Source of the DNA: Chamaelirium japonicum
Taxonomy: Eukaryota; Streptophyta; Magnoliopsida; Liliales; Melanthiaceae
Direction of reading: 5' to 3'
NCBI GenBank assembly: GCA_947650365.1
Contig: OX393550.1
Coordinates: 70,429,978 to 70,493,977, forward strand
Length of the DNA: 64,000 nucleotides
Positions 1 through 64,000 of the stretch are shown here, in pieces; position 1 is the stretch's first letter, and each line of letters opens with the position of its first letter. The notes below the pieces were generated by a model. That model was not told the DNA's origin and searched no databases. It was given only the letters and a program-made list of their open reading frames with translations. The position numbers were made by a program, and so were the translations under genes.

Positions 1-23
1 TTTTTTTAATTTTTTTTGCACAT

Positions 24-640
24 TTATTACCGACGGTCTCATATTATCCGTCGGTAAAATGGTTTATACCGACAGCACGTATATCTCCGTCGGTACAATG
101 CTTTATACCGACGGACAAATAACGTCCGTCGGTAAAATGTCACGACGAAACTCAGGGTAAAAACCGAGTCTCTGGAAAAAAAGGAACCCTGAGTTTCGTC
201 GTGGTATTTTACCGACGGACGTTATTTGTCCGTCGGTATAAAGAATTGTACCGACGGAAATTATATGTCCGTCAGCACAATGCCGACGGGAATTAAATAT
301 CCGTCGGTACAAATGTCACGACGAAACTCAGGGTAAAAACTGAGCCTCTGGAAAAAATGGAACCCTGAGTTTCGTCGTGATATTTTACCGACGGAATTTA
401 TTGGTCCGTCGGTATACAACCATTATACCGACGAAGATTACATGTCCGTCGGTAACAATGCCGACGGCAATTAAATGTCCGTCGGTAAAAATGTCACGAC
501 GAAACTTAGGGTAAAAACCGAGTCTCTGGAAAAAATGGAACCCTGAGTTTCGTCGTTGGTTTTTACCGACGGAATTTATTATACCGTCGGTAAAAAGGTT
601 AGTTTTACCGACGGAAGTAAAAAGTTCCGTCGGTAAAAAC
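24..640 (+). repeat. 5' subterminal ACCGACGG repeats of CACTA A
   Basis: Many copies of ACCGACGG and its complement CCGTCGGT are arranged as facing pairs 10-20 bp apart, so each pair can form a small palindrome. In En/Spm-type elements such subterminal motifs bind the TNPA protein. That role here is inferred from family knowledge. The same core motif occurs in the subterminal regions of the two other CACTA elements in the window (36690-37040, 46118-46545 and 52315-52745). Confidence 0.85.
141..557. repeat. Three tandem ~176-bp units each with an 18-bp-arm hairpin
   Basis: Hairpins lie at 141-203, 317-379 and 495-557. The first two have perfect 18-bp arms (CACGACGAAACTCAGGGT and its exact complement) around a ~27-nt loop. 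The third has arm mismatches. Spacing is 176 and 178 bp. They alternate with the ACCGACGG palindromes. I see no equivalent in the ends of CACTA elements B or C, so this appears specific to element A or its subfamily. Confidence 0.85.
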
Positions 641-704
641 CCTGCAATATATTTCTTTCAGCGATCCCCGGCCTTCTGTTCTGTTTCGATCTAACCTCTC
701 CCCG

Positions 705-918
705 CCCCTCTCTCTCTCTCTAAATCTCCCCCCCTCCCTGGCCTCCCTCCCCCCCTCCCCGGCGACCGGCGGCGAGCACCTCCTCCTCCTCCTCCTCCTC
801 GTGGGCTCCTCCTCCTCCTCCCCGGCGATCGACGGTGAGCTCCATCTCCTCCTCCTCGTCCTCCTCGTGGGCTCCGGTGAGATCCTCCTCCTCCTCCTCC
901 TCCTCCTCGCCTCCTCTC
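705..918. repeat. CT/CTC-rich simple sequence, probable TNPD 5' leader
   Basis: A pyrimidine-rich stretch with (CT)n then (CTC)n runs just inside the 5' subterminal region. The corresponding place in CACTA B (45845-46070, reversed) is also C-rich on the element's sense strand. It is probably a promoter or 5'UTR low-complexity tract. The Glu-rich ORF read from the opposite strand is a by-product. From 960 to 1590 I see only AT-rich leader or intron sequence without coding features. Confidence 0.6.
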
Positions 919-1589
919 CTCCTAGTGCTTCCGACCCCTTGGTTTACCAACTTGTTCGGGTAATTTGTTCAGATTAACATGTTGCTACCATTTTGTGCAT
1001 ATGTTTCATTGCAATTCACTCTGTTCATGGGATTTTGCATGAAGGGGGATATTATTTTGTGCTTTAGTAGGCAATGGACTGTTTGAATTTCTTGTAAAAC
1101 TTGTTGGGATGAGTTTGTATACCATGTTCTTCATCTTTCCTTGGTGAAGTGCTGACAAACCTAGCAAAACTTTGGTTTAGGAGCTTGCTGGACCTTTGCA
1201 AGTTGAGGGTAGAAGGTTTTTTTTTTTTTGGAATGGCAGGCTGAAGGTGTGAGGTCGGTGATTGGGGAAGCTATGGGGATCTATGCAAATTGGAACAAGT
1301 TATGGGGAGCTATGGGGGTTTCATGATTAAATCATAATTTAAAAGTGAATAGCCTTAAGCAATAAGCATACATTACATAAATTAATTGATTGAATGTGAA
1401 TTTGTAGTTATTAAGTTAATCATGTAATTCATGCTCCTAAATTGAATTTCCACAAAAATAAAACAAAAATTTCTGCATAGCAATATATTTTGGTAATTTA
1501 GAAGATAAAGTTATGCACAAGTTGGTTTTTAGTGAGAGTTGATGTTGTTTAGAAGATAAAGTTATGCACAAGTGGTATGATCGGTAAAT

Positions 1590-4500
1590 TTGATAAGTTT
1601 TGGACAATTTGATAAGTTTTGGACAATTTTGAAATTACTTCAGGTGTTGTATAGCCAGATAGACAAGATATCTTCGATCGATAAGAGTTGGATGCGTAAT
1701 TCGAATCGCATGAGCCAAGAGTACAGAGAAGGAGTCAGGAAATTTCTGGATTTTGCATTTGAGCGTCTTGCACCGCTTGATGGAAAAATTGTGTGTCCCT
1801 GTATAGACTGCGGAAGGGTGACTAGGAAGGTTCGAGAGGAATGTGAGGTTGATCTGGTAATGCGTGGCATTGACATTAACTATACCCGTTGGTTCTCGCA
1901 CGGTGAGGAGCTAGATGCAGTCCCCATGGTAGCTCACGGTGAAACTACAAACACAGTGATCGCTGATGATAATATTAATAGAGACGATGATGATGACATG
2001 CAGGGTATGATACATGATTTGCAAGGTGGAATAGGCACGGAAACACCGTCAGGTGATCAGCCCAATATTGAAGCGGACAAGTTCTACAGATTGCTTAAAG
2101 ATGCCGAACAACCTCTATACCCGGGGTGTGAGAAGTTTTCAAAACTCTCTTTCACTGTAAAGCTTCTTCATTTGAAGTGCCTCAATGGTTGGAGTAATAA
2201 GTCATTTAATATGTTGGTAGAGTTGCTGAAAGAGGTTTTTCCTATGGGTGAGACAGTACCGAAATCATTCTACGAGGCGAAGAAGACAATTAAAGATCTC
2301 AGTCTGGGTTATGAGAAAATTGATGCATGCGTGAACGATTGTATGTTGTACCGGAAAGAGTACGAACATACGCGGTCATGCCACATATGCGGAGCAATGA
2401 GATATAAAGAGACAGATGCCGAGTCTAGTACCAGTCGAAGGAAGAAAAATGTATCTGCAAAGGTTCTCCTATACTTCCCGCTTAGGGACAGGCTTCAGAG
2501 GTTGTTATGTCATCGAAGACTACTGAGCACATAAGGTGGCATGCACGAGAACGTACAGATGACGGGATTATGAGACATCCGGCCGACTCTCTGACGTGGA
2601 AAGATTTTGATCATACCTATCCTGAATTCGCATGTGAAGTTCGCAACGTCAGGTTAGGGCTTGCTAGCGATGGCTTCAATCCCTTTGGGAATATGAGTGT
2701 GTCGTACAGCATTTGGCCAGTTGTCCTAGTTCCATACAATTTGCCTCCCTGGATGTGCTTAAAAAAGCCATACACAATACTCTCCTTGCTCATTCCCGGA
2801 CCCAGGTCGCCTGGTAATGATATTGACATTTATTTGCAGCCGTTGATTGAGGAGTTGAACGAGTTATGGGAAGTTGGGGCCGATACGTATGATGCCTCGT
2901 TGCGCCAGAATTTTCGGATGCATGCGGCACTTCTATGGACGATCAACGATTTTCCTGCATATGCTAACTTATCCGGGTAGAGTACTAAAGGAAAATTGGC
3001 ATGCCCTACATGCAATAAGGAGACAGATTCATTACGGTTGAAGAATGGAGGCAAGTTCTGTTATATGGGCCATCGAAGATTTCTTGTTGATGGCCATAAG
3101 TGGAGGCAGAACAAAAGAGCGTTCAATGGCAAGAAGGAACTTGCAAAGGCCCCGGAGCAGCTTTCGGGGGTAGAAGTCTTGTGCGAATTGGATCAGCTTG
3201 ATGCCGTGGAAGAGAACGTATGAAGATTCTACGCGTGAGCATAACTGGAAGAAGAAGAGTATTTTCTTTAAACTACCGTACTGGAGCAGCCTACTCTTGC
3301 GGCATAACTTGGATGTCATGCATATCGAGAAAAATGTGTGTGACAACATTATAGGAACACTGCTGAATCTCGACGGTAAGACGAAGGATAATCTTAAATC
3401 TTGTCTCGATCTTAAGGAGTTGAGCATCCGAAAATCACTTCATCCCCAAGAGATTGGGGATAAGTATGTGTTGCCAGTTGCATGCTACACCATGAGCTCA
3501 CAGCAAAAGGCAGCCTTATGTGCATTCCTACGGTCTGTGAAAACGCCAGACGGTTATTCTTCGAATATCACACGATGCGTGCAAGAGAACGGCCGGAAGT
3601 TGTCTGGATTAAAGAGCCACGATTGTCATGTTCTTATGCAGTGATTGTTATCTCTTGCTATACGTGAAAATTTAACCGAACAGGTGTCCGGTCCGTTAAT
3701 TGAGCTCAGCACTTTTTTCAGACAGTTGTGCTCGAAGGTACTTAGAGTGGACCAACTTGATCAGATGGAGAGGGATATTGCGATCACATTGTGCAAGCTA
3801 GAGATGATATTTCCACCTTTCTTCTTTGATGTCATGGTGCATTTGACCGTTCACTTGGCAAATGAGGCCAAACTCGGCGGCCCAGTTCATTACCGCTGGA
3901 TGTATTTTATCGAGAGGTAATCGTCTCGTCTCATTCGCACAATATATGTATTTGATCGTTCTTGATATATTCATCTAAATATTTTTTTCTCAAATTAGGT
4001 ACTTGCGAACATTGAAATCATATGTTCGTAATAAAAGTCGTCCGGAGGGATCAATTGCTGAAGGATACCTAGCAGAAGAATGTCTAATATTCTGCTCAAG
4101 ATACCTACATGGTATAGACACGCGATTCAATCAACTTGAGCGGAACTATGACGGTGGTCCAATAGACTTCGATGGGGGTCTGTCTATATTTGCTGAAATA
4201 GGTAGACCTGTAGGAGGAGGCAAAACCTGTCGATTGTCTGTAGATGAGATTCAACAGGCACATATGTATGTGTTGCGCCAATGTGATGAAGTGTGGCCAT
4301 TCATTGAGTAAGCATTTTACGATCATTTACTCATTCTTTCAGTCCGTTCATTAAGTATATGTGCTAATTATAATCTAATTCATAACCTGTAAAACAAGAA
4401 GCATAAAGCCATCATTAATAATCGGGGTACTCGAAATGCTCCCCAAATTCATGATCGTGAATTCCCATCGTGGTTCGAGAAACACGTAAGTATTCACATC

Positions 4501-5251
4501 ATTACTGAATTTTATTGACATCCATTACTGAACAATAATTATGTGTTCATATCATGAATGTCATGTGGTTATTATAGGCACAAGAGCTGCACGACAACCA
4601 CGATCCGCTGATGAATGAGGATATCTGGTGCTTATCTTGTAGTCCTTTGCAAGACGCAATATCGTACGATGGTTATATCGTAAACGGTTATAGATTTCGG
4701 ACGAAAGATAGTGAAAAATCATGAAGAACCCAAAATAGTGGGGTTGTCATCAACGGTGAGCAAGAAGAATTAGAAAATATCGACTTCTACGGCGTCCTGA
4801 ATGAGATTCTCAAGATTAAATTCCTTGGCCAAAATCGGATCGTATTATTCAAATGCGATTGTATGATGTTAATAATCACGGGACTGGTTATAATGTCGAT
4901 AAATACGGTTTTATCAGCATCAACACTGGCAAGAGATTGAATACCCAATATGAAGATCCATTCATTCTTGCCTCTCAAGCGCAACAGATATTTTATACAC
5001 CGGATAATACCTCTCCAGGTTGGCAAATTGTAGTCAGGTCACCACCCAGAGATTTTTATGATATGGGAGACAAGGATGTGGGGGTCGTCGATGATGATTT
5101 GGATGCATACCAGAATGATGAGATAATCATTGTCGACACAGTGCACGACGAAAATAAAGATGTCAACAATATAAACTGGACAGCGAATGCAGATCAAATG
5201 ATAGAAGAGGGATGCGATGAGAGTGACAGAGATGAGACAGAAAATGACTAG
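1590..5251 (+). pseudogene. TNPD/TNP2-type CACTA transposase, broken
   Basis: Family order is preserved. There is a transposase-associated Cys domain near 1690-1910 (WM..., CPCIDC), then the TNP2/Transposase_21 core (FNPFGNMS, LIPGPRSPGNDID and IEKNVCDNI motifs), a DUF4218-like part (3645-4310) and a DUF4216-like part (4570-5251). This would be the catalytic DDE-type transposase. It cannot give one protein. A frameshift lies near 2505, TAG at 2978-2980 replaces the Trp of an LSGW motif, a frameshift lies near 3200-3220, TGA occurs at 3642-3644, another stop near 4720, and a one-base deletion near 4860. CACTA B keeps the missing base of that last motif (DWYDV). Introns are visible, for example 3917-3998 (GT...AG). 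The first ATG used, 1590, is uncertain. The DKSWM start motif near 1685 suggests an exon join nearby. Confidence 0.88.
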
Positions 5252-5254
5252 ACC

Positions 5255-5512
5255 GTATGTAAATCAAATTGTTTCATATTTAAATCAAATTGTTTCATAT
5301 ATAAATCATATTATTTCATATGTATATCATATTAATTTATACTGTTTCATATGTAAATCAAACTGTTTCATATGTAAATCATACCGTTTCATATGTAAAT
5401 CAAATTGTTTTATATTGTTTCATAAATCATACTGTTTCATATGTAAATCAAACTGTTTCATATTGTTTCATATGTAAATCTTACTGTTTCATATGTAAAT
5501 TAAACTGTTTCA
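5255..5512 (+). repeat. ~21-bp minisatellite between TNPD and TNPA
   Basis: Imperfect tandem copies of a unit like GTTTCATATGTAAATCAAAC fill the gap between the transposase stop and the TNPA start codon. The complementary ATATGAAACA repeat sits at the same place in CACTA B (43150-43400), so it belongs to the family. It may form the 3' end of TNPD or the promoter/5'UTR of TNPA. Confidence 0.85.
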
Positions 5513-5513
5513 G

Positions 5514-7201
5514 ATGGCATCACGGTCATATGTTCGTAGAGGCAGGGGTGGGGTAGCTCGGAGCGCTCCGGTTGCCACCCCAGGGTCCGAGGCCGAGCCG
5601 TCCGGATCTGGTAGTGTTGTTCCTCTCTCCACACCAGCTCCTGATGTGGTCGTAGCCTCCGGAGCTTCGAGCAGTGCTCAGCACTCGGTTGCAGCGTCTA
5701 CGCCCACAGGTAATGTTTAGATCTAAAGTTTTATACATATTGTAAATACTTCTTCAGTACTGATGTATATTTTATTTGCAGGGTCGAGGATCACCAGGCA
5801 CGTAGGCGACCGGGGCGTGACGACGGCCCGGCGCTTGTCGACCTTACGCGAGCCGCTTTCCCTATATTGGAGCGGCAGGACCTTTGTGGGCGAGCACGCT
5901 TCTGACGCCGCCACGTGGGTCGGTATTATAGTACGGGAGGAGAGGAATGCCCCGATTGTGGGGTTAAGGGGGTGGAAGAACATTGATGCATCCTATAAGG
6001 ATAGGATGTATCAGCAGTTTTTGGTATGTTAGTTTCATTAAAGCATTTTAGAATAATATCGTACTTCTTTAATTATAATTTGATTTGATAAAATGACTTG
6101 TTTCTAAATTGATTTTACAGGAGAAATTTAAATGGGAGAACATGGAAACCGACACCCATCGGGAGGACTTGTGGAAGATGATGGGTGAGTGGTACAGGGA
6201 TTACCGTCACGAGCTCTACCAGCTCTACGGTTACTTGGTCGGCCAGCCGGCTGAGGAGATACAGGCTGCGGCTGGGACGAGAGACGCGCCACCGCTACAT
6301 GTTCTACAGTTTTTGGTCGCTCACTGGGCCACTCCTCACTTTCAGGTATAATCATAATTTTGTTGATTCGTACTTGTTTTAATATTATACTAAAAATTTG
6401 TATTGATGTTTCAAAATTTAATCGATTGACATAGATGAGTTCATGTAAAGGCAAGCAGAATAGAAGTGCCTCGACGATACCTGCTCCAGTGAAGGGGAGG
6501 ACCTCCATGCCCCAGCTTGCCCAGCAGCTGGTAAATGATACAAACATTGTTATTATTTAAAGCTCTATACATGTTATATTAACTCATCTATTTATTTTAT
6601 ATGTCCAACAGACACAATCCTTGGGCCACGAGCCTAATAGGATTGACCTTTTTGAGACCTCTAGGAGGCGGCGTACCGATGGGGCATTTCTGGACGACAG
6701 GGTTGCCTCGCAAGTGGTAAGTAATTAAATTACTATTAATATATTCTTATACGACTTCATTGAATATCATTCGTTGTTTTTATATAGGAGAGGATGCGAC
6801 TTCTGGTGACCCCGTCGGGCGAGGCCGGCTCCTCCTCCAGCTCAGTATCTGTCGACTCAGCGATGGATACTGTGCTGAGACCTGCCACGCACGACCGTGT
6901 CCTTTGTACGGGCCTTGGAGTCACGCCCTCCTCCTACTTTGGACGAGAGGGTATGCGCTCGAGGGCACGGGACACCCAGACCGGTGCTATCACTCAGCTG
7001 CAGTCTGCGCTAGACGCGGAGCGAGAGCAGAGGCAGGCCCTCGAGCAGAGGGTTGAGGCGGAGCGAGAGCAGAGGCAGGCCCTCGAGCAGAGGGTTGAGG
7101 CGGAGAAGAAGGCCCTCGATGAGGAAAGAGAAGCTCGCAGGGAACTGGAGCGTAAATTTTATGACTTCATAAGCAGGTCTAGCAGTGGCTCATCCTCATG
7201 A
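5514..7201 (+). CDS. TNPA-like CACTA accessory protein (Transposase_24-like), open in six exons
   Basis: Exons 5514-5709, 5782-6023, 6121-6345, 6435-6530, 6612-6716 and 6788-7201 all have GT...AG borders and consistent phase. Together they give 426 codons (425 residues plus TGA) without a stop. The N-terminus is Arg/Gly- and Ser/Ala-rich. The middle contains a W-R-...-FKWE region and WYRDYRHELYQLYGYLVG, resembling the plant Ptta/En-Spm Transposase_24 family. The C-terminus (about 7015-7160) is a Glu/Arg/Gln coiled coil with a direct duplication of a 15-residue block. In En/Spm systems TNPA binds subterminal repeats and cooperates with TNPD. That function is inferred. The TNPD upstream is dead, so a transposase would have to be supplied in trans. 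A degraded homologue lies in CACTA B (41501-43116). Confidence 0.8.
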
Positions 7202-7205
7202 TTAG

Positions 7206-10200
7206 GTACTTACTAATCTTCATAATATTAGTAAAAAATATGAATCTTACTAATTTGAGTTTAGATCATATTATCACACTTATGATTTTCCAACACTTAG
7301 ACTCTAAATCGGTGAATCGGATCGTAAATTGGTCAAATATCCAATTAGAACCCGCTCGCAAGTCCGAAATATGGAATAATTCCAAGTTCGAATTATCGGA
7401 TGCCGATCCGATCGAATCCAAACCTATTTCATATCCGAAACATGCTAACTTATGATTTTCCAACACTTAGACACTAAATCGGTGAATCAGAGCGTCAATT
7501 GGTCAAATATCCAATTAGAACTCGCTCGCAAGTCCGAAATATGAAATAATTCCAACTTTGAATTATCGGATGCCGATCCGATGACGATCCGATCGAATCC
7601 AAACCTATTTCAAATCCGAAACACGCTAACTTATGATTTTCCAACACTTAAACTCTAAATCGGTGAATCGGATCATAAATTGGTCAAATATCCAATTAGA
7701 ACCCGCTCGCAAGTCCGAAATACGGAATAATTCCAAGTTCGAATTATCGGATGCCGATCCGATGACGATCCGATCGAATCCAAACCTATTTCAAGTCCGA
7801 AACACGCTAACTTATGATTTTCCAACACTTAGACTCTAAATCGGTGAATCGGAGCGTAAATTGGTCAAATATCCAATTAGAACCCGCTCGCAAGTCCGAA
7901 ATACGGAATAATTCCAACTTCGAATTATCGGATGCCCATCCGATGATGATCCGATCGAATCCAAACCTATTTCAAATCCGAAACACGCTAACTTATGATT
8001 TTCCAACACTTAGACTCTAAATCGGTGAATCGGATCGTAAATTGCTCAAATATCCAATTAGAACCCGCTCGCAAGTCCGAAATACAGAATAATTCCAAGT
8101 TCGAATTATCGGATGCCGATCCGATGACGATCCGATCGAATCCAAACCTATTTCAAATCCGAAAAACGCTAACTTATGATTTTCCAACACTTAGACTCTA
8201 AATCGGTGAATCGGATCGTAAATTGGTCAAATATCCAATTAGAACCTGCTCGCAAGTCCGAAATACGGAATAATTCCAAGTTCGAATTATCGGATGCCGA
8301 TCCGATGACGATCCGATCGAATCCAAACCTATTTCATATCCGAAACACGCTAACTTATGATTTTCCAACACTTAGACTCTAAATCGGTGAATCGGAGCGT
8401 AAATTGGTCAAATATCCAATTAGAACTCGCTCACAAGTCCGAAATACGGAATAATTCTAACTTTGAATTATCGGATGCCGATCCGATGACGATCCGATCG
8501 AATCCAAACCTATTTCAAATCCGAAACACGCTAACTTATGATTTTCCAACACTTAGACTCTAAATCGGTGAATCGGATCGTAAATTGGTAAAATATCCAA
8601 TTAAAACCCGCTCGCAAGTCCGAAATACGAAATAATTCCAACTTCGAATTATCGGATGCCCATCCGATGACGATCCGATCGAATCCAAACCTATTTCAAA
8701 TCCGAAACACGCTAACTTATGATTTTCCAACACTTAGACTCTAAATCGGTGAATCGGATCGTAAATTGGTCAAATATCCAATTAGAACCCACTCGCAAGT
8801 CCGAAATACAGAATAATTTCAAGTTTGAATTATCGAATGCCGATCCGATGACGATCCGATCGAATCCAAACCTATTTCAAATCCGAAACACGCTAACTTA
8901 TGATTTTCCAACACTTAGACTCTAAATCGGTGAATCGGATCGTAAATTGGTCAAATATCCAATTAGAACCCGCTCGCAAGTCCGAAATACGGAATAATTC
9001 CAAGTTCGAATTATCGGATGCCGATCCGATGACGATCGATCGAATCCAAACCTATTTCATATCCGAAACACGCTAACTTATGATTTTCCAACACTTAGAC
9101 TCTAAATCGGTGAATCGGAGCATAAATTGGTCAAATATCCAATTAGAACTCACTGGCAAGTCCGAAATACGGAATAGTTCCAACTTCGAATTATCGGATG
9201 CCGATCCGATGACGATCCGATCGAATCCAAACCTATTTCAAATCCGAAACACGCTAACTTATGATTTTCCAACACTTAGACTCTAAATCGGTGAATCGGA
9301 TCGTAAATTGGTCAAATATCCAATTAGAACCCGCTCGCAAGTCCGAAATACGGAATAATTCCAAGTTCTAATTATCGGATGCCGATCCGATGACGATCCG
9401 ATCGAATCCAAACCTATTTCAAATCCGAAACATGCTAACTTATGATTTTCCAACACTTAGACTCTAAATCGGTGAATCGGAGTGTAAATTGGTCAAATAT
9501 CCAATTAGAACCCGCTCGCAAGTCCGAAATACGGAATAATTCCAACTTCGAATTATCGGATGCCGATCCGATGACAATCCAATCGAATCCAAACCTATTT
9601 CAAATCCAAAACACTCTAACTTATGATTTTCCAACACTTAGACTCTAAATCGGTGAATCGGATCGTAAATTGGTCAAATATCCAATTAGAACCCGCTCGC
9701 AAGTCCGAAATATGGAATAATTCCAAGTTCGAATTATCGGATGCCGATCCGATGATGATCCGATCGAATCCAAACCTATTTCAAATCCGAAACACGCTAA
9801 CTTATGATTTTCCAGCACTTAGACTCTAAATCGGTGAATCGGATCGTAAATTGCTTAAATATCCAATTAGAACCCGCTCGCAAGTCCGAAATACGGAATA
9901 ATTCCAAGTTCGAATTATCGGATGCTGATTCGGTGATGATTGGATCGAATCCAAACCTATTTCATATCCGAAACACGCTAACTTATTATTTTCCAACACT
10001 TAGACTCTAAATCGGTGAACCGGAGCGTAAATTGGTCAAATATCCAATTAGAACCCGCTCGCAAGTCCGAAATACGGAATAATTCCAAGTTCTAATTATC
10101 GGATGCCGATCCGTTGACGATCGGATCGAATCTAAACCTATTTCATATCCGAAACACGCTAACTTATGATTTTCCAACACTTAGACTCTAAATCGGTGAA

Positions 10201-13200
10201 TCAGAGCGTAAATTGGTCAAATATCCAATTAGAACTCGCACGCAAGTCCGAAAAACGGAATAATTCCAAGTTCGAATTATCGGATGCCGATCCGATGATG
10301 ATCCGATCGAACCCAAACCTATTTCAAATCCGAAACACGCTAATTTATGATTTTCCAACACTTAGACTCTAAATCGGTGAATCGGATCGTAAATTGGTCA
10401 AATATCCAATTAGAACCCGCTCACAAGTCCGAAATACGAAATAATTCCAAGTTCGAATTATCGGATGCCGATCCGATTGAATCCAAACCTATTTCATATC
10501 CGAAACACGCAAACTTATGATTTTCCAACACTTAGACTCTAAATCGGTGAATCGGATCGTAAATTGGTCAAATATCCAATTAGAACTCGCTCGCAAGTCC
10601 GAAATACGGAATAATTCCAAGTTCGAATTATCGGATGCCGATCCGATGACGATCCGATCGAATCCAAACCTATTTCAAATCCGAAACACGCTAACTTATT
10701 ATTTTCCAGCACTTAGACTCTAAATCGGTGAATCGGATGGTAAATTGGTCAAATATCCAATTAGAACCCGCTCGCAAGTCCGAAATACGAAATAATTCCA
10801 AGTTTGAATTATCGGATGCCGATCCGATGACGATCCGATCGAATCCAAACCTATTTCAAATCCGAAACACGCTAACGTATGATTTTCCAACACTTAGACC
10901 CTAAATCGGTGAATCGGAGCGTAAATTGGTCAAATATCCAATTAGAACCCGCTCGCAAGTCCGAAATACGGAATAATTCACAGTTCGAATTATCGGATGC
11001 CGATCCAATGACGATCCGATCGAATACAAACCTATTTCAAATCCGAAACACGCTAACTTATGATTTTCCAACACTTAGACTCTAAATCGGTGAATCGGAT
11101 CGTAAATTGCTCAAATATCCAATTAGAACCAGCTCGCAAGTCCGAAATACGGAATAATTCCAAGTTCTACTTATCGGATGCCGATCCGATGATGATCCGA
11201 TCGAATCCAAACCTATTTCAAATCCGAAACACGCTAACTTATTATTTTCCAGCACTTAGACTCTAAATCGATGAATCGGATCGTAAATTGCTCAAATATC
11301 CAATTAGAACCCGCTCGCAAGTCCGAAATACGGAATAATTCCAAGTTCGAATTATCGGATGCCGATCCGATGACGATCCGATCGAATCAAAACCTATTTC
11401 ATATCCGAAACACGCTAACTTATGATTTTCCAACACTTAGACTCTAAATCGGTGAATTGGATCGTAAATTGGTCAAATATCCAATTAGAACCCGCTCGCA
11501 AGTCCGAAATATGGAATAATTCAAACTTCGAATTATCAGATGCTGATCTGATGATGATCTGATCGAAACCAAACCTATTTCAAATCCGAAACACGCTAAC
11601 TTATGATTTTCCAACACTTAGACTCTAAATCGGTGAATCGGAGCGTAAATTGGTCAAATATCCATTTAGAACTCGCTCGCAAGTCCGAAATATGGAATAA
11701 TTCCAAGTTCGAATTATCGGATGCCAATCCGATGATGATCCGATCGAATCCAAACCTATTTCATATCCGAAATACGCTAACTTATGATTTTCCAACACTT
11801 AGACTCTAAATCGGTGAATCGGAGCGTAAATTGGTCAAATATCCAATTAGAACTCGCTCGCAAGTCCGAAATACGGAATAATTCCAACTGTGAATTATCG
11901 GATGCCGATCGGATGACGATCGGATCGAATCCAAACCTATTTCATATCCGAAACACGCTAACTTATGATTTTCCAACACTTAGACTCTAAATCGGTGAAT
12001 CGGAGCGTAAATTGGTCAAATATCCAATTAGAACCCGCTCGCAAGTCCAAAATACTGAATAATTCCAAGCAAAAATTATCGGATGCCGATCCGATGACGA
12101 TCCGATCGAATCCAAACCTATTTCAAATCCGAAACATGCTAACTTATTATTTTCCAACACTTTGACTCTAAATCGGTGAATCGGATCGTAAATTGCTCAA
12201 ATATCCAATTAGAACCCGCTCGCAAGTCCGAAATATAGAATAATTCCAAGTTCGAATTATCGGATGCCGATCCGATGACGATCGGATCGAATCCAAACCT
12301 ATTTCATATCTAAAACACTCTAACTTATGATTTTCCAACACTTAGACTCTAAATCGGTGAATCGGAGCGTAAATTGGTCAAATATCCAATTAGAACCCGC
12401 TCGCAAGTCCGAAATACGGAATAATTCCAGCTTCGAATTATCGGATGCCGATCCGATGACTATTGGATCGAATCCAAACCTATTTCATATCCGAAACACG
12501 CTAACTTATGATTTTCCAACACTTAGACTCTAAATCGGTGAATCGGATCGTAAATTGGTCAAATATCTAATTAGAACTCGCTCGCAAGTCCAAAATACGG
12601 AATAATTCCAACTTCGAATTATCGGATGCCGATCTGATGATGATCCGATCGAATCCAAACCTATTTCAAATCCGAAACACGCTAACTTATGATTTTCCAA
12701 CACTTAGACTCTAAATCGGTGAATCGGAGCGTAAATTGGTCAAATATCCAATTAGAACTCGCTCGCAAGTCCGAAATACGGAATAATTCCAACTTTGAAT
12801 TATCGGATGCCGATCCGATGACAATCCGATCGAATCCAAACCTATTTCATATCTGAAACACGCTAACTTATGATTTTCCAACACTTAGACTCTAAATCGG
12901 TGAATCGGATCGTAAATTGGTCAAATATCCAATTAGAACTCGCTCGCAAGTCCGAAATACGGAATAATTCTAACTTCGAATTATCGGATGCCGATTCGAT
13001 GACGATCGGATCGAATCCAAACCTATTTCATATCCGAAACACGCTAACTTATGATTTTCCAGCACTTAGACTCTAAATCGATGAATCGGAGCGTAAATTG
13101 CTCAAATATCCAATTAGAACTCGCTCGCAAGTCTGAAATACGGAATAATTCCAAGTTTGAATTATCGGATGCCGATCCGATGACGATCGGATCGAATCCA

Positions 13201-13471
13201 AACCTATTTCATATCCGAAACATGCTAACTTATGATTTTCCAACACTTAGACTCTAAATCGGTGAATCGGAGCGTAAATTGGTCAAATATCCAATTAGAA
13301 CTCACTCGCAAGTCCGAAATACGGAATAATTCCAACTTCGAATTATCGGATGCCGATCCGATCGAATCCAAACCTATTTCGAAATCGAAACACGCTAACT
13401 TATGATTTTTTAACGCTTAGACTCAGTTATAGATATAAACCATTTTTTTAACAAATACATGTTAATTGCAG
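7206..13471 (+). other. Predicted 3'UTR intron of the TNPA-like gene containing the satellite array
   Basis: A donor (TTAG|GTACTT) starts four bases after the TNPA stop codon. An acceptor (TTAATTGCAG|G) ends at 13471, after a T-rich tract. Both sites are conserved in the inverted CACTA B, with donor TCAG|GTATTT just after its stop near 41498 and acceptor TTAATTACAG near 37360. The 34-unit array would then be spliced out of the 3'UTR. The stop codon lies only a few bases before the junction, so nonsense-mediated decay would not be expected. Splicing is predicted from sequence only. Confidence 0.6.
7282..13428 (+). repeat. 181-bp tandem satellite inside CACTA A, 34 units
   Basis: Units begin with ATGATTTTCCAACACTTAGA. 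Starts at 7282, 7452, 7633, 7814, 7995 and so on to 13232 give 34 units plus a partial one at 13402. Most are 181 bp. A few (at 7282, 10347 and 13232) are 170 bp because they lack an 11-bp block next to GATCCGATCGAATCC. Units differ mainly at a GGATCG/GGAGCG site and a CATATCC/CAAATCC site, whose pattern hints at mixed subtypes. A 68-codon frame recurs in nearly every unit. Since 181 is not a multiple of three, neighbouring frames overlap out of phase, and I do not consider it coding. Related arrays lie at 37740-41395 and 49594-52005. Confidence 0.95.
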
Positions 13472-13800
13472 GAGCAGGGCGGCGTCAGGGGATCGATCAG
13501 AGCATCAGCGTTGGTGGCGGGCGGGGGTGGTTGAGATAGGGCATCTCTCAGTTTTGGATTGTGTAAATATTATTTTGTAATATGTGGTTATTTTTTGTTC
13601 TTGTCTATAATTGTCGGGTATTGTGGTAATATTTGATAATTTGCTGTAATTTTTTTATCAATTTAGGTAATATTTTAAAATTTGCGGTAATATTTTATAA
13701 ATTGTGGTAATATTTGATAAATTGTGGTAATATATTGTGATATTGTTGTAAATCACAGGAATTAAATAATATTATTTAGGTAAATTTATTAAAAAAAAAC
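13472..13800 (+). other. Predicted last non-coding exon of TNPA and AT-rich GTGGTAATATTT repeats
   Basis: A GC-richer block (13472-13560) follows the predicted acceptor and is conserved in CACTA B (37260-37358, reversed) and C (52040-52130). It is followed by degenerate copies of a ~24-bp unit like GTGGTAATATTTGATAAATT (13565-13765). The copies in B and C show it is part of the element. It probably serves as 3'UTR and polyadenylation region. Confidence 0.6.
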
Positions 13801-13804
13801 ATAC

Positions 13805-14307
13805 TTATTACCGACGGAAATTAATTATTCCGTCGGTAATTAAGTTTTTATTTTTTTTTAAATTATAAATAATTTGCCGACGGAATATAATATCCGTCGG
13901 TAATATATATATTATTGCCGACTGGAAATATATATCCGTCGGTAATATATATATTATTACCGACTGGAAATATATACCCGTCGGTAATATATATAGTATT
14001 ACCGACAGTATATACCATAACCGTCGGTAAATTGCTTATATATTACCGACGGACTATTATGTATCGTCAGCAATAATATATTATATTAATTTTTAATTGT
14101 TTAAATATTACCGACGGCTTTAATATTACCGTCGGTATTAATTATTATTACCGACGGTAATATTTGGTCCGTCGTATTGTTTTCCCGACACCTTTTTTTC
14201 CGACAGCCAGCGACGAAAATATCTTCCGTCGCTATAAAATATTACCGACGGAAAGTTAATATTACCGACGGATATTGTCCGTCGGTAATAACTGTTTTTT
14301 TTTAGTG
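13805..14307 (+). repeat. 3' subterminal ACCGACGG repeats and right terminus of CACTA A
   Basis: More than ten ACCGACGG / CCGTCGGT motifs occur, mostly as inverted pairs separated by AT-rich loops, ending in the T-run and TAGTG terminus at 14303-14307. An intact CACTA end would read GTAGTG on this strand. Here the G before TAGTG is replaced by T, a terminal change that might reduce mobility. Confidence 0.88.
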
Positions 14308-15140
14308 AGACTTGCTCCAGGGAACTGACTTCACGCAAATTTAATTCTTTCTAGAGGTCATCTCGCAGTCCAATCCTAAACCTAGAGAGGGTCATCTCAG
14401 GATCCTTTACCAGGTCACATCTATGTAGGAATTCATCGAATTGATCGATCGATATACTCGGTGACAGGTTTGTTTCCTTGCCTTAAGATGTGCCACTTGT
14501 GAATGAGGCGAGGGCGGCAGGAAGTGGGAAGATACTTTTTCTTGAGTTTTTTCATCATCTCATCCCACGTTTTTATTGATTCTTGTCCATCCTTCCTTAT
14601 AGTATTCTCGACATTAGTCCAATACAGCTTGACTTGTCCATTAAGTTTCATTTTGGCGAAACGAACCCACTTGGTTTCTTATAGGTTGTATCATTGGAAG
14701 TAATGGTCCATGTCAGCTATCCAATCCAGAAAAACCTTTGGATCCAGGTGACCTATCAAGCTAGGGGCTTCGTTTTTTATGCTTCTCATGGCTTTGTCAT
14801 CAGGGTCTTGATAGTCACTTCCATAACCTCTGCCATGACCAATACCTTGGTACCATGGCTCCTGGTAACCTCACTGGTTGTGATGACCTCGGCCCCTACC
14901 TCTATTTCTCTCATTTCCCGCTGTGCAAGAACCTTCATCATCAGAGGTATCACCATGGAGTTCCCTAGAGGCCTCAACCAACTCTCTCATCACAACTCTA
15001 TCATCTTCTCTATTCTTTTCCATGGCCTCCAGCCTTGCCGTGATGTTGGCAAGAGCTTAAGCTAGTGCGGGATCCATTGTTGACTGACCGAGTAACTCAG
15101 GGAGGGTCCTACCACTCCTATGGTTCATGCACACAATGGA
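14308..15140 (-). pseudogene. Ty3/gypsy gag fragment, cut by CACTA A (copy 1)
   Basis: Read on the minus strand from about 15140, a gag N-terminus is seen (LARLEAMEK-like helix, Arg/Gly-rich stretch, LDPKVFLDWIADMDHYF). It continues into the Retrotrans_gag domain (TWDEMMKKLKKKYLP, then LRQGNKPVTEYID at 14433-14651). Small frame changes and a stop near 15060 break it. The reading ends abruptly at 14308, where CACTA A inserted. Copy 2 at 56131-57000 continues through this point into a zinc-knuckle-like segment. Confidence 0.8.
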
Positions 15141-16450
15141 CTACTAAGGATGATATGCGAATGAGACTGTTCCTAATTTGATGCCGAACAGTGAATGACT
15201 AATGCCTATATGATAATCAGGAGATTAATGGCTAATATTCAATGGCAATAGCAATTATAAGACTTAGTTGATTCAATTTTCAATTATAAGATTTTCAAGT
15301 AAGTGATTAAAGACGGTCTAGCAACATAATCACTTGCACGTAATTCCGAATCCAGCAAGGGCATAAGGGTTGGATCGTCTGGGAGTTAGATGATCCTAGA
15401 GATTAGTTAACATGCTTCAATATATATCAAAACTTAATACCAATTAAATGATTTTAAATTAATGGTCTCAGGCTCAAATTATTTTCAACAGGATAATGGC
15501 TAATTTAATATTGGTAAGATTCTATTCAAAGCCAACCGTGTTTTAATCAAAGAATTAATTCTAAATATTGCAGGGTTAAAAAAATCTAATCGGCTCAAGA
15601 GATTCAATTGCGGTTGTGAAGCAAGTGAACAATTTTGCAGTACAAGGATGACGAAGCCAGCTTTTCAGACTAGCAAATACACGCTCCACAATCTTCAGGT
15701 GACAGCAAATCAGCACCAAGGATGTCCTCTAATTTTCAAATGAAATAATGGTTGGGTGCCTTTAATGCTCAAACACAATAATACTGTTTTGCCTTTTATG
15801 CTTGGGTTATGGCAAACCAACAAAGCTCTGTTGTTTAGTCACTGTCAAAAATAACAAAAGATTATGACTTGACTTTTCTTCACACTAGTATAGAGAGTAG
15901 CACGAGACGTCTCCTCGGGCTGCAGTAATGGGAATCAGGCCAGGCAGTGGTGCGGTAAGGGGGGAAGGAGGGAGCAGTGACGCAGGTCGGTAGTGGTGCG
16001 GATCAGCGGTGATGCGACGGTGAGCAGGCGGGATCGGATGGCGTAGCTGGCTGTGGACCGGGATGGCGGCGGATGGCACGGAGGGGTGGTGCAGGCTGGG
16101 CTGGGCAGCGTTGGGATCGGGGCCGGGGGTCGCGAGGCGCACGGATCAGGACCGGAGAGGAACAAGGGCTGCTTTTCTCTCTTCTTCCTCCTTTTCTCAC
16201 TTTTCTGTTTGATTCGTTGATGGATCTGCAATGGGTGGGCTAGATTTGTGGTGTGTTGGTGGTAATGGAAGATGAAAGTGATGAGTGGAGGAAGATGGAA
16301 GGGGGTGTGGGGCTTGTCGGTTTCGCACCGACGAGTTTCCGTCTTCGCACCTGTAGGCCTCGCACCCTTTTCTCCTTTGCAGAGAAACAAAATGCAATCA
16401 CAACAATTCCAAATTAGATTTTATTCATTCATCAACTGAAATTAAGATCT
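15141..16450. other. Retrotransposon leader/LTR-like sequence, no gene
   Basis: No credible ORF was found. On the minus strand this lies upstream of the gag fragment and probably represents the 5'UTR and LTR of that element. The part from 15370 to 16440 is repeated at 57010-58095. A GC-rich, Pro-coding stretch (15900-16200) produces several spurious ORFs in both copies. Confidence 0.5.
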
Positions 16451-17400
16451 GTCGGTCTAGAGAATCCCCGACTAGAGCCTTCCAGAACATCCACTTGGCA
16501 TGGACAAGACCGGTGCACCCTCCCTCATGGCCCCTTATCACTGCCTGGCAGGCTAGATGACAAAGCTCATCAAAGGCCCATGTGGGCTAACACCGAAAGG
16601 TATAAAAGGTGCAGGAATATGCGGCGATGTGTTAGTCTCTGGCGGTCTGTAAAAGGTAGGACCCCTGACTCCAAAGTACATATTGGAAATTCTGAAACCG
16701 AGACTGTATTTTCCCACTGCTAAAACTTTCCTCTTTCGAACCTCCACTGACTTGAGCGTTGGAGGGTCTGTGCTCCTCACGGAGCCATCCATTCACATGA
16801 TCTTTGTCTTGCAAGTTGAGCTACCGGTCCAGTGAAGATTTTTCCCCCAACAGTATCTAACATGATATCAGAACTAGATCCTATCGTCTTTTTGCTTCGG
16901 ATACTTCCTACTGACTATGCCTTGCGATGTGTGCTCCGAGTGAGATGATGTATTGACAGATAGTCCCACATCGATGGGGGAGGCATCTATCACCCACTTA
17001 ATATACCCCCTATGAACCTCCCATTATGACCCGGATTTTGGGGTGAAGGTTTTTTCCAAAATGACCCTCAATTAACCTGTATTGATTAAACCGAACCCAA
17101 GTTTCAATCCTTTACTTTTTTGACCTTTTTTTTTTGGATGATTTTACCCCCGTGAATTTCATCCCCTGTGAAGAGGTGTCGCTCGAGGGTTTCGATTTTT
17201 TCTCTCAGAGTTCTCCATCCATAACAAAGAGAAGAGAGGGAAGGAGGGAAGGGGGAGGGAGGAAGAGATAAAGAGAAGAGACAGATAAAGGGAGGGAGAG
17301 ATAGAGAGAGGGAGGGCACATTTCTTCAAGGCGAGAAATCTATCTACAGCGGCGGAGGAGCAGGAGCATCGCCACCGGACTACTCTCTCTCACCTGAGGA
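16451..17400. mobile_element. LTR-like fragments of the 52993-54546 LTR family, inverted (copy 1)
   Basis: 16480-16857 is the reverse complement of the start of the LTR at 52993 (ending CCCCCAACA). 17040-17330 is the reverse complement of its other end (about 54230-54510; AGGTTTTTTCCAAAATGACC). TATCTAACA followed by TGATATCAGAAC at 16854-16875 resembles an LTR end next to a tRNA-iMet type primer site. The two blocks are in swapped order relative to the intact LTR, so this is a rearranged remnant or a related element. The second block may act as leader sequence for the MULE transposase downstream. 17400-17960 has no ORF and looks like intron or leader. Confidence 0.55.
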
Positions 17401-17959
17401 ATGTGGAAACCCCTTGTGAGGATTCAATCTGCAGCGGTAACATCATCATCGGACCCCTTCTCTTTCATGGTCTCACCCTTGGTATATTTTCATTCTATTC
17501 CTCTTCAAATTTTATAATTTGAAATCTTGAAAAAAAAATCCTATAGGAAAATTCCAGGGTATTTATTGATCCATGATCAAACATTTGTGTTGTAGGATTT
17601 CTTAATGTTCTTTGCATAACCTATTTGTGGAATTATGGTACGTGATTCAGCCTCCGCTTCATCTTACTCCCATATTGTGACATTTTTGTCGACCTTCGAT
17701 ATTGATTCTCTTAACATCCGATGAAGCTTTCTCCGACAATCACTTCAGGTGTTTTCATTCCGGCGTCGACGAATGACTACATAATTACATGCTCCAGCCC
17801 TAATCTCTAGGAACCCATTGAATTGCTAAATCCTAAATCCCACATTCGGGAATGGCCAAAATATTGGTTATGCATCTATATATAATGTTGCTTGCATATT
17901 CCTTTAATGTATCGTACTAACTAATTTTAATATATTTATTTTGTTTGCAGTATACCACC

Positions 17960-20927
17960 ATGGATACAACACTGCCCGTATTATACATTTACGATGGAGA
18001 TTTAGTTAAAGATAATCCTAAATATGAATACACTAGTGGAACAACAAAGACGTTCTTTATGCCTCGTTCGTCTTCTTTTGACTAACTCATTGATCTGATA
18101 TATCGTTTTATGAATATTACGAAAGATGAATATGATATCTTTATCAAGGTTGTAAATCCTAATATGGTCCCTTGTCCACCTATCAAGATTTAGGATAATG
18201 GTGATGCTACTTTATTTATTGGCCATAGTATTCGTAACGTGAATAATTTAAATATCCCATTGCTAGTAAGTAGAGTACAAAAATATCCAATTTCACGTCA
18301 CATCTTCCAAACAACTCTGAAGAGAAAGGTACCTCAAATGTGTAGTGAACGATCGAAGGTTTATAGGAAGAAATCCAAAATTCCTCCAATTGTGAATGCA
18401 GAAGATTCACCTTCTAGGAGAGATTCATCTTATCTACCTATAATAGATATTGGTGGTAGCATTGAAAATGTATCTTCTGTACAATACACTCAGAATGCTG
18501 AATCTCATGGAAAGAAAATTTTCGATAACACTTTTATGGATGATATTAGGTGAGACTGTTACTTCTGTTTAAATGTAAAATATTTTTATCAACTTATAAT
18601 TTTTGTTATAATCCATGAAATCCTATACTTGCAGGTTTTCGAATAATGATGTATATTGTGGTATAAGTGATATGAAGTTTGCCATAGATCTTAATTCATA
18701 TCCAACTCCTCACTCGGAGGCAGAGGTTGGCCTACATGCAGATCCACTTCTTGACCAAATGGTAGATCTTAACACAGAGCCTATGTACAGTGGTGATGGA
18801 TGCACTGCACTAAATGCATTATTATTTAGCACTTCAAAGAAAAATATATGCCCCAAGACAGTAGAGTCTTATCGAAATGACTCTTCAAATCAATCACTTA
18901 ATAATTCCCTAATATCTTCATCGATTATCTTTAGGTCAGTATAATGTGGTGAATTATTGTAAAAGTTTTTTATATGATAAAACTACTTCTATTTTCTCTT
19001 ATTATATAAACTTTGCAGGTCTTCTCTACAAAGTCCAAAGAATGATATGGTGAAAGATCATCCTCAAAGTTTGAAGAATGATTTGGTGAAAGAAGAGATT
19101 TTAGAGAATCGAAGCTGGATTATGAAGGCATACAATAAAGAACATTTTTCATGCTTTAAAGATATATACATTAATAGTGGTTTCCAAGAAAAAATAGAAT
19201 TCAATGGTGATTTTCGTAATCTTGAGATTCACCAAATATTCAAGGGCAAGACAAGCATGATTTTTCTTCTAAATAAGTATGCCTTGGAAGCAAACATTGA
19301 ATATATGGTCATAAAATCAAGCAAAACACGGTATACTATAAAGTGCAAAAGAAAAGGCTGCCATTGGAGGTTGCATGCATCAAAGTTGAATGAAATTGAA
19401 GTTTTTTAGATTAAAATATTAGCTCCCGTGCAAAATTATTCATTACCACCGCATGGGGTTGATTATCAACAAGCCACTAGTAGGTTGATTTGTGAGTTTG
19501 TAAAGGATCGACTTGAAGCACATGTACTTTACATACCAAAGGCGATTATATGTTCAAAAAAATTTTAGTGTAAAAATTAGCTACAGAATAGCATGGAAGG
19601 TGAGATAGATTGTTATTAATGAGGTACGAGAATTATATGCAAAACTTATGATGCATTGCTTCCTATATATTGTGGTCAGCTCGTAAAAAATAATCCTAGG
19701 ACTATTGCAAAAATCCAACAAGAAGGAGGTAAGTTTCTTCGTTTGTTTTGGCCCTCGGTTAATGCATTAGAGTTTATCGAAGAGCGTTGTTAAGGTCAGT
19801 GATAGCTGTTGATAGATCCCATTTAAAGGGAAAGTATAAATGGTCACTTTTCCTTGCCACCATTTTAGATGGAGATAACCATATATTTCCTATTGCACTT
19901 GGCGTTGGAGAATCTGAAAATAACAACAGTTGGAATTAGTTCTTGACACAGCTGTTTGATGCATTATATATGACAGAACAGATGATGAGAAACTTGGTTA
20001 TTATATTAGATCGTCATATGGGTTTATTGTTTTAAGTTCCAGTAGTCTTTTCACATGCTTACCATGGATATTGTGCATTTTATATATCTCAAAATATGTT
20101 TTCAAAATTTAAGCAACTACGGCTATACTCATATTTCTACAATGCTGCCAAGGCAACATGGCCAACAAATTTTTATTCATTAATGGAGACCATTAAAAAG
20201 ATCAACAAAGAGGTATATGAATGACTGAACAATATTGATAAAGAAAGGTGGACTACGGTATTTTTTTCCAAAAGATAGTACAATATTATTACCACAAACT
20301 CTTCTGAAAGTTACAATAGTGTTCTGAAAGAAATCAGAGAATATCCAATTATAATGATTATTGAGGAATTTTGATTAAAGCTACAAGGTATGTAGTTCAA
20401 GCGACAAAATATGGCACAGCCTTTGACAACCATACTAACACTTGGGTTGAAAAAGAGTTAGCATTAGATATGACACATGCTCGTGACATAAGTTGTAATC
20501 CAATTAATATTGATGAGTATTTGGTTAGATCATTGCATCACCATAATCATGTGGTGTTAAGTAAGGGTATATGCACTTGTCGTAAGTTTGATGTCATGGA
20601 GATGCCTTGTATTCATGCCTTAGTTGGACTTATGATTTACAAAATAGATCCATATAAGTATTGTGCACATTTTTATTATGTTGATAATTATCAATCGACA
20701 TAGTAAGAGTCAATCTATCCAGTTGGAGACAAAAGTCAGTGGGAGATACCAAAGTTGCAGACTTCTAAAAAATTATTATCACCGATGATAAAAACTTCAA
20801 CAAGAAAACCAAAAAAGAAACCGATACTCTCTCAAGGTGAAGAACGTAGAACAATCAAATATGGTAGATATAAACAGACGAGGCATAATAGAAAGTCGTA
20901 TAAGTTTCCTATTCCACAAGAAGATTA
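17960..20927 (+). pseudogene. MULE (MuDR-type) transposase, decayed (copy 1)
   Basis: The start context CCACCATGG follows a 3' splice-like TTTGCAG. Exon borders are visible at ATTAG|GTGAG (18549), TTGCAG (18634), TTTAG|GTCAG (18934) and TTTGCAG (19018). An N-terminal PB1-like region is followed by a MuDR domain (KCKRKGCHWRLHASK, about 19340-19385), MULE DDE-like motifs (VDRSHLKGKYKW and LGVGESENN, 19805-19925) and a SWIM zinc finger (CTCRKFDVMEMPCIHAL, about 20572-20625). The protein would bind and move MULE ends. Numerous stops (for example TAA near 18083 and TAG at 19407-19409) and frameshifts inactivate it. Copy 2 at 60225-63061 shares the 19407 stop. Confidence 0.87.
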
Positions 20928-20934
20928 ACATATA

Positions 20935-22070
20935 TGGTTCAAATAGTGGTATGGTGAAAAACTTCTATTTTGTGCATTGTAATTGTGGTGTGGAAAACTT
21001 TTACTTTTTGTGTTGTAATTATGATGTGAAAAACTTCTACTTTTTGTGTTGTAATTATGATCGATGTGAAAAACTTTTACTTCTTCTATTGTAATTATAG
21101 TATGGAAAACTTCTACTTTTTATGGTGTGAAAAACTTATACTTTTTGTGTTGAAATAGTGGTGTGGAAAATATTATTGTCAATCATAAATTGGTGGGTTG
21201 TAATTATGATGTGAAAAACTCTAATTTTTGTGCTATAATTGTGATGTGGAAAACTTCTACAGCTTCTATTGTAATTATGTTGTGAAAAACTTTTACTTTT
21301 TGTGGTGTAAAGAACTTATACTTTTTACGTTAAAATAGTGGTGTGAAAAATATTTGTGTTAATCATAAATTGATGGGTTGTAATTGTGATGCGGAAAACT
21401 TCTATTTTTTGTGTTTAATTGTGATGTAAAAAACTTCTACTTCTTCTATTATAACTATGATGTGGAAAACTTCTACTCTTTGTGTTGTGAAAAACTTATA
21501 CTTATTGCGTTAAAATAGTGGTATGAAAAATATTGGTATCAATCATAAATTGGTGGGTTGTAATTATGAGATGAAAAACTTCTAATTATTATTTTGTAAT
21601 TATAATATGGAAAACTTCTACTTTTTCTATTATAATTATGGTGTGAAAAACTTCTACTTTTTGTAGTGTAAAAAACTTATACTTTTTGTATTGAAATAGT
21701 GGTGTGAAAAATATTGGTGTCAATCATAAATTGGTGGATTGTAATTGTGATGTGGAAAACTTATACTTTTTGCGTTGTAATTGTGATGTAGAAAACTTCT
21801 ACTTCTTTTATTGTAATTATGATGTGAAAAATTTTTACTTTTTGTGGTGTGAAAAACTTATACTTATTACGTTGAAATAGTGGCCTGAAAAATATTGGTG
21901 TTAATCATAAATTGGTGGGTTGTAATTGTGATATGGAAAACTTTTACTTTTTGCGTTGTAATTATGATGTGGAAAACTTTTACTTCTTGTATTGTAATTA
22001 TGGTGTGGAAAAGTACTACTTTTTATGGTGTGAAAAACTTATATTTATTGCATTGAAATAGTGGTCTGGA
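20935..22070. repeat. Minisatellite with ~180-bp higher-order period downstream of MULE (copy 1)
   Basis: Short units of ~30-35 bp (TTGTAATTGTGATGTGGAAAA then CTTCTACTTTTTGTG-like halves) are organised into a longer repeat. The landmark AATCATAAATTGGTGGGTTG occurs at 21181, 21361, 21541, 21722 and 21903, a spacing of 180-181 bp. The same array follows the second MULE copy (63065-64000). No coding potential is apparent. Confidence 0.9.
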
Positions 22071-22074
22071 GCAT

Positions 22075-22910
22075 ATCACATACTTTTGTAACATATATGC
22101 TCTACTTCTAGAGTACAGAAATATGACTCTGAATGTATATTCCTGGAGCATTTATGGAGCATATCACAACTTTAATGCATGTAAATATCATTCTCCTGGA
22201 TCACAAAAATAAGACTGAATGTCCACTCTTGGAGCATGTAATATGCTCCATTTATGCTCCACAACAGTAACATTATGTTGTGAGCAGTCTGTCTACTGTA
22301 CTCCTAGAACATATCACATGCTCTTGTAACATATATGCTCTACTCATGGAGTATAAAAATAGGACTCTGAATGTATACTCCTGGAGTATTTATGGAGCAT
22401 ATCACAGCTCCAATGCATGTAACATATTATTCACCTGGATCACAAAAATAAGACTGAATGTCTACTCCTGGAGCATGTAATATGCTCCACAATAGTAATA
22501 TTATGTTATGAGCCGTGTCTATTGTACTCTTAGAGCATATCGCATGCTCTTGTAATATATATGCTCTACTCCTGGAGTACAGAAATAAGACTCTGAATGT
22601 ATACTCCTTGAGTATTTATAGAGCATATCACAACTTCATAACAGTGACATTATGTTGTGTGCAGTCTATCTACTGTACTCTATGAGCATATCATATGCTC
22701 CATAACAGTGACATATATGCTCCTCAACTGTTGTGAGCATATTACTTGGGTGGAGTTATAGAGCATGTAATATGCTCCATTTGTACTCCACAACATTGAT
22801 ATTATTGGGGTGGAGTTATAGAGCATATTACATGCATTGGAGCATATGATATGCTCCAATATGCTCCACACCTTCCTTTCAGTGCTCGAACATGCTCCAA
22901 TATTTCTGGG
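22075..22910. repeat. Left inverted-repeat region rich in GGAGCATAT palindromes
   Basis: Many palindromes of the form GGAGCATRT...ATATGCTCC occur. About 85 bp around 22235-22320 (including ACAACAGTAACATTATGTTG and GAGCAGTCTGTC) match the reverse complement of 29215-29300. This pairs it with 28980-29860 as a long, internally repetitive inverted repeat, as in some MULE or foldback elements. Exact outer ends and a target duplication were not found. Confidence 0.75.
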
Positions 22911-24165
22911 GTGGAGTGGCCGGGCAGTTTGGGTATGATCAACATCTCCCTTTCAAACCCTTTGATAGGCTTTCATCAGTATGTGATGTATTCTCGTCAT
23001 GGAGATTACATAAGCCATCCTTTGCACCCATACCCGACCGTGCATCGCACTCAGTCCAAACAGACAGGCAAAGAAAAAGATGTGATTGGCCCATGACATA
23101 TGCTCCAGGTTTTACATGATCACTGTCATCCTGTTGGTAGTCGGACGAAGGTCTTCAGCGGCAACAAATCCCCGGCCGCCAAATGTGCTCTGCCACCAAA
23201 GACTATCGTCGCAGTGCTGAAAGCGGCCGGGGAAGTGTTGCCACCGAAGACCTTCGGGCCAACACGAAGCGAACGCCTTCGGCACAACACCTAACGGGTG
23301 CCTTCAGCAAAACACGCAGTGAAGACCTTCGGCCCATCACAGCCAACACGCATTCAAATCCATACGACCCGCGTAATAAACCTCATACCAATCAGCACAC
23401 ACGACACAACCTATAAGCTAGTTAAGCAGATTCAACTCACGCCACTATGACGCACCCTTTCAATATTTCACAATTGTCAACGTATTGACATCCCAAGCAT
23501 CAACACAATCATTCCTGACATATTGCAATTCAGTATTTCTAATTAATAAATCAATTTATCACAATTTACTTTTTTTGCAAAAAAAAAAGACATTCTACTA
23601 AAGGGTTGGAGGCTTATAGTTCATCCTTCATCCCAAACATTATACACAAAAAAACTCATATTAACATACAAAACCCACTAAAGCAAGTGTAGCAAATGAA
23701 CCCCATTGCCCAAGTGAGCCAAATTCACCGCCACTACGAGCAGGCCGGTGTCAGGTTCAAGCTCCCCAGCAATTCCTGCACATTTCTTCAGCACTGATAA
23801 CTCTCATACTTGTGCTGTAGGAGCCCAAAGATATAGTGTAACTGCAGGCCAGTAGCATTCTTACATTTCCCATCAGCTGCATATAAGCAAAGATAGAAAT
23901 TGTAATAACATAAGTACAATTTAAGTTTTTATAATGATAGAAGTTATGTAACCAGTAAAGTATGTCAAGCCACTGAAGAGGTTTTAAGTGGAGAACTAGA
24001 GAGCTCTGGGCAAATGATGCATCATCCAGGCAATACAAATTATATGTTTCATTGACTAGCATAATGACACAGTAGAATAAAATCATCCACAGTAATGGTG
24101 TATTTGATGCAAAAAAGATGGTTCATCCCATCCAATATCAATAGAAAACAGGGAGTTTCAAATTT

Positions 24166-24230
<65 letters not shown>

Positions 24231-25640
24231 TGACACACATACACACGCGTGCGTGCACGCACGCACATAAAAAGCTAAATTGACACCCAACACCAACTCA
24301 ATGTGAAGGCTAGCCAACCCATTCAATATGCCATATTTGAATCTCCCATATGCCATTCAGTATATGGGAAATTTTACAGACCGCACAAATCTGCAATTAT
24401 CCCTCATTTTCCATCAACCTTGAATATACCCCATTTCCTTGGATCATACCCACTCTTATCCCTAAAATATCATTGCCACCTTGAATACACCCACATTAAA
24501 CCTCCCTCGCCTCTGGAATATACCACAATTTTCCTAGTATATTTTGATTCTTTAAATATATTCATAAAAATAATGTTTACCCGCATTGTTTAGCAGCTTT
24601 AACTTCATTTATGGAACAACTCTTAGTAGGCATCAGGCTCAAAATGAAGGCATACAATCACATTACTGCTATAAAGCAATTTAAACGAAGCTATGATTTC
24701 AAAAAATATTGTTAAAGAAATTCAATCCTTAACGGCAAAACTTAATACATAATATGATTTCTGTTTGCTTCACTAGGCATGTGAGAAATAGCCCAATTAA
24801 TGACAAAACTCTTGACATAAAAATTGTGATTTATATTCACATCGTCCTAGTTCATCAACTAGCAGGTCTTAGCACCTGGTGCAAGATGTATGAATACACT
24901 CAGAAACCAGTTGCACACTAATCAACAAGATAGCTTCTCATCATTAAGCTCTTATATCACCCAACTGCCCAAGACTAGAGCCACAAAGGAAATAACATAG
25001 AACTGTTCTTCATCGGTGAATTTTCCCTAAAGATCATGTTAACAAAAATTAAGGCAAAACTTATTTGGCATCAATTCGTAATACATAACATTTTTTTTTG
25101 TCTGATCGAGTAGATTCAAGAAATAGCTTAATTCATGATAGGCACTCTTGTGAGCACCTAACTTAGCTATTTCTTTTCATTACAGTTTAAAGGACAAGGG
25201 TAGCTTCCTAATCAATCTTGGCAAATCTAACAAGCAAAGAAAGAAGGTGAGAGGAGACAAAGAAGCCATCCAAATTCTTTTGTGCAATATAGGCATCAAA
25301 AATAGAAGGAGGCCACTATAGATGAATAAAAAGCTTCTCGACAAATATAACAACCAAAGAAAGAAAGTGACAAGAGACAAAGAAGTCATCCAAATTCTTT
25401 TGTGTAATATAGGCATCTAAAATAGAGGAGACCACTATAGATAATGAAAAGTTTCTCAATCTTACCAAGAAAAGGATGGTTACAATTCATAATATGTGTG
25501 AACTTTTGAGTTACCTGAAAAAAAAAATCATGGAGGATGGTTACAATTCAAAAGTTCATAAAAATCAGGTCTCAACAGGAACTAGGCCATATTAATTCTG
25601 AATGGCGAGTACTGAATACTGAAATACAAAAGACTGATAA
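22911..25640. other. Interior of inverted-repeat block, no clear gene
   Basis: 23130-23360 is GC-rich with repeated GAAGACCTTCGGC inverted motifs. 23570-23900 read on the minus strand contains an exon-like stretch (ATGLQLHYIFGLLQHKYE) preceded by an AG and ending in a stop near 23720. It resembles a captured C-terminal exon but I do not recognise the family. 25200-25420 holds a 120-bp direct duplication (CAAATTCTTTTGTG at 25271 and 25391). The rest looks like intron or spacer. Confidence 0.4.
24164..24262. repeat. (CT)n-(CA)n-(GC-rich CA) microsatellite
   Basis: About 50 bp of CT repeat is followed by CA repeats and ACGC/GTGC alternation. It is a simple sequence, and the Ser/Leu and Arg/Glu ORFs across it are spurious. 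Confidence 0.95.
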
Positions 25641-25681
25641 TTCTCATTATGTCAGTGTCCCACGATATTAGCAGCTCACAC

Positions 25682-26193
25682 TTGCTGGAAGCCCACATTG
25701 TTCTTGTTCAAGCTCAATTTTCATATCCTGACCTGTCAATAATACGAGAAATGTATGGTTCAGAAACAGTTGAGCATGCAACTTCTTCAAATAGAAGAAA
25801 GGAAGCTGATAATGCAAGGCATTATCGGCCAAACCAAATTCTCGAGAGTCCCAAAAGGACAAGCACACACTAAACTATGTAATCATAAAATAAATTACTT
25901 GAAATAAAAAAAAGGAAACAAAAAAAGTGACAACAAGATAGCTTTCTCAAAAAGATATCATGAGATAGAGAAATAGTCCTAGAAGGCATTGTGTTGGATT
26001 CTTCAATATTAATAATTAAGTACGAAAGATATTGGAGCTAAGAAGTCATGGTTCCAACCTTCAACGCCCTCATTTGTAAGAAATAAGTTGGTCTCTCTGC
26101 TAGCACAAATATAGACAAAGCATCATTATCGCTGACATTCCAGGCAATCAGAGATCTAGCAACCCAAAATGCCCTTGCGTATGAAAGGCTATC
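25682..26193 (-). pseudogene. Limit dextrinase (pullulanase)-like fragment, two exons
   Basis: On the minus strand, exon 26193-26060 follows a TTTGCAG acceptor and encodes SLSYARAFWVARSLIAWNV. With a one-base shift it continues to SRETNLFLTNEGVEG. Exon 25732-25682 follows GACAG and encodes QDMKIELEQEQCGLP. The phase across the join (GAAG|GT) is consistent. These motifs and their order resemble the N-terminal part of plant limit dextrinase, a plastid debranching enzyme. The catalytic domain is absent and there is a frameshift, so this is a non-functional fragment. It lies inside the inverted-repeat block, suggesting capture by a transposon. Identification is from remembered family patterns and needs a search. 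Confidence 0.6.
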
Positions 26194-26199
26194 CTGCAA

Positions 26200-28470
26200 A
26201 TGCAACCTTTATAATGAATATTCCATTATAGACAAATAAGATATAAGCTCATCATTTGTAAGTTTCCTTTCTTCCATTCATCTCCTTCTTCATTCTCTTT
26301 AATTTAATCTTCTTTTTTTTCCTTTTTAACCAGTACATTAGTGTAAATTTGACTTTGTGGATCAATAAAGTTGTAAGTCTATAGTTATTCTCTTCTTTTA
26401 CTATTTGTATGTCAGAGGATAGCTATCCGATTTTGCCCATGGATTCGAGGTAAGTCATTCATGGATTCAAACACAACCTATCTCAACCCTTGTAGCTTAC
26501 ATTTGCAGACCTGTGTTGTAGCTTACATTCACGGATTCAAACACAACCTATCTCAACCCTTGTAGACATATTTTTGCAGTTGCATAACCCATGTATTGTC
26601 AGTGAAACTTATCGGGAATATATAATAGAGCTTATTGGAATAAAACTCACACAGAAGCCCCACGGTCCTATCTTACCAAAGCTAATAACCCGGTCATCTA
26701 TAAAGTCTAAAAGTGATCAAAACTACTTGATCATCTACGTAACATTGCAACCATGTTACCATCTATCATTATGATCATTCAAAAAAAGGACAGGAAAAAA
26801 GATGGATGCAAAACATCCATGACATAGAAAATGGATGCAATGTTATGGGAGTGATATATGCATCCACGGAAAAAAAATCAGAAAAATCGGCATTTCGGAC
26901 AATGGACCCATCTCACTGTGATGATTGTATGGTTTTTTACATGTAATACTCCGAGCCTGAAGTGGGTCCATAGCCTGAAAAAAAATCAGCAAAATCAGCC
27001 TTTCGGGCTATTTCACTATTCCGGATGCCCAGTAGGATTGCGCTAAGTTGTATTTTTTATATATAAGGCATTCCATATGTGGTGTACGCCCAACTAGCTG
27101 GGGCGCAAAAGACACCACTAGGTACCCAGGGAGTACGCCGAGCAGTGAGGTGTAAGTCCAGATGGAGACTTGCCCCAGATTGCTCACTCCAGGGCGTTTT
27201 GGGTGTGCCTCGCCTAGGGCTCGCCTAGGCGAGGCACAACGCCGCTAGGTGCCCCGAGCGTACGCCAATGGGAGGGGATTTTAGGATGAAGAATTTTTTA
27301 CAGATACCAGGACCGAAATGATACCAGAGATCAGAATCAAGATTCAAGCTTCATCACAAGATCGAAACAGATATGACACTATTCCTTTTAATAACACTTT
27401 TTATATATGGATTACAATAGTTGGTTTTCCTAATGTAGGTAGGCTCAGTAGTTCCACGAAATTATTGGAATTGGATGAAGAACAAGTGATAATGTGTTTA
27501 TGGAGGAAGCCAAACTACTTATTGATGTAAAGTTTAAGTAAACCTGAAAAAAGATAGGTGACTGTTGGTGATAAGTTTCATCTTTATCTAAATTGATGTC
27601 GAATAAGAATCTACGTTGGTGTGGAATAATGAAAAAGGAATAGTTATTTAGAGAATCACTCTGGAATCAGAAGCTGAATTCAGAGTGTGGGATTTTCAGT
27701 TGGGAGAGATTATACAAGGGAATTCAGAAGAAGAAATGGAATGGTGTGTGTTTTCTATTTTCTCAAGAAACCTGAGATGAATTTAAGAAAGGAGGGGTAG
27801 ACAAGATTATGGGTTTGTATGAAGCAAACCTTTAGTAATAAAATTATTGAGATGAATTTATGAAGGTTCCAAGAATGTGGAACACGATGGTAACTCAGTT
27901 GCAGGAGCTTCAATGGAAAAAGAAGGGAGCAAATCAAGTTTTGGTTATGAGCGAATCAAGTTTTGGTAACGAGACATAGCTCTATACAGAAGGGGAAATG
28001 TAAGAAGAGGAGTTCAAACTGCAATGTCATGGGAAGTGATCTATGCATCCATGGGAAAAAAAATCAGAAAAATCAGCATTTCAAGTTTTGGCTACGAGAC
28101 ATAGATCTATGACATAGAAGATGGATGCAAAGTTAACATACCTATGCAAGTCTAAGTATATACACACTCTAACAAACAATATGAAAACATTTCAAAAAAA
28201 AATAACAAGCAATATGAAAGAATTAATTGATCTATAGTAATACTCAAAATAAATATGATAGAGTGAAAAGAATCATTGGATTTATATAAAATAGGATGGA
28301 TAGAAAATGTAATGTTAAAACATTGTTGAACTAGTGAAGTTTTAGAACATCAAGAATGAAAAAAGTGTACAGGCTCCATGAGGTACCTTATAGCTTCTTA
28401 AGAGGAAAATTAAAGCAAGCAAATTAGTAACAAACTAAGCAGAAATTCTGCAACCAGCTAACATCCAAGC
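26200..28470. other. Spacer without recognisable gene
   Basis: No exon-like coding was found on either strand. A sequence around TGCATCCACGG and AAATCAG with ATTTC is repeated at about 26820-26900 and 28020-28130, indicating a small internal duplication. Confidence 0.4.
27206..27236. repeat. Perfect 12-bp-arm hairpin (TGCCTCGCCTAG)
   Basis: Arms TGCCTCGCCTAG and CTAGGCGAGGCA flank a 7-nt loop within a GC-rich island (27070-27260) in otherwise AT-rich DNA. Similar GCCTAGGCG motifs are common in plant repeats. It may be a small non-autonomous element remnant, but no TSD was identified. Confidence 0.6.
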
Positions 28471-28479
28471 TTCAGTTAC

Positions 28480-28824
28480 CTGCTTTGTTCTGTCACCATG
28501 AATAGTAGTTGCAGGTAAACCCATTCATACACAGCCAGTGTTCCAACGAGTCGGCTCCTTTTTTTGTCTCTACAAAGACCAGAGTCAGAGCTTGCTGCAG
28601 AACCAAAGCAAGAGCACCAGTCAATAAAATGTTAATAATAAGTATGTTGTTCACATTTGCACTGATAAAGCAGATGAGTTTCAAATTTGGAAGTAAATTC
28701 AATGAGCTTACTATAAATAGAAAGGTTTAAGCAAAAAGATACAACACACAGGCTAAAAGCTAGGTATTACCCTTTTCTGTGATCCATTTTCTCTTTGCGC
28801 ATGAAGAAAATCAGAAGCCAATCT
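28480..28824 (-). pseudogene. DDX3/Ded1-type DEAD-box RNA helicase fragment, two exons
   Basis: On the minus strand, exon 28824-28771 (54 nt, acceptor TGCAG, donor GG|GTAAT) encodes RLASDFLHAQRENGSQKR. Exon 28594-28480 (acceptor CTGCAG, donor CAG|GTAAC) encodes QALTLVFVETKKGADSLEHW and onward. These match the linker and helicase-C start of plant DDX3-like ATP-dependent RNA helicases. In the first exon the usual stretch between RLASDFL and LHAQ is missing, an internal deletion. The second exon has one extra base after NGF, which shifts the frame before the ATTIHGD motif. The intron is retained, so this is a DNA-level copy rather than a retrocopy. It sits in the inverted-repeat block next to the limit-dextrinase fragment. 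Confidence 0.78.
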
Positions 28825-28979
28825 CTGCATACACAGTTGACAACATGTCAAGCTAGGAAAGAGATTCTATCATTTATAACTTGGGAACATGTAGATGCAG
28901 AAAACAAATAGCATTGGTCAGAATTAAAAAAAAGGTAACTAGAATTCATGTTACATAGCAGTCGCTCATATAAGAGAAA

Positions 28980-29860
28980 GCATATGATATGCTCCATATA
29001 AAGCAATGCAATTACCTAATAAATAAGATAAAATCTCCAGCAAAGAGCCTCTTTCTGCTCATAAATAGGCTCCATCCAGTAGTGAGTAAGTGCCTTTTTG
29101 GTTTACCTAAGGCCACAGAGAGAAGAAATAAATTAAAACCTATAAAGCATTCAAAGAACAAAGAAGAATATAAAGTTGAGTATGATCAACTGTTGTGGAT
29201 CATATATGTCACTGTTGTGGAACATGTGATATGCTCCAGGATTACAGAAGACAGACTGCTCACAACATAATATCACTGTTGTGGAGCATAAATGGAGCAT
29301 ATTATATACTCCATAAATGCTCCACGCTAGTAATATCTTAGCTGGCTATTACTGGGGTGGAGTTATGGAGCATGTAATATGCTCCATAACAGTGACATTG
29401 GGGTGGAGTTATGGAGCATATTACATGCATTGGAGCAGATCATATACTCCAATATGCTCCATATCAGTAATAGCCAGCTGAGATATATAGAGCATATCAT
29501 ATGCTCCAATATGCTCCACAACAGTGACATTGGGGTGGAGTTATTAGAGCATATGATATGATCCAAAGCATGTAAATGTTCCAGAACTCAACCCCAATAA
29601 TGTCACTGTTGTGGAGCATAAATGAAGCATATTAAATGCTCCATAACTCCACCCCAGTAATAGACAGCTGAGATATTACTGGTGTGGAGGATATATGGAG
29701 CATATCACATGCTCCACAATAGTAACATAACATATGCTCCAAATATGCTCCACACTAGTATTATCTCAGCTGGCTACTCATGAAGAATATATGGAGCATA
29801 TCATATTCTTCAGAGCATGTGTTATGCTCCACCCTATTAATCACATACTCCATATATATC
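28980..29860. repeat. Right inverted-repeat region rich in GGAGCATAT palindromes
   Basis: Counterpart of 22075-22910 in reverse orientation. It contains repeated GGGGTGGAGTTATGGAGCAT and TGCTCCACAACAGTGACAT units and many self-complementary GGAGCATAT/ATATGCTCC pairs. The inverted match to the left arm is clearest at 29215-29300. Confidence 0.75.
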
Positions 29861-29879
29861 GTCCACCAAGATACATGAC

Positions 29880-30180
29880 GATATATTTTCAATTACAATT
29901 AATATAACCAATTACATTACATGTAGCATCACATCCAACACTTGTATGTCCAATTACAATCAACATAACCAATATCATTTGGACTTAAACATGTCCAATT
30001 ATATCCAACACAACCAATTACAATGTAACCCATAACATCCAACACAACCAATTACATCTAATATCATTTGAACTCAAACATGTCCAGTTATAACCAACAT
30101 AACGAATTATACTGTAACCTATAACATCCAACAAGAAGCATACTTACACCACAAAAAATTTACATCCAAGATTATGATCA
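29880..30180. repeat. Short tandem repeat (CCAATTACA / ATCCAACAC units)
   Basis: Degenerate tandem copies built from AACATGTCCAATTATATCCA, CAACACAACCAATTACA and ACTGTAACCCATAACATCC-like pieces repeat at roughly 105-110 bp. This is probably 3' flank of the Ulp1-like pseudogene or the end of the neighbouring transposon. No coding was seen. Confidence 0.6.
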
Positions 30181-31459
30181 TACATAGTTTGTTCCAAATT
30201 ACATTAAAACAAATAATAATCATAATTTATTCATCAAGATTTGGAAAGCAATTCTTCTACGGATAGCAATCATGTCGGTTTGTGTGAAATCAATCTTCCA
30301 TCTTACTATCAAATAGTGTGCATATGCCAGCATGAATACTCCACAATCAATCTTGAAATATTACGCCATATAAGGTAATCAAATGATAATATTATAGTTT
30401 ATTGAATTAAAATTAATATAGTTTGCATAAGTTAATCTTACCCATTCTCTTATAGCCTTATTTTCTCGCTACAATTCCGCACCTTCCACTTCTTTCCAAT
30501 CAAATCCTTTTCATCACCTGGGCTATACAACATTGTAAACGCACAAAAAAGATCCGGGTCATCTTTATTGCGAGCACACGAAGATTACAGAGGCTGGGAC
30601 CCGGGGGCTCGGGGTTGACGAGTCCGGGTGCGGCGGATATTGATCAGGAGATTATGGGAGAGATCCTCTGGAGGGTCCCTTTGATCCGCGTCTCCATGTG
30701 GTATTCGTGCAAGAGCTCTGAAGGGGTTGCCCAGGACAGAGGTCTTTACAGGGTGAGGGGTTTTGAGAGGCTAAGGGGTATCCGCCGTTGCTTTGGTCCC
30801 TTCCGTCACATGCTTCGCGCTTCCTCGGCTAGGGGGTTTTCGGCTTCGTTCCTCGGTCTTAGTGTCTTCCTCACTCCTTGCTTGACCTCGACGTCCTTGA
30901 TCGTCGGTTCGTGGCGTCGATCGTGCTTTTGGCATCGGCTTTGGCTTTGACTTTCGGCTTTAGCTTGGCTTAGGCGTGACTCTGGCTTTTGTGTTGCTTT
31001 GGCGCTTGCGCTTGGACGTAGACGGGGGGAGACTTGCAGTGCTTTCGTTCTTCCGGACTTCGCGTCGTATCGGCTAGAACGTGTGGTGCTTTTGCTCATG
31101 ACCGGCATAGTCGCTTGGCTTTGGCACTTGCGTTGCTTTGGCGTGGGCTTTACCGGGGCTTTTGCTTTGGCTTTTTGCGTGGGCTTTTGCTTCGGCGTCG
31201 ACTTGATCTTCTTCTCGAACGATAGTGACAACGTCTTCAATGCTTCTGGCTTCCTTGACGGTTTAGGTGTAGGCTATACTTTGCTTCTTCTTTGGGCTTC
31301 TTTGGCGTGATCGGAGTTGAAGGGTACCTTTGAAGACGGCGGGGGTAGCACCAACCTTCGTGCGACGATTGTAGCGTCGGCTTTACTTTGAAGACGACGG
31401 GTGTAGCGACGCTTCAGGCAGTCCTCTCAAAGCTTTCTTTTTCATAGATGGGGTGGACG

Positions 31460-33200
31460 TTTGTCGAAGGCGACGGGTGATGCTGCTTCGGTCTTCTTCT
31501 CTAGGCTTTTAAGCTTGATCGGAGTCGAAGGCTTGTTGGAGATGACAGGGTGGTGCCACTCCGATCTTCTTCTTCGGCCTTTGCTTCTGGCGTCTTCGGA
31601 GTCGAAGGATTCTTCTTCTCCGAGCTTTCTTCTTCGTGCACGGAGTCGAAGGCTTGATCTTCTTGTGCAAGGGTCCTCACGTCGATGAGGGATTTCAATG
31701 TACTAAGTCGGTCCCGAAGGGATAGGCTTGCCCGTGCCTCGTGAAGCCTTGGGTCGATGAAGAAGCGTCTCCTCTTCTGCAGAGCTTTCTCGCTTCGTCT
31801 TCAGCTTGTGACTTTTTCGACCTGGCGATGGTTGTGGCGTCGGCTTTTCCTCTGGGTGTATTCGGTGTAATCGGAGGTGAAGGCTTTGTTGAAGATGACG
31901 GGTGTAGTGCCGCTTCGTTCTTCTTCTTTGGGATTTTGAGCTTGATCGGAGTCTAAGGCTTGTTGGAGACGACGGGGTAGTGCCGCTCCGATCTTCTTCT
32001 CTGGCCTTTGCTTCTGGCGTCTTCGAAGTCGAAGGGTTCTTCTTCTCCGAGCTTTCTTCTTCGTGCACAGAGTCGAAGGCTTGATCTTCTTGTGCAAGGG
32101 TCTTCACATTGTTGAGGGCTTTCAATGGACTTAGCCGGTCCCGAAGGGATAGGCTTTCCCGTGCCTCGTGAAGCCTTGGGTCGATAAAGAGCGTGTCTCC
32201 TCTTCTGCAGAGCTTCCTCGCTTTGTCTTCAGCTTTCGATTTTTTTGACCTGGCGACGATTGTGGCATCGGCCTCTCCTCCGGGCGTATTCGGCGTAATT
32301 GAAATTAAAGGCTTTGTTGAAGATGACGGGTGTAGCGCCGCTTCGTTCTTCTTCTCCGGGCTTTTGAGCCTGATCGGAGTCGAAGGCTTGTTGGAGACGA
32401 CGGGGTAGTGCCGCTCCGATCTTCTTCTCTGGCCTTGCTTCTGGCGTCTTCGGAGTCGAAGGGTTGTTGGAGACGACGGGGTGATGCTGCTCCGATCTTC
32501 TTCTCCGGCCTTTGCTTCTGGCGTCTTCGGAGTCGAAGGGTTCTTCTTCTCTGAACTTTCTTCTTCGTGCACGGAGTCGAAGGCTTGATCTTCTTGTGCA
32601 AGGGTCTTCAATTTGATGAGAACTTTCAATGGACTAAGCCGGTCCCAAAGGGATAGGCTTGCTCGTGCCTCGTGAAGCCTTGGGTCGATGAAGGGCGCGT
32701 CTCCTCCTCTGCAGAGCTTCTTCGCTTCGGTCTTCAATCTTCGACCTCTTCGACCTGGTGACGGTTATGGCGTCGGCTTCTTCTCCAGGCTTTTGGGCTT
32801 GATCGGAGTCGAAGGCCTTGTTGACGATGATGGGTGTAGCGCCGCTTTGGGTATTCTTCTCCAAGCTTTCTTCTTCATGAATGGAGCGGATGCTTGCTGA
32901 AGACGACGGGGTGATGCCGCTTCGTTCTTCTTCTCCGGGCTTTTGGGCTTGATCGGAGTCGAAGGCTTGTTGGAGACGACGTGGTAGTGCCGCTCCAATC
33001 TTCTTCTCCGGCCTTTGCTTCTGGCGTCTTCGGAGACAAAGGGTTCTTCTTCTCCGAGCTTTCTTCTTCGTGCACGGAGCCGAAGGCTTGATCTTCTTGT
33101 GCAAGGGTCTTCACTTTGATGAGGGCTTTCAATGGACTAAGCCGGTCCCGAAGGGATAGGCTTGCCCGTGCCTCGTGAAGCGTTGGGTCGATGAAGAGCG
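31460..33200 (-). repeat. ~0.43-0.50-kb tandem repeats inside the LTR
   Basis: The block CGGTCCCGAAGGGATAGGCT recurs at 31709, 32136, 32640 and 33143 (spacings 427, 504 and 503). Between these lie shorter repeats of TCTTCTTCTCCG-type sequence. Minus-strand translation gives long Lys/Glu/Arg/Ser-rich ORFs (up to 344 codons, 31703-32737) with repeated EEESSEKKNPSTP units. These follow from the composition and repetition and are not recognised as a protein family. Confidence 0.85.
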
Positions 33201-33261
33201 TGTCTCCTCTTCTGGAGAGCTTCTTCGCCTTGCCATCCGACCTCTTGAACCTTCCCCCTCC

Positions 33262-33277
33262 CCCTCTATTTATAGGT
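33262..33277 (-). promoter_or_regulatory. TATA box of the LTR (minus strand)
   Basis: CCTATAAATAGAG on the minus strand is followed by a C/T-free purine-rich tract and then the repeat block. It is a good plant TATA box inside the LTR, consistent with transcription toward lower coordinates. Confidence 0.6.
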
Positions 33278-36200
33278 GAAGAGGGGAGGGGAGAGATATG
33301 GGAAGTTTATTTGAATCCCTCTAATATCTCTCCCATAATTACCCCAAGATTTATTCTTCCATTGAAGAGAGGAATAAAACCTTTATTTGCCTTCCTTTTC
33401 TGGCGGAGTAGTTATGGCTCAATCTTCTTTGAATTTATTTTGAATCTTGCACATAAAGTCGATGGCGACCCGGCTTTGTTTTTTGTCCATCGGATCGAGG
33501 GATCGGTGCAGATCCACACTTACGTAGACGTCTTACGCAACCTCCCCCCGCGCATGGCGGTATTTGTTTCCTTTTTGGCCTTTTCTTTCCTTTTCTTTTC
33601 TTTCTTTTCTTTCCTTTTCTTTCTTTCTTTTCTTTTCTTTTCTTTTCTTTTCTTTTCTTTTCCTTGTATGGCCGGCCACCCCCTACCCGTGGGTAGGGGG
33701 CTCAAATTTTGAGAAGGGGGCCGAGTGGGCCCTACTTGGGGATGGGCCCACCCGGCCTCTTGTTTGGTGCGGGTCGGGTCCGGTTTCCCCCCTTTAGTCG
33801 GTGCATGCGAGTCGAGTTCGGGTCCGGGTCCGAGTGCGTGTCGGGATTGCATCCGTATTGGTGCACGCAAGTCGGGTCCGGGTCCGAGTGCTTGTCGGGT
33901 TTGCCTCCGGATAGGTGCATGCGAGTCGAGTTCGGGTTAGACACAATTTATGTGTCTACAAACATAATAGGAAAGATATAAAGAAAACTATTTACATTAG
34001 CTCGATAAGTATTCTCGAGATTTTTGTCCAAGGAGTTCACCAACATGATCAATCTTTCCTTTATGTATACCACTCCCAAATACCAATGAGTTCTTTTGTA
34101 GTTGATTGACATCATGATATGAGAATAATCCCACAACCTCAATAAATTTCTATCTTTATCAAGTATCTTATATTTCAAGTTGACATATACTTTAATGTTA
34201 CTACACCAACCATTGGAAATCCTATAAATTCTGGCTAACTCCTTATTTGGTGGATTCTTCTTCTTCCCTAAAAATTTAATCTCAAATTTTTTAAAACCTC
34301 TTGCAGGTGACTGAATAAACTCTTATTTATAATATACAAATATGATTTAGAAAACTTATATCAAATATATTATTATGAAACATTATATAAAATGGGCATA
34401 CCCAATAGAACGACGCCAGGCAACCTATTAGAGGTGGCATTAGATTCTTTCGACTTCTCCACGACATATGTCTATCCTCCAAGATAGTCATGTATGAATT
34501 CACATGCTGTAGCAGAAGACAATAATTAGAAAACTTAAAAATAATAAAACACATATTATTTACTATTAAAAAACTTACATCGCTTGTCACGCAACTAAGA
34601 GAGAAGTATAGTTCAGAAATTATATCGGGTGTGATTTTGACACCATCTATATATGGAGCCTCCCTAAAAATGGCATAAAACAAATTATATTAAACAAGTT
34701 ATAATATATGAATGATTACAAACATCTAATCAGAAGATATTTACAAGTTATTTTTATTTCCATCCATGAAATTAAGCAAAATATTTCTTTCTTCTTCTGA
34801 GAGGTTTTCATCCATTTATCGCTTGTGATTGGTGGCTCTGAAATGTAATCTTTCTTCATTTGTTTCTTGTCAAGATTTATCCATGGCGATCTACAAAACT
34901 GACTACCTTCCTTATCCTCCTCCTGCCATTATCACCCTGTATTATATAATACATAACAACATAAATTATTTATCTAACTAAAAGTACATGCTATAAAATT
35001 TAATTAGGCTTAGTAGTAATTACATCAATTTCTTCTTGTGAAGATAGACCAATGGCATTGTCTCTTTCATCCCTATCCTTCTTTTTCTCTCCCTTCTCAT
35101 CTTCTATCTCCTTTTGCTTCTTATCCTTCTCTTCTATATCCTCTATATCTACATAGTTCTTATTTACCTCTTCTCTATCCTTCCTCTTCTCCTTATCTAA
35201 ATCATCCATATTAGTAGAGGTAAATAAACCTTCATCCAAATTTCTTGTGCAAAATCAGCGAGATTGTTCAATTCAATTATGTCACCTTCTTCCAATGGGG
35301 AGGAAGGCTCATGGGAAACCTTTTGCTCCTCCCCTTTAAGCATCCTAATTTTCTTTTGTAGAGAATAAACTATCATCTGCAACGTGGAGACCTACAAGAG
35401 AAGTTTATGCACTTTCTTCTCTAACTCGATAATTCTTCTGGCCTGGCCCTATCTCTTCTCACCCTTAGGCTTACATGCATTAATCATCATAAAGGGAGAT
35501 GAATGATTGTGCTCATCACCAATTTTAAGCTCTTTTTCCTCAATGTCAAGCTCTATGTTCCTCTTTTGCAAAACATGCTTTGTCAGATCTTCATTCTCAT
35601 AGTCATCGCTAGCTGACTCATATTCTACCAATGAGTGGGATTGCATCAATTCCTCCTTAGTCCATTTCAAATCGTCGATAATTTCAACCTAAAAAATATA
35701 ACATAATGATATTGATTAGTAAATATATATTTAAAAATAAAGAATAATTACATAAAGAAAAAACTATATGTACATCATCCATCTCCAATAACATTGCTAC
35801 TTCATCGTACTTGTAATATGCAAAGTTATACCAACTGCAAATCCTTGAAATTTTAAGATCCTTCAATTTCGAAGCACAAGCACGACCCAACTTGGAAATC
35901 TTTTCAAGTACCCAAGACTGCCAATATCAAGTTTAATATATTATAAGAAAATGATTAACAACTATGTAGAAATAAAAAGTTTAGAGATCAAACTACATAC
36001 CTGGAAAGCAAGCACGCATCCAAATATATTATACTTGATTGGATTTTTATCATCCTTTAATGCCCCTTCCATGCCTGCTTTCAAGGCATTGTAATCTATG
36101 TTACCTCATGGGTAAACGTTAAATACTTCAAGGTTATCAACCAAAGCCAAGAAATGCATACATATGTTATTAACATTGTTGGCACCTAGAATGTAACTCT

Positions 36201-36689
36201 CCAAAATGAGAATCAAAGTCAACTTCAAAGCATCCTCCAAATTTATTTTCTGATCCTCAAAGTGTTTAATCTTAGCCCATAATGTATCCTGTGTAATCTT
36301 ATTTTCAAAAAATTCCCATAATCGTTACTTTTGTTGTTGTGATAGTTTGGGTAGCTTCGGGCCCTTTATATATCTTAGGCCCGTCATCGTAGAGAACTCA
36401 CCAACTATAAATGCTAACTTCCTCTTTCTCATCCTAAATGAAATCTCATCATCCTTCACTCTATGCTGACGGAAGTAGTAAGTGACCATCAGTAAAAACA
36501 TCATACCTGATGATTTCATACTCAAGAAATAGGCAAAACATGACCTAGAAAAGAAATCCAATGCATCTGAGTTGTTCTTAAAAAGATTAATAATTTTCTC
36601 TATATAATAGCTCATGCACCTTCTAACAAATTTGGGTATCTTCTTAACTTTTTGTACTACAAGTTTGGCACTACAAAAAAAATATTTTT

Positions 36690-37040
36690 TACCGACGGAA
36701 TATATCCATCGGTAATATTCATTTCCATCGGTAATTATTTATGGCGACGGAACTAATTTTTATCGCTAGACTGTCGATAAAAAAGGCGTGGGAAAAAAAA
36801 CTGCGACGGATATAAATTTCCATAGGTATATTTTTAAAAATATATAGTAAATTATTACTGACGATTAAAGTTATTTCCGTCGACGAAAATAACATTATTA
36901 TCGACGGTTAAGTTTATTACCGTCGGCAAAAAGATGTATATTACCGACAGATAATTAATTTTCGTCGCCAATATATGAATATTTAAAAAAAATATAATAG
37001 ATTATTACCAACGTAAATTATAATATCCGTCGGTAATAAA
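36690..37040 (-). repeat. 3' subterminal repeats of CACTA B
   Basis: ACCGACGG-type motifs, many diverged (ATCGACGG, GCGACGGA), occur in inverted pairs. Divergence is greater than in element A, suggesting an older copy. Confidence 0.8.
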
Positions 37041-37399
37041 ACTTGAATTTTTTTTAAAAAAATTACTAAAATCTGGTTATTTAATTCCTGTGATTTACAA
37101 CAATACCACAATATATTCAAATATTACTATAATTGACTAAATCAAATATTACCATAATTTATCAAATATTACCATAAATTATCAAATATTACCACAATAC
37201 CAGACAATCATAGACAAGACAAAAAAATTACTACATATTTATTACAAAATTATTTTTATATAATCCAAAACTGAGGGAAGCTGCGTGCCCTAGCTCAACT
37301 ACCCCACGCAGCCCGGCACGAACGCTGGTGCTCTCATCCCCTGACGTTGCACATCCTGTAATTAACATGTATTTGTTAAAAAAATAGTTTACATTTATA

Positions 37400-37735
37400 T
37401 ATATAGCATGGTGCAATTGGGGCTTAGTGTAATGAATTTCCATGGTGACTTAATCATATGGTTATGAATTAGTTGTACTGGTGTTGAATTGTGCTTCAGC
37501 ATTTCATCGACTGTGATATTTGCTGAGGTGGCATCGCCGTTATACCATAGATTTTCTCCTCTTTCAAGCTCCCTCCCCAAATTCACGCTCCCCCCTATCG
37601 ACTCGCCCAACAAATCACGTGAAGAGGGGGACGATCATCTCAACAGTCGGTAAGATCACCGCCTCCCCCCAAGAACCGCTAGATCCGATTTTTTACCAAA
37701 TATTTCAGGCGAGATTTTACCCTCCAATTGACTAA
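37400..37735. other. Extra ~330-bp segment in CACTA B between predicted acceptor and array
   Basis: Elements A and C run straight from the array into the acceptor region, but B has an additional GC-richer segment here. No protein family was recognised, and the ORFs on both strands are short. It could be a captured host fragment or an insertion. TSDs were not identified. Confidence 0.5.
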
Positions 37736-37739
37736 TTTA

Positions 37740-40700
37740 GAGTCTAAGCATTCGAAATTCATAAGTTAGTGTGTTTTAGATTTTGAACTTGGTTTGGATT
37801 CGATCGGATCGTTATCGGATCGCAACCGATAATTCGGACTTGGATGTTTTTTTATATGTCAAACTTACGAGCAATTTATAAATATATATTTAAGATTTTA
37901 CCATCCGATTGACTAATTTAGAGTTTAAGCGTTGGAAAATTATAAGTTAGCGTATTTTGGATTTTGAACTGGTTTAGATTCGATCGAATCATTATTGAAT
38001 CGCATCCAATAATTCATACTTGGATGGTTTTTTGTATTTTGGACTTGCGAATAAGTTTTAAGTAGATATTTTAAGAATATACCCTCCAATTGACTAATTT
38101 AGAGTCTAAGCGTTGGAAAATCATAAGTTAGTGTGTTTTAGATTTTAAAGTTGGTTTGGATTCGATTGGATCATCAATGGATTGCATTCGATAATTCGAA
38201 CTTTGATATTTTATCGTATTTCGAACTTACAAGCAAGTCTTAAGTAGATATTTTAAGAATTTACCCTCCGATTGACTAATATATAGTCTAAGTATTGAAA
38301 AATCATAAGTTAGAGTGTTTTGGATTTTGAACTTGGTTTGGATTCGATCGGATCATCATCGGATCACATCCGATAATTCGTACTTGGATGTTTTTTCGTA
38401 TTTCAGACTTGTGAGCAAGTTCTAATTAGATATTTTAAGAATTTACCCTCTGATTGACCAATTTAGAGTCTAAGTGTTCAAAATCATAAGTTAGCGTGTT
38501 TCGGATTTGAAATTGGTTTGGATTCGATCAAATCATCATCGGATCGTATCTGATAATTTGTACTTAGATGTTTTTTTATATTTTGGACTTCCGAGCAAGT
38601 TTTTAGTAGATATTTTAAAAATTTATCCTCCGATTGACTAATTTAGAGTCTAAGTGTTGAAAAATCATAAGTTAGCGTGTTTCGGATTTTGAACTTGGTT
38701 TGGATTCGATCAGATCATCATTAAATCATATTCGATAATTTGTACTTGGATATTATTTTGTATTTTGAACTTGCGACCAAGTTCTAATTAGATATTTTAA
38801 GAATTTACTCTTCGATTGACCAATTTAGAGTCTAAGCGTTCAAAAATCATAAGTTAGCGTGTTTCGGATTTGAAATTAGTTTGGATTCGATTGGATCATT
38901 ATCGGATCGCATCCGATAATTTGTACTTGGATATTTTTTCATATTTTGGACTTGCGAGCAAGTTATAAGTAGATATTTTAATAATTTACCCTCCAATTGA
39001 ATAATTTAGAGTCTAAGCATTAAAAAATCATAAGTTAGCGTGTTTCGGATTTTGAACTTGGTTTGGATTCGATCGGATCATCATCGGATCACATCTGATA
39101 ATTCATACTTGGATATTTTTTCGTATTTCGGACTTGCGAGCAAGTTCTAATTCGATTTTTTAAGAATTTACCCTCCGATTGACCAATTTAGAGTTTAAGC
39201 GTTCAAAAATTATAAGTTAGTGTGTTTTGGATTTGAAATTTGTTTGGATTCGATCGGATCGTCATTAGATCGTATCCGATAATTTGTACTTGGATGTTTT
39301 TTGTATTTTAGACTTATAAGTAATTTTTAAGTAGATCTTTTAAGAATTTACCCTCCGACTGACTAATTTAGAGTCTAAGCGTTGAAAAATCATATGTTAG
39401 CGTGTTTCGGATTTTGAACTTGGTTTGGATTCGATCGGATCGTCATCGGATCGCATCTGATAATTTGTACTTGGATGTTTTTTCGTATTTTGGACTTGTG
39501 AGCAAGTTTTAAGTAGATATTTTAAGAATTTACCCTCCGATTGACTAATTTAAAATCTAAGCATTGAAAAATCATAAGTTAGCGTATTTCGGATTTTGAA
39601 CTTGGTTTGGATTTGATCGGATTATCATCGGATCGCATTCGATAATTCATACTTGGTAGTTTTTTCATATTTCGGACTTGCGAGCAAGTTTTAAGTAGAT
39701 ATTTTAAGAATTTACCCTCCGATTTACTAATTTAGAATCTAAGCATTGAAAAATCATAGGTTAGCGTGTTTTGGATTTTGAAGTTGGTTTGAATTCGATC
39801 AGATCGTTATCGGATCGTATCTGATAATTCGTTCTTGGATATTTTTTCATATTTCGGACTTGTGAGCAAGTTCTAATTAGATATTTTAAGAATTTACCCT
39901 CCGATTGACCAATTTAGAGTTTAAGCATTCAAAAATCATAAGTTAGCGTATTTCGGATTTGAAATTGGTTTGGATTCGATCGGATCATCATCGAAACACA
40001 TCCGATAATTCGTACTTGGATGTTTTTTCGTATTTCGAGCTTGCGAGCAAGTTTTAAGTAGATATTTTAAAATTTTACCCTCCAATTGACTAATTTAGAG
40101 TATAAGCGTTAAAAAATGATAAGTTAGCATGTTTCGGATTTTGAACTTGGTTTGGGTTCGATTAGATTGTCATCGGATCGCATCCAATAATTCGTACTTG
40201 AAAGTTTTTTTCTATTTTGGACTTGTGAGCAAGTTTTAAGTAGATATTTTAAGAATTTACCCTCCGATTGACTAATTTAGAATCTAAGCGTTGGAAAATC
40301 ATAAGTTAGCGTGTTTCGGATTTTGAAGTGGTTTAGATTCGATCGGATCGTTATCGGATCGCAACCGATAATTCATACTTGGAAGTTTTTTCGTATTTCG
40401 AACTTGCGAGCAAGTTTTAAATAGATATTTTAAGAATTTATCCTCTAATTGACTAATTTAGAATCTAAGCATTGGAAAATCATAAGTTAGCGTGTTTCAG
40501 ATTTTGAAGTTGGTTTGGATTCGATTGGATCATCATCGGATCGCATCCGATAATTCGTACTTGGATATTTTTTTCGTATTTGGAAATTGCGAGCAAGTTC
40601 TAATTAGATATTTTAAAAATTTACCCTTCGATTGACCAATTTAGTGTCTAAGCATTCAAAAATCATAAGTTAGCATGTTTTGGATTTAAAATTGGTTTGG

Positions 40701-41395
40701 ACTCGATCGGATCGTCATCGGATCGCATCCGATAATTCGTACTTTGATATTTTTTCGTATTTCGGACTTGCGAGCAAATTTTAAGTAGATATTTTAAGAA
40801 TTTACTCTCTGATTGACTAATTTAGAATCTAAGCGTTGAAAAATTATAAGTTAGTATGTTTCGGATTTTGAACTTGGTTTGGATTCAATCGAATCTTCAT
40901 CGGATCGCATCCGATAATATGTAGTTGGATATTTTTTTGTATTTTGGACTTGCGAGCAAGTTCTAATTAGATATTTAAAGAATTTACCCTCCGATTGACC
41001 AATTTAGAGTCTAAGCGTTCCAAAATCAAAAGTTAGCGTGTTTCGGATTTGAATTTGGTTTGGATTCAATCGGATCATATCCGATAATTTGTACTTGGAT
41101 GTTTTTTCATTTTTTGGACTTGCGAGCAAGTTTTAAGTAGATATTTTAAGAATTTACCATCTGATTAACTAATTTAGAGTCTAAGTGTTAAAAAATCATA
41201 AGTTAGTGTGTTTCGGATTTTGAAATTGGTTTGGATTCAATCGGATCATCATCAGATCGCATCCGATAATTCATACATGGATGGTTTTTCGTATTTCGGA
41301 CTTACGAGAAAGTTTTAAGTAGATATTTTAAGAATTTACCCTCCGATTGTCTAATTTAAAGTCTAAGCGTTGGAAATTCAGAAGTTAGCGTGTTA
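37740..41395 (-). repeat. 181-bp satellite array of CACTA B, ~20 units
   Basis: Reverse-complement relatives of the 7282-13428 repeat. The landmark ATAAGTTAG occurs at 37761, 37942, 38123, 38305, 38486 and 38667, so the period is 181-182. Units are more diverged from each other than in element A and do not preserve the 68-codon frame. The array sits at the same place, between the TNPA stop (about 41501) and the predicted last-exon acceptor (about 37360). Confidence 0.93.
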
Positions 41396-41500
41396 GCGTG
41401 ATAATCGTGCTAAACTCAAATAACATGGCAATCTTATTTGTATTAATTTAGATAAGATGCATACTTTATATTAATATTATAATGATTAGTAAATACCTGA

Positions 41501-43116
41501 TCATAAGCATGAACCACCGCTAAACTGGCTCATGAACTCATCAAGCCGATGTTCCAGTGCCCTGCGAGCTTCTCTTTCCTCCTCAACTCGCCGCTCGAGG
41601 GCCTGCCTCTCCTCACGCTCTGCCTTAACCCTGTGCTCGTGGGCCTGCCTCAGCTCGCGCTCTACATCTAGCGCAGATTGTAACTGAGTGATAACCCTGG
41701 TCTGGGTGTCCCGTGTTCTCGAGTGCATACCCTCTCGTCCAAAGTAGGAGGAGGGCGTGACTCCAAGGCCCGTACAAAGGATGCGACCATGCGTGGCAGG
41801 TCTGAGAACAGTATCCATTACCGATTCGATAGATACTGAGCTGGAGGAGGAGCCGGCCTTGCCCGACGGGGTCACAAGAAGTCTCATTCTCTCTTATATA
41901 AAAACAATCAATGATATTCAATGATATTTGATGGCATATGTATACGAATGTATTAATAGTAATTTAATTACTTATGACTTGCGAGGCAACCCTATCATCC
42001 AGAAATACCCCATCGATATGCCGCCTCCTAGAGGCCTCAAAAAGGTCAATCCAATTAGGCTCGTGGCCCAAGGACTGTGTCTGTTTTTTGATATATAAAA
42101 TAAATAGATGAGTTAACATAAGATTTATAGAGCTTTAAAAAATGAAATATTTGTATCATTTACCAACTGCTGGGCAAGCTAGGGCATGGAGGTCCTCCCC
42201 CTCACTGGAACAGGTGTCGTCGAGACATTTCTATTCTGCTTGCCTTTAGCAGAACTCGCATATGTCAATCGATTAAATTTTCAAACATCAATATAAACTG
42301 AGAGGTGGCCCAGTGAGCGACCAAAAACTATAGAACGTGTAGCGGAGGTGCGTCTCTCATCTCGGTCGCAGCCTGTAACTCCTCAGTCGGCTCGCCAACT
42401 AAGTAACCGTAGAGCTGGTAGAGCTCGTAACGATAATCCCTGTACCGCTCACTCATTGTCTTCCATAAGTCCTCCCGGTGGGAGTCGATTTTCATGTTCT
42501 TCTATTTAAATTTCTCCTATAAAATCAATTTAGAAATAAATAATTTTATCAATTCAAATTATAAAGAAATACGATATTATTGTAAAATGCTTTAATGAAA
42601 CTAACGTACCAAAAAGACCTGATACATCCTCTCCTTATAGGATGCATCGATATTCTTCCACCCCTTTATCCCTATAATAGGGGCATTCCTCTCCTCCTGT
42701 ACTATCAGTCCGATCCACGTGGCGGCGTTAGAAGCATGCTTGCCCATAAAGGACCTGTCGCTCTACTGTAGGGAAAGCGGCTCGCGTAAGCTCGACAAGC
42801 GTCAGGTCATCGTCATGCCCCGGTATCCTACGTGCCTGGCGATCCTCAACCCTGCAAATAAAATATATATCAGTACTGAACAAGTATTTACAACATGTTT
42901 AAAACTTTAGATCTAAATATTACCTATGGGCGTAAACACTGTAGCCGAGTACTGAGCGCTGCTCGAAGCTCCGGAGGCTACGACCTCAGGAGCTGGTGTG
43001 GAGAGAGGAATAACACTCATAGATCCGGAGGGCTTAGCCTCGGACCCTGGGGTAGCTTTCGGAGCTCTCCGAGCTAGTCTACCTCTGCCTCTACGAACCC
43101 TTGACCGTGATGTCAT
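41501..43116 (-). pseudogene. TNPA-like gene remnant in CACTA B
   Basis: Same exon layout as 5514-7201 on the opposite strand. Exon 1 is 43116-42922 (donor CATAG|GTAATA), middle exons lie at about 42842-42610 and 42518-42290, and the last coding exon (41887-41501) carries the C-terminal Glu/Arg coiled coil. Exon 2 contains TGA and TAG and exon 3 has TAG in place of the Trp of KFKW, so no full protein can form. The splice donor just after the stop is conserved. Confidence 0.85.
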
Positions 43117-43415
43117 CTAAAAGCAGTAATATTTTTATATACTAAATAATATGATATAAATATAAAACAGTTTGATTTACATATGAAACAGTATGATTTA
43201 TATATAAAACAATATGAAACAGTTTGATTTATATATGAAATAGTATAAAATAATAAGATATATATATAAAATAATATGATTTATATATGAAATAATTTGA
43301 TTTATATATGACAGTAAGATATTCATTTTCTAACAGTCTAATTTATATATAAAACGGTCCAATTTATATATGAAACAGTCCAATTTACATATGAAGCAAT
43401 CCAGGTCTAGTCATT

Positions 43416-43880
43416 TTATGTCTCATCTCTGTCACTTTCATCGCATCCCTCTTGTATCATTTGATTTTCATTTGCTGTCCAATTTATATTGTTGACCACT
43501 TTATTTTCGTCATGTACTGTGTCGACAAAGATTGTCTCATCATTCTGATATACATTCAAATCATTATCGACGACCCCCGTATCTTTGTCTCTCATGTCGT
43601 AAAAATCTCTAGGTGGTGACCTGACTATAATTTGCCAACCTGAAGAGGTATTATCCAGTGTGTAAAATATCTGCTCCATTTGAGAGACAAAAATGAATGG
43701 ATCTTGATATTGGGTATTCAATCTCTTGCCGGTGTTGACGCTGATAAAACTGTATTTGTCGACATTATAATCAATCCCGCGATTATTAACATCATACCAA
43801 TCATATTTGAATAATACGATCTAATTTTGGCCAAGGAATTTAATCTCGAGAATCTCATTGAGGACACCGTAGAAGTCGAT
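43416..43880 (-). pseudogene. DUF4216-like C-terminal fragment of TNPD in CACTA B
   Basis: From about 43880 down, FYGVLNEILEIKFLGQN then a stop, DWYDVNN, RLNTQYQDPF and QIIVRSPPRDFYDM are visible. These match the tail of the TNPD in element A but keep the DWYDV base that A has lost. All upstream catalytic parts are absent. The coding sequence stops at a short telomere-like tract (43882-43904). Confidence 0.85.
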
Positions 43881-43904
43881 AACCTAAACCTAAACCCTAA
43901 ACCA

Positions 43905-44540
43905 GCTCAATCAATCACTACCATAGCATACTAACAAAATTTTCTTTTGATGTGTATACATTTAGCTTGTGACTATCGTACTACACAAAAACCATAACTA
44001 AATAGTAATATATTAGACCTAACCGATTTCGTAACGATTCGGTTTCAGATTGGATCGTTCCAACACAAATTTTGCTCAACCCACCTATTCAAGTTTTCAA
44101 TGTTGATGTGGAGTAGTGATAGGTGTCCAAAAATGACTGGTGCAAAATCGATCTAATGTTCGGCAGCATGCTGAGCGGATGGAAATATTATATTTGCATA
44201 TCAATATTTCAAAGCATATAAAGTTGTGCATATTCATCCCTCCGGTTAGTTACCATCTCAAAAGGATGAATATATTCAGAGTACTCCCCTACTGGCTATT
44301 AGGTATGAATAGAGATGGTCGCCCTACCTATCAGACGAGCGTGGAGAGCTAAACGAGCATCAAGAGAAAACCAGAATGGATTTAGGTTTATGGGACTCAC
44401 ACTGAAAATAACTAAAATTAGCCGATGCATGTGGTAAGTCACCCTTTCACTATGGATAAAATGCGTATTTGGACCTCAGGTTAAAAGCTCCCCATGTTTT
44501 TTTTTATATCATCACACTACATCTCATATGTGGGGGGTTA
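43905..44540. other. Unassigned sequence replacing the TNP2 region of CACTA B
   Basis: No coding motif was recognised. This segment occupies the position where the transposase core would lie, so it is filler or later insertion within the element. Confidence 0.4.
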
Positions 44541-44542
44541 AA

Positions 44543-45500
44543 GCTGAGCCAAGCTTTGGTCGGCTTGAGCTTGTTCACGAGCCTAAACTTCATACTAGGC
44601 TATGCTCAATTAGTGATTGAACAGTCCCTTATCGTGCTTGTTCATGAACCTAAACTTCATACTAGGATATATGTTAGGCTTATTCAAGCCATTTATGAGC
44701 CTATTCACGAGCCCTTTATGAGCCTATCAAGTTTGCTCATGAGCCCTAAACAAGCATGTTCGCGAGCCCAAACGAGCCGAGCTTTGGTCTACTTAAACTT
44801 GGCTCATTTATTAAACGAGCCTAAACCGAGCTTTGGTCTGCTTGAGCTTGTTCACGAGCCTAAACTTCAGACTAGGCTATGCTCAATTAGTGATTAAACA
44901 GTCCCTTATCGAGTTTGTTCACGATTCTAAACTTCATACTAGGCTATATGTTAGGCTTATTCAAGCCATTTATGAGCCTATTCATGAGCCCTTTATGAGC
45001 CTATCGAGCTTGTTCACGAGCTTTGCTCACAAGCCCTAAACAAGCATGTTTGCAAGCCCAAAAGAGTCAAGATTTGGTCTACTTGAGCATGGCTCATTTA
45101 TTAAACGAGCCTAAACCAATCTTTGGTCGGCTTGAGCTTTTTCACGAGCCTAAACTTCAGACTAGGCTATGCTCAATTAGTGATTGAACAGTCCCTTATT
45201 GAACTTGTTCACGAGCCAAAACTTCATACTAGGCTATATGTTAGGCTTATTCAAGCCATTTATGAGCCTATTCAAAAGTCCTTTATGAGCCTATCGAGCT
45301 TGTTCATGAGCTTTGCTCACAAGCCCTAAATAAGCATGTTTGCGAGCCCAAACGAGCCGAGATTTCGTTTGCTTGAGCTTGGCTCGTTTATTAAACTAGC
45401 CTAAACTCTAGGCTTGGGATTGGCTTGACTAGTAACCGAACGAACTCGAACGAGCTTTTATCGAGCCAAGCCGCGAGCCGCTCATGAACAGCTTGGTTCG
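44543..45500. repeat. GAGCC/GAGCTTG-rich ~290-bp tandem repeat, three copies
   Basis: Units starting near GCTTTGGTCGGCTTGAGC recur at about 44543, 44833 and 45123 (period 290). They contain repeated GAGCCTAAAC and CATTTATGAGCCTATTC words. The right edge (GCTTGGTTCGTTTGCAGCC) resembles ends of widespread plant hAT-like repeats. No TSD was assigned. Short ORFs in each unit are composition artefacts. Confidence 0.75.
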
Positions 45501-45734
45501 TTTGCAGCCATACCTAACCCTAAACCTAATTTCCAAAAATGTAACATTCCAAAAAATTCCCATAATTCCGAATCGGAATTGGATTTTGAAATTCTGAAAT
45601 TTCGGAATCGGAATCAAAATAACATTTGGGATTCCAAAATTTTTTGGCAATTTTCCGAACACCTCTATTCCGATCCGATCCATCCGAAAATTAGCCCTAG
45701 ATAAAATGATAAAATCAAAAATTAAGTAGTTGAA

Positions 45735-45845
45735 CAAATAGGTATTGTGCTAGCATTTCAAACTTTAGGGTGCGTTTTGGAACAAAACAGTTGACAAAAG
45801 GGGTATTGTGCTAACATTTCAAAATTTAGGGTGCAAATTGAAACA
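45735..45845. repeat. ~57-bp direct duplication
   Basis: GGTATTGTGCTAGCATTTCA and GGTATTGTGCTAACATTTCA versions are each followed by a TTTAGGGTGC stretch, forming two adjacent copies. Confidence 0.75.
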
Positions 45846-45849
45846 AAAT

Positions 45850-46070
45850 GAGGAGGAGGAGGAGGGGACTCACCAGATGTAGCCAGAAGGGGAGCCAGAG
45901 CCGGAGCCAGAGCCAGAGCCGAGGGGGGAATCGAAACACCGAAGAGGGGAGGGGGGCGCCGGGGGGGGGGGGGGGGGGATGGAAATCGGGAGAGGGGAGA
46001 GGGGGCGCCGGGGGGGGGGGGGGGGGGATGGAAACCGTGAGAGGGGAGGGGGTGCGCCGGGGGGGAATCA
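45850..46070. repeat. GA-rich tract with long G-runs
   Basis: Two runs of about 17-18 consecutive G (45961-45978 and 46010-46027) with GGGGGCGCC before each, and a GAGCCA repeat just upstream. They face the 5' end of CACTA B, where element A has a C/CT-rich leader. Such runs can form G-quadruplexes and are also prone to sequencing-length errors. Confidence 0.85.
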
Positions 46071-46117
46071 CAGCAGATAAGCCGATGGGATCGGGTTGAG
46101 ATATATAAGAGGATTTT

Positions 46118-46293
46118 TACCGACGGAAATAAAATTTTTCGTCGGCAAATATATATTAAATACCAATAGAACTTAAATTTCTGTTGGTATAATATATCTT
46201 TACCGACGGATATCTAATTTCCATCCGTACAAATAATATCAAATATTATTATATATACTATTTTTTATTACCGACATGCATATATATTACCGT

Positions 46294-46363
<70 letters not shown>

Positions 46364-46545
46364 CGATGGAATATATTATATCCGTCGGTAAAGTTATTAT
46401 GCCGACAGACTTTATTTTGCTGTCAGTAATTAAAATAGAAAAAATAATTAAAAAATTAAACTTATTATACCGACGGATATTATTAGTTTCGTTGGTAAAA
46501 AACATATTATTGCCGACGTTTTTAAGATATTCCGTCGGTAAAATA
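46118..46545 (-). repeat. 5' subterminal repeats of CACTA B with (AT)n
   Basis: Diverged ACCGACGG/CCGTCGGT motifs are interrupted by a TA dinucleotide run at about 46297-46360. None of the long hairpins seen in element A is present. Confidence 0.8.
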
Positions 46546-47363
46546 CGTCTTTTTTGTAATGTGGGCTTTTTCTTACCTTTCTGTTTATCTTCTTCAATTG
46601 ACTCCATTTTCTCTTTTGATTTTTTTTTATATTGGATGACGGAGGTGCCCTCTTGCTTTTGACTGATGTCAAAGTGGATTTCTTTTCTTCTTCATTATCA
46701 AATGACATTTTTAATTTCTTCTTTGTTTTCTATTCTTTACTAAGGGACGGAGCTATCTTTGTCTTCTTTTTTTGAGATGTCATCAACTTTTTTGTAGGAT
46801 CCTTCACTGGTGGCATAGAAGCTTTGGTCTGACAAGAGGATGTAGTCCTAGCACTCCTTCTAAGCAGAGAATTCTACATACCAATAGCAAGTAACATAAA
46901 AAAACTAATTATAAGAAAAAACACAAGAGAGTGGGTCATCACGGTAAAATCCTGCTCTCCCGATCCTGGAGGCAGGCGCCAGATTGCCGACCTTTCGGTC
47001 ACTACGATCGAAACCTCTGAGGGCTGTGCAGCCGGAGTTGCTGGTGGGTTGGGTGCTGGCACCGCCTGGACACCTCACGTCGTTCCACGATTTTAACGAT
47101 GAGATGTCCCAAAGCAGGTAGAGGTCGCTGCTCGATCGTCTTTCCCTTTCGGTCGAGCACCACATCTTCGAGCTTGATGTGCTACTGGACAAGGGTAAAG
47201 AGCTCGACCATTGTGCGGGGGTCGGAGATAACGAGCGCGTCGTGGAGCTTGCTCCCTTTGGAAAGTGCGCTCTTGAAGGCTCTCACCGTCATGCGATATT
47301 TCCAAGCTGAGTCTTCCAAGGCGAGGTAGGAACTTTGAAACCACGTCGAGAAACATCGGAGGG

Positions 47364-47712
47364 TAGGGGTGGACATGGTTGGGTTGGTCGGGTTTGGAGG
47401 TCTGACCGTGTTTGGACCAAGTTACATTGCATTTGCCCAAATTGCCCGAGTTGCTCGGGGAACTTGTAAAGGGTTTGCCCATGTTTGGACCATGGAAGTT
47501 CATCGAGTTCCTCGGGTTGCTCGGGTTTGTTCGGACCGTTCACTAAAAAGTAGAGATACTTCAGATCTAAAATTTATAGCAATCAATATGGGGCTTCCTC
47601 TTACTTGAGCAAAAAAAAATTTGGTCCCAACCGTGCAATGAAGAATATTACAAGTTTAACTTGATTATAGAGAACATGTGCATTGCTCTTAATCCCTCTC
47701 TCTTTTTTATTA

Positions 47713-47794
<82 letters not shown>

Positions 47795-47974
47795 CTCAGG
47801 TTCTTCGGGTTGCTCGGGTTGGTCATATGGGTGACCATGTTCGCCCAAATTCAAATTCGAGCAAAAAAAATTTGCCCATGCCCGTCCAAAATCTCAAATA
47901 TTGTTGCCCGTGATTGTCCAAATTCAGAATTTGGTCGGGTTGCTCGGGTTCGTCCGGACCAAGTCCCAGCCCTA
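47364..47974. mobile_element. hAT-type non-autonomous element, 611 bp, TSD TCGGAGGG
   Basis: It begins TAGGGGTGGACATGG and ends AAGTCCCAGCCCTA, imperfect inverted termini of hAT type. It is flanked by the perfect 8-bp duplication TCGGAGGG (47356-47363 and 47975-47982). The interior has repeated GTTGCTCGGGTT words and a long TA microsatellite (about 47720-47792). There is no transposase. It lies inside the gag reading frame. Confidence 0.88.
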
Positions 47975-49593
47975 TCGGAGGGTCTCCCGAGCCCCTATGG
48001 TTAGGGTGAATAACGACTCGATCCTCTTCGAGGGTTGTTAGTTGTAGCGGTACTACTCCAGGAACAGCCCAGATAGAGTAGGGAAGTTCGGAATGGAATG
48101 GGAGGGCAGCTTGTGGAACTAGTTCAAGGCCGAACCGATCAAGCTGCTAGGAAAGGCCCAGCACAAGACGTGGTAATGGTCCCGAAAAAATAACAATTTC
48201 CGGTAAGTCAAGAGGTGGTCCACGGGATCTTGGGATCCATCGAACATCACAAACTTCGGCAGGGTCCAGTGCTGTGGGAAACCCCCTTGGTGGACCTCGT
48301 TCGTGAAGGGCGAGCTTCCTCCGTGGGCGGCGAGGTCTTTCAGGAGGTCGACGGGCATGTTAGGTAGCTGCCAGCGCCCGGGAGGGTCTCACATAGGCGT
48401 CTGCACAGGCCCTAAGCGGTCATGCATGCTCCCCCTAGGCCGATTTGGGCCCTCGTTGCGGCGGTGCTCGAGGGAGACCTCTTTACAACTGCCACGTCAC
48501 CTCTCCGATGGCTGCCTTGACGCCGGGGTAGGTCGATGAGAGGCCATCATTTCTCAGGCTTCCATCCAAGGTAGCTTCTCCAAGGGCTCCATCTTGTGCC
48601 GGTAGCGCAGGTTGCGGTCTTGCCCTCGAGACCTTGCCTCTGATTCGTCTGAGTCCACACTTCAGCTTCGTCGACGAGAGGGGCCGTTGGCGGGGTCGAC
48701 TTGTTGCTAGAGCGTTGGGTGATGAGTCGCTACAGCCGCTCGAGAGCGGTCCCTCTCGCCCTGCGCGCTACGGCATCCTCCACAGGGGGATCCTTCGGCC
48801 AGCTTTTCTTAGTTCGCTTACCAATTTGGGAAGAGCGAGGAACAATATCCTTCCCCTTCTCCACCACTTCCTTCATAAGTATAAGTGATACCGAATCAAC
48901 TTCGTCATTTACTTCCCCTTTCTGCTGGGTAAGCTCAACTCCGTCATTTACTTCCCCTTTATGCTGGGTAAGCTCCCCTGATCTAGAAGACTCCTCGTCG
49001 TGTCATGCTAGATCAGAAATACCAAGAAGTGAAACAAGTTCTTGGTCAACAACTAAAAAATGAACCGGTTTGCCATCAGGAGAGAGCAAAGATGTGAGGT
49101 GTCTCCTTTCTCGCCCATTCAATTTAAAATGACCCACAATTTTCTCGGTCTTCATTTGAAGGTGCTCCACCATGGCTTTAACCTCCAAATCCAAGTCCCC
49201 AGAAATTTCACCTCACGAATCCCTTGGGTAATATGAATTTCTTTAATGTTCTTACCATCCCAATCTAAGAGATCACTTTCTCTATGTTCCTCAATTACAT
49301 CAATCTCTATGTCTTCAACCTCCGTAACATCATTTTCTGCCCTAGCTTTTGACTCTGTAACATCATTTACATCCGAAATGGCCGTAGTAACTCCATCTTG
49401 CGTAACATCAGCAGCACCAGCCACTTCTGTTGTGCCAACAGCAGTCAAAACATTCACAACACCCTCCTCTGCATTACAGTTAGAAACCTCAGTCCCAACA
49501 ACCACTTCATTATGCCCCTCAACTGAACCTGCAGCACCATTGGTATGCAAACCACACTCAGCCACTTGGTCTGCACCAACAAAACAGGCACCT

Positions 49594-52005
49594 ACTTGCA
49601 AGTCTGAAATACGAAAAAAATCTAAGTACGAATTGTCCAATGCCGATCCGATCGAATCCAAACCAATTTCAAATCCGAAACATGCTAACTTTTGATTTTT
49701 CAACGCTTAGACTCTAAATTTGTCAATCGGAGGGTAAATTATTAAAATATCTAATTAGAACATGCTCGTAAGTCCGAAATACGAAAAAAATCTAAGTACG
49801 AATAGTCGGATGCCAATCCGATCGAATTCAAACCAATTTCAAATCCGAAACACGCTAACTTTTGATTTTTCAACGCTTAGACTCTAAATTGGTCAATCGG
49901 AGCATAAATTATTAAAATATCTAATTAGAACTTGCTCACAAGTCCGAAATACGAAAAAAAATCCGAGTATGAATTGTCGGATGCTGATCCGATCGAATCC
50001 AAACCAATTTCAAATCCGAAACACGCTAACTTATGATTTTTCAACGCTTAGACTCTAAATTTATCAATCGGAGGGTAAATTATTAAAATATCTAATAAGA
50101 ACTTGCTCGCAAGTCCAAAATACAAAAAAAATCCAAGTACGAATTGTTGGATGCTGATCCGATCGAATCCAAACCAATTTCAAATCCGAAACATGCTAAC
50201 TTTTAATTTTTCAATGCTTAGACTCTAAATTGGTCAATCGGGGTGTAAATTGTTAAAATATATAATTAGAACTTGCTTGCAAGTATGAAATATGAAAAAA
50301 AATCCTAGTACGAATTGTCGGATGCCGATCCGATAATGATACGATCGAATCCAAACCAATTTTAAATCCGAGACACGCTAACTTTTGATTTTTCAACGCT
50401 TAGACTCTAAATTGGTCAATCGGAGCGTAAATTGTTAAAATATCTAATTAGAACTTACTTGTAAGTCTGAAATACAAAAAAAATCCAAGTACGAATTGTC
50501 AGATGTCGATCCGATGATGATTCGATCGAATCCAAACCAATTTCAAATCCGAAACATGCTAAACTTATGATTTTTCAACGCTTAAACTCTAAATTTGTCA
50601 ATCGAAGGGTAAATTAATAAAATATCTAAATAGAACTTGCTCGTAAGTCCGAAATACGAAAAAAAATTCAAGTATGAATTGTCAGATGCCGATCCGATGA
50701 CGATTCGATCGAATCCAAACCAATTTCAAATCCGAAACACGCTAACTTTTGATTTTTCAATGCTTAGATTCTAAATTGGTCAATCAGAGCGTAAATTGTT
50801 AAAATATCTAATTAGAACCTGCTCGCAAGTCCGAAATACGAAAAAAATCCAAGTACGAATTGTCGGATGACGATCCGATCGAATCTAAACCAATTTTAAA
50901 TCCAAAACACGCTAACTTTTTATTTTTCAACGCTTAGACTCTAAATTTGTCAATCGGATGATAAATTATTAAAATATCTAATTAGAACTTGCTCGCAAGT
51001 CCAAAATACGAAAATAATTCAAGTATGAATTGTCGGATGCCGATCCGATGATGATCCGATTGAATCCAAACCAATTTCAAATCTGAAACACGCTAACTTT
51101 TGATTTTTCAACACTTAGACTCTAAATTAGTCAATCAGAGCGTAAATTATTAAAATATCCAATTAGAATTTGCTCGCAAGTCCGAAATACTAAAAAAAAT
51201 CCAAGTACAAATTATCGGATGCCGATCTGATGACGATCCGATCGAATCCAAACCAATTTCAAATCCGAAACACGCTAACTTATGATTTTTCAACGCTTAG
51301 ACTCTAAATTTATCAATCGGAGGGTAAATTATTAAATTATCTAATTAAAACTTGCTCGCAAGTCCGAAATACAAAAAAATTCTAAGTACGAATTGTCGAA
51401 TGTCGATCCGATCGAATCCAAACCAATTTCAACTCTGAAACATGCTAACTTTTGATTTTTCAATGCTTAGACTCTAAATTGTTCAATCGGAGCGTAAATT
51501 GTTAAAATATCTAATTAGAACTTGCTCGCAAGTCCAAAATATAAAAAAATTCAAGTACGAATTGTCGGATACCGATCCAATAACGATCCGATCGAATCTA
51601 AACCAATTTTAAATCCGAAACACGCTAACTTTTGATTTTTCAATGCTTAGATTTTAAATTTATCAATCGGAAGGTAAATTGTTAAAATATCTAATTAGAA
51701 CTTGCTCACAAGTCCGAAAAACGAAAAAAATCCCAGTACGAATTGTCCGATGCCGATCCGATCGAATCCAAACCAATTTCAAATCCGAAACACGCTAACT
51801 TTTGATTTTTCAACGCTTATACTCTAAATTGGTCAATCGGAGATGAAATTGTTAAAATATCGAATTAGAACTTGCTCGTAAGTCCAAAATACGAAAAAAA
51901 ATCCAAGTACGAATTGTCGGATGCCGATCCGATCAAATCCAAACCAATTTCAAATCCTAAACAAGCTAGCTTTTGATTTTTCAACGCTTAGACTCTAAAT
52001 TATAG
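49594..52005 (+). repeat. ~170-182-bp satellite array of CACTA C, ~14 units
   Basis: Relatives of the element A repeat with the landmark TGATTTTTCAACGCTTAGAC. Units are ~170 bp or, where GATGATGATCCG-type blocks are present, ~181 bp. The unit sequence differs consistently from A (TTTTTCAACGC, AAAAAAATCCAAGTACG), so this is a distinct subfamily. Confidence 0.92.
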
Positions 52006-52756
52006 ATATAAACTATTTTTTTAACAAATACATGTTAATTACATGATGTGCAGTGTCAAGGGATGAGAGCACTAGTGTTGGTGCCGAGCGGCGTGGGGTG
52101 GTTGAGATAGGGCGTCAGTTTTGGATTGTGTAAAACTAATTTTGTAATAAATATATGGTAATTTCTTGGTCTCGTCTATGATTGTCTGGTAGTGTGGTAA
52201 TTTGTGGTTATATTTGAATATATTGTGGCAATATTTGAATATATTGTGGTATTATTGTAAATTACAAGAATTTAATAACCAAATATTTTTTGTAATTTTC
52301 TTTAAAAAATTCAAGTTTTATTACCAACGGATATTATAGATTCCGTTGGTAATAATCTATTATTTTTTTAAAATAAATCATATTTTATCACGGTATATAG
52401 TTCTCTGTCGGTAATATAGTTATTATTGCCGACGATAATAATGTAGCCGTTGGTAATATACCTATTATTGCCGACGGATATCCTGTGATCCGTCGGTAAT
52501 AATGACGTATATTACCGACGAAAATCAGTTTTACTGTTGGTGATAATTAAGCATATTACCGACGGACAAAATATTTCTGTCGGCATTAATGATTAATACC
52601 AACGGAAATATTATGTCCGTCGCAAATTTTTTCCGACGCCTTTTTTCCCAACAGCCTAGCGACAAAAATACGTTCCATCAGGATAAATTATTACCAACGG
52701 AAATTCAATTGTACCGACGGATATATTCCGTCGGTAGAAACCTTTTTTTTGTAGTG
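49594..52756 (+). mobile_element. CACTA transposon C, 5'-truncated
   Basis: The right end TTTTTTTTGTAGTG finishes at 52756. To its left are ACCGACGG-type subterminal repeats (52315-52745), the GTGGTAATATT tract, the predicted last TNPA exon (about 52044 on) and a satellite array. The left edge joins gag sequence directly to array sequence, so the 5' terminus and all genes are missing. CCT lies at both edges (49591-49593 and 52757-52759), which could be the original TSD, but a 3-bp match next to a truncated end is weak. Confidence 0.8.
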
Positions 52757-52971
52757 CCTCCTCAGAGTGAACAACTGCATCACAGCCAGCAGCATTAGCT
52801 AGTGAAACAGCTCCCTCTCCGAGGCCATCAGGCTGTGTAACATTAGCATAGTCTGCCCCATCAGTAGCTATTGCAACAACGGCACCCAAAATAGCATTTG
52901 CATCGATTGGCCCGAGAAGCAAGGCTCTTGACCGTGTGGTCGTGGGCGTTCTCACAGGAACCAGTCGAGCG

Positions 52972-52992
52972 ATCCCACAGACGGCGCCAAAT
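52972..52992 (-). other. Retrotransposon primer-binding site (gypsy type)
   Basis: On the minus strand TTTGGCGCCGTCTGTGGG immediately follows the LTR end CCCCCAACA. TGGCGCC plus CTGTGGG is the common primer-site form of plant gypsy elements. It sets the element's direction as minus. Confidence 0.7.
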
Positions 52993-54229
52993 GTTGGGGG
53001 ATAATTTTCGCTGGCTCGTGCGGTTGTCCTGCAAGACCAAAAACATGAGAATGGCTGGCTCCCTTAGGAGCGCAGACCCTCCAACACTCAAGTCAGTGAA
53101 GGTTTTAGCCAAGGAGAGCTGCAATAGTTGGAAATGGTCAGGGATTTGAGTTTCGAACCTGTACTTTGGAGCCGGGGGTAGTACCTTTATGGTCTTTTGC
53201 AGACCGCCAGAGATTGACACGTGACAGTGTCTTCCCGCACCTTTTATGCCCCCATGTGCCAGTCCATATGGGTTTCTGGTGACCCTAGTTGTTTAGCCTG
53301 CCAAGCGGTGGTGAAGGGGGGATGCACTAGTTTTGTCTTTGCCATGTGGAGGTTCCGAAAAGCTATAGTCTTGGAGGTCCCAAACCGACTTTGATCAGCA
53401 TCTGTGGCCCGCAGTTGTCCACGTAGCTCCATGGGGGTGGCGACACCTGTCGATTTGGTATCGCCTTACTGTGGGCGACCTCTGTGGGAAGAAGGGCAGG
53501 CTTTCTGGGGGATGCATGACCAAATGAACTCCTGGTCGGGGGGGGGACCTTCTGAACCTTCTCCATCCAGTTGCTCCGCCTACTATCAACGGGCGAACTA
53601 TGGAAAAGAGGGTGAGCTCCCCCTTCATTGCTCCACCTACTTTTTTCTATTGTTAATAGGCGAGCTCTATGGCGGCGGCATGATTGGGCGAACTCCTGAG
53701 CGAGCTGTGGGTGTTGGGGTTTTTTAAAAATGTTGCTCCAGCCATGAGGCGACCTCTTCCATGTGCGAGATAATCGCATGCGACGAGGGTCAGCTCCGAG
53801 CGGGCTACGAGCACCAGCCACAGGCGACTTCTTACGCATGCGCGCTGGTCGCGTGCGGTCAAGGTTCGCTCCGGGCGGGCTGTGAGCTCCAGCCACGAGC
53901 AGCCTCCTCTGCTCGCGAGCTAACCGTGATGGCCAGGGCGAGCTCCCTGAAAGCGTTTCTTGGGGCAGATTGCTTCTGTATCTCAAAAACGACTTCTTTT
54001 TTTGGCGAGCCCACTGCTTCACCATCTCGGCCTGGCTGTCGCCGTTGATATTTTTCAGGGACCATCAATATACAAAGAATAAGGAGAAGAAATTGGATGT
54101 GAAGATTACCTGCATAGGAGATCTCCCTCTCTCTCTCCGCTGCAGATGCACTCAGGGGACGGCACTCACGCTCAGGGGATGGAACAGCCACCGCTCACGC
54201 TCAGGGAGCGGAATGGCCGACACTCGAGG

Positions 54230-54304
<75 letters not shown>

Positions 54305-54546
54305 TTGCTGCGGATGGAGAACTGAGAGAAAAAAACGAAACCGGCCTCGAGCGACGCCTGAGAGAAAAAACTAAAACCTTGAGCGGTGCCTCTTCACAGG
54401 GATGAAATTCGAGGGAGCAAAGTCGTCCAAAAAAAAATTAAGGTAAAAAAAATAAAAAATTGAAACCTGGGGCCGGTTAAGTCAATACAGGTTAATTGAG
54501 GGTCATTTTGGAAAAAACCTTTGGGGTGTGATGAGGGTATCTAACA
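52993..54546 (-). mobile_element. LTR of the gypsy element, ~1.55 kb
   Basis: Bounded by TGTTGGGGG at 52993 and GTATCTAACA at 54546 (TG...CA). On the minus strand it precedes the primer site. It includes GAGCTCC-type repeats (53590-53960) and a (CT)n tract at about 54225-54300. Its two ends are also found, inverted and in swapped order, at 16451-17330 and 58720-59580. The expected second LTR at the lower-coordinate end was not seen. Confidence 0.65.
54225..54301. repeat. (CT)n microsatellite
   Basis: About 75 bp of nearly pure CT repeat within the LTR. Confidence 0.97.
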
Positions 54547-54737
54547 ATACAGACCATCAGCCCATCATTGTGTCAATCATGATTGTCCAGAGAGCCTCTT
54601 ACAGGCGTAATTATGTGAATTAGAACCTTGCCAAGAGTTAAACAGAGTTACCCTAACTACACTACTACTAGCTACTAATGATTTCAGTTGGATCTCTCTC
54701 ATTATTACACCGGGACTCAACTATCGAGCACCAAACG

Positions 54738-54745
54738 CACTCACA

Positions 54746-54797
<52 letters not shown>
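54738..54797. repeat. (CA)n(GA)n microsatellite
   Basis: A CA run is followed directly by a GA run, about 95 bp downstream of the Gnk2-type gene on the minus strand. 54547-54737 has no ORF. Confidence 0.95.
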
Positions 54798-54800
<3 letters not shown>

Positions 54801-54892
54801 CATAAACTTTATTTGATACATGAGGGACCGGCCCCAGTGTGTTATTCTTGAAAAACCACACGTCCGCGCTTACTATGAAGCGCTTCTAATGA

Positions 54893-55279
54893 TTAAATCG
54901 GATAGAATTCGTAGCGAATCATGCAACTGTCCACATCTTCTACCGCACCCTTTCTATACGGGCACTGCTCTTCAAGATCCACTGCAGCATTGGTGAGACA
55001 GTTGAAGCAGTCGAGGTCGCTGAGTTGAGCGCAGGTGGCGTGCCCCCAGACGTAGGGGTTGCCGGGGGGGTAATTAGTACTGTAATCCTGGGGCGATCTG
55101 CTCCCCGTGTTGGTCGCCAGATCGTCCAAGACCTGACCCGCCCCGATCCAGTCGTGAGGGTACTCAACATTGTTGCACCGAACCATTGACCCCACCACCG
55201 CACCCCACGCACCCACCACCACCACCACCACCACCACCAACCCAATCATGAGCTCCGCCCGACGACCACAACCCACCAT
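54893..55279 (-). CDS. Secreted Gnk2/DUF26 (ginkbilobin-2-like) protein
   Basis: A single uninterrupted frame. From the Met at 55279 (MVGCGRR) it gives 128 residues. An in-frame Met 24 bases upstream (55303) is possible, but its extra residues derive from a CT repeat. A hydrophobic N-terminal segment (poly-Val then GAWGAVVGS) looks like a signal peptide. The ~100-residue remainder has the Gnk2 layout: six cysteines, an YPPGNPYVWGHATC segment, a C-x7-C-x2-C core (canonical spacing is x8), and a closing DSCMIRYEFYP. Single-domain Gnk2 proteins are apoplastic, and some bind mannose and are antifungal. That activity is only inferred here. The gene lies between an LTR and a retrotransposon-derived region and shows no decay, so it is the best host-gene candidate. 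The reverse orientation and compact single exon fit the family. Confidence 0.82.
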   Translation of the reverse strand: MVGCGRRAELMIGLVVVVVVVVGAWGAVVGSMVRCNNVEYPHDWIGAGQVLDDLATNTGSRSPQDYSTNYPPGNPYVWGHATCAQLSDLDCFNCLTNAAVDLEEQCPYRKGAVEDVDSCMIRYEFYPI

Positions 55280-55303
55280 CTCTTCTCTCTCTCTCACACA
55301 CAT

Positions 55304-56130
55304 ACACTTTTGCTGCTGCTCACTCTTAGCCCCTAGCCCCTATAAATAGTGCTCACCCTCATCTGGCATCGAGGTCCAATGAATCCCGGGCCTCACAATC
55401 TCTGTCTTCGCCTTCTGCACCGCCAGCACACGGGAAGGTGGCGTGCAAGGATTGATGAAGGGGAGTGTGTGCAGCCGCCAAGTTATTGTCCTATGAACAT
55501 AATGATGGGGGCAAAATGCCAACGCTATCGATGCCGCAGCACGCACAACAATGTTGGGCAGCTTCCCTTGAAAAATCCATATAGGCCAGCAACTCCATGC
55601 ATCCGATGTTTTTTCTCCCACGTATTTTTGCATGAAAACAGAAATCAACGGCACTCTACCTTTGACTACAGCCCCCGGGAGATGGAGTTTTACCTGCACG
55701 GGGAACCTATTTTTGTCGAGACATAATGTTTTGGGATGTTCATCCGTGGTCATGACCGTCGGAGCCAGCACGTTGTGTTTGTCAGCATCCACAGCTGGCC
55801 AGTCGGGCCGGCCAGCAGCACCCACTGAAGCCTCCATCTGTTGAAAATTTAATCGTTCTATACTAGCAAATTTAGGACTTAATCAAATTCTTAGTATTAA
55901 AAGATTGGTTGTTTAGCAGCTATAATTTTTGCAAGCAAAGGCAAGTGACAATATTCCTTTCGAAATTATTTGTCAAGGCAGAACGAGTTCTATGGAACCG
56001 TCATTCACCTTGCCGAACTTTTCTAAAAGAGAGAAATATACCATCTAAGTTATCTCTAATTATTTAGTGTTTAGAATTAGATACAAGTCGTTTTCAATAG
56101 ATCTACTAATAGCAAAGAGTTAGAGTTAGA
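55304..56130. other. Upstream region of the Gnk2-type gene, no recognised gene
   Basis: CTATTTATAG at about 55343-55352 (minus strand) lies ~40-50 bases before the first ATG and is a weak TATA candidate. A minus-strand ORF of 165 codons (55340-55837) has no recognisable family and overlaps the presumed promoter. 55850-56130 is AT-rich without features. Confidence 0.4.
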
Positions 56131-57000
56131 AAATCTGGCTTGATGGTCGAAGCGTTAGGCGCTGTCCCAAGAAACTTATTGCCCCCTCGTGCGGGTCTCG
56201 TGGCAGTGGTTCTCGGAGATACGGCGACCCTGGTCAGACGACCTTCTTCTCCTCGACATGACTTCAAGAAGGTTTTGCGAACCTCGTACAACTTGTAGGA
56301 ACTCAGCGACTCGAAAGCAAGAGAAAAAGTTCCTTTGGTTATCAACCACCAAGTTCTTCTTAGGATCCTTAGTGGGGCAATGATTGCAAAGTGTCCATAG
56401 CCCTGGCACCAGTAACACTTTACGCCTGACTGGGTGGGGTCTTCAGCTGCTCTTTTTTCCTTTATAGTCTCTGGGGGGTGGGGGAGCGCTAGAAGATGTT
56501 TTGGCTTGTGACTGTCCAGTAGTCAGCTTTGCCCCAGATTGATTTGGTTTACTATACGAGGCACAGGAGTCAAAACGTCTCACGAATTGCGGCTTCAAGT
56601 ACCGTTCCAGTTCTTGGACCACTTGGTAGGCTTGATCCAGGGAACTGACTTCACGCAAATTTAATTCTCTCTAGAGGTCATCTCGCAGTCAAATCCTAAA
56701 CCTAGAGAGGGTCATCTCAGGATCCTTTACCAAGTCACATATAAGCAGGAATTCATCGAATTGATCGATGAACTCGGTGACAGGTTTGTTTCCTTGCCTT
56801 AAGCTGTGCCACTTGTCAATGAGGCGTGGGCGGTAGGAAGTGGGAAGGAACTTTTTCTTGAGTTTTTTCATAATCTCATCCCACGTTGTTATTGATTCTT
56901 GTCCATCCTTCCTCATAGTATTCTCGACATTAGTCCAATACAGATTGACTTGTCCAGTAAGTTTCATTTTGGCGAAGCGAACCCACTTGGTTTCTGATAG
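56131..57000 (-). pseudogene. Ty3/gypsy gag fragment (copy 2)
   Basis: On the minus strand the Retrotrans_gag domain (56967-56689: TWDEIMKKLKKKFLP, LRQGNKPVTEFIDQFDEF) is followed by a linker with a Pro/Ser-rich end (56658-56443). Next comes a zinc-knuckle-like CYWCQGYGHFAIIA at about 56365-56410, in which the last Cys of CCHC is replaced. Frame changes separate the parts. It extends beyond the point where copy 1 is cut by CACTA A (equivalent to 56627) and is truncated at 57001 by a 676-bp deletion. Confidence 0.82.
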
Positions 57001-58290
57001 TTCGTACCATTGGATCGTCTGAGAGTTAGATGATCCTAGAGATTAGTTAACATGCTTCAATATATATCAAAACTTAATACCAATTAAATGATTTTAAATT
57101 AATGGTCTCATGCTCAAATTGTTTTCAACAGGATAATGGCTAATTTAATGTTGGTAAGATTTTATTCAAAGCCAGTCATGTTTTAATCAAAGAATTAATT
57201 CTAAATATTGCAGGAATCGAAGGGTTAAAAAAAATCTAATTGGCTCAAGAGATTCAATTGCGTTTGTGAAGCAAGTGAACAATTCTGTAGTACAAGGATG
57301 ACGAAGCCGACTTTTCAGTCTAGCGAATACACGCTCCACAATCTTCAGGTGACAGCAAATCAGCACCAAGGATGTTCTCTGATTTTCAAATGAAAGAATG
57401 GGTGGGTGCCTTCAATGCTCAAACACAATAATACTGTTTTGTCTTTTATGCTTGGGTTATGGCAAACCAACAAAGCTCTGTTGTTCAGTCACTGTCAAAA
57501 ATCACAAAAGATTATGACTTGACTTTTCTTCACACTAGTATAGAGAGTAGCATGAGACTTCTCCTCGGGCTGCAGTGATGGGAATCAGGCTAGGCAGTGG
57601 TGCGGCAAGGGGGGAAGGAGGGAGCAGTGATGCCGGTCGGTAGTGGTGCGGATCGGCGGTGATGCGACGGTGAGCAAGCGGGATCGCATGGCGTAGCTGG
57701 CTGCGGATCGGGATGGCGGCGGATGGCACAGAGGGGTGGTGCAGGCGGGGCCGGGCGGCGTTGGGATCGGCGCCAGGGGTCGCGAGGTGCACGGATCAGG
57801 ACCGAAGAGGCGCAAGGGCTGCTTCTCTCTCTTCTTCCTCATTTTCTCACTTTTCTGTTTGATTCGTTGATGGATCTGCAATGGGTGGGCAAGATTTGTA
57901 GTGGGTTGGTGGTGGTGGAAGATGAAAGTGATGAGTGGGGGAAGATGGAAGGGGGTGTGAGGCTCGTCGGTTTCGCACCGACGAGTTTCTCGCTTCGTAC
58001 CTGTAGGCCTCGCACCCTTTTCTCCTTAGCAGAGAAACAAAATGCAATCACAACAATTCCGAAATTAAATTTTATTCATTCATCAACTGAAAGTAAGATA
58101 TGTTGGACCTTATATAGCCTTACAGAAAGATAATCAATTTCATAAAAATTGAGATCATAATGCCAACTGAAACCAACCCCTAACTAAATAAACAGCAACA
58201 TAATAATACTTTTGGTCCACAAGCCCATCTCATGGTGGGCTAATCCATAGCTACTCAAACCAAATCTGAAGCTGTTGGGCTGTTCTCTGT
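57001..58290. other. Retrotransposon leader/LTR-like sequence (copy 2), no gene
   Basis: Matches 15370-16440. 58103-58290 continues into TTGGACCTTATATAGCC-type sequence absent from copy 1, resembling an LTR end. Pro/Ala-rich ORFs (57535-57881) mirror those of copy 1 and are not credible genes. Confidence 0.5.
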
Positions 58291-58309
58291 GAATCACCAC
58301 AGCTCGCGC

Positions 58310-58625
58310 GGAAACCCCTCTAGGAGCTCGACTTCATCGCCCCCAGCTCGCCCAGGAGCTCGCCTCTATTGCCCCCGACTCGCCCAGGAGCTCGCCTCTA
58401 TTGCCCTCGGCTTGCCCAGGAGCTCACCTCCATCGCCCTCAGCTCACCCAGGAGTTCGCCTCCATCGCCCTCAACCCCCCCAAGAGCTCGACTTCATTGC
58501 CCCCAGCTCGCTCAGGAACTCGCGTCTATCACCCTCGGCTCGCCCAGGAGCTCACCTCCATCGCCATTGGCTCTCCCTCATCACCCTCAGCTCGCTTTGG
58601 AGCTCCCCTGCTAGCTCGCGGGTGT
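58310..58625. repeat. ~33-bp GC-rich minisatellite (CGCCCAGGAGCTCGCCTC units)
   Basis: About nine degenerate copies of CTCGCCCAGGAGCTCGCCTC plus CATCGCCCTCAG are present. All three forward frames read Ser/Pro/Arg-rich repeats. The element is absent from copy 1. GAGCTCC words also occur in the LTR at 53590-53960. Confidence 0.88.
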
Positions 58626-58719
58626 CGCCTACAGCAAGGCGACAGCGAGTCGACAGATGTCATCCACCCCGTAAGACTACATGGGCGATTGTGAGTCATG
58701 TTTGCTGGCTCCAGTCGGT

Positions 58720-59740
58720 CTAGAGAATCCTCGACTAGAGCCTTCCAGAACATCCACCTGGCACAGACAAGACAGGTGCACCCTCCCTCGTGGCCCCTCA
58801 TCATCGCCTGGCAGGCTAGATGACAAAGCTCATCAAAGGCCCATGTGGACTAACACCAAAAGGTATAGAAGGTGCAGGAATATGCGGCGACGTGTCAGCC
58901 ACTAGCGGTCTGCAAAAGGCTATAAAGGTAGAACCCCCGACTCCAAAGTACAGGTTGGAAATTCTGAAACCAAGACATTTTTCCACTACTAAAACTTCCC
59001 TCTTTCGAACCTCCACTGACTTGAGCGTCAGAGGGTCAGCGCTCCTCACGGAGCCAGTCGTTCACATGATCTTTGTCTTGTAGGTTGAGCTACCGGTCCA
59101 GTGTATTTTTCCCCCGACAATATCTAACATGATATCAGAACTAGATCCTGTTGTCTTTTTGATTCGGATACTTCCCACTGACTATGCCTTGCGATGCGTG
59201 CTCCGAGTGAGATGACGTATTGACGGATAGTCCCACATCGATAGAGGAGGCATCCATCACCCGCTTAATATACCCCCTATGAACCTCCCATTATGACCCG
59301 GATTTTGGGGTGAAGGTTTTTTCCAAAATGACTCTCAATTAACCTGTATTGATTAAACTGAACCCAGGTTTCAATCCTTTACTTTTTTGATCTTTTTTTT
59401 TTGGATGATTTTACCCCCGTGAATTTCATCCCCTATGAAGAGGTGCCGCTCGAGGGTTTCGATTTTTTCTCTCAGAGTTCTCCATCCGTAGCAAAGAGAA
59501 GAGAGGGAGGGAGGGAGGGGGGGGAGGAAGAGATAAAGAGAAGAGAGAGATAAAGCGAGGGAGAGATAGAGAGAGGGAGGGCACATCTTCTTTGAGGCGA
59601 GAAAGCTATCTACAGCGGCGGAGGAGTAGGAGCATCGCCACCGGACTACTCTCTCTCACCTGAGGAATATGGAAACCCCTTATGAGGAATCGATCTGCAG
59701 CGACAACATCGTCATCGGACCCCTTCTCTTTCATGGTCTC
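58720..59740. mobile_element. LTR-like fragments, inverted (copy 2)
   Basis: 58720-59117 is related to the reverse complement of the LTR start at 52993. 59320-59580 is related to the reverse complement of its far end. TATCTAACA plus TGATATCAGAAC occurs at about 59122-59142. Layout is the same as in copy 1. 59740-60220 contains no ORF. Confidence 0.55.
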
Positions 59741-60224
59741 ACCCTTGGTATTTTTTCATTCTATTCCTCTTCAAATTTTATAATTTGAAATCTTAAAAAA
59801 AAATCCTATAGGAAAATTACAGGGTATTTATTAATCTATGATCAAATATTTGTGTTGTAGGGTTTCTTAATATTCTTTGCATAACCCATTTGTGGAATTA
59901 TGGTACGTGATTCAGCCTCCGCTTCATCTTACTCCCATATTGTGATATTTTTGTCGACCTTCGATATTGATTCACTTAACATCCGATGAAGCTTTCTCCG
60001 ACAATCACTTCGGGTGTTTTCATCCTGGCGTCGACGAATGACTACATAATTACATGCTCCAGCCCTAATCTCTAGGAACCCATTGAATTACTAAATCCTA
60101 AATCCCACATTCGGGAATGGCCTAAATATTGGTTATGTATCTATATATAATATTGCTTGCACATCCCTTTAATGTATCGTACTAACTAATTTTAATATAT
60201 TTATTTTGTTTGCAATATACCACC

Positions 60225-63061
60225 ATGGATACAACACTGCCCGTATTATGAGTTTGTGATGGAGATTTAGTTAAAGATAATGCTAAATATGAATACACTG
60301 GTGGAATAACAAAGACGTTGTTTATGTCTCGTTCGTCTTCTTTTGATCAACCCATTGATCTGATATATCATTTTATGAATATTACGAAAGATGAATATGA
60401 TATCTCTATCAAGGTTGTATATCCTAATACGACCCCTTGTCCACCTATCAAGATTTTGGATAATGGTGATGTTACTTTATTTATTGCCCATAGTATTCGT
60501 AACGTGAATAATTTAAATATCCCGTTACTAGTAAATAGAGTACAAAAATATCTAATTTCATGTCACATCTCCCAAACAACTCTGAAGAGAAAGGTACCTC
60601 AAATGTGTAGTGAACGATCGAAGGTTTATAGGAAGAAATCCAAAATTCCTCCAGTTGTGAATGCAGAAGATTCACCTTCTATGAGAGATTCATCTTATCT
60701 ATCTATAATAGATATTGGTGGTAGCATTGAAAATGTATCTTCTGTATAATACACTCAGAGTGCTGAATCTCATGGAAATAAAATTTTCGATAACACTTTT
60801 ATGGATGATATTAGGTGAGACTGTTACTTCTATTTAAATGTAAAATATTTTTATCAACTTATAATTTTTGTTATAATCCATGAAATCCTATACTTGCAGG
60901 TTTTCGAATAATGATGTATATTGTGGCATAAGTGATATGAAGTTTGCCATAAACCTTCATTCATATCCAACTCCTCACTCGGAGGCAGAGGTTGGCCTAC
61001 ATGCAGATCCACTTCTTGACCAAATGATAGATCTTAACACAGAGCCTACGTACAGTGGTGATGAATGCACTGCACTAAATGCATTATTGTTTAGCACTTC
61101 AAAGAAAAATATATGCCCCAAGATAGTAGAGTCTTATCCAAATGACTCTCCAAATCAATCACTTAATAATTCTCTAATATCTTCATCGACCATCTTTAGG
61201 TCAGTATAATATAGTGAATTATTGTAAAAGTTTTCTATATGATAAAACTACTTCTATTTTCTCTTGTTATATAAACTTTGCAGGTCTTCTCTACAAAGTC
61301 CAAAGAATGATATAGTGAAAGATCATCCTCAAAGTTTGAAGAATGATTTGGTGAAAAAAGAGATTTTAGAGAATCGAAGTTGGATTGTGAAGACACACAA
61401 TAAAGAACATCTTTCATGCTTTGAAGATATATACATTAATAGTGGTTTCCAAGAAAAAAATAGAATTCAATGGTGATTTTCATAATCTTGAGATTCACCA
61501 AATGTTCAAGGACAAGACAAGCATGATTTTTCTTCTAAATAAGTATACCTTGGAAATAAACATTGAATATATGGTCATAAAATCAAGCAAAATATGGTAT
61601 ACTATAAAGTGCAAAAGGGAAGGCTGCTCTTAGAGGTTGCATGCATCAAAGTTGAATAAAACTAAAGTTTTTTAGATTAAAATATTAGCTCTCGTGCATA
61701 ATTATTCATTGCCACCGTGTGAGGTTGATCATCAATAAGCCACTAGTAGGCTGATTAGTGAGTTTATAAAGGATCGACTTGAAGCACATGTATTTTACAC
61801 ACCAAAGGTGATTATATGTGATGTTCAGAAAAAGTTTAGTGTCAAAATTAGCTACAGAAAAGCATGGAAGGCGAGAGAGATTGCTATTAATGAGGTACGG
61901 GGATCATATGAGGACACTTATGCATTGTTTTCTATATATTGTGGTCAGTTCGTAAAAAAGAATCCTGGGACTATTACAAAAATCCAACGAGAAGGAGGTA
62001 AGTTTCTTCGTTTATTTTTGGCCCTCGGTCAATGCATTAGAGTTTATCGAAGAGGGTTGTTAAGGCCAGTGATAGCTGTTGATAGATCCCATTTAAAGGG
62101 AAAGTATAAATGGTCTCACTTTTCCTTGCCACTATTTTGGATGGAGATAACCATATATTTCCTATTACACTAGGCGTTGGAGAATCGGAGAATAACAACA
62201 GTAGGAATTGGTTCTTGACACAGTTGTGTGATGCATTATATATGATAGAACAGATAATGAGAAACTTGGTTATTATATCAGATCGTCATATGGCCAACAA
62301 AGTTTTATTCATTAATGGAGACCATTAAAAAGGTCAACAAAGAGGTATATAAATGGCTGAACAATATTGATAAAGAAAGGTGGACTATGGTATTTTTTTT
62401 CAGAAGACGGTACAATATTATTACCACAAACTCTTCTGAAAGTTACAATAGTGTTCTGAAAGAAATCAGAGAATATCCAATTATAATGATTATTGAGGAA
62501 TTTCGATTAAAGCTACAAGGTATGTGGTTCAAGCGGCGAAATATGGCAGCTACTTTGACAACCATACTAACTACTTGGGTTGAAAAAGAGTTAGCATTAG
62601 ATATGACACATGCTCATGACATAAGTTGTGATCCAATTAATATTGATGAGTATTTAGTTAGATCATTGCATCACCATGATCATGTGGTGTTAAGTAAGGG
62701 TATATGCACTTGTCGTAAGTTTGATGTCATGGAGATGCCTTGTATTCATGCCTTAGTTGGACTTATGATTTACAAAATAGATCCATATAAGGATTGTGCA
62801 TATTTTTACTATGTTGATAATTATCGATCAACATATGAAGAGTCAATCTTTCTAGTTGGAGACAAAAGTCAGTTGGAGATACCAAAGTTGCAGACTTCTG
62901 AAAAATTATTACCACCGATAATGAAAACTCCAACAGGAAAGCCAAAGAAGAAGCGGATACTCTCTCAAGGTGAAGAACGTAGAACAATCAAATATGGTAG
63001 ATATAAACGGACGAGACATAATAGAAAGTCGTATAAGTTTTCTATTCTACAGGAAGATTAA
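60225..63061 (+). pseudogene. MULE (MuDR-type) transposase, decayed (copy 2)
   Basis: ATG at 60225 in CCACCATGG context. The 3' splice-like TTTGCAG seen in copy 1 is TTTGCAA here. The PB1-like N-terminus is longer without stops than in copy 1, although TGA occurs near 60252 and TAA at 60747. MuDR domain at 61505-61630 (a poly-A slip near 61455 shifts the frame), DDE-like motifs VDRSHLKGKYKW and LGVGESENN (62070-62195), and an uninterrupted 248-codon C-terminal frame (62315-63061) with SWIM motif CTCRKFDVMEMPCIHAL and a basic tail. A 140-bp deletion at 62290 removes part of the DDE region. It shares the TAG stop equivalent to 19407 with copy 1. Confidence 0.87.
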
Positions 63062-63064
63062 CAT

Positions 63065-64000
63065 ATATGGTTCAAATTGTGGTATGGCAAAAAACTTCTA
63101 CTTTGTGCATTGTAATTGTGGTGTAGAAAACTTCTACTTTTTGTATTATAATTGTGATGTGAAAAACTATTACTTTTTGCGTTGTAATTGTGACATGAAA
63201 AACTTCTACTTCTATTGTAATTATAGTGTGGAAAACTTCTACTTTTTATGGTGTGAAAAACTTATACTTTTTGTGTTGAAATAGTGGTGTGAAAAATATT
63301 ATTGTCAATCATAAATTGGTGGGTTGTAATTGTGATGTGAAAAAATTCTAATTTTTGTGTTATAATTATGATGTGGAAAACTTCTACTTCTTCTATTGTA
63401 ATTATGCTGTGGAAAACTTTTACTTTTTATGGTGTAAAGAACTTAAACTTTTTGCATTAAAATAGTGGTGTGAAAAATATTTGTGTCAATCATAAATTGG
63501 TGGGTTGTAATTGTGATGTGGAAAACTTCTATTTTTTGTGTTGTAATTGTGATGTAAAAAACTTCTACTTCTTCTATTATAACTATAATGTGGAAAACTT
63601 CTACACTTTGTGTTGTGAAAAACTTATACTTATTGCGTTAAAATAGTGCTCTGGAAAATATTAGTTTCAATCATAAATTGGTGGGTTGTAATTACTATGT
63701 GGAAAACTTCTAATTATTGTGTTGTAATTATAATGTGGAAAACTTCTACTTCTTCTATTGTAATTATGGTGTGAAAAACTTCTACTTTTTGTAGTGTAAA
63801 AACTTATACTTTTGTATTGAAATAGTGGTGTGAAAAATATCGATGTCAATCATAAATTGGTGGGTTGTAATTGTGGTGTGAAAAACTTATACTTTTTGCG
63901 TTGTAATTGTGATGTAGAAAACTTCTACTTCTTTTATTGTAATTATGATGTGGAAAACTTTTACTTTTTGTGGTATGAAAAACTTATACTTATTGCGTTG
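63065..64000. repeat. Minisatellite with ~180-bp higher-order period downstream of MULE (copy 2)
   Basis: Same units as 20935-22070. The landmark AATCATAAATTGGTGGGTTG occurs at 63307, 63488, 63669 and 63848 (spacing 179-181). Continues past the window end. Confidence 0.9.

Follow-up and report, generated by a model that had tools for sequence, protein, structure and literature searches.

The last gene of a CACTA transposon family in Chamaelirium japonicum probably ends in an intron of its 3' untranslated region (3'UTR), a reading to which we give a probability of roughly 70%, and within this putative intron a repeat of about 181 bp appears to have been amplified into kilobase arrays. We analyzed a 64,000-nt stretch of contig OX393550.1 from the 1.52-Gb genome (hereafter, the window), together with relatives of its elements genome-wide. 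At the level of sequence, the reading draws on the presence of both candidate splice sites, which two diverged subfamilies have kept, on constraint on the donor in spreading lineages and on the variable length of the array; these observations partly support placing the array region in a 3'UTR intron and point to a real, family-wide feature.

Copies A, B and C of the element lie in the window (Table 1). Of five scanned pieces of the copy A transposase gene, four returned Pfam matches, to Transpos_assoc (E = 7.4e-21), Transposase_21 (PF02992; E = 1.2e-72 at 2486-2977), DUF4218 (E = 3.6e-20) and DUF4216 (E = 1.2e-13), with PF13963 and others close to the Transposase_21 match. Because Transposase_21 (tnp2) occurs here with its associated domains, we assigned copy A to the CACTA/En-Spm group. 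Subterminal CCGACGG/CCGTCGG repeats of copy A were recognized by eye at about 29-640 and 13805-14290, and the element ends 3' in CACTAAAAAAAAAC, with CACTACAAAAAAAA at the corresponding end of copies B and C. A 5' terminal repeat is absent from copy B, which is 5'-truncated, and from the 3' fragment that is copy C; the 5' end of copy A is unreadable. At the expected site of the missing 5' part of copy B lies a 290-bp tandem repeat in three copies (44549-45406). Downstream of tnp2 in copy A, on the same strand, lies a second multi-exon gene with a coiled-coil-like C-terminus and a TGA stop at 7199-7201. We use the name TNPA for it tentatively, by position: the first-pass annotation had applied this label, and the gene does come second after tnp2, but in the two of its pieces that were searched, no Pfam family passed its cut-off.

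Table 1. Features of copies A, B and C in the window; a slash marks a proposed splice boundary
Feature	Position	Strand	Basis or remark
Copy A, tnp2/TNPD-like transposase gene pieces	1581..5251	+	several open frames, Pfam matches
Copy A, second gene (TNPA by position)	5517..7201	+	five GT-AG coding introns predicted by eye
Copy A, putative 3'UTR intron, 5' end	7206..7281	+	donor AG/GTACTTACT, 21% GC
Copy A, 181-bp satellite array	7282..13424	+	TRF row 7395-13424, within putative intron
Copy A, putative intron, 3' end	13425..13471	+	T-run, TTAAC branch-like motif, TTGCAG acceptor
Copy A, putative untranslated last exon	13472..13760 (end 13760 arbitrary)	+	GC change, indels between A and B
Copy A, 3' end: CCGACGG-type subterminal repeats plus terminal repeat CACTAAAAAAAAAC	13805..14307	+	sequence
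Copy B, 4141-bp putative intron of the 3'UTR	37356..41496	-	donor, array, spacer and acceptor in sequence
Copy C, 3' fragment with a related array, the last exon and the CACTA terminus	49598..52756	+	acceptor mutated

Other repeats occur in the window besides these copies. A second array type (20954-22065 and 63090-64000) is built of 36-bp units (GTGAAAAACTTCTACTTTTTGT) in a 181-bp higher period, and each of its arrays has a matching short repeat upstream (17259-17316 and 59524-59581); the arrays and short repeats are probably two copies of another element. In addition, a 427/76-bp tandem repeat at 31460-32539 falls partly within a 353-aa open frame on the minus strand (31703-32764).

The putative intron of copy A opens with a GT at 7206-7207 (ATTAG/GTACTTACT), 4 nt past the stop codon, and closes with an AG at 13470-13471 (TTTTTTTAACAAATACATGTTAATTGCAG/GAG), a span of 6266 bp, and its GT-AG ends, branch-like motif and T-run are as expected of a U2-type spliceosomal intron. 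The family consensus at the donor is ATGATCAG/GTACTTACT, which carries C and T at +4 and +5 where the general consensus has A and G and is therefore a mediocre donor. The first-pass annotation had proposed a donor just past the stop codon and an acceptor ahead of the last exon, the two bracketing the array, with the same sites in inverted copy B at about 41498 and 37360. Both sites were found in copy A (7206 and 13471), with the TRF array inside them, and the layout is repeated on the minus strand in copy B, where the GT (41496-41495) and the AG (37357-37356) fall a few bases from the positions proposed. The corresponding acceptor of copy C reads TTACAT, ending at 52044. We compared base composition as well, excluding from a table of seven introns the two placed in tnp2 (29% GC, one of them misplaced): the flanks of the copy A intron have 21% GC and the five coding introns of the second gene 19-23%. 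At the 3' end, GC content jumps from 16% to 67% at a change-point (13468) within 4 nt of the acceptor; the 5' change-point falls at 7153 and does not mark the donor.

Downstream of the acceptor, the initial 70 nt of the putative last exon are 67% GC, after which the sequence becomes AT-rich with TGTAAA/TTGTAA words. A coding last exon was considered and rejected, as indels between copies A and B are not multiples of 3 and the stop codon precedes this exon. An alternative that the transcript-end signals address is that no intron is used at all, with transcripts ending before or within the array, which would then be ordinary 3' spacer whose splice-like sites are kept by descent. We regard this as rather unlikely. 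In favor of early termination, the sense strand of the A arrays has about one AATAAT per monomer, but poly(A)-like words of the TGTAAA/TTGTAA type number eight in the 329 nt scanned from 13472, and the 5' flank of the copy A intron (76 nt) has none of the scanned words. Loss of AATAAA was likewise considered as a sign of read-through and rejected: the motif is missing in sense from 17 of 19 A arrays and in antisense from all 19, so its absence from the sense strand is not evidence of selection. Spliced retrocopies would have counted against the no-intron alternative, and none carrying the joined A exon-exon junction was found among the best 40 scored of 2,974 genome candidates, nor did the B junction pattern match anywhere in the genome at up to 3 mismatches; this absence says little, and such retrocopies may not exist.

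Under the intron reading, the position of the stop codon has a further consequence. An exon junction less than 50 nt past the stop codon should escape nonsense-mediated decay in plant mRNA, and because the stop lies less than 50 nt ahead of the intron, the junction 7205/13472 should not trigger it.

Within copy A, the array has a TRF period of 181 bp with 33.4 copies and 93% matches, and array sequence extends back to about 7282. The array of copy B (37712-41394) has a period of 182 bp, 20.4 copies and 84% matches, and that of copy C (49598-52001) has 13.7 copies. When searched genome-wide at up to 3 mismatches, a 35-nt core of the monomer gave 52,591 matches (26,558 forward and 26,033 reverse; control, 0), and the 100 places listed, on C1 and C2, are scattered as single matches or in clusters that extend to about 11 kb. 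The arrays are head-to-tail, of a single monomer type and in many copies, and so qualify as satellite DNA. Their observed/expected CpG ratios are 2.03, 1.84 and 2.07, with about 0.9 in the element genes and 0 in the copy A intron flanks, a strong enrichment that is odd if, as expected, the repeat is methylated. An array-free spacer of about 310-350 bp separates array and acceptor in copy B (about 37400-37711) and in one relative (L084), whereas copies A and C have no such spacer. That it is common would fit the finding that, of 20 B-type acceptor regions, 14 show none of the monomer within the few hundred bases covered.

We next turn to relatives of these copies across the genome. With a query spanning the donor (7100-7400), the best 40 of 1,434 candidates were scored and 20 were fetched as 10-kb regions, one clipped by a contig end. 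All 20 of these A-type relatives, which were thus found through the donor region itself, carry the GT donor; the acceptor was located in 18, with AG in 17. Over the donor region, A-type copies are 96-98% like the window copy and are young, a circumstance under which splice-like sites could persist by descent, as the no-intron alternative holds. In the 18 relatives and the window copy, the intron spans 3217-7190 bp and the number of monomer motifs ranges from 17 to 39 between fixed array edges: the first motif begins 84-85 nt past the donor, and the last lies 231-232 nt ahead of the acceptor in 18 of 19 rows including the window (205 nt in L025). The two relatives in which the acceptor was not located differ in layout. 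L035 continues into other sequence after three monomers, and L020 has other sequence past its array, with an acceptor about 14.5 kb from the donor (in L075), consistent with a nested insertion.

Queries of coding-exon sequence only, which exclude the donor, listed 40 A-type and 40 B-type matches, from each of which 20 copies not yet sampled were fetched. GT was intact in 19 of 20 of either type (the losses being L103 and L129). In two B-type copies (L118 and L133), a few additional bases separate the stop from the donor, and GTACTTACT is kept. The first-pass annotation had held that loss of either splice site in most family copies would refute the intron; overall, 94 of the 99 copies retain the GT, and the AG is retained in 42 of the 46 acceptor rows. 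Of the B-type regions of about 550 bp, 37 of 38 continue past the flank into monomer sequence, as do 19 of the 20 that are 200 bp long; the A-type pieces, at 120 bp, are too short to reach it. B-type arrays begin at a varying monomer phase, roughly 70-170 nt past the donor as judged by eye. Array length and starting phase therefore vary between retained intron ends.

As a stricter check than retention, we compared changes on different parts of a tree. The donor alignment comprised 99 regions (41 A-type and 58 B-type), from which a tree was built with FastTree and changes were assigned by parsimony to terminal branches, which represent individual copies that are presumably mostly dead, or to internal branches, which represent lineages that spread. 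One further copy with an intact GT, L072, did not pass the placement filter and is not in the alignment, and a motif-based subtyping of B copies proved noisy and was dropped, the tree being used in its place. The donor (-3 to +6) showed 26 terminal substitutions and 1 internal, against 142:60 at the other sites (exon -34 to -9, 65:19; -8 to -4, 5:1; +7 to +27, 22:9; +28 to +60, 50:31), a significant difference by Fisher's test from all other sites (p = 0.0022) and from exon alone (p = 0.042). Over five branch-collapse thresholds, p ranged from 0.0012 to 0.0134 against all sites and from 0.024 to 0.117 against nearby exon. When only C/G columns were used, which allows for methylation-driven mutation, p was 0.0055-0.039 over settings, and at the middle settings the donor showed 21:0 versus 56:17 in the exon (p = 0.011). 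Of the 86 nine-column windows of the alignment in which 10 or more terminal changes occurred, the eight that rank lowest in internal share all overlap the donor, the minimum within the donor region lying at -1 to +9. Dead copies thus lose the donor and spreading lineages keep it, which fits a donor that is used, and we read this as a good case for selection on the donor in spreading lineages. It also weighs against a transcript without an intron, as retention by descent predicts like ratios for the donor and its neighbors.

The acceptor was placed by BLAST in 48 rows, of which two were removed as duplicates, L009 of the window and L012 of L031. The remaining 46 comprise 22 A-type rows including the window and 24 others, with two rows each from L077 and L078; AG is intact in 21 of the 22 and 21 of the 24, in rows that came from queries containing the acceptor. 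The acceptor CAG showed 6 terminal and 0 internal changes. The wider zone from -35 to +1 (29:7) was not different from exon +2 to +75 (102:30; p = 0.82), and compared with that exon plus -55 to -36 (117:52) the test gave p = 0.22. Against -55 to -36 alone (15:22) it gave p = 0.0007, a segment that makes a poor neutral yardstick with inflated internal changes because it holds the array/spacer edge, which differs between A and B. A/T columns at -35 to -1 (6:0) gave p = 0.018 against -55 to -36 (9:13) and p = 0.034 against donor-side +28 to +60 (28:25), the latter from a different tree. Constraint on the acceptor in spreading lineages is suggestive on these comparisons, and the case is weaker than that for the donor. 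In L077 (1333-1791) and L078 (910-1368), the 3' intron end and last exon are tandemly duplicated as a 259-bp unit with both acceptors intact; further pairs at 259-bp spacing occur among the matches listed, and the variant seems to have spread.

An alternative is that the donor splices to acceptor-like sites within the array, so that partial satellite would be carried in a long 3'UTR and the distal acceptor used only sometimes. CTAAC followed after 15-30 nt by YAG occurs 30 times in the array of copy A (33.4 copies), 19 in that of B (20.4) and 11 in that of C (13.7); with an acceptor-like motif in most monomers, the array might be removed only partly. All five monomer consensuses compared (A, B, C, L077 and L084) contain GCTAACTTATGATTTTYCAACRCTTAGACTC, that of C with one A/T change, and the acceptor zone lacks clear excess constraint. 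However, other stretches of the monomer are equally conserved, so that this motif does not stand out, TTAG/A is by consensus a weaker acceptor than TTGCAG/G, and the distal AG is retained in most rows, as given above. We consider this alternative unlikely.

A different explanation is that the conserved blocks are DNA-level elements, such as transposase-binding sites or transposition signals, that happen to resemble splice sites. The 35-nt block ahead of 13472 is almost identical across copies A, B and C and was duplicated along with the last exon in L077 and L078, as would suit such an element. Nevertheless, it would take a coincidence for two separate blocks to fit the donor and acceptor consensus, each correctly oriented and in the proper order, and for the lowest internal share of the donor region to fall at -1 to +9. 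The subterminal repeats of the family, moreover, are of the CCGACGG type and located elsewhere. We consider this explanation very unlikely.

Returning to the 3'UTR intron, we propose that in working copies the spliceosome joins 7205 to 13472, from a donor just past the stop to an acceptor ahead of a last exon that is short, untranslated and rich in no coding signal but carries poly(A)-type words, and the protein-coding mRNA would therefore be free of the array. Even if splicing failed or transcription stopped early within the array, the reading frame would remain complete; with the frame spared and no decay expected, array growth would cost least in this particular intron. It is conceivable, and we offer it tentatively as somewhat less than an even bet, that the 3'UTR intron serves as a cargo bay: host splicing would strip the satellite from every transposon mRNA, and arrays could grow, shrink and scatter with transposition, seeding satellite genome-wide at little cost to the transposon. 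If true, satellite DNA would spread and grow within a working transposon by way of the one intron whose failure spares the protein, satellite dispersal would be linked with splicing, and transcript-based annotation would miss such arrays.

The closest known arrangement is that of the Chenopodium quinoa CACTA element 'Jozin', which has Transposase_21 and carries 32.5 monomers of 171 bp (5,550 bp) 3' of its coding sequence (PMC8978399). Like copy A, it is a CACTA element with an array after the coding sequence and near the 3' end, and several element copies carry the array. In 'Jozin', however, the array begins 689 bp past the annotated coding sequence, and the section on its tandem repeats describes no intron, donor or acceptor (PMC8978399). 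Because Chenopodium CACTA elements carry it, the order of gene, array and element end is already known, and the statement of the first-pass annotation that satellites in CACTA elements are usually described as plain internal repeats agrees with this one close precedent (PMC8978399).

More distant parallels share single aspects, as far as the consulted parts of the sources describe them. In pea, Ogre 3'UTR tandem repeats and the satellite PisTR-A (PMC9659126) likewise show tandem repeats that expand within the 3' untranslated portion of a transposon and occur as satellite as well, but Ogre is an LTR retrotransposon and its repeats lie in the untranslated region and not in a spliced intron. Arabidopsis Atenspm and ENSAT1 (PMC9659126) pair an En/Spm-like element with a satellite, as copy A does, whereas the ENSAT1 entry assigns the satellite to the 5'UTR with no intron. 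The Drosophila Y genes kl-3 and kl-5 have satellite-containing gigantic introns (PMC6508621), so that satellite arrays similarly sit in introns that need splicing, but these are megabase introns of host genes and not of a mobile element. Rice and Arabidopsis heterochromatic introns, inside which transcripts are polyadenylated prematurely without IBM2 (PMC7145194), are also repeat-bearing and from plants, but belong to host genes, in contrast to a satellite-bearing intron past the stop codon of a transposon gene. The words 'UTR', 'untranslated' and 'satellite' are absent from the main text of a study of CACTA transposase introns (PMC4158355), the consulted portions of soybean and lettuce CACTA papers hold nothing on a 3'UTR intron or satellite, and our literature search, which reached few subscription papers, found no report of a satellite within a transposon 3'UTR intron. 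Collectively, CACTA arrays near the 3' end are known, and what is new here is best read as the apparent location of such a satellite array inside a 3'UTR intron of the transposon.
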